Under the pieces are notes generated by a model. That model had not been told where the DNA came from. It did not search any database and saw nothing but the letters and a program-made list of their open reading frames with translations. From Dyella sp. EPa41 (GTDB lineage Bacteria; Pseudomonadota; Gammaproteobacteria; Xanthomonadales; Rhodanobacteraceae), in the NCBI RefSeq assembly GCF_016586165.1, contig NZ_BCPR01000040.1, positions 1-41,632 of the forward strand: a DNA stretch of 41,632 nt. The letters run 5' to 3'. Shown piece after piece: positions 1-41,632 of the stretch. Numbering within the stretch: position 1 is the first letter of the stretch; each line of letters opens with the position of its first letter. Position numbers and translations under genes: made by a program.

Positions 1-24
1 CGCCCAAGGGGCACAGGGGAAACT

Positions 25-2931
25 ATGGATAGTGGTGTGCGCGGAATGCGTTTCCGCCAGATGTCTGTGTTGGTGTGCGCGGCGCTGGGATTGAGCGCCT
101 GCGGTGGCGGAGGCAACGGCAACGTCAAGCCGGCCGGGCCCTATGCGCCGCCCAGCCCGGGTTACACCCCGCCGGGTCCGGGCTATACGCCGCCTTCGAG
201 CCCGGGTGGCAATCCGGGCACTCCCTCGACGCCCACGACGCCACCGCCGACGGACCAGCCGCCACTCGATGCACAACTGTCGCTGACCCATGCCGATGCG
301 GCGCATGGTGCTGGCTTCAACGGCGCGGGCGTCACCATCGGCGTGGTCGACAGCGGCATCATGCGCAACCATCCTGCGTTGGCCGGACGTGTCACGCAGG
401 AGCTGATCTACATCGACTCGACCATCAACAACACGTCGATCGACGACGTGATCGGCCACGGCACATGGGTTTCGCAGATCGCCGCGGGCAAGACCTACGG
501 GGACTTTCCCGGCGGCCTGGCGCCCGCGGCGAATCTCGTCTCGGCGCGCATCATTTCCGACAAGGCGCCCAGCGACAACGGTTCGACGCCGCCCTCCAAG
601 GTCACCGCCGACGACGCCTATCCCTTCCGGTTCGTCAACGGCGACCTGATCAAGGCCGGCGTGAAGGTGATGAACAACTCCTGGGGCGGCATCACCTGGG
701 ATGCCACGGACACGGCGACAACGAAGGGTTTCCACGACGCGTACGACACCTACGTCAACGCATGGGGTGGACTGGTGGTGTTCGCCGCCGGCAATGCATC
801 ACAGGCCAACCCCAGCACCATCGCCGCCTTGCCGAGCCTTGCGCCGGACCTGGAGAAGGGGTGGCTGGCCGTGGTCGCGGTGGATAGCAACCATCCCACG
901 GAACTGGCGAGCTATTCGAACCACTGCGGCATTGCCATGAACTATTGCCTGGCGGCGCCGGGCGACGTGGTGGTGAGCGGCAAGGACGACACCGGCAGCA
1001 AGCAGAGCCTGTGGATCGTCAAGGGCACCTCGTTCGCGGCGCCAGCGGTCTCCGGTGCCGCGGCGCTGGTGTGGCAGGCGTTTCCCTATTTCACCAACGA
1101 CCAGGTGCGCCAGACGCTGCTGGGCACGGCGGACGACCTCGGCGCACCGGGCGTCGATCCGGTGTTTGGCTACGGCATGCTCGACGTGGGCAAGGCGGTG
1201 AAGGGCCCCGGCCGTTTCGATTGGGGCGATTTCAGCGTCACGCTCGACACGGACTCCACTTGGGGCAATCCGATCAGCGGCAGCGGTGGCCTCGTGAAGG
1301 ACGGTGTCGGCACGCTCACGCTCACCAGCGATCCGAGTTACCAGGGCAACACCCGCATCGAGCACGGCACGCTGGTGGCGCCGTCGCTGGCGGGCAATCT
1401 GTACATCGACCATGTCGACGCGGTGATGCGTGGTGCGCACACCTTCGGGAAGGACGTGCAGAACTGGGGCACGCTGGTGGTAGCCGGCGGCGACGTGCAG
1501 GTGAAGGGCGGTTATTACCAGGGCTTCTACGCCACCGATGGCCAGATGGGCCGGCTGGCGGTGGAGCTGGGTTACGCCCTGCGCGTCGATGGCAAGGCCG
1601 TGCTGGTTGGCGGCAACCTGTATGTGATCGGTGCGAAGCAGGGCTATGTGGCCAATGCGCACACTGAAGTACTCACGGCCGCCGGTGGACTGACCGGCAA
1701 GTTCACGGGACTCGATGTTGCGCAGGGCGTGCTGCTTTCCGCTTCGCTCAATTACGACAGCAGCAGCGCATGGCTCAACGTGAGCCAGGTGCAGGCTTCC
1801 GCGGTCACGGGCATGAACTACACCGCAGCCTCGTTTGCCGCCGCCCAGCGTGTCGACAACGCCTTCAGCCAGATCAACGCGCAGGTGACGCAAGGCGTGG
1901 CCGGAAGCGGCGCCATCACCACCGATTTCGTCAACGGCGCGGCAAACCTGCAACAGACCGCGACCACCGCGGCGCTGCAACGCTCGCTTGAAAGCCTGTC
2001 GGGCCAGCTGCACGCGGCGAGCGCGGCGATGACCTTCGAGGCGATCGATGCGGGCACGCGTGCGCTTTCCGACCGTTTCGATGATCTGGTCGACACGCGC
2101 GGCGCCAGCGGCGGCTGGGCGCAGACGCTGGGTTACCACGGCAGCATGAGCCGCAGCGGATACGGCAGCGTCGGTTATGACCTCAGTGGCTGGATGGTGG
2201 GCCAGGATCGCCGCTTCGGCAGCAACGGCGTCTTCGGTTTCGCCGTGAGCCAGAGCCAGGGCCTGGGCCGTCTGGCGGAGTATGCGGACCAGGGCCAGAG
2301 CCGCGCGGTGGAAGGCATGCTGTACGCCGGCTTCGTGCGTGACAGCTGGTACACGATGGGGCGGCTCGGCGTGGGCAGCTATCGCGAGAACATGCGCCGC
2401 CATATCGAGCTGGGCGGCGATGTATCGAGCGTGGCAAGCGACACGAACGGTCGTTACACCGTCGCGTATGGCGAAAGCGGTTATCGCGCGTCGCTGGGCG
2501 ACATGCAGCTCACGCCGTATGCCAACCTGCAATACGCGCATGTGGCGCGTGATGGCTTCAACGAATTCGGCGGCGACGGATTCGGCCTAAAGGCGGGCTC
2601 GCAGGCGGTGTCGCGGTGGCAGGCAGGCATGGGCCTGCGCGCAGGCCACACCTGGAACCTGCCCCATGGCGGCAGCCTCGGATTGCAGGGGCGCTTGCAG
2701 TGGCAACAGTCGTTCGGCACGCACGGTGACGTGTTCGATGCCAGCTTCACCGGCGTGGACCAGTGGGCGCCCGTGGGCGGCGTCGGCCTGTCGCGCTACC
2801 AGAGCCAGGCCGGCCTTACGCTCGACTGGGCAGCTTCCACCCGCTCGCACCTGCAGTTCGGCATGGACCAGTACTTCGGCCAGCACGACCAGGGTTTGAT
2901 GGGAACGCTCAGCTACCGGCTGGATTTCTAG
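25..2931 (+). CDS. Subtilisin-like (S8) autotransporter serine protease, probable lipoprotein
   Basis: A 968-residue protease predicted to be displayed on the cell surface. A hydrophobic signal ends in a lipobox (L23-S-A-C26) and is followed by a Gly/Pro-rich linker with repeated GYTPP units (about 30-80). The S8 catalytic triad is visible: Asp109 in VVDSG, His145 in GHGT, Ser336 in GTSFAAP. A passenger-type beta-strand repeat (LVKDGVGTLTL) starts near residue 420, and residues about 693-968 form an autotransporter barrel ending in Phe, as outer-membrane proteins usually do. The arrangement resembles lipoprotein subtilase autotransporters such as Bordetella SphB1 (family knowledge). The ATG at 25 has AGGGGA four bases upstream; an ATG at 46 is an alternative start with weaker spacing signals. 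Substrate unknown. It is convergent with the next gene. Confidence 0.9.
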   Translation: MDSGVRGMRFRQMSVLVCAALGLSACGGGGNGNVKPAGPYAPPSPGYTPPGPGYTPPSSPGGNPGTPSTPTTPPPTDQPPLDAQLSLTHADAAHGAGFNGAGVTIGVVDSGIMRNHPALAGRVTQELIYIDSTINNTSIDDVIGHGTWVSQIAAGKTYGDFPGGLAPAANLVSARIISDKAPSDNGSTPPSKVTADDAYPFRFVNGDLIKAGVKVMNNSWGGITWDATDTATTKGFHDAYDTYVNAWGGLVVFAAGNASQANPSTIAALPSLAPDLEKGWLAVVAVDSNHPTELASYSNHCGIAMNYCLAAPGDVVVSGKDDTGSKQSLWIVKGTSFAAPAVSGAAALVWQAFPYFTNDQVRQTLLGTADDLGAPGVDPVFGYGMLDVGKAVKGPGRFDWGDFSVTLDTDSTWGNPISGSGGLVKDGVGTLTLTSDPSYQGNTRIEHGTLVAPSLAGNLYIDHVDAVMRGAHTFGKDVQNWGTLVVAGGDVQVKGGYYQGFYATDGQMGRLAVELGYALRVDGKAVLVGGNLYVIGAKQGYVANAHTEVLTAAGGLTGKFTGLDVAQGVLLSASLNYDSSSAWLNVSQVQASAVTGMNYTAASFAAAQRVDNAFSQINAQVTQGVAGSGAITTDFVNGAANLQQTATTAALQRSLESLSGQLHAASAAMTFEAIDAGTRALSDRFDDLVDTRGASGGWAQTLGYHGSMSRSGYGSVGYDLSGWMVGQDRRFGSNGVFGFAVSQSQGLGRLAEYADQGQSRAVEGMLYAGFVRDSWYTMGRLGVGSYRENMRRHIELGGDVSSVASDTNGRYTVAYGESGYRASLGDMQLTPYANLQYAHVARDGFNEFGGDGFGLKAGSQAVSRWQAGMGLRAGHTWNLPHGGSLGLQGRLQWQQSFGTHGDVFDASFTGVDQWAPVGGVGLSRYQSQAGLTLDWAASTRSHLQFGMDQYFGQHDQGLMGTLSYRLDF

Positions 2932-2950
2932 GCGACGGACCCGTCTTGAT

Positions 2951-2975
2951 TGTAGGAGCGCACCCTGTGCGCGAC
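2951..2975 (+). repeat. REP-like element, copy 1
   Basis: About 25 bases with the hairpin core GCGCAC-CCT-GTGCGC, 20 bases after the autotransporter stop. It pairs with the inverted copy at 3009-3032, so the two could form a larger stem between two convergent genes. Confidence 0.8.
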
Positions 2976-3008
2976 TGCGGAGCCACGGCGTTACCGCGCC
3001 GTTGGCTT

Positions 3009-3032
3009 TTCGCGCACTGGGTGAGCTTCTGC
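3009..3032 (-). repeat. REP-like element, copy 2 (degenerate, inverted)
   Basis: Inverted relative to copy 1. The core reads GCTCAC-CCA-GTGCGC on the minus strand, so one arm carries a mismatch and the copy looks decayed. Confidence 0.65.
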
Positions 3033-3055
3033 AGGGCCATGGCGAGCCGGTGGGT

Positions 3056-4213
3056 TCAGGCCTTGCCGTGGAACAGTTCGCGGCCGATCAGCATGCGGCG
3101 GATTTCATTGGTGCCGGCGCCGATCTCGTAGAGCTTGGCATCGCGCAGCAGGCGGCCCGCCGGGAATTCGTTGATGTAGCCGTTGCCGCCCAGCGCCTGG
3201 ATGGCTTCCAGCGCCACCTTCACCGCGTTCTGCGAGGCATTGAGCAGGCAGGCGGCGGGGTCGATGCGCGACTTCACGTTGCTGTCGAACTGCTGCGCAA
3301 CCATGTAGGCAAAGCCGCGCGACGACTGCAGCGCGGTGTACATGTCGGCCACCTTGCCCTGCATCAGTCCGAAGGTGCCGATGGGCGCGTTGAACTGCTT
3401 GCGCTCGCGCACGTAGGGCAGGGTGATGTCCATGGCCGCCTGCATGATGCCGATCGGGCCGCCCGAGAGCACGAGGCGCTCGGTATCCAGGCCGCTCATC
3501 AGCACGCGCACGCCTTCATTCACCTCGCCGACGATGTTCTCGGCGGGGATCTCGCAATCCTCGAACACGAGCTCGCAGGTGTTGGAGCCGCGCATGCCGA
3601 GCTTGTCGAGCTTCTGCGCCGTACTGAAGCCCTTCATGCCCTTCTCGATGATGAAGGCGGTCATGCAGCGGCTGCCGGCGGGACGCGGTGCGGTGCGCAT
3701 GTAGACCAGCAGCACGTCGGCGTCGGGGCCGTTGGTGATCCACATCTTCGAGCCGTTGGCGACCCACACGTCGCCCTTCTTCTCGGCCTTGCAGCTCATC
3801 GAGCCGACCACGTCGGAACCCGCGCCTGGCTCGCTCATCGCCAGCGCGCCCACGTATTCGCCCGTGCACAGCTTGGGGATGTACTTGCGGCGCTGCGCTT
3901 CGTTGCCGTTGTGGAAGATGTTCTGCACGCACAGGTTCGAATGCGCGCCATAGGAGAGGCCGACCGAACCGGATGCGCGCGAGATTTCCTCCATCGCCAC
4001 CATGTGCGCGAGGAAGCCCATGCCGGTGCCGCCATACACCTCGGGGATGGTCATGCCGAGCAGGCCCATTTCACCGAACTTGCGCCACAGATCGGACGGG
4101 AACTGGTTCTCGCGGTCGATGTGATCGGCGCGCGGCGCGATCTCCTTTTCCGCAAACGCGTGCACGCTCTCGCGCAGCAGATCGATGTCTTCACCCAACG
4201 GGAACGGACGCAT
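3056..4213 (-). CDS. ivd: Isovaleryl-CoA dehydrogenase (acyl-CoA dehydrogenase family)
   Basis: FAD enzyme of leucine breakdown, oxidising isovaleryl-CoA to 3-methylcrotonyl-CoA and passing electrons to ETF. Sequence shows [24 protein letters not shown] and [10 protein letters not shown] blocks typical of this family. The usual acyl-CoA dehydrogenase catalytic Glu near the C-terminus is absent ([12 protein letters not shown]), while GLDTER carries Glu245, the shifted catalytic base described for isovaleryl-CoA dehydrogenases; this argues for IVD over short-chain enzymes. I chose the ATG at 4213 (385 residues, GGAG nine bases upstream) because it matches the usual family length; the frame stays open to 4288. 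Unlike many liu clusters, no methylcrotonyl-CoA carboxylase genes adjoin it. It lies 86 bases downstream of the yccS-like stop and may be cotranscribed with it. Confidence 0.9.
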
Positions 4214-4299
4214 GCCAGCCAACTCCGGAATCAACCAAGGTGCAAATGGTAACGCGCCGGCCATGACGGGCCGTTGCGCGACGCACAACCCGCGGCCGG

Positions 4300-6495
4300 T
4301 CAGTCGGCGTGCAGCTCGTTGGCCAGTTCCACGAGACGGTCGCGCTGGCTCATCGCCTGGGCCAGCTGGCCAAGCACGAGGCGCGCGGTATCGTCCGCGT
4401 CGCAGACCGCCAGGGCTTGCGCGAGGGCTACGTCATCGGCAGCGGTCACGCCGCCCAGGCGATTGGCCAAAGCGTCGGCCAATTGCTGCAGGGCCTCCAC
4501 GGTCCGTGCGCCGACGCGCTCGACGGCGTCGCGAGCGGTGGCGGAGGCGATGACCTGGCGATTCGCGCCAAGCGCGGACAACGTGCCGAGCAGCGTCTGG
4601 GCAGCGGCGAGGAAGCGAAGCAGAAGCTCGCTGCCGCGGCGATGCTGTCCCGGCTCGCGCAACATGTTCGCCAGCAGGCTGCTCAATGCCGCGTTGGCGT
4701 TGTGGGCGTCACGGCGCGCGATGCGGTACTCGAGGTCGTCATGACGCCCGCTAGCGTACTGGGCCAGGATCCGTGCCAGGTAATGAGCGTCGCAACGCAC
4801 GGCATCGGCCAGCACGTCATCGAGGCGGCGGCCCTGCCAGTCGGGCAGGACGAGGCGCATGGCCAGCGCGGAAATCGCCACGCCGATCAGCGTATCGAGC
4901 AGGCGCGGCCACATCACTTCGTAGCCATTGCCGGCCTGGTTGAAGCACAGCACCACGAAAAGCGTGATGGCCGCCGTGGCGGTGGGATAGCGCCGCAATC
5001 GCGCCGCGAAGAAGACGACGCCGGACAGCACGATCAACGGCATCTGCCACGGGCCGAACGGCACCAGCTGCAGCGCTGCCCAGCCAAGCACCAGGCCCAC
5101 CACCGTGCCGGCCACGCGCTGCCCCAGCCTTCGCTGCGTGGCGCCGTAGCTCGGCTGGCAAACCAGCAAGGTGGTCAGCAGAATCCAGTAGCCGTGCCGC
5201 GGGTGCACCAGGTGCAGCACGACGTAACCGGCCAGCAAGGCCAGCGACAGCCGCAAGGCATGGCGAAAGCGGAACGAGCGCGCCGTCAGGTGGACGCGCA
5301 CGCGTTCCCACGCTTCCTTCAACGACTGCGGCGCGGGATTTTGCAGCAGGCCGCCGTGGCGCGTGGATGGAAGGCCGATGGCGTGCGTACCTTCCAACTG
5401 GCGATGCAGTGTCTCCAGGTTGTTGACCAGGGCCTGCACCGACCGCAGCAGATGCTCGGCCGGTGGCTGCGCTTGCCCGCGCAAGGCATGCATGGCGCCA
5501 TGCAGGTCGTCGAGCGCCGCGCGCGTCGAGCCGCCATCCGAGGGTGTGTCGTCCTGCAGGCGCAGGGCGTCGGCTTTTTTCCGGCAGACGTCGGCTTCGA
5601 GCCGCAGCAGGTGTTCGCAGCGGAACAGCACATCGCTGTGGAACAGCGCATCGGCGAGCGCGTCGTAGGGGTAGTGGGACGAGCTGACGCGTTCGTGCAC
5701 GTCCTGCGCGATGAAGTAGAGCCGCAACATCGCCGCACTGGCGCCGCGCGGACGGCGTGAGCCGATGCGGTCGATCAACATCAGGCGCGCATCGTTGAGG
5801 GCTTCGACCACGCGCTCGTTGCGCGTGGCAAGGGTCACCTGCAGCGCCTCGCGGTCGACGCCATGGACGGGCATGAAGAAGGCGGCCTTGCTTTCCAGCA
5901 GGTCGCCCAGCGCCTCGAACAGCCGCGCAAGCGATTGCCGCACCGCCTGCTGTGGCGCCAGCACGCTCCACAGCAACGAGAGCACGCCATACCAGGCGGA
6001 GCCGGCCAGCAGCCACAGCGGTTCGCGCCAGGGACTGGCCGGCGTGGCCAATGCCGCATCGGCGCCGATCATCGTATAGACGGCCAAGAGCAGCGTGGAG
6101 CCGGCGATCGTCGCGTACCGTTCGCTGATCGCGCCCAGCATCACGAGCACGAATGTCGACGTGAGCAGGCCGAATCCGAACCACACGGGATAAGGAAACA
6201 ACCACCGCACCGAGAACGCGGACACCGCAAAGCAGGCCAGCGTGAGCAGGAGAGTGCCCGCGCGGCTGCGCCAATGGTCTTCGGTTTCGGCCAGTGCGCA
6301 CGCGATGACGCCCAGCAGCAGCGGGACGACCGCATCGTTGCGGCCATTGCCGAAGCACCAGGCCACCGCGCCACCCAGCGCAAGCAACACGCGCACGCAT
6401 TCGGCAAAACGATCCGAGCCGCGCAGGCGGCGCCAACGTTGGGCGAGGGCAGGTGCGGAGATCACGCGCGCAGCATAGATGATGCGCTGCATCAT
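4300..6495 (-). CDS. yccS: YccS/FUSC-family inner-membrane protein
   Basis: About 731 residues with two clusters of hydrophobic membrane segments (residues about 35-190 and 390-510) separated by a large soluble region rich in charged helices, then a soluble C-terminal part. This matches the YccS/YhfK branch of the fusaric-acid-resistance (FUSC) family. Members are usually annotated as putative efflux or membrane-integrity proteins, and the transported compound is unknown. Start is uncertain: a GTG at 6510 and ATGs at 6495 and 6492 are all in frame; I prefer 6495 because GAGG lies upstream and the extra residues add nothing recognisable. The leucine dehydrogenase terminator lies just upstream, so its own promoter must be very close or inside that terminator. 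Confidence 0.8.
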
Positions 6496-6522
6496 GCCCA
6501 GCGGCGCCACCTCGCGGCCATG

Positions 6523-6550
6523 AAAAAACGCCGGCGCGAGGCCGGCGTTT
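6523..6550 (-). terminator. Rho-independent terminator of the leucine dehydrogenase gene
   Basis: Perfect 10-bp stem AAACGCCGGC / GCCGGCGTTT with a five-base loop. Read on the minus strand it is followed by six T residues. It begins about 20 bases after the leucine dehydrogenase stop. It is the clearest intrinsic terminator in the window. Confidence 0.9.
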
Positions 6551-6571
6551 CTTGTGGCTTGCGACCAGAGC

Positions 6572-7675
6572 TTACTGGCCGCGCATGCGACCGGCGAAGC
6601 GGGGACCGTGGTTGCCCATGGTCGGCAGCTTGATCTTGCCGATGGCTTCGATGCGCTCTTCGGCCAGGCGGTCGGCCGCGCGGTAGGTCGGCACGCCTTC
6701 GGTCTTGGAGATCTCGAAGATGCGGCCCAGGTTGTAGTAGATCGTGCGCATCATGCGCATCGCGCGCTCGCGGTTGTAGCCGTCGATTTCCAGCGACACG
6801 TTCATCACGCCGCCCGCGTTCACGGCGTAGTCCGGGGCGTACAGCACGCCACGGCGCTGCAGCTCGTCGCCGATGGCGTCGGTGGCCAGCTGGTTGTTGG
6901 CCGCGCCGCAGATGATCTTCGCCTTGATGCGGTCGATGGTCTGCTCGTTGAGCGTGCCGCCCAGCGCGCACGGCGAGTACACGTCGGCGTCGACGTCGTA
7001 GATCTCGTCCAGGCCCACGGCTTCGCAACCCAGCTCGTCCACGCAGCGCTGCACGGCATCCTTGTTGATGTCGGTGACGAACACCTTGGCGCCCTGCTCG
7101 CGCAGCAGCTTGATGAACTCGCTGCCCACGTGGCCGCAGCCCTGCACGGCGTAGCTGTACTTGCCCACGTCCTCGTTGCCGTGCTTGACCTGCAGCGCGG
7201 CCATCAGGCCCTGCAGCGTGCCGAACGCGGTGAACGGCGACGGATCGCCCGAACCGCCATGCACCTGGTGCACGCCGGTCACGTACTCGGTTTCACGGAA
7301 CACGTATTCCATGTCGTTGACGTCGATGCCGACGTCTTCGGCGGTGATGTAGCGGCCGTTGAGCGAGTTGACGAAGCGGCCGAACGCGCGGAACAGCGCT
7401 TCGGACTTGTCCTTGCTCGGATCGCCGATGATCACCGCCTTGCCACCACCCAGGTTCAGGCCGGCCACGGCGTTCTTGTAGGTCATGCCGCGCGACAGGC
7501 GCAGCACGTCGTTGACCGCGTCCTGCTCGCTCTTGTACGGCCACATGCGCAGGCCGCCGAGCGCCGGGCCCAGCACCGTGTTGTGGATCGCGATGATGGC
7601 CTTCAGGCCGGCGTCCTTGTTGTGGCAGAAGACGACTTCTTCGTGACCCGTCTTGGCGATGGTTTCGAAAATCAT
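6572..7675 (-). CDS. Leucine (branched-chain amino acid) dehydrogenase
   Basis: NAD-dependent oxidative deamination of Leu/Val/Ile to the 2-oxo acids. The 367-residue protein has the Glu/Leu/Phe/Val dehydrogenase layout: GGLRMWPYKSEQ substrate region, catalytic Lys79 in GLNLGGGKA, and a Rossmann motif GCGHVG at 179-184. Length fits leucine dehydrogenases (about 365). I chose the ATG at 7675 (start MIFETI, GGAG upstream); the frame remains open to a TTG at 7777, but the added 34 residues are not family-like. A strong terminator lies just after the gene and a second hairpin lies upstream in the leader. Together with the isovaleryl-CoA dehydrogenase it would serve leucine catabolism. Separation from phenylalanine or valine dehydrogenase rests on overall resemblance only. 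Confidence 0.9.
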   Translation of the reverse strand: MIFETIAKTGHEEVVFCHNKDAGLKAIIAIHNTVLGPALGGLRMWPYKSEQDAVNDVLRLSRGMTYKNAVAGLNLGGGKAVIIGDPSKDKSEALFRAFGRFVNSLNGRYITAEDVGIDVNDMEYVFRETEYVTGVHQVHGGSGDPSPFTAFGTLQGLMAALQVKHGNEDVGKYSYAVQGCGHVGSEFIKLLREQGAKVFVTDINKDAVQRCVDELGCEAVGLDEIYDVDADVYSPCALGGTLNEQTIDRIKAKIICGAANNQLATDAIGDELQRRGVLYAPDYAVNAGGVMNVSLEIDGYNRERAMRMMRTIYYNLGRIFEISKTEGVPTYRAADRLAEERIEAIGKIKLPTMGNHGPRFAGRMRGQ

Positions 7676-7775
7676 TGGAACGGTGACTCCACGTGTGGCG
7701 GTGCCGTGGGGACTGGCATCCGCAGGAATGGAGGCGGGTTGGCCCGCCAGGGGTACTAACAACAGCCTTAAAGTC

Positions 7776-7798
7776 AAAACCCCGACCAGTGGTCGGGG
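7776..7798 (-). terminator. Terminator-like hairpin in the leader of leucine dehydrogenase
   Basis: On the minus strand CCCCGACC-ACT-GGTCGGGG is followed directly by TTTT. It sits 100 bases before the leucine dehydrogenase ATG and 200 bases after the GH127 stop. It may end GH127 transcription or act as an attenuator for leucine dehydrogenase. As DNA it is a 19-base palindrome, so a protein site is also possible. Confidence 0.55.
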
Positions 7799-7987
7799 CG
7801 ATGAATTTAGTCCGATAGTTTAGTACGTCCCCGGCGGAAGGGTTGCTGCGTCGCCGCAAGTCGTTGGCGTACGGGGAGAAATATCCCATGGTTGCAGGGG
7901 CCCGGCGGGCGCGGAGGGGCCGTTGTTGCCCCCGGGAGGGAGCCGTGGTCCACGATGCCGCAGGTTGCTGCGCCGGCCCGGTCACGC

Positions 7988-8005
7988 GCCAGCCCTCGGG
8001 CTGGC
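7988..8005 (-). terminator. Hairpin directly after the GH127 stop codon
   Basis: Perfect 8-bp stem GCCAGCCC / GGGCTGGC with a two-base DNA spacer (four-base RNA loop), immediately 3' of the stop. There is no T tract, so it may protect the 3' end or assist Rho-dependent ending rather than act as an intrinsic terminator. Confidence 0.45.
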
Positions 8006-9967
8006 TCAGCCGTTGCTGGGCGCGCCGGCCTCCATTTGCCAGTACACGGCGTAGCGTTCGCCGTGCACCTGGTTGAGCGGGACGACGGCAAGCTTGCCGT
8101 CCCTTGTCTGCGCTTCGAAGCGCAGATCCCGCGCGGATGCCACGCGCAACCAGGACACGTCATCGGCTTGCTTGTCGGCGACGCGCGGTGCGGGCCATGG
8201 CCTGGGTTCGGGCCTGGGTGCCGCGTCGTAGCCGCAGTACTGCATGTCGTGGGTCAGGCCCTGGTCGCCCAGGCATGCCGCCAACACCAGTGGTCCATAA
8301 AGCACCGCCTGCAGGCCGTCGTCGCCGGGCAACGCCATGCGCGTCACCCGCATGGGGAGATCCAGCTCGAGGTGATCGCCGTCGTGCCACTCGCGCTTGA
8401 TCGTGAGGTAGCTGCCGGGCGAGGCGAACACATCCAGCGCCTGGCCGTTGAGCCGCACGCGTGCGCCAGGCCCGATCCATGAAGGCACGCGCAGGTTCAA
8501 CGCGAAGGTGGATGGCGCACTGAGTGAGAGCTGGAAACGTGTCAGCGGTTCGCGGGGAAAAGCCGTCCCCTGGCGGAAACGCAGCTTCTGTTCCGGCCAA
8601 TCGAGTTCTGACGGAATGAACAGGTTGACGTAGAGGTCGTTGCCGTCGCGGAAGTAGATGCTGTCGTTGAAGCGGGCGAACTCTTCCGCACCACTGCCCG
8701 TGCAACACCAGAACGAATCGGTGGGCGTGTTGTAGAACTTCGCCGCGCCGGGCTGCAACGGGTAGTAGTACAACTTCATGCCGTCGCCGTCCTGCGTGCC
8801 CAGCCGCGCGTTGTAGAGCGTGCGCTCGTAGTAGTCGAACGCGCGCGGGTCACCGTTCCACGCGTACACGTGGCGCGTCAGCTTCATCAGGTTGTAGGCC
8901 ACGCAACACTCGGCGCTGTACAGGCCGAGCTGGCCCTTGAGATCGCCGGGCGCGGTGTTCCAGAACTCGTCGTTGCTCGAACCGCCGGTGGCGTAGGTGC
9001 GATTGCGCGTGACGGTTTCCCAGAAGAACTCGGCGATGCGCCGGCAGCGCGGCTCGCCGGTGAGCTCGTAGCGCCGGGCGGCGCCGATCACCTTGGGCAC
9101 CTGCGTGTTGCTGTGCAGGCCCTGCAGCTCATCGCGATGCGCCGCCAATGGATCGAACAGCGATGCCTGGTCGAAGCGGTGGGCCGCATCGAGATAGCGG
9201 CTGTTGCCGGTGATCGCATACAGCTCGACCATGGCGTCGTTCATCCCGCCGTACTCGGTCTTCAGGATGTGCGCCATCTCCGCATCGGAAAAGCCGTTGA
9301 GCCAGCGCACCGTCCAGTTGCCGATGCCGATCGCCACCTGCAACGCCTGCCTGTTGCCGGTGTGCTCGTACATGTCGAGCATGCCGGCGAGGATCTTGTG
9401 GATGGTGTAGAACGGCGCCCACACCTTCTGGCCGCTGCTCAGGCGGTCGAAGAAGCTTTCGGGGAAGGCGCTCAGATAGCCGTTGGGTTGCTGGCAGGCG
9501 GCGAGTGCCGCGACCAGCTCGTCACCGCGCTGCTTGAGGGTGTTGTCGCCCATCGTGGCATAAGCCAAGGCGGCAGCTGAGAGGTAGTGGCCGCCGCTGA
9601 AGTGGCCCCGCAGCTCGCAGTCGGGCTTCTCCCAGCCGCCCAGCGGCTGCGCACTGGAGGCGATGCCGGCCTGCACGCGGAAACCATGCGCCAGCCGATC
9701 CACCGGCAAGCTGTGCAGATAGCGCTGGTTGATCGCTGCGGCGCGCGAGAAATCGCTGTCCAGGAGACGAACCTGGCCAAGTGCAAAGGGCCGCATGCGA
9801 TACACGGGTTGTTCGCGCACGGCGTTGCCGCTCGTGGCGTCGGCGGGCGATGCGGCATCGGCGACATCGGGCGCCAGGCTGAAGGCGCGGGGCACGACCG
9901 CCAGCGACGCCAGCGCCGTGGCCGCTTGCTTGAGAAATCGCCTGCGATGATCACGATCCTGTTGCAT
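8006..9967 (-). CDS. GH127-family beta-L-arabinofuranosidase, Tat-exported
   Basis: Predicted glycoside hydrolase of family 127 (former DUF1680), 653 residues. It begins with a twin-arginine-type signal (RRRFLKQ at 8-14 and a hydrophobic stretch to about 30), so it probably acts in the periplasm or outside. The zinc/cysteine active site of the family is visible: Glu334 (NDEFW, likely acid/base), Glu353 and Cys355 in SAECC, and Cys421-Cys422 in FWCCTG, where one Cys is the nucleophile in characterised members. GH127 enzymes release L-arabinose from beta-L-arabinofuranosides such as those on hydroxyproline-rich glycoproteins. ATG 9967 has GGGGA seven bases upstream; the frame is open to 9997. 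It lies last in the co-directional series that includes GH27 and the hydroxyproline genes. Substrate is inferred from family. Confidence 0.85.
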   Translation of the reverse strand: MQQDRDHRRRFLKQAATALASLAVVPRAFSLAPDVADAASPADATSGNAVREQPVYRMRPFALGQVRLLDSDFSRAAAINQRYLHSLPVDRLAHGFRVQAGIASSAQPLGGWEKPDCELRGHFSGGHYLSAAALAYATMGDNTLKQRGDELVAALAACQQPNGYLSAFPESFFDRLSSGQKVWAPFYTIHKILAGMLDMYEHTGNRQALQVAIGIGNWTVRWLNGFSDAEMAHILKTEYGGMNDAMVELYAITGNSRYLDAAHRFDQASLFDPLAAHRDELQGLHSNTQVPKVIGAARRYELTGEPRCRRIAEFFWETVTRNRTYATGGSSNDEFWNTAPGDLKGQLGLYSAECCVAYNLMKLTRHVYAWNGDPRAFDYYERTLYNARLGTQDGDGMKLYYYPLQPGAAKFYNTPTDSFWCCTGSGAEEFARFNDSIYFRDGNDLYVNLFIPSELDWPEQKLRFRQGTAFPREPLTRFQLSLSAPSTFALNLRVPSWIGPGARVRLNGQALDVFASPGSYLTIKREWHDGDHLELDLPMRVTRMALPGDDGLQAVLYGPLVLAACLGDQGLTHDMQYCGYDAAPRPEPRPWPAPRVADKQADDVSWLRVASARDLRFEAQTRDGKLAVVPLNQVHGERYAVYWQMEAGAPSNG

Positions 9968-10039
9968 GACTCTCCCCGAGGCATGGCCTGACAGCATGGA
10001 ATGTCGACGTTTTTCGAGCGACGCTTGCGCAGGATTTCA

Positions 10040-10086
10040 TCGTGCCGTCACATGACCAGGCCGTCTTGTGCCATTTGACGGCACGA
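10040..10086. promoter_or_regulatory. Long inverted repeat upstream of GH127 (candidate operator)
   Basis: Two 15-base arms, TCGTGCCGTCACATG (10040-10054) and the reverse complement of TCGTGCCGTCAAATG (10072-10086), match at 14 of 15 positions with a 17-base spacer. The centre lies about 95 bases before the GH127 start. The spacing of just over three helical turns suits two regulator half-sites; a transcript stem-loop is the alternative. Confidence 0.45.
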
Positions 10087-10114
10087 CATGCGGAATCCCG
10101 CATAGTCGCAGGCG

Positions 10115-10132
10115 GCTCTCGTCCGCGAGAGC
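10115..10132 (-). terminator. Weak hairpin downstream of the GH27 gene
   Basis: Stem GCTCTCG / CGAGAGC with a four-base loop, about 27 bases after the GH27 stop. No T tract follows on the minus strand, so its role as a terminator is doubtful. Confidence 0.3.
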
Positions 10133-10158
10133 GACCCTGTCATGCGCGCGTTGATGCC

Positions 10159-11364
10159 TCAGCGCGGCGCATCCAGCCGGATCAACATCACGTCGTGGCG
10201 GGCCAGCGCAATGGCCTGCCGATCCGTAAGCGATACGGCCGCACCGCTCCACAGATCCTTGCCCTGCTGCGTGCCATGCAGGCCCAGCTTCGCCAGGTTC
10301 AGGCGGAAGGGATGGGTGTCGGCAAGGCGGGCGCTTCCCACGTTGAATATCGCAATCGCCAATGCACCGTGTTGCAGCGGACGCGTCCATACCTCCACTT
10401 CGCCCTCGGCGTAGGCACGCGTGGCCTGCTTGCCCAGCGGATCCTGGTCGATGGCGATGACGTCGCGGTTGGCCAGGATGTCCTTCACCTCGCCCGGCAT
10501 GTGGGCAAGGTCGTTGCCGGCGAGCAAGGGTGCCGCCAGCATCGCCCACCAACTGAAATGCGCGCGATTCTCCTCAGCGGTCAATTTGCCGTTGCCGACC
10601 TCGAGCATGTCCGGGTCGTTCCAGTGGCCGGGGCCGGCATGGCTGGCCAGACCCTCCTGCTGCGAGGCAATGGCATAGATGCGATCCCACTCGGGCGTGA
10701 TGTCGCCGGTGGTTCGCCAAAGGTTGCCGCCGACCTTGGCACCGGGTGCCCACTCCCAGACCGCGTCCCAACCGTACTGGCACAGCGAGTAAACGATGGG
10801 CCGGCCCGTCGCCGCCAGCGCGACATGCATGCGTTCGTAGGCATCGACCATCAGGCGCATCTGTTGCGCGGGATCGTCGGGCGCCTTGGCCTTCATCTGG
10901 TCCTCGATGAAGCTGCACAGGTCGTACTTCAGATAGTCCACGCCCCATGCGGCGTAGGTCTTCGCATCCTGTGCCTCGTGCCCCAGCGATCCGGTGAAGC
11001 CGGCACAGGTCTTCGGGCCGGGTGATGTATAGATGCCGAGCTTCAGGCCCTTGGAGTGGACGTAGTCGGCCAGCGCCTTCATGTCGGGAAAACGCGCATT
11101 CGGGTGGATCACGCCCTTGGCGTCACGCTGGCCCTGCCAACCGTCGTCTATGTTGACGTAGACGTAGCCGGCGTCGCGCATGCCGCTGCTGACCAGGGCA
11201 TCGGCCGCCGCGCGCACGTCCGCATCGGTGACTTTCTCGGCGAAGAAATTCCAGCTGTTCCAGCCCATCGGCGGCGTGGCCGCCACGGTGTCGGCGACTG
11301 CGCTACTGCAAGCCGAGCCCAGCACCATGGTCAACGCGAACAGAACACGATGGGACAATCGCAT
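10159..11364 (-). CDS. GH27-family alpha-galactosidase, exported
   Basis: 401-residue retaining alpha-galactosidase. Sec signal peptide with likely cleavage after SSAVA (about residue 25). Family marks: PPMGWNSWN at 31-39, nucleophile Asp148 in YLKYDLC, acid/base Asp221 in WRTTGDITPEW, and the GHWNDPDMLEVGNG block. A (beta/alpha)8 barrel followed by a short C-terminal beta domain is expected. GAGG lies six bases before the ATG. The permease stop is only 35 bases upstream, so permease and galactosidase are probably cotranscribed. Substrate could be galactomannan or raffinose sugars, but in this setting the Ser-linked alpha-galactose of plant extensins is an attractive possibility (inference). 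Family assignment is firm; natural substrate is not. Confidence 0.9.
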   Translation of the reverse strand: MRLSHRVLFALTMVLGSACSSAVADTVAATPPMGWNSWNFFAEKVTDADVRAAADALVSSGMRDAGYVYVNIDDGWQGQRDAKGVIHPNARFPDMKALADYVHSKGLKLGIYTSPGPKTCAGFTGSLGHEAQDAKTYAAWGVDYLKYDLCSFIEDQMKAKAPDDPAQQMRLMVDAYERMHVALAATGRPIVYSLCQYGWDAVWEWAPGAKVGGNLWRTTGDITPEWDRIYAIASQQEGLASHAGPGHWNDPDMLEVGNGKLTAEENRAHFSWWAMLAAPLLAGNDLAHMPGEVKDILANRDVIAIDQDPLGKQATRAYAEGEVEVWTRPLQHGALAIAIFNVGSARLADTHPFRLNLAKLGLHGTQQGKDLWSGAAVSLTDRQAIALARHDVMLIRLDAPR

Positions 11365-11399
11365 GGTTCACCTCGTTGTCGGGAGAGCGGAATGCAAGG

Positions 11400-12809
11400 T
11401 CAGGCCGGATTGGCGGCCACGCGACTATGGCGCCGGCCGTAACCCAGGTACAACACGCAGCCCAGCAACAGCCAGATGGCGAAGCGCACATAGGTGATGG
11501 CGGGCAGGCCCCAGATCAGCCAGCACGAGAACCCTACGCCAATGATAGGCACCAGCGGCACCAGCGGCGTGCGGAACGGACGATGCAGCCCCGGCTGGCG
11601 CCAGCGCAGCACGGCCACGGCGGCGCAGATCACGATGAAGGCACCGAGCACGCCGATGTTCACCAGCTTGGCGAGCTCGTCCAGGGGAAACAGGCCCGAC
11701 GCGACAGCGGTGACCGCGCCGAGCAGCAGGGTGGAGCGATGCGGCGTGCGCCAGCGCGGATGCACGGCGGCAAACCACGACGGCAACAGGCCGTCGCGGC
11801 CGAGGCTGAAGCCGATGCGCGCGCCCGCCATCAGGTTGGCGAAGATCACGCTGGTGATGCCGCATACCGACGCCAGCGAGATCACCACCATCGTCCACGG
11901 CATGCCGATGCGGATGAAGGCATTCGCCACCGGTGCTGCATTGTCCAGCGTGGTGTACGGCACGATGCCGGTGAGCACGAGGCAGATGGCGATATAGAGC
12001 ACCATGGCGATGCCGAGCGAGAGCAGCACGGCGCGCGGCAGGTCGCGCTGTGGATCGCGCGATTCCTCAGCCGCGGTGGTGAGCATGTCGTAGCCGAACA
12101 CGGCGAAGAACACCACGGCGGCGCCGGTGACGACCCCGTGCATGCCGAACGGCATGAAGGGATGCCAGCGCTCGGGCTTCACGTAGGCCGCGCCGGCGAC
12201 CACGATCAGCGCCGCGCCGGCGATCTTGATCGACACGATCAGCGTATTGAAACGCGCGCCCCATTCCATGCGCACGGCAAGCAGGGCGGTGATGACCACG
12301 GAGATCACGATGGCGGGCAGGTTCACCACGCGGCCTGGCGCGCTGCCCCAGGCACCTTGCGCCCATGCCGGCAACGGTATCCCGGCGGCATCCAGCAGCG
12401 CCTGCATGTACCCGGACCAGCCCACCGCGACGACGGCGGCGATCAGCGCGTATTCCAGCAGGAGATCCCAGCCGATGATCCAGCCGGCGAACTCGCCGAG
12501 CACGGCATAGCCGTAGGTGTAGGCGCTGCCCGAGACCGGAATGAGGCCGGCGAATTCGGCGTAGCACAGCGCCGCGGCGGCGCTGGCGATGCCCGCGATG
12601 ATGAAGGACACCAGCACGGCGGGACCCGCCTGCGTGGCCGCCACGGTACCGGTGAGCACGAAGATGCCGACGCCGATGATGCCGCCAAGGCCGATGGCCG
12701 TGAGTTGCCACAGGCCCAGCACGCGACGCAGGCCACTGCCGCCTCTCGCGGCCTCGCCCTGCAATGCCTCCACCGGCTTGCGCCGCAGCATGTCGTTGAT
12801 CAGGCCCAT
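11400..12809 (-). CDS. APC-superfamily amino-acid permease (cationic amino acid transporter type)
   Basis: 469-residue membrane protein with about 12 hydrophobic segments. The first membrane segment carries the APC substrate motif GLGGIIGVGIFVLTG (about 40-54), and EFAGLIPVSGSAYTY and FFAVFGYDMLTTAAEE are typical of the CAT/YfnA group. It likely imports an amino acid with protons. ATG 12809 has GGGGAG eight bases upstream. It sits between the DUF885 protein and the alpha-galactosidase, downstream of the hydroxyproline operon on the same strand, which makes proline or hydroxyproline uptake a testable guess. Sequence alone does not give the substrate. Confidence 0.88.
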   Translation of the reverse strand: MGLINDMLRRKPVEALQGEAARGGSGLRRVLGLWQLTAIGLGGIIGVGIFVLTGTVAATQAGPAVLVSFIIAGIASAAAALCYAEFAGLIPVSGSAYTYGYAVLGEFAGWIIGWDLLLEYALIAAVVAVGWSGYMQALLDAAGIPLPAWAQGAWGSAPGRVVNLPAIVISVVITALLAVRMEWGARFNTLIVSIKIAGAALIVVAGAAYVKPERWHPFMPFGMHGVVTGAAVVFFAVFGYDMLTTAAEESRDPQRDLPRAVLLSLGIAMVLYIAICLVLTGIVPYTTLDNAAPVANAFIRIGMPWTMVVISLASVCGITSVIFANLMAGARIGFSLGRDGLLPSWFAAVHPRWRTPHRSTLLLGAVTAVASGLFPLDELAKLVNIGVLGAFIVICAAVAVLRWRQPGLHRPFRTPLVPLVPIIGVGFSCWLIWGLPAITYVRFAIWLLLGCVLYLGYGRRHSRVAANPA

Positions 12810-12958
12810 CCGCTACTCCCCGTCTCGCGTGGTTTCGATGTGTTGGAACGTCCGTCCTGCTCCCGCTTCATTGCCGTCGCGGCCCATGGCCGGTTGGCGC
12901 TGCACGCGAGAGCAGGTCGGGTCTTCCCTGGCGCGTTGCTCCCTGACGTGTGCCGCGG

Positions 12959-14713
12959 CTACTTCGCGGCGTACGGCGACTTCCCGCCGTCCGCGATGAA
13001 CTTGTCCACCTCTTGCTGCAGCACCGGCAGCGGCACCGAGCCGAGCGACAACACGGTGTCGTGGAAGGCGCGCAAGTCGAAATGCTCGCCCAGCGCCTTC
13101 TCCGCCTTCGCGCGTGCATCGACGATGGCGAGTTCGCCCAGGTAGTACGACAAGGCCTGGCCGGGCCAGGCGATGTAGCGATCCACCTCGGTCTCGATCT
13201 CGTGTTCACTCAGCGCCGTGTTGTCGCGCATGAAGGCCTGCGCCTGTTCGCGCGTCCAGCCCTTGTGGTGGATGCCCGTGTCGACCACCAGGCGGCAGGC
13301 GCGCCACATCTGGTAGCTCAGGTAGCCGAAACGGTCGTACGGCGTGTCGTACATGTCCATCTCCACGCCCAGGCGCTCCGAATACAGCGCCCAGCCTTCG
13401 CCATAGGCGGAGATGTAGGTGTAGCGGCGAAAGTCCGGCAAGCCTTCATGCTCGGCCGCCAGCGGCATCTGGAAGGCATGGCCCGGCGCGGATTCATGCA
13501 GGGTGAGCGCCGTCAGCGAATACAGCGGCCGCGAGGGCAGGTCATAGGTATTGACCAGGTAGACGCCCGGGCCGCCGCGGCCACCGGTGTAGAACGGCGC
13601 AAGATCGGCCGGCACCGGTTCGATCGCGAAGCGCTGCCGCGGCAGTCGGCCAATGTAGTTGCCCACCTTGCCGTCGACGCGCTTGGCGATCCATGCGGCG
13701 TCCTTCAGCAGTTCCTCCGGCGTCTTGGGATAGAACTTCGGGTCGGTGCGCAGGTAATGCAGGAACTCCGGGAAGCTGCCCCTGAAGCCACTGTCGCGGA
13801 TGGTGTCGTCCATCTCCTTGCGGATACGCGCCACTTCCTTCAGGCCGAGCTCGTGGATCGCGTCGGGCGCCATGTCGAGCGTGGTGAACTCGCGGATCTG
13901 CGACTGGTAGAACGCCTTGCCGTCCGGCATCGATTCGGCGGCGAGCGTGGTGCGCGCCTGCTTCATGTAGGTGTTGCGCATGAAGTCGAGCAGCTTCGCG
14001 TAAGCGGGAATCACCGAGCGCTGGATCGCTTCGCGTCCATCCGCGCGCAGCTGCGCTTGCACATCGGCGGGAATCGTCGCCGGCATCTTGCGCAATGGCG
14101 TATAGAACAGGTTGGCGTCGCCTTTGGCATTCACCACGTCGGCAATCGACTGGTCGCGTCCCCCCAGCGTCACCCGCGGCACGCTGAAGCCGCGCGCGAG
14201 GCCGGCCTGCATGTTGGCCGTCTGTTCGTCGAAGTAGCGCGGTATATCTTGCAGCTGGCGGATGTAGTGGCGATAGTCCTCGGCGGTGCGCAGCGTGCGG
14301 CGCGCGGTGAAGCCGAGGTTGGTCCAGAACGCGGTGTCGCTGTTGAACGGCATCTCCCAGGCATGGAAGTGCTGGTCCGCGAGCAGGACCTGGATCTGGT
14401 TGCGATAGACCGCGTAGTTGACCGGATCGTCGCCCTTCAGCCGGGCCGGCGAAATGGCGTCGAGCTGCTTGAGCACGTCGGCCCAATAGGTCTCGCGCGT
14501 TGCCTGGGTGGCGGCGTCGACCTTGGGCAGATGGTCGGCGATCTTGCTGGCGTTGTTGTCCTCGTCATCCGCACCCTTGAACTGCGCTTGCCGCCACGCC
14601 CATTCCTTGGTGTAGATCGCATGGAAGCGGGCGGCCGCATCGTCGTCCGCGCGCGTCGGCAACGAAGCGCCGAGGCAGAGCGTGCCGGCAAGGGCGAGGA
14701 TGAAAGGTTTCAT
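12959..14713 (-). CDS. DUF885-family exported zinc-peptidase-like protein
   Basis: 584 residues with a Sec signal peptide (cleavage likely after TRA, about residue 22), so it acts in the periplasm or outside. DUF885 proteins carry an HExxPGH motif, here HESAPGH with His406, Glu407 and His412, and a downstream Glu in GEGWALYSE (Glu439) that would complete a zinc site. The family is regarded as metallopeptidase-like, but few members have been characterised. ATG 14713 follows an AAGGA-type site. It lies 121 bases after the M24 peptidase of the hydroxyproline operon, separated by a REP-like element, and may process peptides for that pathway (inference). Confidence 0.82.
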   Translation of the reverse strand: MKPFILALAGTLCLGASLPTRADDDAAARFHAIYTKEWAWRQAQFKGADDEDNNASKIADHLPKVDAATQATRETYWADVLKQLDAISPARLKGDDPVNYAVYRNQIQVLLADQHFHAWEMPFNSDTAFWTNLGFTARRTLRTAEDYRHYIRQLQDIPRYFDEQTANMQAGLARGFSVPRVTLGGRDQSIADVVNAKGDANLFYTPLRKMPATIPADVQAQLRADGREAIQRSVIPAYAKLLDFMRNTYMKQARTTLAAESMPDGKAFYQSQIREFTTLDMAPDAIHELGLKEVARIRKEMDDTIRDSGFRGSFPEFLHYLRTDPKFYPKTPEELLKDAAWIAKRVDGKVGNYIGRLPRQRFAIEPVPADLAPFYTGGRGGPGVYLVNTYDLPSRPLYSLTALTLHESAPGHAFQMPLAAEHEGLPDFRRYTYISAYGEGWALYSERLGVEMDMYDTPYDRFGYLSYQMWRACRLVVDTGIHHKGWTREQAQAFMRDNTALSEHEIETEVDRYIAWPGQALSYYLGELAIVDARAKAEKALGEHFDLRAFHDTVLSLGSVPLPVLQQEVDKFIADGGKSPYAAK

Positions 14714-14795
14714 GTCGCTGTCCTTCGGAAGGCTTTTTGCAGGGGCGCAGCCAGCGCGCGATCGCCGGGTTCCGGCGTTGCCGCTTCGTAGGGTT

Positions 14796-14820
14796 TTCGC
14801 GCACTGGGTGCGCTCCTACA
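14796..14820 (-). repeat. REP-like element, copy 3
   Basis: Minus-strand copy with core GCGCAC-CCA-GTGCGC, 15 bases after the stop of the M24 peptidase that ends the hydroxyproline operon. It may stabilise the operon transcript or mark its end. Confidence 0.85.
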
Positions 14821-14834
14821 GGTGGAGGTCGCCA

Positions 14835-16043
14835 TCACGCGAACGGCTGGTCGATCGCGGGCGACGGCGGCGTAAACCAGGCCGCGCCCTCCGCCGTGAC
14901 GTAGAAGTGGTCTTCCAGCCGCACGCCGAAACGGTCGGGCACCACGATCATCGGTTCGTTGCTGGCGCACATGCCGGGCTCCAGCAGCGTCTGGTTGCCA
15001 CGGACGAGGTAAGGCGTCTCATGGATGTTCATGCCGCAGCCGTGACCCGTGCGATGGGGGATGCCGGGCAGGCGGTAGCCGGGGCCGAGGCCGGCTTTCT
15101 CCACGACCTTTCGCGCCGCTTCGTCCACCGCTTCACAGGTCACGCCTGGACGCACCGCATCGAATGCGGCTTGCTGCGCCGCCTGCTCCAGCTCCCAGAT
15201 GCGCACGTGATCCGCGCCCGGTTGTCCGAAGATGTACGTGCGCGTGATGTCGGAGTGATAGCCCTGCACGGTGCAGCCGGTGTCGATCAGTACCAGTTCG
15301 CCCGATTGCAGGTATTGTTCGCCAGGCACGCCATGCGGATACGCCGTTGCCTGCCCGAACTGCACGATGCAAAAGGTGGAACCGTTGTCCGCGCCCATCG
15401 CACGATGGGCCTCATCGATGAAGCGCACCAGTTCGCCGCGGCTGATGCCTTCGCGCATGAGCCCGGCGGCGAGGCGATGCACCTGCAAGGTCATGGCGGT
15501 GGCCTGCTTCATCAGCGCAAGCTCGTGGGGCGACTTGCGGATACGGCAACCGTCGATGATGGGGGTCGCTTCCGCCAGCGGCTTGCCGCCCAGCGTGGCG
15601 CGTAGCCGTTCGGCGACCAGGTAGGGCGCGGCCGGGTCGAGTGCGAGGCTGCCGGCGCCGCGTTCGCGCAATGCGTCGGCCACCAGCAGTTGCGGATCTT
15701 CGTGCTCCTCCCACAGGCGCACCTCGGCTGGGATCAGCAGCACGGCTTCCAGCGACCCCACTTCGAACGCGGGGCATATCACGATGGGAGCGCCGCGCTG
15801 CGTCAGCAGCAAGCCGACCAGGCGTTCGCTCGCACCCCACGGTATGCCGCTGAAATAGCGCAGCGAGGTGCCGGCGGTGACCAGCAGCGCATCCATGCCT
15901 TGCTCACGCATCAGGCGACGCGCCTGATCGAGGCGCTGCTGGTACTCATCCGCGCCGATGGCCGCTGCCGGCGTGGGCCACGGTGCAAGCGAAGCCCGCG
16001 CCGTGGCAAGGTCGACGCCGCCGATCTGGCTGGCTGTGGTCAT
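14835..16043 (-). CDS. M24-family metallopeptidase (Xaa-Pro dipeptidase/aminopeptidase type)
   Basis: 402 residues without a signal peptide, so cytoplasmic. An N-terminal creatinase-like domain precedes a pita-bread catalytic domain. Metal ligands are visible as two Asp (LIDTG and YHSDITRTY), His (GHGCGMNIHE), Glu (NEPMIV) and Glu (RLEDHFYVT). M24B enzymes cut Xaa-Pro bonds. The ATG at 16043 overlaps the stop of the upstream dehydrogenase as ATGA, with GGAG eight bases before it, so it belongs to the hydroxyproline operon. The likely job is freeing hydroxyproline or proline from imported Xaa-Hyp/Xaa-Pro peptides (inference). Exact cleavage preference cannot be read from sequence. Confidence 0.9.
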   Translation of the reverse strand: MTTASQIGGVDLATARASLAPWPTPAAAIGADEYQQRLDQARRLMREQGMDALLVTAGTSLRYFSGIPWGASERLVGLLLTQRGAPIVICPAFEVGSLEAVLLIPAEVRLWEEHEDPQLLVADALRERGAGSLALDPAAPYLVAERLRATLGGKPLAEATPIIDGCRIRKSPHELALMKQATAMTLQVHRLAAGLMREGISRGELVRFIDEAHRAMGADNGSTFCIVQFGQATAYPHGVPGEQYLQSGELVLIDTGCTVQGYHSDITRTYIFGQPGADHVRIWELEQAAQQAAFDAVRPGVTCEAVDEAARKVVEKAGLGPGYRLPGIPHRTGHGCGMNIHETPYLVRGNQTLLEPGMCASNEPMIVVPDRFGVRLEDHFYVTAEGAAWFTPPSPAIDQPFA

Positions 16044-17629
16044 GCGTGGACTCCAAGGTCGTCGACGCACCACACGCCATCGATGCAACGCGCGACGCCG
16101 CCCGGGTTGTGATCGCGCAGTTCCGGCGGCAACTGGTGCTCGGGCACGTTGTCGTAGCAGTGCAGGGCGGTGAAGCGCGTGATCGCCGCGGGCATGCCCA
16201 CGGCGGTGAAGCCGGGGTGGCCGGTGCTCGGATACGGGCCGCCATGGTTCATGGCCGGGCTCACCGCGACGCCGGTAGGCATGCGGTTGCCGATCAAGCG
16301 GCCAACGCGCGGACGCAGGGCATGCGCCACCTTTGCCCAGGCGTCGTCGTCGCTGCCGTCGTTGGCGGTGTAGAGCGTGCCGGTGAGGTTGCCCTCGAAC
16401 GCCGATGCCACCTGGGCCATCTGCTCGACACCCTTCACGCGCACCAGCAGGCTCACGGGGCCAAAGGCCTCGGTCTGCAATGCCTTCGAATCACGCAGGA
16501 AGCGTTCCGCGTCGACGCTCAGCAGGGTGGGCGCATAGCGGTAACCGGGCGAACCAGCCTGGCCGCCGGCCAGCTCTTCCGCGCCCGCCTTGCGCAGCGT
16601 GGCGACGCTGCCCTGCAGGTGATCGAGCACGCCGCGCGAGAACAGCACGGCGGGTGCGGCGCCTGCGAAATGCCTTGCTGCTTCCGCCACGAATGCGTCG
16701 CCGGCTTTGCTCTGCGGCACGATCACGACGCCGGGGTTGGTGCAGAACTGGCCGCTGCCCATGGTGCACGACGCGAAGAATTCCTGGGCCAGCGCCGTGC
16801 CGCGTTCGGCCAGCGCGCCCGGCAGCAGGAACACGGGATTGACGCTGGAAAGCTCGACGTAGGCCGGTACGCCGGCGGCATCCGCCGCGGCTTTCAAGGC
16901 CAGGCCGCCGGCGCGGCTGCCGGTGAAGCCGATGGCGCCGAGACGTGCATCGCCCGCGACCTTCGTGCCGATGGCGTTGTCGAAGTGGTAGAGCATCTGC
17001 ACGGCCGCGGGCGGCAAACCGGCCTGCTTCAGTGCCGCGAAGGCCAGTCGCGCGAGGCGTTCGCTGGTGGCCGGGTGCGAGGGATGGGCCTTGGCGATCA
17101 CCGGATTGCGCGCGGCGATGGCGGAGGCGAAATCGCTGCCCGCGATCGCGTTGAACGCGAACGGGAAGTTGTTGGGGCCGAACACCAGCACCGGCTTGTT
17201 CAGCGGGGCGCGATGCGCGCGCAGGTTCGCCGCGGTATCGATTACCGGCTGCGTCCAAGCGAGGCCGCGCACCGCCTTGGCCGCGAGGCGCAGCTGGTTG
17301 GTGGTGCGTGGCAGCTCCACCGCGGAAAGGCGCGGCTGCCTCGGCAGGGCGGTTTCCGCGTTGGCCAGCTCCACCAGCATCTCGGCGTCCGCCTCGATGC
17401 CTGCGGCATAGGCCTCGAGAAACGCCGCGATGCTTTCCGGCGGCGTGGCGGCGAGTTCGTCTGCTACCGCGCAGGCGGCGGCGAGCGCCGCCTCGACGTC
17501 GGCCTCTCCGCAGATCGGATAGCTCGGACCGATCGCTTCGCCCGTGGTGGGATTCTCCGCGCGGAACTCGCCCAGCAGCTGGCGCGCCGCACGCCATTCG
17601 CCATCGATCAACAGGGGTTGTACGGCCAT
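16040..17629 (-). CDS. lhpG: Alpha-ketoglutarate semialdehyde (2,5-dioxovalerate) dehydrogenase
   Basis: 529-residue aldehyde dehydrogenase that would oxidise alpha-ketoglutarate semialdehyde to 2-oxoglutarate, the last step of hydroxyproline breakdown. Catalytic Cys296 lies in GSGQFCTNPG, general base Glu259 in VELSSVNP, and the Asn of GPNNFPF (about 153-154) fits the oxyanion site. The GQFCTNPG form and length are typical of NADP-preferring semialdehyde dehydrogenases of this subgroup. Its start is one base after the stop of the deaminase gene and its end overlaps the M24 start by four bases, so translation is coupled. The gene context makes a general sugar-acid role (arabinose or glucarate pathways) less likely, though the same enzyme serves those routes. 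Confidence 0.9.
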   Translation of the reverse strand: MAVQPLLIDGEWRAARQLLGEFRAENPTTGEAIGPSYPICGEADVEAALAAACAVADELAATPPESIAAFLEAYAAGIEADAEMLVELANAETALPRQPRLSAVELPRTTNQLRLAAKAVRGLAWTQPVIDTAANLRAHRAPLNKPVLVFGPNNFPFAFNAIAGSDFASAIAARNPVIAKAHPSHPATSERLARLAFAALKQAGLPPAAVQMLYHFDNAIGTKVAGDARLGAIGFTGSRAGGLALKAAADAAGVPAYVELSSVNPVFLLPGALAERGTALAQEFFASCTMGSGQFCTNPGVVIVPQSKAGDAFVAEAARHFAGAAPAVLFSRGVLDHLQGSVATLRKAGAEELAGGQAGSPGYRYAPTLLSVDAERFLRDSKALQTEAFGPVSLLVRVKGVEQMAQVASAFEGNLTGTLYTANDGSDDDAWAKVAHALRPRVGRLIGNRMPTGVAVSPAMNHGGPYPSTGHPGFTAVGMPAAITRFTALHCYDNVPEHQLPPELRDHNPGGVARCIDGVWCVDDLGVHA

Positions 17630-17630
17630 G

Positions 17631-18536
17631 TCAGATCACCGGTGCGTGGGCGATGGCATGATCGATCACGCGAAGCGCGGCTTCACGCTCGGCACCGTCC
17701 ATCGCCAGACGCGGTGCGCGTACGCGTTCGCTGCCCATGCCCACCTTTTCCTGCACCAGCTTGATGAGCTGCACGAACTTGGGCACGGTATCCAGGCGCA
17801 GCAGCGGCAGGAACCAAGCGTACAACTCGGCGGCTGCATCGGCACCGCCGTCGCGTGCCAGCTCGAACAGCTTCACGGATTCCTTCGGATAGGCATTCAC
17901 GAGGCCCGCGATCCAGCCACGCGCGCCCATCGCCACGCCTTCGACGATGGCGTCGTCCATGCCGACCAGCAGTTCCAGGCGATGGCCCAGCAGCGAGCGC
18001 AACGCCGCGAAGCGGCGCACATCGCCGGAAGACTCCTTCACCGCCTGCACGTTCGGGAACTCATGCGCGAGCTCGGCGATCTGCTCCGGCGAGAAGTCGG
18101 TCTTGTAGGCGATCGGGTTGTTGTAGAGCATGCACGGCAGGTCGGTCGCCGCGATCACCGCGCGCAGGTGCGCGCCCATCTCGCGCCAGTCGGTGGAGTA
18201 CACGTAGGGCGGCAGCACCATCAGGCCGGAGGCGCCAAGTGCCTTTGCTTCGCGCGCCAGGCGCACGGCTTCGTCGGTGGAGAGCGCGGCGATGCCGGGA
18301 ATCACCGGCGCACGGCCTTCCAGCGCCTTTACCAGCGTGCGGATGATGGCGAGCTTTTCGTCGAAGGTGAGCGTGGCCGCTTCGCCCAGCGAGCCGAGCG
18401 GGACGATGCCCTTGCAGCCGTCATCGATCAGCCTGCGCGCATGCTTGGCGAGGAAGTCGTGATCGACCTGGCCGTCGGCGGTGAACGGCGTGGTGATGGC
18501 GGGAATGACCCCGCGCCAGATGGATGCGTTGCTCAT
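17631..18536 (-). CDS. lhpC: 1-pyrroline-4-hydroxy-2-carboxylate deaminase (DapA superfamily)
   Basis: 301-residue (beta/alpha)8 aldolase-family enzyme. Schiff-base Lys167 lies in QAVKESSGD and the catalytic Tyr138 in MLYNNP, as in dihydrodipicolinate synthases. In hydroxyproline clusters this paralogue deaminates 1-pyrroline-4-hydroxy-2-carboxylate to alpha-ketoglutarate semialdehyde. I favour that over lysine biosynthesis because it is packed between the dehydrogenase subunits (two-base gap upstream) and the semialdehyde dehydrogenase (one-base gap downstream). KDG dehydratase or N-acetylneuraminate lyase roles are not supported by the neighbours. Confidence 0.9.
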   Translation of the reverse strand: MSNASIWRGVIPAITTPFTADGQVDHDFLAKHARRLIDDGCKGIVPLGSLGEAATLTFDEKLAIIRTLVKALEGRAPVIPGIAALSTDEAVRLAREAKALGASGLMVLPPYVYSTDWREMGAHLRAVIAATDLPCMLYNNPIAYKTDFSPEQIAELAHEFPNVQAVKESSGDVRRFAALRSLLGHRLELLVGMDDAIVEGVAMGARGWIAGLVNAYPKESVKLFELARDGGADAAAELYAWFLPLLRLDTVPKFVQLIKLVQEKVGMGSERVRAPRLAMDGAEREAALRVIDHAIAHAPVI

Positions 18537-18538
18537 GA

Positions 18539-19825
18539 TCAGCTACCTCGGTATGCGTCGTCAGAAGGAAGGGTGGTAAGCCCGGCCAGCGTGGCCAGAC
18601 GGGCGGGGAAGATGGGAGGGCGCGCGCCATCGCGCGGGAAGCGCCCGAGTTCGGCCAGCGCCGTGCCGCAGATGCGTCCCTGGCAGGCGCCCATGCCGCA
18701 GCGCGTGGCGAGCTTGGCGGCGCGCGCGTTGGTGAAGCCGCCGAGTTCACCCAGCGTGACGTCTTCGCAGCGGCAGATCAGCGTGCTGTCTTCTGCCAGT
18801 GCGTGCAGGCGTGGATCGAGTGCGAAGTGCCGTGACAGCAACGCACCGAAGCGCCGCTCGCGATCGCGCTGCGGCAACAACGCATGCGCCGCCACGCTGT
18901 GTCCGGTGGCGACATGGCCCGCCATGGCGCCTTCGAGCCGCGCCACCGCCAGCCCGCCGATGCCACCGGCTTCGCCCGCGGCGTACACGCCGCCCACGCT
19001 GGTGCGCAGCAGCCTGTCCACGCTGACGTGGGGATGCGGGCCGAGATAGTCCATCGCGCAGCCCAGCAACTGGGCCAGCTCGGTATTGGGCACCAGGCCG
19101 TAACCCACCGCGAGCAGATCGCAGTCGAGCGCCTGCGTTCCCGTCGGTGTCTCGATATCCACGCGTTGCACGCCATCGCCGCCGTGCGCACGACGCACGA
19201 AGGAACCGAGCCGGTAAGGCACGCCGGCCAGGCGAAGACGCAGTCCGATCGCCTGCACGGCGCGCGCGGGCCAGTGGCGAAGCTGCCTGGCGAACGCGTG
19301 CACGACGGCCGCGGGCGCCTGTTCGTAGATGCCGAGCACGCGCGCACCGTGCTTGCGCAAGGTATCGGCCGCGGCGAGCAGCAAGGGGCCGCTGCCGGCG
19401 ATCACCACGCGCTTGCCGGCGACGGGCCAGCCCTGCTTGGCGAGCGCCTGCAGACCTCCGGCGCCCGTGACGCCGGGCAAGGTCCAGCCGGAGAAGGGCA
19501 GCAGCAGTTCGCGTGCACCCGTGGCGAGAATCAGCGAGCCGTAGGAGATGAGCCGGCCGCCCTGAGGCGTTTCCACGCGCAGCCCGGACGACTCGACGGC
19601 CACCACGCTGTGGCTGGCCAGCACGTCCACGTCACGCAGTTTGCCGAAGGCTTCGCGTGCGGCACGCGGTGCTTCGCGGCGCACGTCGTGGCGCCACACC
19701 TGTCCGCCAGGGCGTGGCTGCGCGTCGATCAGGCCCACGCGCGCGCCGTGTGCCGCGGCGGTCTGGGCCGCCGCGAGGCCCGCGGGGCCCGCGCCTGCCA
19801 CCAACACGTCGTAACGGTCAGGCAT
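18539..19825 (-). CDS. D-hydroxyproline dehydrogenase, NAD(P)/FAD-type subunit with 2Fe-2S site
   Basis: 428 residues. An N-terminal dinucleotide-binding motif G11-A-G13-P-A-G16, a second Rossmann motif AGSGPLL in the middle, and a C-terminal BFD-like iron-sulfur domain with Cys351, Cys353, Cys376 and Cys381 (CRC...TRCGMGAC). This matches the large subunit of heteromeric D-hydroxyproline dehydrogenase and of opine/octopine oxidases. It would pass electrons from the substrate-binding flavin subunit to the respiratory chain. Its ATG overlaps the ferredoxin-like gene stop by eight bases. The substrate is assigned from the operon: the epimerase, deaminase and semialdehyde dehydrogenase are all present. 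Confidence 0.87.
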   Translation of the reverse strand: MPDRYDVLVAGAGPAGLAAAQTAAAHGARVGLIDAQPRPGGQVWRHDVRREAPRAAREAFGKLRDVDVLASHSVVAVESSGLRVETPQGGRLISYGSLILATGARELLLPFSGWTLPGVTGAGGLQALAKQGWPVAGKRVVIAGSGPLLLAAADTLRKHGARVLGIYEQAPAAVVHAFARQLRHWPARAVQAIGLRLRLAGVPYRLGSFVRRAHGGDGVQRVDIETPTGTQALDCDLLAVGYGLVPNTELAQLLGCAMDYLGPHPHVSVDRLLRTSVGGVYAAGEAGGIGGLAVARLEGAMAGHVATGHSVAAHALLPQRDRERRFGALLSRHFALDPRLHALAEDSTLICRCEDVTLGELGGFTNARAAKLATRCGMGACQGRICGTALAELGRFPRDGARPPIFPARLATLAGLTTLPSDDAYRGS

Positions 19826-20063
19826 CGGTCGTCACCTGCATGCCTTCCGTCACGGCCGTCATGCACGCGCGCACGTGGGCGACACCATCCACCTGCACAC
19901 GGCATTCGAAGCACACGCCCATGCCGCACAGCGGTGCGCGCCGGGTATCACTCACCGAGCGGCGGAATTGCATCGTCACCTGCGCTACGGCCGCCGCCAC
20001 GCTGGCGCCTGCGGGCACTTCCACCGGCAAGCCGTTCACGCTGAGCTTGACCTGCGCGCTCAT
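19818..20063 (-). CDS. Small 2Fe-2S ferredoxin-like subunit of D-hydroxyproline dehydrogenase
   Basis: 81-residue protein with a plant-ferredoxin-type cluster motif: Cys46, Cys51, Cys54 and Cys67 (PLCGMGVCFEC...RAC). It lacks the rest of a redox enzyme and is the third subunit of heteromeric amine dehydrogenases of this type. The reading frame extends far upstream, but the true start is the ATG at 20063, which overlaps the preceding stop as ATGA; translation above that point only mirrors the neighbouring gene. It sits exactly between the two flavin subunits. Confidence 0.88.
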   Translation of the reverse strand: MSAQVKLSVNGLPVEVPAGASVAAAVAQVTMQFRRSVSDTRRAPLCGMGVCFECRVQVDGVAHVRACMTAVTEGMQVTTDA

Positions 20064-21172
20064 GCGGCCATCCTCCGCGGCGAATAGGGCGCCGGGTCGA
20101 TGGCGGGCTGGCGCCCCTGGACCAGGTCGATCATCAGTTTCGCGCTGCCCAGCGCGGTGGTGACGCCGAGGCCTTCGTGACCGGCCGCCACCCATTGGTC
20201 CGTCGCGCCGGGCACGGCCCCGAGATATGGACGTCCATCCGGCGTGGTCGGCCGGAAGCCGGTCCAGATGCGCACCGCTTGCAGTTCGCGCAGCCTGGGC
20301 ACGAAGGCAAAGCTGCGCTCGAGCATGCGTTGCACCATCGACGGCGATACGGCAGCGTCGGTCGCGCTGAATTCGCGGGAGGAGCCGATCAGGATCTGTC
20401 CGGTCGGCCGCGGTTGTACGTTGAAGGCGACGCTGCTGTCGGCATCGCCGTGGGCGCTGTCCGCATAACCGAGTTCCAGCAGCTGGTGACGCACCAGCCC
20501 GGGATAGCGATCGGTGATGACAAGATGGCCCTTGCGCCCGCGCATCGGCAGCATCGGCAACAACGCGGGCAGGGCGCATCCGGTAGCGACCAGCACGGGG
20601 CCGGCGAGGCGCGTGCCGTCGTCGAGTTGCGCGCCGCTGCGTGGCAGTGCCAGCACGCGCCGTCCGGCGTACAGTCGCGCGCCGCGCGATTGCGCGCGCT
20701 TCACAAGGTGATCCGCCACGCGCGGCGGGTACACCACCGCTTCGCGCGGCACCAGCAGGCCGCCGGCCAATCCCGGCGCCAGCGCGGGCTCGAGTTCGTA
20801 CAACGCCCCGGCGTCGACCACGCGAGCCTCGACGCCTGCCGTATTCAGGCGCGCGACGCGCGTGCCCGCGGCTGCCAGTTCATCGTCGTTGCGGGCCACC
20901 CATAGCGTGCCGCAGCGGCTGAACTCCGCTACGCCCACATCGGCGAAGGCTTCCCAGTGGTGCAGCGAGTAGTTCGCCAGCGCGAGTTCGGCCGGGTCGT
21001 CGTCCATCGCCACCAGGTGGCCCATGGCGGCGGCCGTGGCGCCACCGCCGATCGGGCCGGGCTCCACGATGGCGACGCGCATGCCTCGGGCGCTGGCTTC
21101 ATCGGCACAACTGGCGCCGATGATGCCGGCGCCTATGACGATCAGGTCGAAGCTGGCGACGGTGCCGCTCAT
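20060..21172 (-). CDS. lhpB: D-hydroxyproline dehydrogenase, DadA-like flavin subunit
   Basis: 370-residue FAD-dependent amine oxidoreductase of the DAO/GlyDH fold: nucleotide-binding motif G14-A-G16-I-I-G19 at the N-terminus and the C-terminal [13 protein letters not shown] and [16 protein letters not shown] blocks that close the flavin site. It would oxidise cis-4-hydroxy-D-proline to 1-pyrroline-4-hydroxy-2-carboxylate. The start is the ATG at 21172, overlapping the epimerase stop as ATGA; the longer open frame to 21895 runs antiphase inside the epimerase and is rejected. D-proline or other D-amino acids are possible side substrates. Confidence 0.9.
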
Positions 21173-22110
21173 TCCGCTCCGCTGCCCCAGGTGAAGACAT
21201 CGGCCTCGTCGAACAACAGCGTGCTGCGCGCGACCACGAAGGCCGTGCCGGTGATCTGCGGACGCACGCCTTGGGTACCCGGTGTGTAGCGGCCCTCGAA
21301 CACGCTGCCGAGGATGCTTTCCTGCTGCCAGGCCTCGCCCGGCGCGAGCTTGCCGTCCGCGGCGAGGCACGCCAGTTTGGCGCTGGTGCCGGTGCCGCAC
21401 GGCGAACGGTCGTAGGCAAGACCGGGGCACAACACGAAGTTCCGGCCGTCCAGTCCAGCGACCGGAGACTTCGTGTTGACCTCGATGTGATCGATCTCGC
21501 CGCCATGGGCGCCGGTGATGTGGTTGGCTTCGAGCGCGCGGCGGATGGCTTCGGTGTAGGTGGTGAGTTCGCGCTGGTGACGGATCTCCAGCGGCAACGG
21601 CGTGTCCTTCGTGATGAAGAACCAGTTGCCGCCCCAGGCGATGTCTCCGGTGACCGTGCCGTAGCCGGGCACGTCGACGCTGACGTCCTTGGCGTGACGA
21701 TAGCTTTCGACGTTGTCGATGGTGACGCGGTCGTCTTCGTGCAGCGTCGCGCCGACGATGCCGACCGGTGTTTCTATCTTGTGCGTGCCCGGGCCGATGC
21801 GACCCATGTGCTGCAGTGTGCGTACGAGCCCGATGGTGCCGTGGCCGCACATGCCGAGATACGAGACGTTGTTGAAGTAGATCACTCCCGCGCACGCGTC
21901 GGCCGTCTGCGGCGGCAACAGCAGCGCGCCGACCACCGTGCTCGATCCGCGCGGTTCGCAGGCAATGGCGCTGCGCCAGCGGTCGAAGTCACGACGGAAG
22001 CGCTCGCGTTGCTCCATCAGCGTGCCACTGCCCAGGTCGGGAAAGCCGGCGATGACCACGCGGGTGGGTTCGCCGCCGGTGTGTGAGTCGATCACGTCTA
22101 TGGTATGCAT
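21169..22110 (-). CDS. lhpA: 4-hydroxyproline 2-epimerase (proline racemase family)
   Basis: 313-residue cofactor-independent epimerase turning trans-4-hydroxy-L-proline into cis-4-hydroxy-D-proline. Both catalytic cysteines are present, Cys88 in MCGHG and Cys238 in SPCGTG, which separates it from trans-3-hydroxyproline dehydratases (Cys/Thr pair). Asp234 precedes the second Cys as in active members. The ATG at 22110 has GAGGA eight bases upstream; the open frame to 22242 carries no family sequence. It is the first gene of the operon, and every following gene is coupled by overlap or a gap of at most two bases. Proline racemase is the alternative, but the complete hydroxyproline pathway downstream makes it unlikely. 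Confidence 0.92.
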
Positions 22111-22208
22111 GGTGCCTATCCTCGCGTCGCCTGCGCTTGGGCGTCTAGAAACGCTTGTCACCGGGGGATGCGGAAATCGGCACAATGAAAAACCTCGTGG
22201 CGGGGCTA

Positions 22209-22224
22209 TGCTGCAATTGCAGCA
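22209..22224. promoter_or_regulatory. Perfect 16-bp palindrome in the divergent hydroxyproline promoter region
   Basis: TGCTGCAATTGCAGCA lies 28 bases before the PAS-AraC gene and about 99 bases before the epimerase start. Perfect dyads of this length between a regulator and its divergent operon often bind a dimeric regulator. Which protein binds it is unknown; AraC proteins more often use direct repeats. Confidence 0.5.
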
Positions 22225-22251
22225 CGGGCTGGCGCATGGCAAGGAGTTTCG

Positions 22252-22998
22252 ATGGGGATGAAGATTTCGGCCGATGAACTTGAAGCGCTATTCGATGCGC
22301 TGCCCGACGTGGTGTTCTTCGTGAAGGACGGCAGCGGGCGGTACACGCACGCCAACCTCACGCTGGTCCGTCGGCTCGGTCTCAAGCATCGCAGTGACGT
22401 GATCGGGCGAGACGTGACCGAGCTGTTCCCGCAATCGTTGGGCGGTTCCTACGCTACGCAGGACCAGCGCGTGCTCGAAGGCGAGGTGATCGAAAACCAG
22501 CTCGAAGTGCACATGTTCCCCAACCGCGTGCCCGGCTGGTGCCTCACCTGCAAGCGGCCCCTGCGACAGCGAGGCGAGGTGCGGGGCATCGTCGGCATCT
22601 CGCGCGACCTAGGCAAGCCGGACGGCCGGCATCCCACCTATGTGCGGCTGCGTCGCGTGCTGGCCCATCTGCAGGAGCATTACGCCGAAGGCGTGCGCGT
22701 GGCGAGGCTCGCGGAGCTGGCGGATCTTTCGGTGGCGCAGCTCGAGCGGCATTTCCGCAAGGTATTCCAGCTCACGCCGCAACAGCTGCAGACCAAGTTG
22801 AGGATCGAAGAAGCCATGCGGCGCCTGCACGGCGAGGACAGCATCGCCGCGATCGGACTGGCTTGCGGCTTTGCCGACCAGAGCGCGTTCGCGCGCCAGT
22901 TCAAGGCGACGGTGGGGATGACGCCACGCGACTATCGAGCCTTGGTATCGGCGCCGGCCAACGGCCGCCGCGCACCGATGGCGGAGCGGGTGTCCTGA
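22252..22998 (+). CDS. PAS-AraC-family transcriptional regulator, likely of the hydroxyproline operon
   Basis: 248 residues. Residues about 8-120 form a PAS domain ([15 protein letters not shown]...GIVGISRDL), which binds a small ligand or cofactor in other proteins. Residues about 135-230 form the double helix-turn-helix AraC domain ([17 protein letters not shown] and [18 protein letters not shown], ending PRDYRA). AAGGAG lies six bases before the ATG at 22252. It is transcribed away from the epimerase, the usual position for the hydroxyproline activator (an AraC-type LhpR in Pseudomonas). The PAS sensory part is notable, and its ligand cannot be read from sequence. Confidence 0.88.
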
Positions 22999-23064
22999 AT
23001 CGAATGGCCGAACCGGACGTCACCCGAGGCAACCCGGATGACGTCGGAGGCGAACCGGCCTTGC

Positions 23065-23421
23065 TCAGCCGGCGACCCACACGCCCACGTTGAGGTGCCA
23101 GCCATCGTTGCGGCGCTCATAGTGCGGATGCACGTAGTGGTAGCCAGGGCGCTCCGCCTCCCAGTGGCCATGCCTGGCCACGTACTGGTGGCCATCCCAG
23201 TGCCAATAGCCGCGCGCCCAGACGTAGCCAGGGCGAGGCGCCGGTTCGCGTTCCACGATCTCCACCGGTGGCGGCTGTGGCGCCACCACTTCGACGTATT
23301 CGCGCTGCACGACCGGTTCGCGTTCGACGACGACCGGGCGCGGGCGATGAGCCGGTTCCTCGACGACGCAGCCGCTGGCCAGGAGGGTGAGTGCGGTAAG
23401 GGCGATCAGGCGTATCGACAT
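23065..23421 (-). CDS. YXWGXW-repeat lipoprotein
   Basis: 118-residue exported protein. A hydrophobic signal ends in the lipobox LASGC, so it should be a lipoprotein. A Val/Pro/Glu-rich middle precedes Tyr/Trp-rich repeats (GYVWARGYWHWDGHQY, ARHGHW, PGYHYVHPHY) of the YXWGXW family, whose function is unknown. ATG 23421 follows an AAAGGTG-type site; a GTG at 23433 is less likely. It neighbours a related protein on the same strand. Confidence 0.8.
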   Translation of the reverse strand: MSIRLIALTALTLLASGCVVEEPAHRPRPVVVEREPVVQREYVEVVAPQPPPVEIVEREPAPRPGYVWARGYWHWDGHQYVARHGHWEAERPGYHYVHPHYERRNDGWHLNVGVWVAG

Positions 23422-23473
23422 GGTTCTAGGCACCTTTGGATGAAAAAGTCGCAGGACGATGACGGCTCCAGCT

Positions 23474-23501
23474 GAGGCCTGCCTTTCCGTCGGCAGGCCT
23501 C
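23474..23501. terminator. Perfect 10-bp stem-loop between the two YXWGXW genes
   Basis: GAGGCCTGCC / GGCAGGCCTC with an eight-base loop. A TTTTT run follows eleven bases later on the plus strand, but no T run follows on the minus strand, where the neighbouring genes lie. It may be an inefficient terminator of the 23561 gene or a regulatory hairpin for the next one. Confidence 0.4.
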
Positions 23502-23560
23502 CGTGCCGTTAGTTTTTGCTTTTCAGGCAACTACTTGCGATGAGCTGTGGGGCGGCTCGA

Positions 23561-23884
23561 TCAATGGCCCCAGTGGCCATCGTGGAGGCGCCAACCGTCG
23601 CGGTCGTGCTCCCAGCGGGCCGGGCGATAGACGTAGCCCGGGCGTGAGCGCACCCAATAACCGCCGACCCATACATGACGATGGCCTTCCCAGCGCCAAT
23701 AGCCCGGCGCCCACACGTACCCGACGCGCGGGGGCGGCACGACCTCATAGCGCGGCGGCGGCGGAGCCACGTTGATGCCGACCGCGACAGACACGCCAGC
23801 CGCGGCGGTCGGGGCATAGGCGGCGCCTGCGCTGGCGATGCCGAGAACAGCGAGCAGGGCGAGTTTGCGGGTGGTGTTCAACAT
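23561..23884 (-). CDS. YXWGXW-repeat exported protein
   Basis: 107 residues with a Sec signal (cleavage near AYA or AAA, about residues 23-29), then GINVAPPPPRYEVVPPP and repeats GYVWAPGYWRWEGHRHVW, GGYWVRSRPGYVYRPARW and GWRLHDGHWGH. It is a paralogue of the next gene downstream but lacks a clear lipobox. AGGGAGA precedes the ATG at 23884, and this site is part of a 10-base palindrome GGAGATCTCC that could hide it in a hairpin. Function unknown for the family; cell-envelope location is likely. Confidence 0.8.
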   Translation of the reverse strand: MLNTTRKLALLAVLGIASAGAAYAPTAAAGVSVAVGINVAPPPPRYEVVPPPRVGYVWAPGYWRWEGHRHVWVGGYWVRSRPGYVYRPARWEHDRDGWRLHDGHWGH

Positions 23885-24032
23885 GGAGATCTCCCTTGGC
23901 GTCGGCCGCACCACGCGGCCTCAGTCGCGGAAAACGAAGCTTCCCGGCGGTTGTTGACGGGCTTTGCACTGCTTGTTCAGGTTGGTGGAGGGCAGGGTGG
24001 CGTCGCCGTTCAGCTCTTCTTGATGGAAAAAG

Positions 24033-24053
24033 AACGAACGGTCGTGCTATTTT
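24033..24053 (+). promoter_or_regulatory. Candidate operator and extended -10 of the TetR gene
   Basis: An ACGA-acgg-TCGT inverted repeat (24034-24045) is followed by TGC-TATTTT (24046-24053), an extended -10-like element. If used, transcription would begin at or next to the A of the ATG at 24060. Self-repression by the TetR protein would be expected but is not shown. Confidence 0.3.
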
Positions 24054-24059
24054 TCGACC

Positions 24060-24689
24060 ATGACAACCGCAGCCCCCACCAGCGGCAAGCGCGCCGCAAC
24101 CCGCGAACTGATCCTTGAGCACGCCTACGAGCTGGCACGCAGGGAAGGACTGGAAGGTCTTTCCATCGGCGCGCTGGCGCAGGACGTGGGCATGTCCAAG
24201 AGCGGCGTCTTCGCCCACTTCGGTTCCCGCGAGGACTTGCAGTTGGCCGTGCTGGAAGCCGGGCAGCTGCGCTTCCTGCAGCGCGTGAAATGGCCTGCGC
24301 TGAAGCTTCCCCGCGGCCTGCCCCGCGTGCGCGCCATTGTGGCGAACTGGGTCGAGTGGGCGCACGAATACCAGAGCGGTTGCGTGCTGCTTACCGCCGC
24401 CAGCGAATACGACGGGCGGGAAGGCCCGCTGCGTGACACGGTGATTCGCCAGCAGGCCGGCTGGCGTCAGGAAATGTGTCGCGCCATCGGCCACGCGGTG
24501 GAAAACGGCGAGCTGAGCACGGACACCGATCCGGGCCAGCTCGCCTTCGAGATCTACGCCCTGATGCTCGGGTTGCATCACGACGCAGGTCTGTTCGGTT
24601 TCGACGAAGCGCGCCGGCACACGCTGGTCGGCTTCGATCGCCTGATCGCCAGCTACCGCCCGGAATCGGGCCGGAGGACTGCGCCATGA
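24060..24689 (+). CDS. TetR-family transcriptional regulator
   Basis: 209 residues. The N-terminal helix-turn-helix (ALAQDVGMSKSGVFAHFGSREDL, about 38-60) is typical of TetR repressors, followed by an all-helical ligand-binding domain of usual length. No Shine-Dalgarno sequence lies within 15 bases of the ATG, so translation may be leaderless. Its stop overlaps the alpha/beta hydrolase start (ATGA), so the two form an operon and the regulator probably controls it. The inducer is unknown. Confidence 0.9.
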   Translation: MTTAAPTSGKRAATRELILEHAYELARREGLEGLSIGALAQDVGMSKSGVFAHFGSREDLQLAVLEAGQLRFLQRVKWPALKLPRGLPRVRAIVANWVEWAHEYQSGCVLLTAASEYDGREGPLRDTVIRQQAGWRQEMCRAIGHAVENGELSTDTDPGQLAFEIYALMLGLHHDAGLFGFDEARRHTLVGFDRLIASYRPESGRRTAP

Positions 24690-25615
24690 CCACCACGACC
24701 ACCGGCAAACGCCATCACGGCCCCGGCAAATTCACGCTGGGCGCGGTCCGCGCGGGCTTCGCGCTGGGCGGCCGGCTGGCGCCTGCGCGCGCGGTCGAGC
24801 AGGCCCGGCGCCTGTTCGTGACGCCGTTCGCCAGCAGCCGCGCCCGTGCGGCGCGCGCGCAGCCGGATGCGGACATGCGCGAGCAGGTGATCGAAGTGAA
24901 GAGCCGCCGCATCACGACGTACGTGTGGGGCGACCCGTCCACGCAACCGTACGCCTTGCTCGTGCATGGCTGGTCCAGCTTCGGCCTGCGTTACCTGCCC
25001 TGGGTGGCTCCGCTGCGCGCGCTTGGCTACGCCGTGGTCGCCTTCGACCAGCCGGGGCATGGCAAGAGCGAAGGCCGCTACTGCACCATGCCGGACTTCG
25101 TCGATACCACGCGTGCCGTGGGCCAGCATCATGGCCACGCCGCGCTGGTGATCGCTCACTCCCTCGGTGGCGCCGCCGCTGCGCTGGCGCAGGGAGAGGC
25201 GTGGCACGCGGACAGGCTCATTCTGATCGCGCCGGCCGCCGATCCGGTGGCTGCCACGCAGCGATTCAGCCAGTTCGTGCACCTGGGCGAGCATCTGCAC
25301 GGTCGCCTGCACGCCAGCCTGGAAGCGATGACCGGCATCAGCATCCATGACCTGCAGGTGCATCGCCACCTGCCGACATTGGGGCAGCCCGGACTCGTCG
25401 TGCATGACATGGATGATCATGACGTGCCGTGGTCCGAAGGCGAGCGCTACGCCCGCCATTGGCATGGCGCGAGGTTGCTTACCACGCAGGGCCTCGGGCA
25501 TCACCGCGTGCTGGATGCGCCCGAAGTCATCGAGGCGTCGCTGGCGTTCCTGCGCGGGGAGGTCGTGGGCGAGCGCGTGGTGTCGTCGCCGAATCTGCCG
25601 TTTGGGGATGGCTGA
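24686..25615 (+). CDS. Alpha/beta-hydrolase
   Basis: 309 residues. Oxyanion-region motif LLVHGWSS at 91-98, nucleophile elbow AHSLGG with Ser159, Asp246 in HDVPW and His272 in GLGHH complete an apparent catalytic triad. DQPGHGKS is the common second-loop motif. No signal peptide; residues 1-60 are basic and possibly membrane-associated. The ATG overlaps the TetR stop, so the longer upstream open frame is rejected. Substrate unknown; ester or lipid hydrolysis is the general expectation. A REP pair begins ten bases after the stop. Confidence 0.85.
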   Translation: MTTTTTGKRHHGPGKFTLGAVRAGFALGGRLAPARAVEQARRLFVTPFASSRARAARAQPDADMREQVIEVKSRRITTYVWGDPSTQPYALLVHGWSSFGLRYLPWVAPLRALGYAVVAFDQPGHGKSEGRYCTMPDFVDTTRAVGQHHGHAALVIAHSLGGAAAALAQGEAWHADRLILIAPAADPVAATQRFSQFVHLGEHLHGRLHASLEAMTGISIHDLQVHRHLPTLGQPGLVVHDMDDHDVPWSEGERYARHWHGARLLTTQGLGHHRVLDAPEVIEASLAFLRGEVVGERVVSSPNLPFGDG

Positions 25616-25624
25616 GGCGTCGGA

Positions 25625-25648
25625 TCGCGCACTGGGTGCGCTCCTACA
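25625..25648 (-). repeat. REP-like element, copy 4
   Basis: Minus-strand copy with core GCGCAC-CCA-GTGCGC, ten bases after the hydrolase stop. It faces copy 5 across a 12-base spacer. Confidence 0.85.
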
Positions 25649-25660
25649 AAAGCGCCGCCT

Positions 25661-25685
25661 TGCAGGAGCGCACCCAGTGCGCGAC
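25661..25685 (+). repeat. REP-like element, copy 5
   Basis: Plus-strand copy forming a near-perfect inverted pair with copy 4. The pair could fold into one stem of about 23 bp, a BIME-like arrangement between the hydrolase and icmF. Confidence 0.85.
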
Positions 25686-25770
25686 CGCAGGCTCGACGAT
25701 ACCCATCCGCACGGTCTTCGCGGAAACCCGCGAAAACCATGGCAAACCGGCCTCCCTCCGCGCCGCAACA

Positions 25771-25798
25771 TGTTCCAAACGTAACCATCCACTAAAAT
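25771..25798 (+). promoter_or_regulatory. Candidate promoter of icmF
   Basis: TAAAAT at 25793-25798 is a good -10 hexamer in an otherwise GC-rich region. A weak -35 candidate TGTTCC lies 16 bases upstream. It is 35 bases before the icmF start. Confidence 0.35.
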
Positions 25799-25833
25799 GA
25801 GGGATTAGCCGTTACGCCGTTTTCGGAGTCCCC

Positions 25834-28800
25834 ATGAGTTCCCCCGCCCAGCACGTTCCCGCCAGCGCCGCCCAGGCGGAAACCCGTCCGTTGCGTTTCG
25901 TTACCGCCGCCAGCCTGTTCGATGGCCATGATGCGGCCATCAACATCATGCGTCGCATCATCCAGTCGCAGGGTGCGGAAGTGATCCACCTGGGCCACAA
26001 CCGCTCGGTGGAAGACGTGGTGCGCGCCGCGCTGCAGGAAGACGCCGACGCCATCGCTCTGTCGTCGTACCAGGGCGGCCACGTCGAGTACTTCAAGTAC
26101 ATGGTGGACATGCTCAAGGAGCACAACGCCTCGCATATCCGCGTGTTCGGCGGTGGTGGCGGCACCATCACGCCGGAAGAAATCCGCGAGCTGCAGGCCT
26201 ACGGCGTGGAGCGCATCTATCACCCCAATGACGGCATGAAGCTCGGCCTTGCCGAGATGATCGAAGACGTCATGAAGCGCACCCGCGCCGCGGCGGTGAA
26301 GCGCGCGAAGGGTGCGCCGTCGGGCGTGGTCGATCCGCTGGTGAACATCGATGACGAAATCGCCGTCGGCCATGTGCTCTCTGCGCTGGAAGAGGGCGAT
26401 ATGCCCGAAGCCGAACTGGAACACCTGCGCAAGCAGTGGAAGATGGCCGGCAAGCAGACGCCGGTGCTCGGCGTGACGGGTACCGGTGGCGCGGGCAAGT
26501 CCTCGGTGGTGGACGAACTGCTGTTGCGCTTCCTGCACGCGTTTCCCGCGATGCGCATCGCCGTGCTCGCCGTCGACCCGACTCGTCGCCGCAGCGGCGG
26601 CGCGCTGCTGGGCGACCGCATCCGCATGAACTCGCTGCGTAGCCATCGCGTCTACATGCGCTCGATGGCCACGCGCCGCCAGCACGCCGCGACCAGCGCG
26701 GTGCTGCGCGACTGCATCGATTTCCTCAAGGCACAACCGTACGACCTGGTCATCGTCGAAACCGCCGGCATCGGCCAGAGCGACTCGGAGATCGTCGACC
26801 TGGTGGATTTCCCCACCTACGTGATGACCAGCGACTACGGCGCGGCCAGCCAGCTCGAGAAGATCGACATGCTCGACTTCGCCGAGCTGGTGGTGCTCAA
26901 CAAGTTCGACAAGCGCGGTGCGGAAGACGCGCTGCGCGACGTGCGCAAGCAGTGGAAGCGCAACCGTACCGCGTTCACGCTCACCGACGAGCAGGTGCCG
27001 GTATTTCCGACCATCGCCAGCCAGTTCAACGACCCGGGCGTGACCTGGATGTTCACCAACCTCTGCCGCCTGCTGCGCGACAAGCTCGGCCTGCCGGCGG
27101 ACAAGTGGTCGCCCGGCCTCGACACCACGTTGAAGGAACCGCGTGCCACCGTGCTCATCCCGGGCAGCCGCGTCCGCTATCTCGCGGAGATCGCGGAGCA
27201 AGGCCGCGGCATCAACAAGGAAATCGAGCGCGAGGCGGAATTCGCCAGCAAGGCGCAGCATTACTACGAGTCGCTGAAGGAACTGGGCGACGCGCACCTG
27301 CCGCGTGAGCTGGCGCGCTATGAATCCGAAGCGCTGCACGAAGAGGGCGCCGACCGCACGTTGCTGACGCTGCGCCAGCGTTACAACGCGGCGATCAAGG
27401 AGCTCAGCCACGAGGCGATCCACCTGCTGCACGACTGGCCCAAGCGCTACAAGTCGGTGACCGACGAGGTCAACGAGTACAAGGTGCGCGACAAGGTGAT
27501 CCGCGTGGAGAACTACCGCGAATCGCTCAGCCACCAGAAGATCCCGAAGGTCGCGCCGCCCAAGACCAGGGACTGGGGCGACCAGCTGCGCTTCCTGATG
27601 CGCGAGAACCTGCCGGGCTACTACCCGTATACCGGCGGCGTATACCCGTACCGCCGTACCGGCGAGGACCCGACCCGCATGTTCGCCGGCGAGGGCACGC
27701 CCGAGCGCACCAATCGCCGCTTCCATTACCTGAGCCAGGGCGGTGCGGCCACGCGCCTTTCCACCGCGTTCGACTCGGTGACGCTGTACGGTGAAGATCC
27801 GGCGCCGCGCCCCGACATCTACGGCAAGATCGGCAACTCCGGCGTCAACATCGCCACGCTGGACGACATGAAGAAGCTGTACTCCGGCTTCGACCTCAGC
27901 GCACCGACCAGTTCGGTGTCGATGACCATCAACGGCCCGGCGCCGATCATCCTCGCGATGTTCATGAACACCGCGATCGACCAGAACGTCGAGAAGTACC
28001 TGAAGGAAGATGCGGCACGCTGGACAGCCGCCGAGAAGAAGATTGCCTCGCTGTTCCCCCATGGTCGTCCGCAGTACTCGGGCGACCTGCCCAGGGGCAA
28101 CGAAGGCTTGGGGCTAGGCCTGCTCGGCATCACCGGCGACCAGCTGGTGGATGAGGAGACCTACGCGCGCATCAAGGAGGAAACCCTGCAGACCGTGCGC
28201 GGCACGGTGCAGGCCGACATCCTGAAGGAAGACCAGGCGCAGAACACCTGCATCTTCTCCACGGAGTTCGCGCTGCGCATGATGGGCGACATCCAGCAGT
28301 ACTTCGTCGACCACAAGGTGCGCAACTTCTACTCGGTGTCGATTTCCGGCTATCACATCGCCGAGGCCGGCGCGAACCCGATCAGCCAGCTCGCCTTCAC
28401 GCTCAGCAACGGCTTCACCATCGTGGAGTACTACCTGGCGCGCGGCATGAAGATCGACGACTTCGCGCCGAACCTGTCGTTCTTCTTCTCCAACGGCATG
28501 GATCCGGAATACACCGTGATCGGCCGCGTGGCCCGCCGCATCTGGGCGCGCGCGATGCGCGAGCGCTACGGTGCGAGCGCGCGCAGCCAGATGATGAAGT
28601 ACCACATCCAGACCTCCGGCCGCTCGCTGCACGCGCAGGAGATCCAGTTCAACGACATCCGCACCACGCTGCAGGCGCTGTATGCGCTGTTCGACAACTG
28701 CAACAGCCTGCACACCAACGCTTACGACGAGGCGATCACCACGCCGACCGAAGAGAGCGTGCGTCGCGCGGTGGCGATCCAGATGATCATCAACAAGGAA

Positions 28801-29301
28801 CTGGGCCTCAACTTCAACGAGAACCCCTGGCAGGGCAGCCACATCGTCGATGCGCTCACCGACATCGTCGAAGAGGCCGTGTACAAGGAGTTCGAGGCGA
28901 TCAGCGAGCGCGGTGGCGTGCTCGGCGCGATGGACACCATGTACCAGCGCGGCAAGATCCAGGAAGAGTCGATGTACTACGAGCAGAAGAAGCACGACGG
29001 CAGCCTGCCGCTGATCGGCGTGAACACCTTCCTGCCCAAGGACCATGGCGGCGAGATCGCCACCGAGATCGAACTGATCCGCTCCACCGAAGGCGAGAAG
29101 GCGCAGCAGATCGACAACGTGAAGGCCTTCGGCAAGGCCCGCAACGGCCTGGCGCCGGATAGCCTGAAGACGCTGCAGGACACCGCGCGCGAACGCCGCA
29201 ACGTGTTCGAGCAGTTGATGGAGGCGGTGAAGTACAACTCGCTGGGCCAGATCAGCCACGCGCTGTACGACGTGGGTGGCGAGTACCGCCGGAACATGTA
29301 A
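25834..29301 (+). CDS. icmF: IcmF: fused isobutyryl-CoA mutase and G-protein chaperone
   Basis: 1155-residue adenosylcobalamin enzyme interconverting isobutyryl-CoA and n-butyryl-CoA. Domains in order: B12-binding (DGHDAA with axial His32, ALSSYQ, FGGGGG), GTPase chaperone (Walker A GTGGAGKS with Lys222, [15 protein letters not shown] at 356-359), linker, then the substrate-binding mutase barrel (about 560-1155). Domain order and fusion distinguish it from methylmalonyl-CoA mutase. By eye, the MCM Arg207 position is Gln803, which suits an uncharged acyl group, while the MCM Tyr89 position is Tyr604 where isobutyryl-CoA mutases usually have Phe. GGAG lies five bases before the ATG. It fits valine/leucine catabolism with the dehydrogenases at 3-8 kb. 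The RNA phosphoesterase gene begins 12 bases downstream. Confidence 0.93.
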
Positions 29302-29312
29302 GGAGCCGGAAC

Positions 29313-29903
29313 ATGGCGGGTGACGATCTGTTTGGGTGGTCGGGCGACGAAGGGTTGGAGCCCGAGTGTGCGTACTTCTTCGCGTTGATGCCGAAGGGTC
29401 CGACGCAACAGCAGATCGGGGAAAGGCGCGAGTCGGCGATTCGCGCCCGGAGCGTCGGCCGGGCCTCGCCCGTCGATGATCACCGGCTGCACCTTTCGCT
29501 GTGCGCTCCTAAAACGCTGAAGCGACTCCGCGCGCCTTTCGAGCAGTCGCTGCAGCGCGCCGGTGCCGAGGTGAAGGCCTCGGCCTTTGGCCTGCGCCTG
29601 GATGGATTCGATACCTTCAACGGCGGATTCGGCCAACCATGCCGCGTGCTTCGCAGCGATGCGGCGAGCAGCACGCGCGTGCAGGCTCTCAAGGACAGCC
29701 TTGGCAGGGCGTTGTTCAACCAGGGGTTCGGTTGGGACGGCGGCACCCTGGCGCCCCACGTGACGCTCTTCTATGCCGATCACCTCGAATCGCCATACAG
29801 CCCGGCCGAGGCTGTCGAATGGCATGTGGATGAGTTTGTGCTGGTGCGCAGCCGCGTGGGCAAGCACCGGCACGACATCATCGGGCGCTGGCCACTGCAT
29901 TAA
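29313..29903 (+). CDS. thpR: 2H-family RNA 2',3'-cyclic phosphodiesterase (2'-5' RNA ligase-like)
   Basis: 196 residues with the two catalytic HxT/Sx motifs of the 2H superfamily: HLSL at 60-63 and HVTL at 149-152. Members hydrolyse 2',3'-cyclic phosphate ends of RNA and ligate tRNA halves in vitro. An acidic 17-residue N-terminal extension precedes the core. The start is 12 bases after the icmF stop with GGAG upstream, so it is probably cotranscribed, though no functional link is known. Confidence 0.85.
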   Translation: MAGDDLFGWSGDEGLEPECAYFFALMPKGPTQQQIGERRESAIRARSVGRASPVDDHRLHLSLCAPKTLKRLRAPFEQSLQRAGAEVKASAFGLRLDGFDTFNGGFGQPCRVLRSDAASSTRVQALKDSLGRALFNQGFGWDGGTLAPHVTLFYADHLESPYSPAEAVEWHVDEFVLVRSRVGKHRHDIIGRWPLH

Positions 29904-30219
29904 CGCATCGGGGCGTTCCTGATACCCCTCGCGGCTCCGCGACGCGGTTCCAGGGAAGCTCGCGGCCCAGGGGCGTGATATCTCCAGACAATCTGCCTCT
30001 CATCGCCCCCTTCCTCCTTGGGGAGCGGTTCGTGATGACGTGCCACCCTCGCGAGCCCAGTCGTCGCATGGGGAAGTTCATTGCCACGAGGGCCGCCGTC
30101 TCGTGACGTGCGTTGCGGCGCGAGTTTCCTGTCGCCTGCCTGTGGAGTGCGGTGTCAGTGAAGACGCCCGACGCGAGGGTGGTGATCGATCCTCCTCGCG
30201 TCGTTTCGTTCGGACGTCT

Positions 30220-30233
30220 ATACGTCTACGTAT
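30220..30233. promoter_or_regulatory. Dyad ATACGT-CT-ACGTAT
   Basis: Perfect 6-bp arms with a two-base spacer, about 280 bases before the deacetylase. A possible regulator site in the long leader; no promoter hexamers could be placed with confidence. Confidence 0.3.
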
Positions 30234-30360
30234 TATCCGTATGGGTAGGCTCCCCCCGGACATTAGACAGGTTGATGAAAGCTTCGCGGCCGGTTCTTGG
30301 CGGCTGCCGCTCCTGCATTCGGCGCGATTGAACATTACGCGAAACTAAAGAATTCCATCC

Positions 30361-30388
30361 CGCCGAAAGCCGTTCGACAGTTTCGGCG
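30361..30388 (+). other. Stem-loop 1 in the deacetylase leader
   Basis: CGCCGAAA / TTTCGGCG, perfect 8-bp stem with a 12-base loop, followed by the T-rich ATTTATTTC. It could be a weak terminator or part of a structured 5' leader. Confidence 0.4.
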
Positions 30389-30425
30389 CCATTTATTTCG
30401 AAAAGGGTGAACAAGCGGCAAATTC

Positions 30426-30449
30426 GGCTGAAATTTCGGGCTTTCAGCC
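30426..30449 (+). other. Stem-loop 2 in the deacetylase leader
   Basis: GGCTGAAA / TTTCAGCC, perfect 8-bp stem with an eight-base loop, about 60 bases before the start codon. Together with stem-loop 1 it suggests a structured untranslated region. Confidence 0.4.
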
Positions 30450-30511
30450 TTGCCTTGCGAGTTTGCGTCATAACAATGTTTCACCAGAAGCCTTATCCAT
30501 AGAGACGCTTG

Positions 30512-31237
30512 GTGAGAATCCCGATCCTCATGTACCACAACATCGCGCGCGTTCCAGAGGACGTTCGCGTATATCGAAGCCTCTACGTATCGCCTTCATC
30601 GTTCGCGCGGCAGATGGCCATGCTGAAGATGTTCGGCTATCGCGGCGTGTCGATGTCCGATGCGATGCCTTATCTTCGCGGCGAGAAAGACGGCCGCGTC
30701 GCGGTGATCACGCTCGATGACGGTTACGCGGACAATCTCGAATCCGCGATGCCCGTGCTGCAGCGCTACGGATTCACGGCGACCTGCTATGTCGTGAGCA
30801 GCCTTGTCGGCCAGTACAACGTGTGGGACGCCGATCGCCTCGGCGTGCGCAAGCCCATGATGTCGGTCGAGCAATTGCGGGCCTGGCACCAGGGCGGCAT
30901 GGAAGTGGGCGCTCATACCCGCACGCATGTGCGTCTCAGCCAGTGCGGCGAGCAGCAGCAGCGTGACGAGGTGCAGGGCAGCAAGGCCGAGCTGGAAGAT
31001 CGCCTCGGCATTCGCATCGGCCAGTTCTGCTATCCCTACGGCGACCATGACGATCGCGCGGTGGACGCGGTGCGCAGCGCCGGTTTCGACGCTGCGACGA
31101 CGACACATCGTGGCCGCGCCGAGGCGAAGCCTTCCATCGACTTCATGCGTCTTCCGCGTATCCAGGTCGCGCGGCATCACGTGCTTCCCCAGGTGGCGGC
31201 GAAGGTGATGAGCGGCTACGAGGACAAGCGCGCATGA
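30512..31237 (+). CDS. Polysaccharide deacetylase (NodB/CE4 type)
   Basis: 241 residues. CE4 motifs: TLDDG with Asp69-Asp70, HTRTH with His135 and His139 (metal ligands), and CYPYGDHD. No signal peptide, so it may act on cytoplasmic or membrane-side glycan intermediates, unlike many secreted CE4 enzymes. I favour the GTG at 30512 (reads MRIPILMYHN, a usual family start); a TTG at 30509 and an ATG at 30530 are alternatives. Its stop overlaps the glycosyltransferase start as ATGA, so the two genes work as a pair, probably in surface polysaccharide or glycolipid synthesis. Confidence 0.85.
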   Translation: MRIPILMYHNIARVPEDVRVYRSLYVSPSSFARQMAMLKMFGYRGVSMSDAMPYLRGEKDGRVAVITLDDGYADNLESAMPVLQRYGFTATCYVVSSLVGQYNVWDADRLGVRKPMMSVEQLRAWHQGGMEVGAHTRTHVRLSQCGEQQQRDEVQGSKAELEDRLGIRIGQFCYPYGDHDDRAVDAVRSAGFDAATTTHRGRAEAKPSIDFMRLPRIQVARHHVLPQVAAKVMSGYEDKRA

Positions 31238-32346
31238 AGCTTCTCTTCGTAGGTACCAACCCTGAGAACACCGGCGCGGCGACGCACTTCGTCACGCTTG
31301 CCAAGGCCATGGCCGAGGCGGGCCACGAGGTCGAGGCCATCGTTTCGCGCAAGGGCCTGATCGGCCAGGGACTGGCGGCGGCAGGCGTGCCGACGTTTGT
31401 CAGTTCGTTCCGCAACGTGTACGACATGCGCGGCTATTCCACGGTGATGCGCCGCATCGCCGCGTTCTCGCCGGACTGGCTGGTAGGCAACTTCGGCAAG
31501 GAATACTGGCCCTTGATTGCCAGTGGCCGGCTGACGCACACGCCGGTCGCGCTGTTCCGGCACCGCAACCCACGCATGAGCAAACTCTCCGAATGGGGCG
31601 TGCCGCGCTTTGCCAATCGCTTCATCGCGGTATCGGAATTTGCGCGCAATGCCTATCTGCGCTGGGGCGTGCCGGCGGATCGGGTGTGGATTTCCTACAA
31701 CCCGGTGGACATCAACGAATTCCAGCCCGACCCGCAGCGCCGCGCACAGGTGCGGCGCGAGTTCGGCATCGCCGACGATGACATCGTGATGGGCTTCGTC
31801 GGCCGCATGCATGGCGGAAAAGGCGTGGCCCAGTTGATGCAGGCGGCCAACGAGGCCATGCAGGTCAATCCGAGGCTGCATGCGCTTTGGGTCGGCAACG
31901 GACCGGAAGAGTCGGTGTTGCATCGCATGGCCGACCAGGGCGGTTTTTCCACGCGCCATCACTTCACGGGTTGGGTGGCGGACACCGCGCGCTACCACCG
32001 CGCGTTTTCGTTCCTGGCGTTTCCGTCCGTGGAACTGGAAACGTTTGGCCGCGTGTCCATCGAGGCACAAGCCTGCGGCGTGCCGGTACTGGGCAGCCAC
32101 ATCGGCGGCGTGCCGGAAACCATGCGCGATGGCGTGACGGGCTTCCTGATCGAGCCGGGCAATGTCGCGGCCTGGCGCGATCGCATCCTCACGTTGTGTG
32201 ACGAATCGCTTTGCGCGGAGATGGGTGCGTCTGCACGCGCCCATGTGATGGACCACTTCAGTAATGCGGCGGTCGCACGCGACTTCGAGCTGCTGCTTCG
32301 CTATGGCGACGAAGCGCTGCATCACTATGAGCACGCCCCGACATGA
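31234..32346 (+). CDS. Glycosyltransferase family 4
   Basis: 370-residue GT-B glycosyltransferase. The N-terminal acceptor domain begins MKLLFVGTNPENTGAATH. The C-terminal nucleotide-sugar domain has GFVGRMHGGKGV and the EX7E motif (Glu269 and Glu277 in ETFGRVSIEA), followed by GVPVLGSHIGGVPE. It transfers a sugar with retention of configuration; donor and acceptor are unknown. Translationally coupled to the deacetylase. No further biosynthesis genes follow, so this looks like a small two-gene modification unit. Confidence 0.9.
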   Translation: MKLLFVGTNPENTGAATHFVTLAKAMAEAGHEVEAIVSRKGLIGQGLAAAGVPTFVSSFRNVYDMRGYSTVMRRIAAFSPDWLVGNFGKEYWPLIASGRLTHTPVALFRHRNPRMSKLSEWGVPRFANRFIAVSEFARNAYLRWGVPADRVWISYNPVDINEFQPDPQRRAQVRREFGIADDDIVMGFVGRMHGGKGVAQLMQAANEAMQVNPRLHALWVGNGPEESVLHRMADQGGFSTRHHFTGWVADTARYHRAFSFLAFPSVELETFGRVSIEAQACGVPVLGSHIGGVPETMRDGVTGFLIEPGNVAAWRDRILTLCDESLCAEMGASARAHVMDHFSNAAVARDFELLLRYGDEALHHYEHAPT

Positions 32347-32480
32347 CGAGTCGGAGCGACGCCTAATCACGACCATGGTCGGCCAGGTCGCCGCCGCCGC
32401 ACGGGTACTATCGGCGAGCGGCCTTGCCCGGGGTGAAGGCGAAACACGGGCTGCCCATCGCCGCCGGTCAGTTCCGGCAG

Positions 32481-33374
32481 CTACCTGCGCGCCGAGGTCG
32501 CCTGCCTGGGCGATACGCCGCACGTGGGCGGCCATGCTTCCTGGCCCTGCGGTTGCCACACGAAGAATTCGCCGGACTTCGGCTCGCCGGTGTCGCGGGC
32601 AAACATCAGCGAGTTGCCGCTGGGTGAGAACAGCGCGCCGATTTCGCTGCCATTGACGTTCACTTCCGGGCCCAGCTTTGCGCGTGGCGACCATCCGTTC
32701 GGCGTCATGCGTGATTCGTATAGCCCGCCGTCCGCCATCAGGATGAGCCGCTTGCCGTCGGGCGAGGGCAGCGGTTCGTATTCGTTGCCCGCCGTATTGA
32801 TGGCGGGGCCGGCATTTTCGACGATCCACTGGCCGGGTGAGGCCTCGCGAGCGCGCCAGATGTCGTTCTTGCCGAATCCGCCCGGCCGGTTCGACCCGAA
32901 GTACAACCATCCATCCGGCGCCAGGCGCGGGAACCACTCGGCCTCATCGGAGTTCACCGGGGCCGGCAAGCGCTCCGCGGGTTTCCAGTGGCCGTCCTCG
33001 GCGCGGTCGGCGCGCCAGATGTCGAGGTCCCTGCTTTTCTGGCTGCCGGTGGCGCGGGTGGAAATGAAATAGATGCTCTTGCCGTCCGGGGTGAACCATG
33101 GGTCGGCTTCCGTGCCGTTTGCCGCGAACGGTGCCGGCGCCGGCGTGCTCCAGGCCTTGCCGTTGCAATGGGAGGTGAGGATGCGCCAACCGGAAAACGA
33201 CTTGGAGCTGCGCACGAAATAGAGGTCGCCGGTGCGCGGATCGAAGGCCGCATGCGATTCGAACAGCTCGCTCGACACGCCCGCGGGCGCCCATGGGTGC
33301 ACCTGGGCGGGTGCACCCGTCACGCCGTGAAAAGGGGCCAAGGCAGCAACCAGAACGAAGAATGTCCGCTTCAT
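32481..33374 (-). CDS. Exported TolB-like/PD40 beta-propeller protein
   Basis: 297 residues with a Sec signal (cleavage near GAPA, about residues 20-23) and repeated WD40-like propeller blades marked by DP.TGDLYFV, TPDGKSIYFIS, APDGWLYFGS, SPDGKRLILM and SPSGNSLMFA. Propellers of this type bind ligands or partner proteins, and no enzyme motif is visible. It converges on the glycosyltransferase gene with 134 bases between. Periplasmic location is likely; role unknown. Confidence 0.82.
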   Translation of the reverse strand: MKRTFFVLVAALAPFHGVTGAPAQVHPWAPAGVSSELFESHAAFDPRTGDLYFVRSSKSFSGWRILTSHCNGKAWSTPAPAPFAANGTEADPWFTPDGKSIYFISTRATGSQKSRDLDIWRADRAEDGHWKPAERLPAPVNSDEAEWFPRLAPDGWLYFGSNRPGGFGKNDIWRAREASPGQWIVENAGPAINTAGNEYEPLPSPDGKRLILMADGGLYESRMTPNGWSPRAKLGPEVNVNGSEIGALFSPSGNSLMFARDTGEPKSGEFFVWQPQGQEAWPPTCGVSPRQATSARR

Positions 33375-33465
33375 CTCGTCCGCTCATTCATGGATGCCCG
33401 GATGCTAATGGACGGCCCGCAGCCATCCAACCGTCCTCGGCCGGAGCCGGTACCCGCGCCGCGCT

Positions 33466-33933
33466 TCAGAATCCGAGGTCGCTGAGCCCGGGGTGATCGT
33501 CGGGCCGGCGGCCCAGCGGCCAGTGGTATTTGCGATCCGACTCGGCAATGGGCAGGTCGTTGATGCTCGCGTGGCGATGGACCATCAGGCCGGCCTCGTT
33601 GAACTCCCAGTTCTCGTTGCCATAGCTGCGATACCACTGGCCGGAGTCGTCGTGGCATTCATAGGCAAAGCGCACGGCGATGCGATTGCCGGTGAAGGCC
33701 CAAAGCTCCTTGATCAGGCGATAGTCGAGTTCGCGGTTCCATTTGCGCCGAAGAAAGGCTTTCACCGCCTCGCGGCCATCGAGAAATTCCGAACGATTGC
33801 GCCAATGCGTATCGACGGTATAGACCAGCGAGACCCGCTCCGGATCGCGGGTATTCCATGCATCCTCGGCCATGCGCACTTTCTGGATGGCGGTCTCACG
33901 GGTGAAGGGTGGAACAGGCGGTCTGGTTTCCAT
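33466..33933 (-). CDS. NTF2-like protein of the DUF1348 family
   Basis: 155 residues with the cone-shaped NTF2/SnoaL-like fold expected from [28 protein letters not shown] and [24 protein letters not shown]1348 members have no settled function; the fold forms small hydrophobic pockets. GAGG lies six bases before the ATG at 33933; the frame stays open to 34293 but the extra part is not family-like. Cytoplasmic. Divergent from the amidohydrolase. Confidence 0.85.
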
Positions 33934-34314
33934 GGAACACCTCGGCAGTGAGGGGCGAAACGAATGACAAGCCGGTTTGCGCGAGCGCGCTTGCGGGCTG
34001 CGGAAGGCTGCAGTCGCACGTGCCACTGCATGTCCTCGTGGGATGGCGGGTTGCAGGCGCGAGGACGGGCCGGCGCCAGCCTGGTGATCATAGTCTTCTG
34101 CGCATGATCGCGGCCTCCTTTTCGCGATATCGCCGGTTGCGGTGCGGTGCAGCAAGGCCGGGAATCCATTCGTGACGAACGACGTGTGTCGTCGGTTGAG
34201 TCTTTCGCGGTAAGGTTCGGCGAGGGGAGATCGCATGACCGTGGCGCAAGGGCGCACCGTTCGGGCCGTCTGTCCGCAACCTCCTTTGCCCATTGCCCAC
34301 GGAGATGTTCTTCC
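33934..34314. other. 381-base divergent intergenic region
   Basis: Contains the promoters of the NTF2-like and amidohydrolase genes. I see only a short palindrome GCGATATCGC (34124-34133) and an ACGAC/GTCGT inverted repeat near 34170; no clear -35/-10 pair and no gene. Confidence 0.5.
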
Positions 34315-35631
34315 ATGCGTTCATTGCCCCTGTTTGTCGCCATCGCACTGACCTTCGGGTCCACGGCCGCCCTGGCGGACGACGCTCCCGCTGCGCCCGC
34401 CAAGGTCGTGGTGCGCGCTGCCCACCTCGTCGATACGCAGGCCGGCACCGTGCGCGACAACCCGCTGGTGGTGATCGAGGGCGACAAGATCACCGAGGTC
34501 CGTTACGACGGGCAGGTCCCCGCGGGCGCCAACGTCATCGACCTGGGCGGCGCGACGCTGCTGCCGGGCCTGATCGACTGCCATGTGCACCTCACCGGCG
34601 ACCCGAACGAGGTGAAGGGCGATTACTACGAGGCCATCCTCAAGCGCAGCGCGATCGATTCGGCGATCCTCGCGCCCATCTACGCCAAGCGCACGCTGGA
34701 CGCCGGCTTCACCACCGTGCGCAACCTGGGGGCGAGTGACTACGTGGACGTCGCCCTGCGCAATGCGATCAACCGAGGCGATATCCAGGGCCCGCGCATG
34801 CTGGTGTCCGGTCCGCCGCTGGGCGCCACCGGCGGCCATGCCGACGACACCACGGGCTTCTCGCCCTGGATCCAGTTCCACGACATCGACGGCGTGGCCG
34901 ACGGCATCGATGCCATCCGCCATCGCATCCGCGAAAACGTGAAGAACGGCGCCGACGTCATCAAGTTCATGGCCAGCGCCGGCGTGCTGAGTGCGGAAGG
35001 CTCGGTGGGCGCGCCGCAGTACTCGCAGGAAGAAATGAACGCACTGGTGGATGAAGCGCATCGCTGGGGCAGGAAGGTGGCTGCGCACGCGCACGGTGCC
35101 GAAGCCATCAAGATGGCCATTCGCGCCGGCGTCGATTCCGTCGAACACAGCAGCATGATCGATGACGAAGGCCTCAAGCTCGCCAGGCAGAAGGGCACCT
35201 ATCTCGACTTCGATGTCTACAACGACGACTACATCCTCAGCGAATACGCGAAGAAGGGTTTTCCGGCCAGCACCGTCGAAAAAGAAAAACTCGTCGGCCG
35301 CCTGCAGCGCGAAAACTTCCAGCGCGCGGTAAAGGCCGGGGAGAAGATGGCCTTCGGCACCGACGCCGGCGTCTATCCGCACGGCTGGAACGGCAAGCAG
35401 TTCGCCGTCATGACCAAGTGGGGCATGACCCCGATGCAGTCCATCCAGGCGGCCACGGTGAACGCCGCCGACCTCCTCGACATGAAAGGCAAGGTGGGTG
35501 CTGTCGCACCGGGCTACTTCGCTGACCTCATCGCGGTCGGTGGCGATCCGATCAAGGACGTTTCGCAGCTCGAGCACGTGGGCTTCGTGATGAAGGGCGG
35601 GTCCGTCGACAAGAACGAGATCAGGCGCTGA
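34315..35631 (+). CDS. Exported metal-dependent amidohydrolase (imidazolonepropionase/Xaa-Pro dipeptidase-like)
   Basis: 438 residues with a Sec signal (cleavage near AALA, about residue 21). Amidohydrolase-superfamily metal ligands are visible: His90 and His92 in DCHVHL, bridging Lys217 in VIKFMAS, His258 in AHAHG, His278 in VEHSS and Asp350 in GTDAG. Exported members of this subgroup include dipeptidases acting on Xaa-Pro, Xaa-Arg or Xaa-Lys peptides. The ATG at 34315 was chosen because the signal peptide starts there; the open frame reaches back to 34147. If it is a prolidase it would complement the hydroxyproline locus, but it lies 12 kb away and this is speculative. Confidence 0.87.
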
Positions 35632-35694
35632 TCAGGCAACCTGCGCGCAGCGACCTGTGACGGCGGCCTAAGGATCGCGCGCCCTCGGCGCCGG

Positions 35695-35733
35695 CGTGAA
35701 GATGGCGGCCGTTGCAAGCCGTCCATCTTCACG
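35695..35733 (+). terminator. Strong hairpin downstream of the amidohydrolase
   Basis: CGTGAAGATGG / CCATCTTCACG (11 bp) extended by CGGC / GCCG around an eight-base loop with one bulge, 64 bases after the stop. No T tract follows. Probably a transcript end or stability structure. Confidence 0.5.
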
Positions 35734-35852
35734 TGGAAACACGGCGGGCATGGCTAACGTCGGATGCCGCCGGGCCCATAGCCATGCCTGGCGATCACCA
35801 GGCCGGCATGCCGGTGATGCGTCGATGCCGGGAATCATGGGGATTTTTCGCG

Positions 35853-36071
35853 ATGACCAGGACCTTCAAGGTAGGCGATCACGTCGGCTGGAATTCCGAA
35901 GCCGGCCACGTGACGGGAACCATCATTGCCGTTCATACGAGCGACTTCGATTACAAGGGCCATACGCATCGCGCGTCGAAGGAAGATCCACAGTACGAGA
36001 TCAAGAGCGACAAGACCGATCACGTCGCGGCCCACAAGGGCTCCGCGCTTCGGCACGTTCGCGGTCATTGA
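35853..36071 (+). CDS. DUF2945 small protein
   Basis: 72 residues beginning FKVGDHVGWNSEAGHVTGTI, a small beta-barrel (Tudor-like) pattern of the DUF2945 family, sometimes labelled hypervirulence-associated. It ends DHVAAHKGSALRHV as family members do. The ATG at 35853 has GGGGA about ten bases upstream. The DUF488 gene starts eight bases after its stop, so they are likely cotranscribed. Molecular function unknown. Confidence 0.8.
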   Translation: MTRTFKVGDHVGWNSEAGHVTGTIIAVHTSDFDYKGHTHRASKEDPQYEIKSDKTDHVAAHKGSALRHVRGH

Positions 36072-36079
36072 GCCGGACG

Positions 36080-36622
36080 ATGGCTGCCTTCTTCACCGTC
36101 GGTCATTCCAACCGGAGCGTGGAGGAACTGGCGGGCCTGCTCGACGATGCGCAGGTCCGGCACGTGGTGGACGTGCGTGCGTTTCCACGCTCCTACACCC
36201 ATCCCCAGTTCAATGACGAGGTTCTTCCCGCCAGCCTGGCGCCCTTCGGCCTTTCGTATGAACACGTGGCGGCGCTTGGCGGCCGCCGTGGCAGGGCCAG
36301 GCAGGTCCCTGCCGAAGTCAACGGGTTCTGGTCGAACCAGAGCTTTCACAACTACGCGGATTACGCGCTTTCAGAACCGTTCCGTGGCGGCCTGGACCAC
36401 CTTATCGGCGAAGGACATGCGCGTTCTTGCGCGATCATGTGTTCCGAGGCGGTGTGGTGGCGCTGCCATCGGCGCATCATCACCGACTACCTGATCGCAC
36501 GCGGCGAAACGGTGCTGCACATCCTCGGGCGCGGTCAGGTGGCGGAGGGACGACTCACCGCCGGCGCGCTGCCGCAGGCGGATGGAACGATCATCTATCC
36601 GGCTGTCGCTGCATCGCCTTGA
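36080..36622 (+). CDS. DUF488 family protein
   Basis: 180 residues. The opening FFTVGHSNRSVEEL, the VDVRAFPRS block and the cysteine motif MCSEAVWWRCHRRII are characteristic of DUF488. The conserved Cys-Glu and Cys-His-Arg suggest an enzyme or nucleic-acid-related role, but none is established. The ATG at 36080 has only a weak ribosome-binding site and may depend on coupling with the upstream DUF2945 gene. Confidence 0.85.
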   Translation: MAAFFTVGHSNRSVEELAGLLDDAQVRHVVDVRAFPRSYTHPQFNDEVLPASLAPFGLSYEHVAALGGRRGRARQVPAEVNGFWSNQSFHNYADYALSEPFRGGLDHLIGEGHARSCAIMCSEAVWWRCHRRIITDYLIARGETVLHILGRGQVAEGRLTAGALPQADGTIIYPAVAASP

Positions 36623-36710
36623 TACGCGGAAAGCGTCGTGACACCGCTGGCTGATGGCCAGGGCCGACCGCTGGCGCAGCTTCGCCGCCAGCCTCGGCCC
36701 GGGGCGTCGA

Positions 36711-36977
36711 TCACGCCTCTTCGGGAGGCGGCTGCAGCGTCACCGCGAGTTCCTCGAGCTTCTCGATTTCCTCGTTCAGCGCATCGTGCAGCTCGCCCTG
36801 GCGCGTCATCAAGGCTTCGATCTGGCCGACGTGCTTGAGCTTCTTCAACTCGCCGTCGAAGAGCAGCCATTGGGCCGTAAGGGTCTCGACGTTGTTTTTT
36901 GCGTAGTGGCGCATCTCCTTGAGTTGCGCCAGCACGTCGTTGACGTGTTCGAATGGCGTTTTCGTATCCGCTGTCAT
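36711..36977 (-). CDS. Small helical protein of unknown function
   Basis: 88 residues, soluble and acidic, with a long heptad-like helix (LKKLKHVGQIEALMTRQGEL...EEIEKLEELAVTL) suggesting a coiled coil. No family recognised. GGGA lies seven bases before the ATG. Codon use (strong third-position GC) matches real genes nearby, supporting it as coding. Confidence 0.65.
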   Translation of the reverse strand: MTADTKTPFEHVNDVLAQLKEMRHYAKNNVETLTAQWLLFDGELKKLKHVGQIEALMTRQGELHDALNEEIEKLEELAVTLQPPPEEA

Positions 36978-37215
36978 GGCGGTATCCCAAGCTTCATCCG
37001 TGCTGCAGGATAGTCGCGCGAAGCTGGCTGGCTCCGAAACGGCTTCGGCTCTCGCCGGACTCGGCCGGAATCCGCGTGTTCATCGAGGCCTGCGGGTGGC
37101 ACCGCCATGCGCAGAGATCAGCGGTGGGACGAAGCCTTGCGATCTCGGCCCCGAGGAGGGGCGGCCACCCTGACATGCACTCACCCCGAGCCTCACACGC
37201 CGGTCGCCCCTCCTC

Positions 37216-37449
37216 TCAATCGCTGGTGGATCGGCTCAGATCGGTAAGACCGTGGCGTTCGGTAAGGTCGTACAGCTGCTGCCACCACCAGTGCCGATCG
37301 GACTCGGCAATCGACGACGCGTGAACCTGCGTCCTCGCCTCGATGGCCTGCCAAAGGTCTTCTTCCGCGGAGCCGGACGCTTTCAGCTCGGTGAGCTCGC
37401 TGTCCAGCAGCCTGAATCGCTCCGCCAAGTGCTCTCTCGATAGGCGCAT
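37216..37449 (-). CDS. Small hypothetical protein
   Basis: 77 residues, charged and helical in the first half (REHLAERFRLLDSELTELK), Trp-rich in the middle (DRHWWWQQLYDL). No signal or membrane segment. The ribosome-binding site is weak. It is on the same strand as the 88-residue protein, 238 bases away. I recognise no family. Confidence 0.55.
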   Translation of the reverse strand: MRLSREHLAERFRLLDSELTELKASGSAEEDLWQAIEARTQVHASSIAESDRHWWWQQLYDLTERHGLTDLSRSTSD

Positions 37450-37786
37450 ACCCGTGACCGCCGTTCGTCTGGCTCAATGGACGGACCATGCACCCGTGAC
37501 GCTTTCGGTTGCCTTAACCTGTCATCATTCAGGGGCAGGCATTAAGCGTGCCTTTTGTTTCATCGGAATCGATGGCGCCGTGCGGGCCTTGCGGTGATGG
37601 CGGACTGCGCCATTCGACCCGGGTGCATATCACCCGATGAAGGCATGGCGGTGCAGCCCGGGTGCGCCGGGCCGGCCGACGGGGGCGCTACGCGCCGCCA
37701 GGAAAGATGCTTGAATGGACGTCCGGACAAAACCGGAGGTCAGGCGAAGACGGTTCCAACACCCATCAACGCAGTGGCGCGGGATC
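37450..37786. other. 337-base region upstream of a small exported protein
   Basis: No gene seen. Two small hairpins: CGGGTG/CACCCG (37620-37636) and an imperfect one around TCCGG-ACAAAA-CCGGA (37718-37741), the latter about 46 bases before the next start codon. No confident promoter. Confidence 0.45.
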
Positions 37787-38203
37787 ATGTCAAACACGGT
37801 ACGCATGCTGGTCTTCTGCCTTCTCGCGCTTTCCTTCATGGCCGCAAGGGCCGCGAACGAAGAGTTGCTTGCCGTGTCGTGGCCGGCATCATTGGTGGCG
37901 GCATCTTCAAACCTGCGGATCAACGACATACGCATCATGCTGGCGTGTGGCGAGTTCAGGGCGGTCAGGCATATCCCGTCCGATTGGAGCATTGAGGTCG
38001 AGCGGCCCGTGTCGTCGCGCACCAAGCTGCATTTGTCGGCCGGCCACGGCGCGAGCGATCTGCCGAACTTGAAGGCGCTGCAGGGGGCCATCGTGGTTGC
38101 CGGCGCCGGTTCCCGTTGCTTTGACATATCGGCGACGGTCTACACGGAGACCACGGTGCGCCGACTTACACGAGCCGACCTGGGTCTGGTCAAGGCGCGT
38201 TGA
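37787..38203 (+). CDS. Small exported hypothetical protein
   Basis: 138 residues with a Sec signal peptide (MLVFCLLALSFMAARA, cleavage about residue 22). The mature part contains two cysteines (LACGEF and SRCFD) that could form a disulfide in the periplasm. No family recognised. I chose the ATG at 37787 because the signal peptide starts there; the frame is open from 37715. A REP-like element follows 70 bases after the stop. Confidence 0.6.
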   Translation: MSNTVRMLVFCLLALSFMAARAANEELLAVSWPASLVAASSNLRINDIRIMLACGEFRAVRHIPSDWSIEVERPVSSRTKLHLSAGHGASDLPNLKALQGAIVVAGAGSRCFDISATVYTETTVRRLTRADLGLVKAR

Positions 38204-38274
38204 GTTGCCAGGGTTCCCGAGGATGTCCGGACGACATCGGCTTGGGTGGTTTGTGGTCGTCGCTGCGTAGGCTT

Positions 38275-38298
38275 GTCGCGCACTGGGTGCGCTCCTAC
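38275..38298 (-). repeat. REP-like element, copy 6
   Basis: Minus-strand copy with core GCGCAC-CCA-GTGCGC, between the convergent exported-protein and GntP-type permease genes. Confidence 0.85.
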
Positions 38299-38351
38299 GG
38301 GGAGAGGCCGCGCCATGGGGCTTTGCATGAGCCCGTCGTGGCCGCGTGCAG

Positions 38352-39815
38352 TCAGAACGCGCCGAGCATCGACCCCAGCGGAATCACCACCAGCAGCGCC
38401 GCCAGTGAGGGCAGGATGCCGGCGATGACGATGGAACGATAGCTGTCGCGATGGGTGCAGCCACAAAGGCCGAGCAGGGTCACGATGGCGCCGTTGTGCG
38501 GGAGAATGTCCAGCGTGCCGGAGCCGATGGCGGCGACGCGATGCAGCAGGGCGGGGTCGATGCCCAGGGCGTCGGCAGCGATCCTGTAGGTGCTTCCCAT
38601 CGCGTCGAGCGCGATGGTGAGCCCCCCGGACGCGGAGCCGGTGAGTCCGGCCAGTACGTTGGTGGTGACCGCGAGCGACACCACCGGGCCGCCGGGCACG
38701 GAAAGCATCTGCTCGCGCACGAAGTGGAATGCCGGCAACGAAGCGATGACGGCGCCGAAGCCGGCGAGGCTGGCGACGCTGAGCGAAGGCAGCACCGAGG
38801 CGTGGGCGCCGTCGTCCACGCTTTCGCGCAGGTTCGCCAGGCGTTTCCGGTGAATGAGAGCCAGCACGACGATGGCGGCAGTCAGCGCGACGATCACCGA
38901 CCAGACGCCGGCGACCGCCGAAACCGTGGTGGCGCCCCAGCGCGGCTGGGCAAGGTAGGCCAGGTTCATTCGCGGCAGCACGAATAGCGACATCGCCAGG
39001 TTGACCGCCGTGACGATCCCCAGGGGCAGGAAGGCGGCGAACGCCGATGGAGGATGCCGTTGCGGGCGATCGGGCGTGACTTGGGCAATGTCGAACTCAT
39101 CCGCCAGTGCCGCGCGTACGCGGTCGCGCTGCAGTTCGCCCAGCGGGACCGCCGCCTGCGGGCCGGTGAATCCTTCGCCGTTGCTGCCCGCCACGCGGCG
39201 CTCGTAGGACAGGTACAGCATGCCCAGAACCAGCATGATGGCCGCCGCGATCAGGCCCAGCCCCGGCGCCGCAAACGGCGTGGTGCCGAAGAAAGGCATG
39301 GGTATCGCGTTCTGGATGGCGGGCGTGCCCGGCAGGGCGGTCATGGTGAAGGTGCTGGTGCCGAGCACGATGGCCGCGGGCATCAGGCGTCGCGGCACGT
39401 TGGCTGCGCGAAACACTTCGCTGGCCATGGGCACCAGCACGAAAAAGGCGACGAACAGGCTTACGCCGCCGTAGGTGACCAGGGCGCCAGCCAGGACTAC
39501 CGCCAGGATGGCGCGTTCTTCGCCCAGCCAGCGCACCATGCAGTCGGCGATGACCTGCACCGAACCGCTGTCGTTCATCAGCTTTCCGAAGACCCCGCCC
39601 AGCAGGAACAGCGGAAAAAAACGTGCGAAGAAATCGGCGGTGCCGCCCATGAATACCTGGGTCCAGGTGGCGAGCAACGGATAGCCGGAGAATGCCGCGG
39701 CCACCAGCGAGGTGAGCGGCGCCAGTATCAGCACGCTCCATCCACGGAACGCGAGCGCGATCAGCAGGGCAAGCCCGGCGACCATGCCCAGCAGACCGAC
39801 CGCCTCAGCCGTCAT
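38352..39815 (-). CDS. GntP-family permease
   Basis: About 487 residues with 12 or more hydrophobic segments. FFARFFPLFLLGGVFGKLM, LVTYGGVSLFVAFFVLVPM and the GSGTLDILPHNGAIVTLLGLCG block resemble GntP gluconate/hydroxy-acid proton symporters. Substrate unknown. The start is uncertain: ATG 39815 overlaps the patatin stop by 11 bases, ATG 39827 by 23 bases. Neither has a clear Shine-Dalgarno site, so translation is probably coupled to the patatin gene. Confidence 0.82.
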   Translation of the reverse strand: MTAEAVGLLGMVAGLALLIALAFRGWSVLILAPLTSLVAAAFSGYPLLATWTQVFMGGTADFFARFFPLFLLGGVFGKLMNDSGSVQVIADCMVRWLGEERAILAVVLAGALVTYGGVSLFVAFFVLVPMASEVFRAANVPRRLMPAAIVLGTSTFTMTALPGTPAIQNAIPMPFFGTTPFAAPGLGLIAAAIMLVLGMLYLSYERRVAGSNGEGFTGPQAAVPLGELQRDRVRAALADEFDIAQVTPDRPQRHPPSAFAAFLPLGIVTAVNLAMSLFVLPRMNLAYLAQPRWGATTVSAVAGVWSVIVALTAAIVVLALIHRKRLANLRESVDDGAHASVLPSLSVASLAGFGAVIASLPAFHFVREQMLSVPGGPVVSLAVTTNVLAGLTGSASGGLTIALDAMGSTYRIAADALGIDPALLHRVAAIGSGTLDILPHNGAIVTLLGLCGCTHRDSYRSIVIAGILPSLAALLVVIPLGSMLGAF

Positions 39816-40824
39816 AGGAGAACGCATCCATGTCGAGCGTGGAGACGTGGCCAAGCGATTCGCCGTGCTGCTCGATGAAGCGAGCGGCGGCTTCGCGTCC
39901 GGCATCGCGCAGCTTCAGCAGGAAAGGCCACTCGGCATTCAACTTCGAGGAATAGCCGAGATCGAGCATGGCTTCGCTGCTCAACCGGTGCAGGCGCATG
40001 TTGGCCCAGTGCGATGCCTCACCATCGCCGGGCGAGGCGCTCTGGCGCAACAGCGCGAGCATGCGCAGCTCCTTCAGCAGCACCGCATTGAAGGAGACTT
40101 CGTTGAGCCGGCTGAGGATGTCGCGCGCCGAGTAGGGCAGCTCGTCGCGGACGACCGGATTCACCTGGATCAGGATGGTGTCCTGCGAGGTGCATTCCCG
40201 CACCAGCGGCGTGATGGTGGGGTTGCCGGAGTACCCGCCGTCCCAGTAGGCCTCGTGGTCGATTTCGACGGCGTGGAACATGCTGGGTAGACAGGCGGAC
40301 GCGAGCAGGACGTCCGGATTGAGTTCACGGTTGCGGAAGATGCGGCCCTGCCCGGTGCGCACGTTGGTTGCCGTGATGAAGAGCTTGATCGGGCCGTGCT
40401 GCACGCGCTCGAACGAGATGCAGCCGGCCAGGATGTCGCGCAGCGGATTCACGCCTCGTGGATTGAGGTCATACGGCGAGAACAGGCGCGCGACCATGTC
40501 CATCCAGACAAAGGCGGGCGATTGATCCAGCGTCCAGCGCCCCAGCAGGACGTCGAGCGGGCCGCGCCGGAACGGGCTCCATCGCGCGGCGTCGGATACC
40601 TCGCGCCAGAACTGCTCCAGCGCCTGTCGCGCTCCCTCCGCGCCCGATGCCGCGTAACCATGGGCGAGCACGGCCGCGTTCATGGCGCCGGCAGAGGTGC
40701 CCGAGATGCCATCGATCTGCAGCCAGGGTTCTTCCAGCAGCCGATCGAGCGCGCCCCAGGTGAACGCGCCATGCGAACCGCCACCCTGCAACGCGAAATC
40801 CACTCGCACCGGTTCGCGTATCAC
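39805..40824 (-). CDS. Patatin-like phospholipase
   Basis: 339 residues without a signal peptide. Patatin marks: oxyanion motif GGGSHG at 14-19, nucleophile Ser44 in GTSAG and catalytic Asp195 in DGGYSGNP, giving the Ser-Asp dyad of lipid acyl hydrolases. The start is a GTG at 40824. It overlaps the GntP-type permease gene downstream, an unusual partner. Cytoplasmic or membrane-peripheral phospholipase activity is expected; substrate unknown. Confidence 0.9.
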   Translation of the reverse strand: MIREPVRVDFALQGGGSHGAFTWGALDRLLEEPWLQIDGISGTSAGAMNAAVLAHGYAASGAEGARQALEQFWREVSDAARWSPFRRGPLDVLLGRWTLDQSPAFVWMDMVARLFSPYDLNPRGVNPLRDILAGCISFERVQHGPIKLFITATNVRTGQGRIFRNRELNPDVLLASACLPSMFHAVEIDHEAYWDGGYSGNPTITPLVRECTSQDTILIQVNPVVRDELPYSARDILSRLNEVSFNAVLLKELRMLALLRQSASPGDGEASHWANMRLHRLSSEAMLDLGYSSKLNAEWPFLLKLRDAGREAAARFIEQHGESLGHVSTLDMDAFSYDG

Positions 40825-41014
40825 GGACCCGTGGCCCCGCGCCGGTGCAGGCCCGGGAGTGCATCGCGGCAGTGGCCAGGTGCCAGCCGGCGGTCTCGCG
40901 GAGGCATGACGATCCCTCGTTGGAATGCCGTCTCACTCTGCCTGCAGGAAAGTCAAGGCAGCGTGTTGCAGTGCAGCGCCGATGCTGCACGTGCCGTTGT
41001 CATTCATCGAGGGT

Positions 41015-41042
41015 GACGCCAGCGGGTTGGGCCGCTGGCGTC
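41015..41042 (-). terminator. Strong hairpin after msrA
   Basis: Perfect 11-bp stem GACGCCAGCGG / CCGCTGGCGTC with a six-base loop, eight bases after the msrA stop. No T tract. Probably a transcript end structure. Confidence 0.6.
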
Positions 41043-41049
41043 CTCGCCA

Positions 41050-41562
41050 TCACGCCTGTTTGCGCTGCGGCAGCTTCCAGTCGGGGCGGATGAAGTGACA
41101 GGTGTAGCCACTGGGAAAGCGTTCCAGGTAGTCCTGGTGCTCCGGCTCCGCCTCCCAGAACGGGCCCGCCGGCGCGATCTCGGTCACCACTTTGCCCGGC
41201 CACAGGCCCGATGCGTCGACATCGGCCACGGTGTCTTCGGCCACCGCCTTCTGCTCGTCGTTGAGATAGAAGATCGCCGAGCGGTAGCTCGTGCCCACGT
41301 CGTTGCCCTGGCGGTTCTTCGTGGTCGGGTCGTGGATCTGGAAGAAGAACTCCAGGATCTGCCGATAGCTGATGCGGCTCGGGTCGAACTCGATCTCGAT
41401 GCCTTCCGCATGCGTGCCATGGTTGCGATAGGTGGCGTTGGGCACGTCGCCGCCGGTGTAGCCGACGCGCGTGGACACAATGCCCGGATAGCGTCGCAGC
41501 AGATCCTGCATGCCCCAGAAGCATCCCCCTGCGAGGATGGCCGTCTCGGTCCTGTTCGTCAT
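41050..41562 (-). CDS. msrA: Peptide-methionine (S)-S-oxide reductase MsrA
   Basis: 170-residue repair enzyme reducing methionine-S-sulfoxide in proteins. Catalytic Cys14 lies in the invariant GGCFWG motif; [11 protein letters not shown] and [24 protein letters not shown] are hallmark blocks. A second cysteine, Cys155, near the C-terminus can serve as the resolving residue for thioredoxin recycling. No signal peptide, so cytoplasmic. AAAGGA lies upstream of the ATG at 41562. It stands alone, without an msrB neighbour in the window. Confidence 0.95.
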
Positions 41563-41632
41563 GGGTTGATCCTTTCGTCGATGAGGGTGATGCGCCGATC
41601 TCGCGGCATGCCATGCAAGGTGGTGCGCCTTG

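What the first reader, a model, noticed from the sequence alone, without database searches (positions are those of the whole stretch)
8006..22998. Possible extensin/hydroxyproline-rich glycoprotein utilisation locus
Ten co-directional genes plus a divergent regulator combine a GH127 arabinofuranosidase, a GH27 alpha-galactosidase, an exported DUF885 peptidase-like protein, an APC permease, an M24 Xaa-Pro-type peptidase and a complete trans-4-hydroxyproline to 2-oxoglutarate pathway. Seen: gene order, strand and catalytic motifs. Known: extensins carry beta-L-arabinofuranosides on hydroxyproline and alpha-galactose on serine, and GH127 enzymes act on the former. Inferred: the cluster strips the sugars, digests the protein and burns the hydroxyproline. 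I do not know of a described system joining these parts in one locus. No arabinose catabolism genes are in the window.
Basis: partly seen in the sequence, partly recalled or inferred. Interest (0 to 1): 0.85.

Follow-up and report, generated by a model that had tools for sequence, protein, structure and literature searches.

The report
Locus for eating plant wall hydroxyproline
A soil bacterium (Dyella) carries, in one gene row, exported enzymes likely to strip sugars from plant cell-wall glycoproteins together with the full pathway that burns the hydroxyproline this frees, and relatives in two phyla keep the central pair of functions side by side.

Summary
Window 8006-22998 carries 11 co-directional genes plus a divergent AraC/PAS regulator: the 4-hydroxyproline (Hyp) pathway, M24 and DUF885 peptidases, an APC permease, a GH27 and a GH127-like enzyme. 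The genus is Dyella. Main correction: the 'GH127' is nearer GH146 (339 bits to 5OPJ; best GH127-labelled structure 109); two published GH146 enzymes release arabinose from Ara-Hyp. Linkage is conserved: of 26 family genomes with this enzyme, 25 have the Hyp epimerase, 23 on the same contig within 7-14 kb, 22 on the same strand. Three of 22 Acidobacteria with a 46-55% relative also place it beside Hyp genes. In Rhodanobacter B05, without an epimerase match, the same enzyme sits in an L-arabinose cluster, so its contexts cover both halves of Ara-Hyp. The window genome has no araA and no L-arabinonate dehydratase, so Hyp is probably the prize. Most relatives add a TonB receptor, many an uncharacterised Tat-exported ~790-aa protein, possibly a six-hairpin glycosidase; the window lacks both. 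GH27 is linked in only 8 of 17 genomes, so the Ser-galactose step is weak. No activity was tested. Verdict: a credible hydroxyproline-glycoprotein utilisation locus; the combination was not found in the papers searched.

The parts
22252..22998 (+). Divergent regulator, PAS + AraC-type HTH (248 aa)
   Evidence: Pfam PAS_4 and HTH_18; a homologue stands divergent beside HypE in 35 of the 38 fetched loci with HypE
22111..22251 (.). Divergent intergenic region, presumed control region
   Evidence: Position only; the sigma-70 consensus scan found no site
21169..22110 (-). 4-hydroxyproline 2-epimerase (HypE)
   Evidence: NCBIfam NF010577 442.9 bits against cutoff 442; PDB 4JUU 496 bits, named as X. 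campestris 4HypE in PMC4113996 (passages); both Cys motifs MCGHG and PCGTG present (their role recalled)
20060..21172 (-). DAO-family FAD subunit, probable D-Hyp dehydrogenase
   Evidence: PF01266 216 bits; start
19818..20063 (-). Small 2Fe-2S subunit of the same dehydrogenase
   Evidence: PF13510; start
18539..19825 (-). FAD/NAD(P) oxidoreductase subunit of the same dehydrogenase
   Evidence: PF07992
17631..18536 (-). [quoted passage not shown]
   Evidence: PF00701, motif VKESSG; exact function inferred from place, no NCBIfam model over its cutoff
16040..17629 (-). Aldehyde dehydrogenase, probable 2-oxoglutarate semialdehyde dehydrogenase
   Evidence: PF00171; exact function inferred from place
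14835..16043 (-). M24 peptidase, Xaa-Pro type, no signal seen by eye (presumed cytoplasmic)
   Evidence: PF00557 and PF01321; start MTTAS
12959..14713 (-). DUF885 exported peptidase-like protein
   Evidence: PF05960 525 bits; HESAPGH motif; N-terminal signal by eye
11400..12809 (-). APC amino-acid permease
   Evidence: PF13520, PF00324; several relatives have a different APC protein (25-28% identity) at this place
10159..11364 (-). GH27 alpha-galactosidase, signal by eye
   Evidence: PF16499 + PF17801; best PDB 6f4c and 1uas alpha-galactosidases; linked in 8 of 17 genomes
8006..9997 (-). GH146 beta-L-arabinofuranosidase, Tat signal by eye (RRRFLK)
   Evidence: PF07944 + PF20736; 5opj 339 bits, best GH127-labelled 4qjy 109 bits, HypBA1 3wkw 42 bits; E363, C365, C431, C432 invariant in 11 orthologues
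7779..7799 (-). Terminator-like stem-loop after GH146, before the leucine dehydrogenase gene
   Evidence: 9-pair stem with T tail; 5 such sites found in the stretch against a mean of 8.3 in shuffles, so weak

Best explanation
A utilisation locus for plant hydroxyproline-rich glycoproteins in which the amino acid under the sugar, not the sugar, is the food. Tat-exported GH146 removes beta-L-arabinofuranose from hydroxyproline; exported GH27 may remove alpha-galactose from serine; exported DUF885 cuts the bared protein; the APC permease imports Hyp or short Hyp peptides; cytoplasmic M24 cuts the imino-peptide bond; HypE, the three-part D-Hyp dehydrogenase, HypD and the aldehyde dehydrogenase turn trans-4-Hyp into 2-oxoglutarate; the PAS/AraC protein switches the row on. 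In relatives a TonB receptor and a further probable six-hairpin glycosidase complete the set. Shown: gene order, families, conserved linkage. Inferred: substrate of each glycosidase and peptidase, import route, induction.
For: Families and order. Linkage in 23 of 26 genomes, 22 on the same strand. GH146 next to Hyp genes in 3 of 22 Acidobacteria, in two of them right after the HypD-type gene on the same strand. In 4 of the 5 fetched GH146-free Hyp loci where both flanks were found, permease and leucine dehydrogenase genes are only about 140-260 bp apart, so the glycosidases look like a removable block. The same GH146 (72%) sits with L-arabinonate dehydratase, AraD1 and a semialdehyde dehydrogenase in Rhodanobacter B05, where no HypE match was found, and 6 of 6 loci of the 47-51% branch (L103, L105, L107, L162-L164) sit with AraD1 and that dehydrogenase. 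0 of the 36 loci under 40% identity have Hyp or arabinose genes by the rule used. Window genome: no araA, only Edd and IlvD dehydratases. GH146 XCV2724 and BLLJ_0089 act on Ara-Hyp (PMC10850190 passages; PMC6085000 parts 1-4 of 5).
Against: No activity is known in this GH146 branch: the tree separates it from the XeHypBA1-type branch (identity 40%). 52 of 77 epimerase-positive family genomes lack this GH146. 19 of 22 Acidobacterial GH146 loci show no Hyp genes nearby (some are short contigs), and in 4 of the 7 with an epimerase the Hyp genes and GH146 are on different contigs. Two of the three named genomes of the arabinose-linked branch (L105, L107) have a complete Hyp row elsewhere without GH146. 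GH27 is not beside the row in 9 of 17 genomes. The window lacks the TonB receptor and the ~790-aa protein seen in relatives, and nothing recognised in the window trims Ara3/Ara4 chains. Of the Hyp-row proteins scanned with NCBIfam only HypE passed a cutoff; the DAO subunit was not scanned.
Confidence: 0.72

Rival explanations
1. Ordinary Hyp (and proline-peptide) catabolism operon, with glycosidases that serve pectic arabinan/galactan and lie next to it by inherited chromosomal order only.
For: Founding GH146 BT0349 acts on arabinan-derived oligosaccharides (PMC10850190 passages); in Acidobacteria a GH51-type C-terminal domain protein (L098) or a GH31 (L091) lies near GH146; GH27 is linked in only 8 of 17 genomes; the GH146-Hyp row is largely inherited within one family.
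Against: Separate junctions in Acidobacteria; the only 1 of 26 family genomes without an epimerase match has GH146 in an arabinose cluster instead; no arabinose route of the two kinds sought in the window genome.
Confidence: 0.18
2. The locus targets other Hyp-arabinosylated plant products (arabinosylated signalling peptides, solanaceous lectins, or arabinogalactan proteins) rather than extensin. (Overlaps with the best explanation; it changes only the polymer.)
For: GH146 Bll3HypBA1 acts on rice AGP (PMC10850190 passages); Hyp-arabinosides occur on lectins (PMC6085000); in G091 an enzyme with a weak GH42 match and DUF5597 joins the block.
Against: None specific: genomic context cannot tell these polymers apart.
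Confidence: 0.35
3. The sugar is the food and the Hyp pathway genes are there to remove a by-product.
For: Arabinose-cluster context of the same enzyme in Rhodanobacter B05 and of the 47-51% branch.
Against: Window genome has no araA and no L-arabinonate dehydratase.
Confidence: 0.08

Closest known systems
Xanthomonas euvesicatoria XeHypBA1/XeHypBA2/XeHypAA (PMC6085000, parts 1-4 of 5 read)
   Same: Exported GH146 that frees arabinose from Ara-Hyp; a prolyl-oligopeptidase-type gene beside xehypAA (reported broken there); host reported unable to use L-arabinose
   Different: Works with GH121 and GH43; no Hyp catabolism genes in the 6 loci of XeHypBA1-type genes examined (five of 20 kb, one of 12 kb); a different GH146 branch, 40% identical
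Bifidobacterium longum HypBA1/HypBA2/HypAA cluster (via PMC6085000 and PMC10850190; PMC7263609 seen only as search listing with start of abstract)
   Same: Removes beta-arabinosides from Hyp-rich glycoproteins
   Different: Described as an arabinose-harvesting system with an ABC importer; HypBA1 is GH127 and intracellular
Bacterial trans-4-hydroxyproline catabolism operon (HypE, D-Hyp dehydrogenase, HypD, semialdehyde dehydrogenase; PMC4113996 passages; Watanabe 2012 seen as title in its reference list)
   Same: Matching families for all steps, in one row
   Different: Joined here to exported glycosidases and an exported peptidase-like protein
Bacteroidetes polysaccharide utilisation loci (recalled)
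   Same: Glycosidases, TonB receptor (in relatives), importer, regulator in one locus
   Different: The catabolised product is the aglycone amino acid; window copy has no TonB receptor

Membership tests
GH146 | Sequence nearest to GH146 structures | tested here: met
   5opj 339 bits (GH146 BT0349 by recall), 8k7x/8k7y 206-207 bits (titled GH146); GH127-labelled 4qjy 109, 3wkw 42
GH146 | Zn site Glu-x-Cys and Cys-Cys | tested here: met
   E363, C365, C431, C432, invariant in 11 orthologues; ligand roles from PMC10850190
GH146 | beta-L-arabinofuranosidase activity | not testable with these tools
   needs assay
GH127 | Nearest to GH127 structures | tested here: not met
   best GH127-labelled chain 4qjy 109 bits, HypBA1 42, against 339 for 5opj
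GH27 alpha-galactosidase | Catalytic and C-terminal domains, catalytic Asp motif | tested here: met
   PF16499, PF17801; KYD motif (role recalled)
GH27 alpha-galactosidase | Acts on Ser-O-galactose | not testable with these tools
   linkage 8 of 17 only
trans-4-Hyp catabolism operon | 4HypE with two catalytic Cys | tested here: met
trans-4-Hyp catabolism operon | D-Hyp dehydrogenase, HypD, semialdehyde dehydrogenase genes | tested here: met
   matching families in one row; specific activities inferred, no NCBIfam equivalog over cutoff among those scanned
B. longum / Xanthomonas HypBA system | GH43 partner in the locus | tested here: not met
   no GH43 among the 30 window ORFs scanned (of 139 listed); 6 GH43 matches elsewhere in the genome
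B. longum / Xanthomonas HypBA system | GH121 partner | not tested
   no GH121 model or sequence was used
Polysaccharide utilisation locus | TonB receptor in the locus | tested here: not met
   no homologue of two relatives' receptors in the window; present after GH146 in 13 of 16 named relatives

The most novel reading that the evidence does not exclude
A class of utilisation locus in which exported glycosidases exist to uncover an amino acid: a block of TonB receptor, GH146 and a new glycoside hydrolase family (the ~790-aa Tat protein, with or without GH27) is joined to hydroxyproline catabolism in Proteobacteria, GH146 was joined to it separately in Acidobacteria, and this would explain why bacteria that cannot eat arabinose keep Ara-Hyp hydrolases.
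Probability: 0.45. Interest if true: 0.75.

Novelty: new variant of a known kind. Interest (0 to 1): 0.62.

Why it matters
Extensins and related hydroxyproline-rich glycoproteins are cross-linked structural proteins of plant cell walls, and how soil bacteria recycle them is, to my knowledge, little worked out. Published work left open why Xanthomonas keeps Ara-Hyp hydrolases although it cannot use arabinose and deletion mutants stay pathogenic (PMC6085000). A locus that joins such a hydrolase to hydroxyproline burning gives a direct, testable answer for related soil bacteria: the sugar is removed to reach the amino acid. It also points to an uncharacterised exported family as a candidate new glycoside hydrolase.

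Tried and rejected
Considered and rejected: filing the enzyme under GH127; chance adjacency; the NCBIfam names for the other Hyp enzymes, none of which passed its cutoff among those scanned.

Papers: searches listed none that I saw to join Hyp catabolism with these glycosidases (judged from listings, and from passages of those opened); subscription journals are mostly not held, so absence is not proof. PMC4454575 (passages) predicts extensin sugar use in Latescibacteria from a GH127 call, with arabinose as the product used.
Full report
Observation. Window 8006-22998 holds 11 genes on the minus strand and a divergent regulator on the plus strand. Pfam and NCBIfam give, in order of transcription: 4-hydroxyproline epimerase, a DAO-type FAD subunit, a 2Fe-2S subunit, an FAD/NAD oxidoreductase, a DHDPS-family enzyme, an aldehyde dehydrogenase, an M24 peptidase, DUF885, an APC permease, GH27 and a GH127/146-type enzyme (translations). 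The next gene, leucine dehydrogenase, starts at 7777 with a terminator-like stem between, though such sites were fewer than in shuffled sequence.

Which genome. The window genome (4.92 Mb, 165 contigs) is unnamed. So the genus is Dyella.

The arabinosidase is GH146. The best solved relatives are 5OPJ (339 bits; BT0349 by recall) and the B. longum pair 8K7X/8K7Y (206-207 bits, titled GH146); of GH127-labelled chains 4QJY gets 109 and HypBA1 42 bits. PMC10850190 (passages) names BT0349 as the founding GH146 and gives the B. longum zinc ligands; the matching Glu363, Cys365, Cys431 and Cys432 are invariant in 11 orthologues. The same paper reports that two GH146 enzymes, XCV2724 of Xanthomonas and BLLJ_0089 of B. 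longum, act on Araf-beta1-Hyp. A twin-arginine motif precedes the domain (by eye).

Linkage within the family. The enzyme is found in 8 of 20 genus genomes, 32 of 233 family genomes at E <= 1e-40 and 81 of 398 order genomes at E <= 1e-30. In 26 of the 233 it is at least 60% identical; 77 of the 233 carry the Hyp epimerase. Of the 26, 25 have the epimerase; 23 have both on one contig 7-14 kb apart, 22 on the same strand. Of the three others, G016 and G189 are split over contigs (G016's GH146 contig begins inside the Hyp row; one of G189's two GH146 contigs carries the ~790-aa gene and part of an APC permease) and G161 has no epimerase match. Of the 207 other genomes, 52 have the epimerase. Fifteen GH146-free Hyp loci were fetched (L058-L071, L073); in the 5 where permease and leucine dehydrogenase were both found, the two are about 140-260 bp apart in 4 (L058-L061) and 3.2 kb apart in L066. 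The glycosidases thus look like a removable block.

Linkage outside the family. Among the 80 named loci, 22 are Acidobacteria with 46-55% GH146. Three have Hyp genes beside it: L102, L152 and L096; in the last two GH146 follows the HypD-type gene directly on the same strand. Seven of these 22 genomes have an epimerase of 55% identity or more; in four (G506, G512, G514, G518) it lies on another contig than GH146, and in G513 (L096) the epimerase is on another contig while GH146's own 4.6-kb contig carries the FAD-subunit and HypD-type genes. L096 and L102 fall in different branches of the tree; L152 was too short to be placed. Of the 36 loci under 40% identity none shows Hyp or arabinose-pathway genes under the rule used, with flanks often cut short; two of 12 distant whole-genome loci (L168, L169) do show arabinose genes.

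The other half of the substrate. In Rhodanobacter sp. B05 (L050, L088), with no epimerase match, the same GH146 (72%) lies with a dehydratase that passes the cutoff of a sugar-acid dehydratase subfamily (NF004784, 939 against 539) and nearly that of L-arabinonate dehydratase (858 against 882), an AraD1 protein (513 against 340) and a 2-oxoglutarate-semialdehyde dehydrogenase-like enzyme (480 against 770). Reading NF004784 ('dihydroxy-acid dehydratase' in the library) as sugar-acid dehydratases is recalled. B05's nearest tree neighbour, L049, is in a Hyp row. All 6 loci of the 47-51% branch (Pseudoxanthomonas L103, Luteimonas L105, Xanthomonas L107, unnamed L162-L164) have AraD1 and that dehydrogenase; two of the three named ones, L105 and L107, have a Hyp row elsewhere without GH146. 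So one enzyme group is wired to the arabinose half in some genomes and to the Hyp half in others. Both paths are known to meet at 2-oxoglutarate semialdehyde (recalled).

Is arabinose eaten? The window genome has no match to AraA_N (5 of 14 control genomes ring) and only two ILVD/EDD proteins, which pass the cutoffs for Edd and IlvD, not for L-arabinonate dehydratase. Other arabinose routes were not tested and the genome is a draft. PMC6085000 (parts 1-4 of 5 read) reports that X. euvesicatoria cannot use L-arabinose and asks why it keeps such enzymes.

What relatives add. A TonB-dependent receptor gene follows GH146 in 13 of 16 named Rhodanobacteraceae loci (L074-L088, L104); it is absent from L075, L087, L088 and from the window. 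A Tat-type exported protein of about 790 residues, without a Pfam match over cutoff in 11 homologues scanned, occurs in 18 of 233 genomes; in 15 it lies beside GH146, in G085 and G086 beside the permease of the Hyp row, and G113 is too fragmented to tell. One Acidobacterium (L101, 54%) has it near GH146, on the other strand. The window genome has none. A low-confidence model (pLDDT 50) matches glycoside hydrolases and phosphorylases of, as I recall, the six-hairpin fold. It is a candidate new glycosidase family.

GH27. Seventeen family genomes have a GH27 of 60% identity or more; in 8 it lies in this block (G000, G001, G006, G008, G019, G172, G196, G091), in 9 not beside it as far as contigs show. 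The galactose-on-serine role is therefore a guess.

Tree. 94 GH146 rows; the window falls in a 45-row group (SH-aLRT 99) of Rhodanobacteraceae, Acidobacteria and the 47-51% branch, apart from the branch holding the ~791-aa XeHypBA1-like proteins of Xanthomonas-type genomes (L156-L161, with an S9 peptidase gene nearby in 6 of 6). Their equation with XeHypBA1 rests on length and neighbours, not on the record itself.

Mechanism. Export of GH146 (Tat), GH27 and DUF885 (signals by eye), import by APC, M24 cleavage inside, Hyp to 2-oxoglutarate, control by the PAS/AraC protein. Family assignments and linkage are shown; substrates, transport and control are inferred.

Verdict. A hydroxyproline-glycoprotein utilisation locus is the best reading (0.72). 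It joins two known kinds of system in a way that the paper searches made here did not find in print.

Noticed in passing
L079:7363-9732 and homologues (e.g. L042:14111-16483, L101:3278-5716): ~790-aa Tat-exported family with no Pfam match over cutoff, in 17 of 18 genomes beside Hyp-row genes or GH146; candidate new six-hairpin glycosidase.
   Followed up: partly
L064 about 2.6 kb and L065: Genomes G086 and G085 keep the ~790-aa gene and a TonB receptor by the Hyp row but lack the window-type GH146; L064 shows a short 53% remnant.
   Followed up: partly
L057 (G091): The glycosidase block is a separate, opposite-strand row: GH27, ~790-aa protein, GH146, TonB receptor, and an enzyme with DUF5597 and a weak GH42 match.
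   Followed up: partly
L055 (G013): GH146 and HypE both match in two pieces in the same genome, perhaps decay or assembly errors.
   Followed up: no
window 25-2931: Subtilisin-like autotransporter with PATR repeat.
   Followed up: no
window 25834-29301: Fused B12-binding, MeaB-type GTPase and mutase protein, IcmF-like by recall; its homologue lies near the Hyp row in L034, L035, L036, L038, L049 and L072.
   Followed up: no
G000:C28:14464-15348 (L002, L173): A second, remote PF07944 protein in the same genome, 54.6 bits.
   Followed up: no
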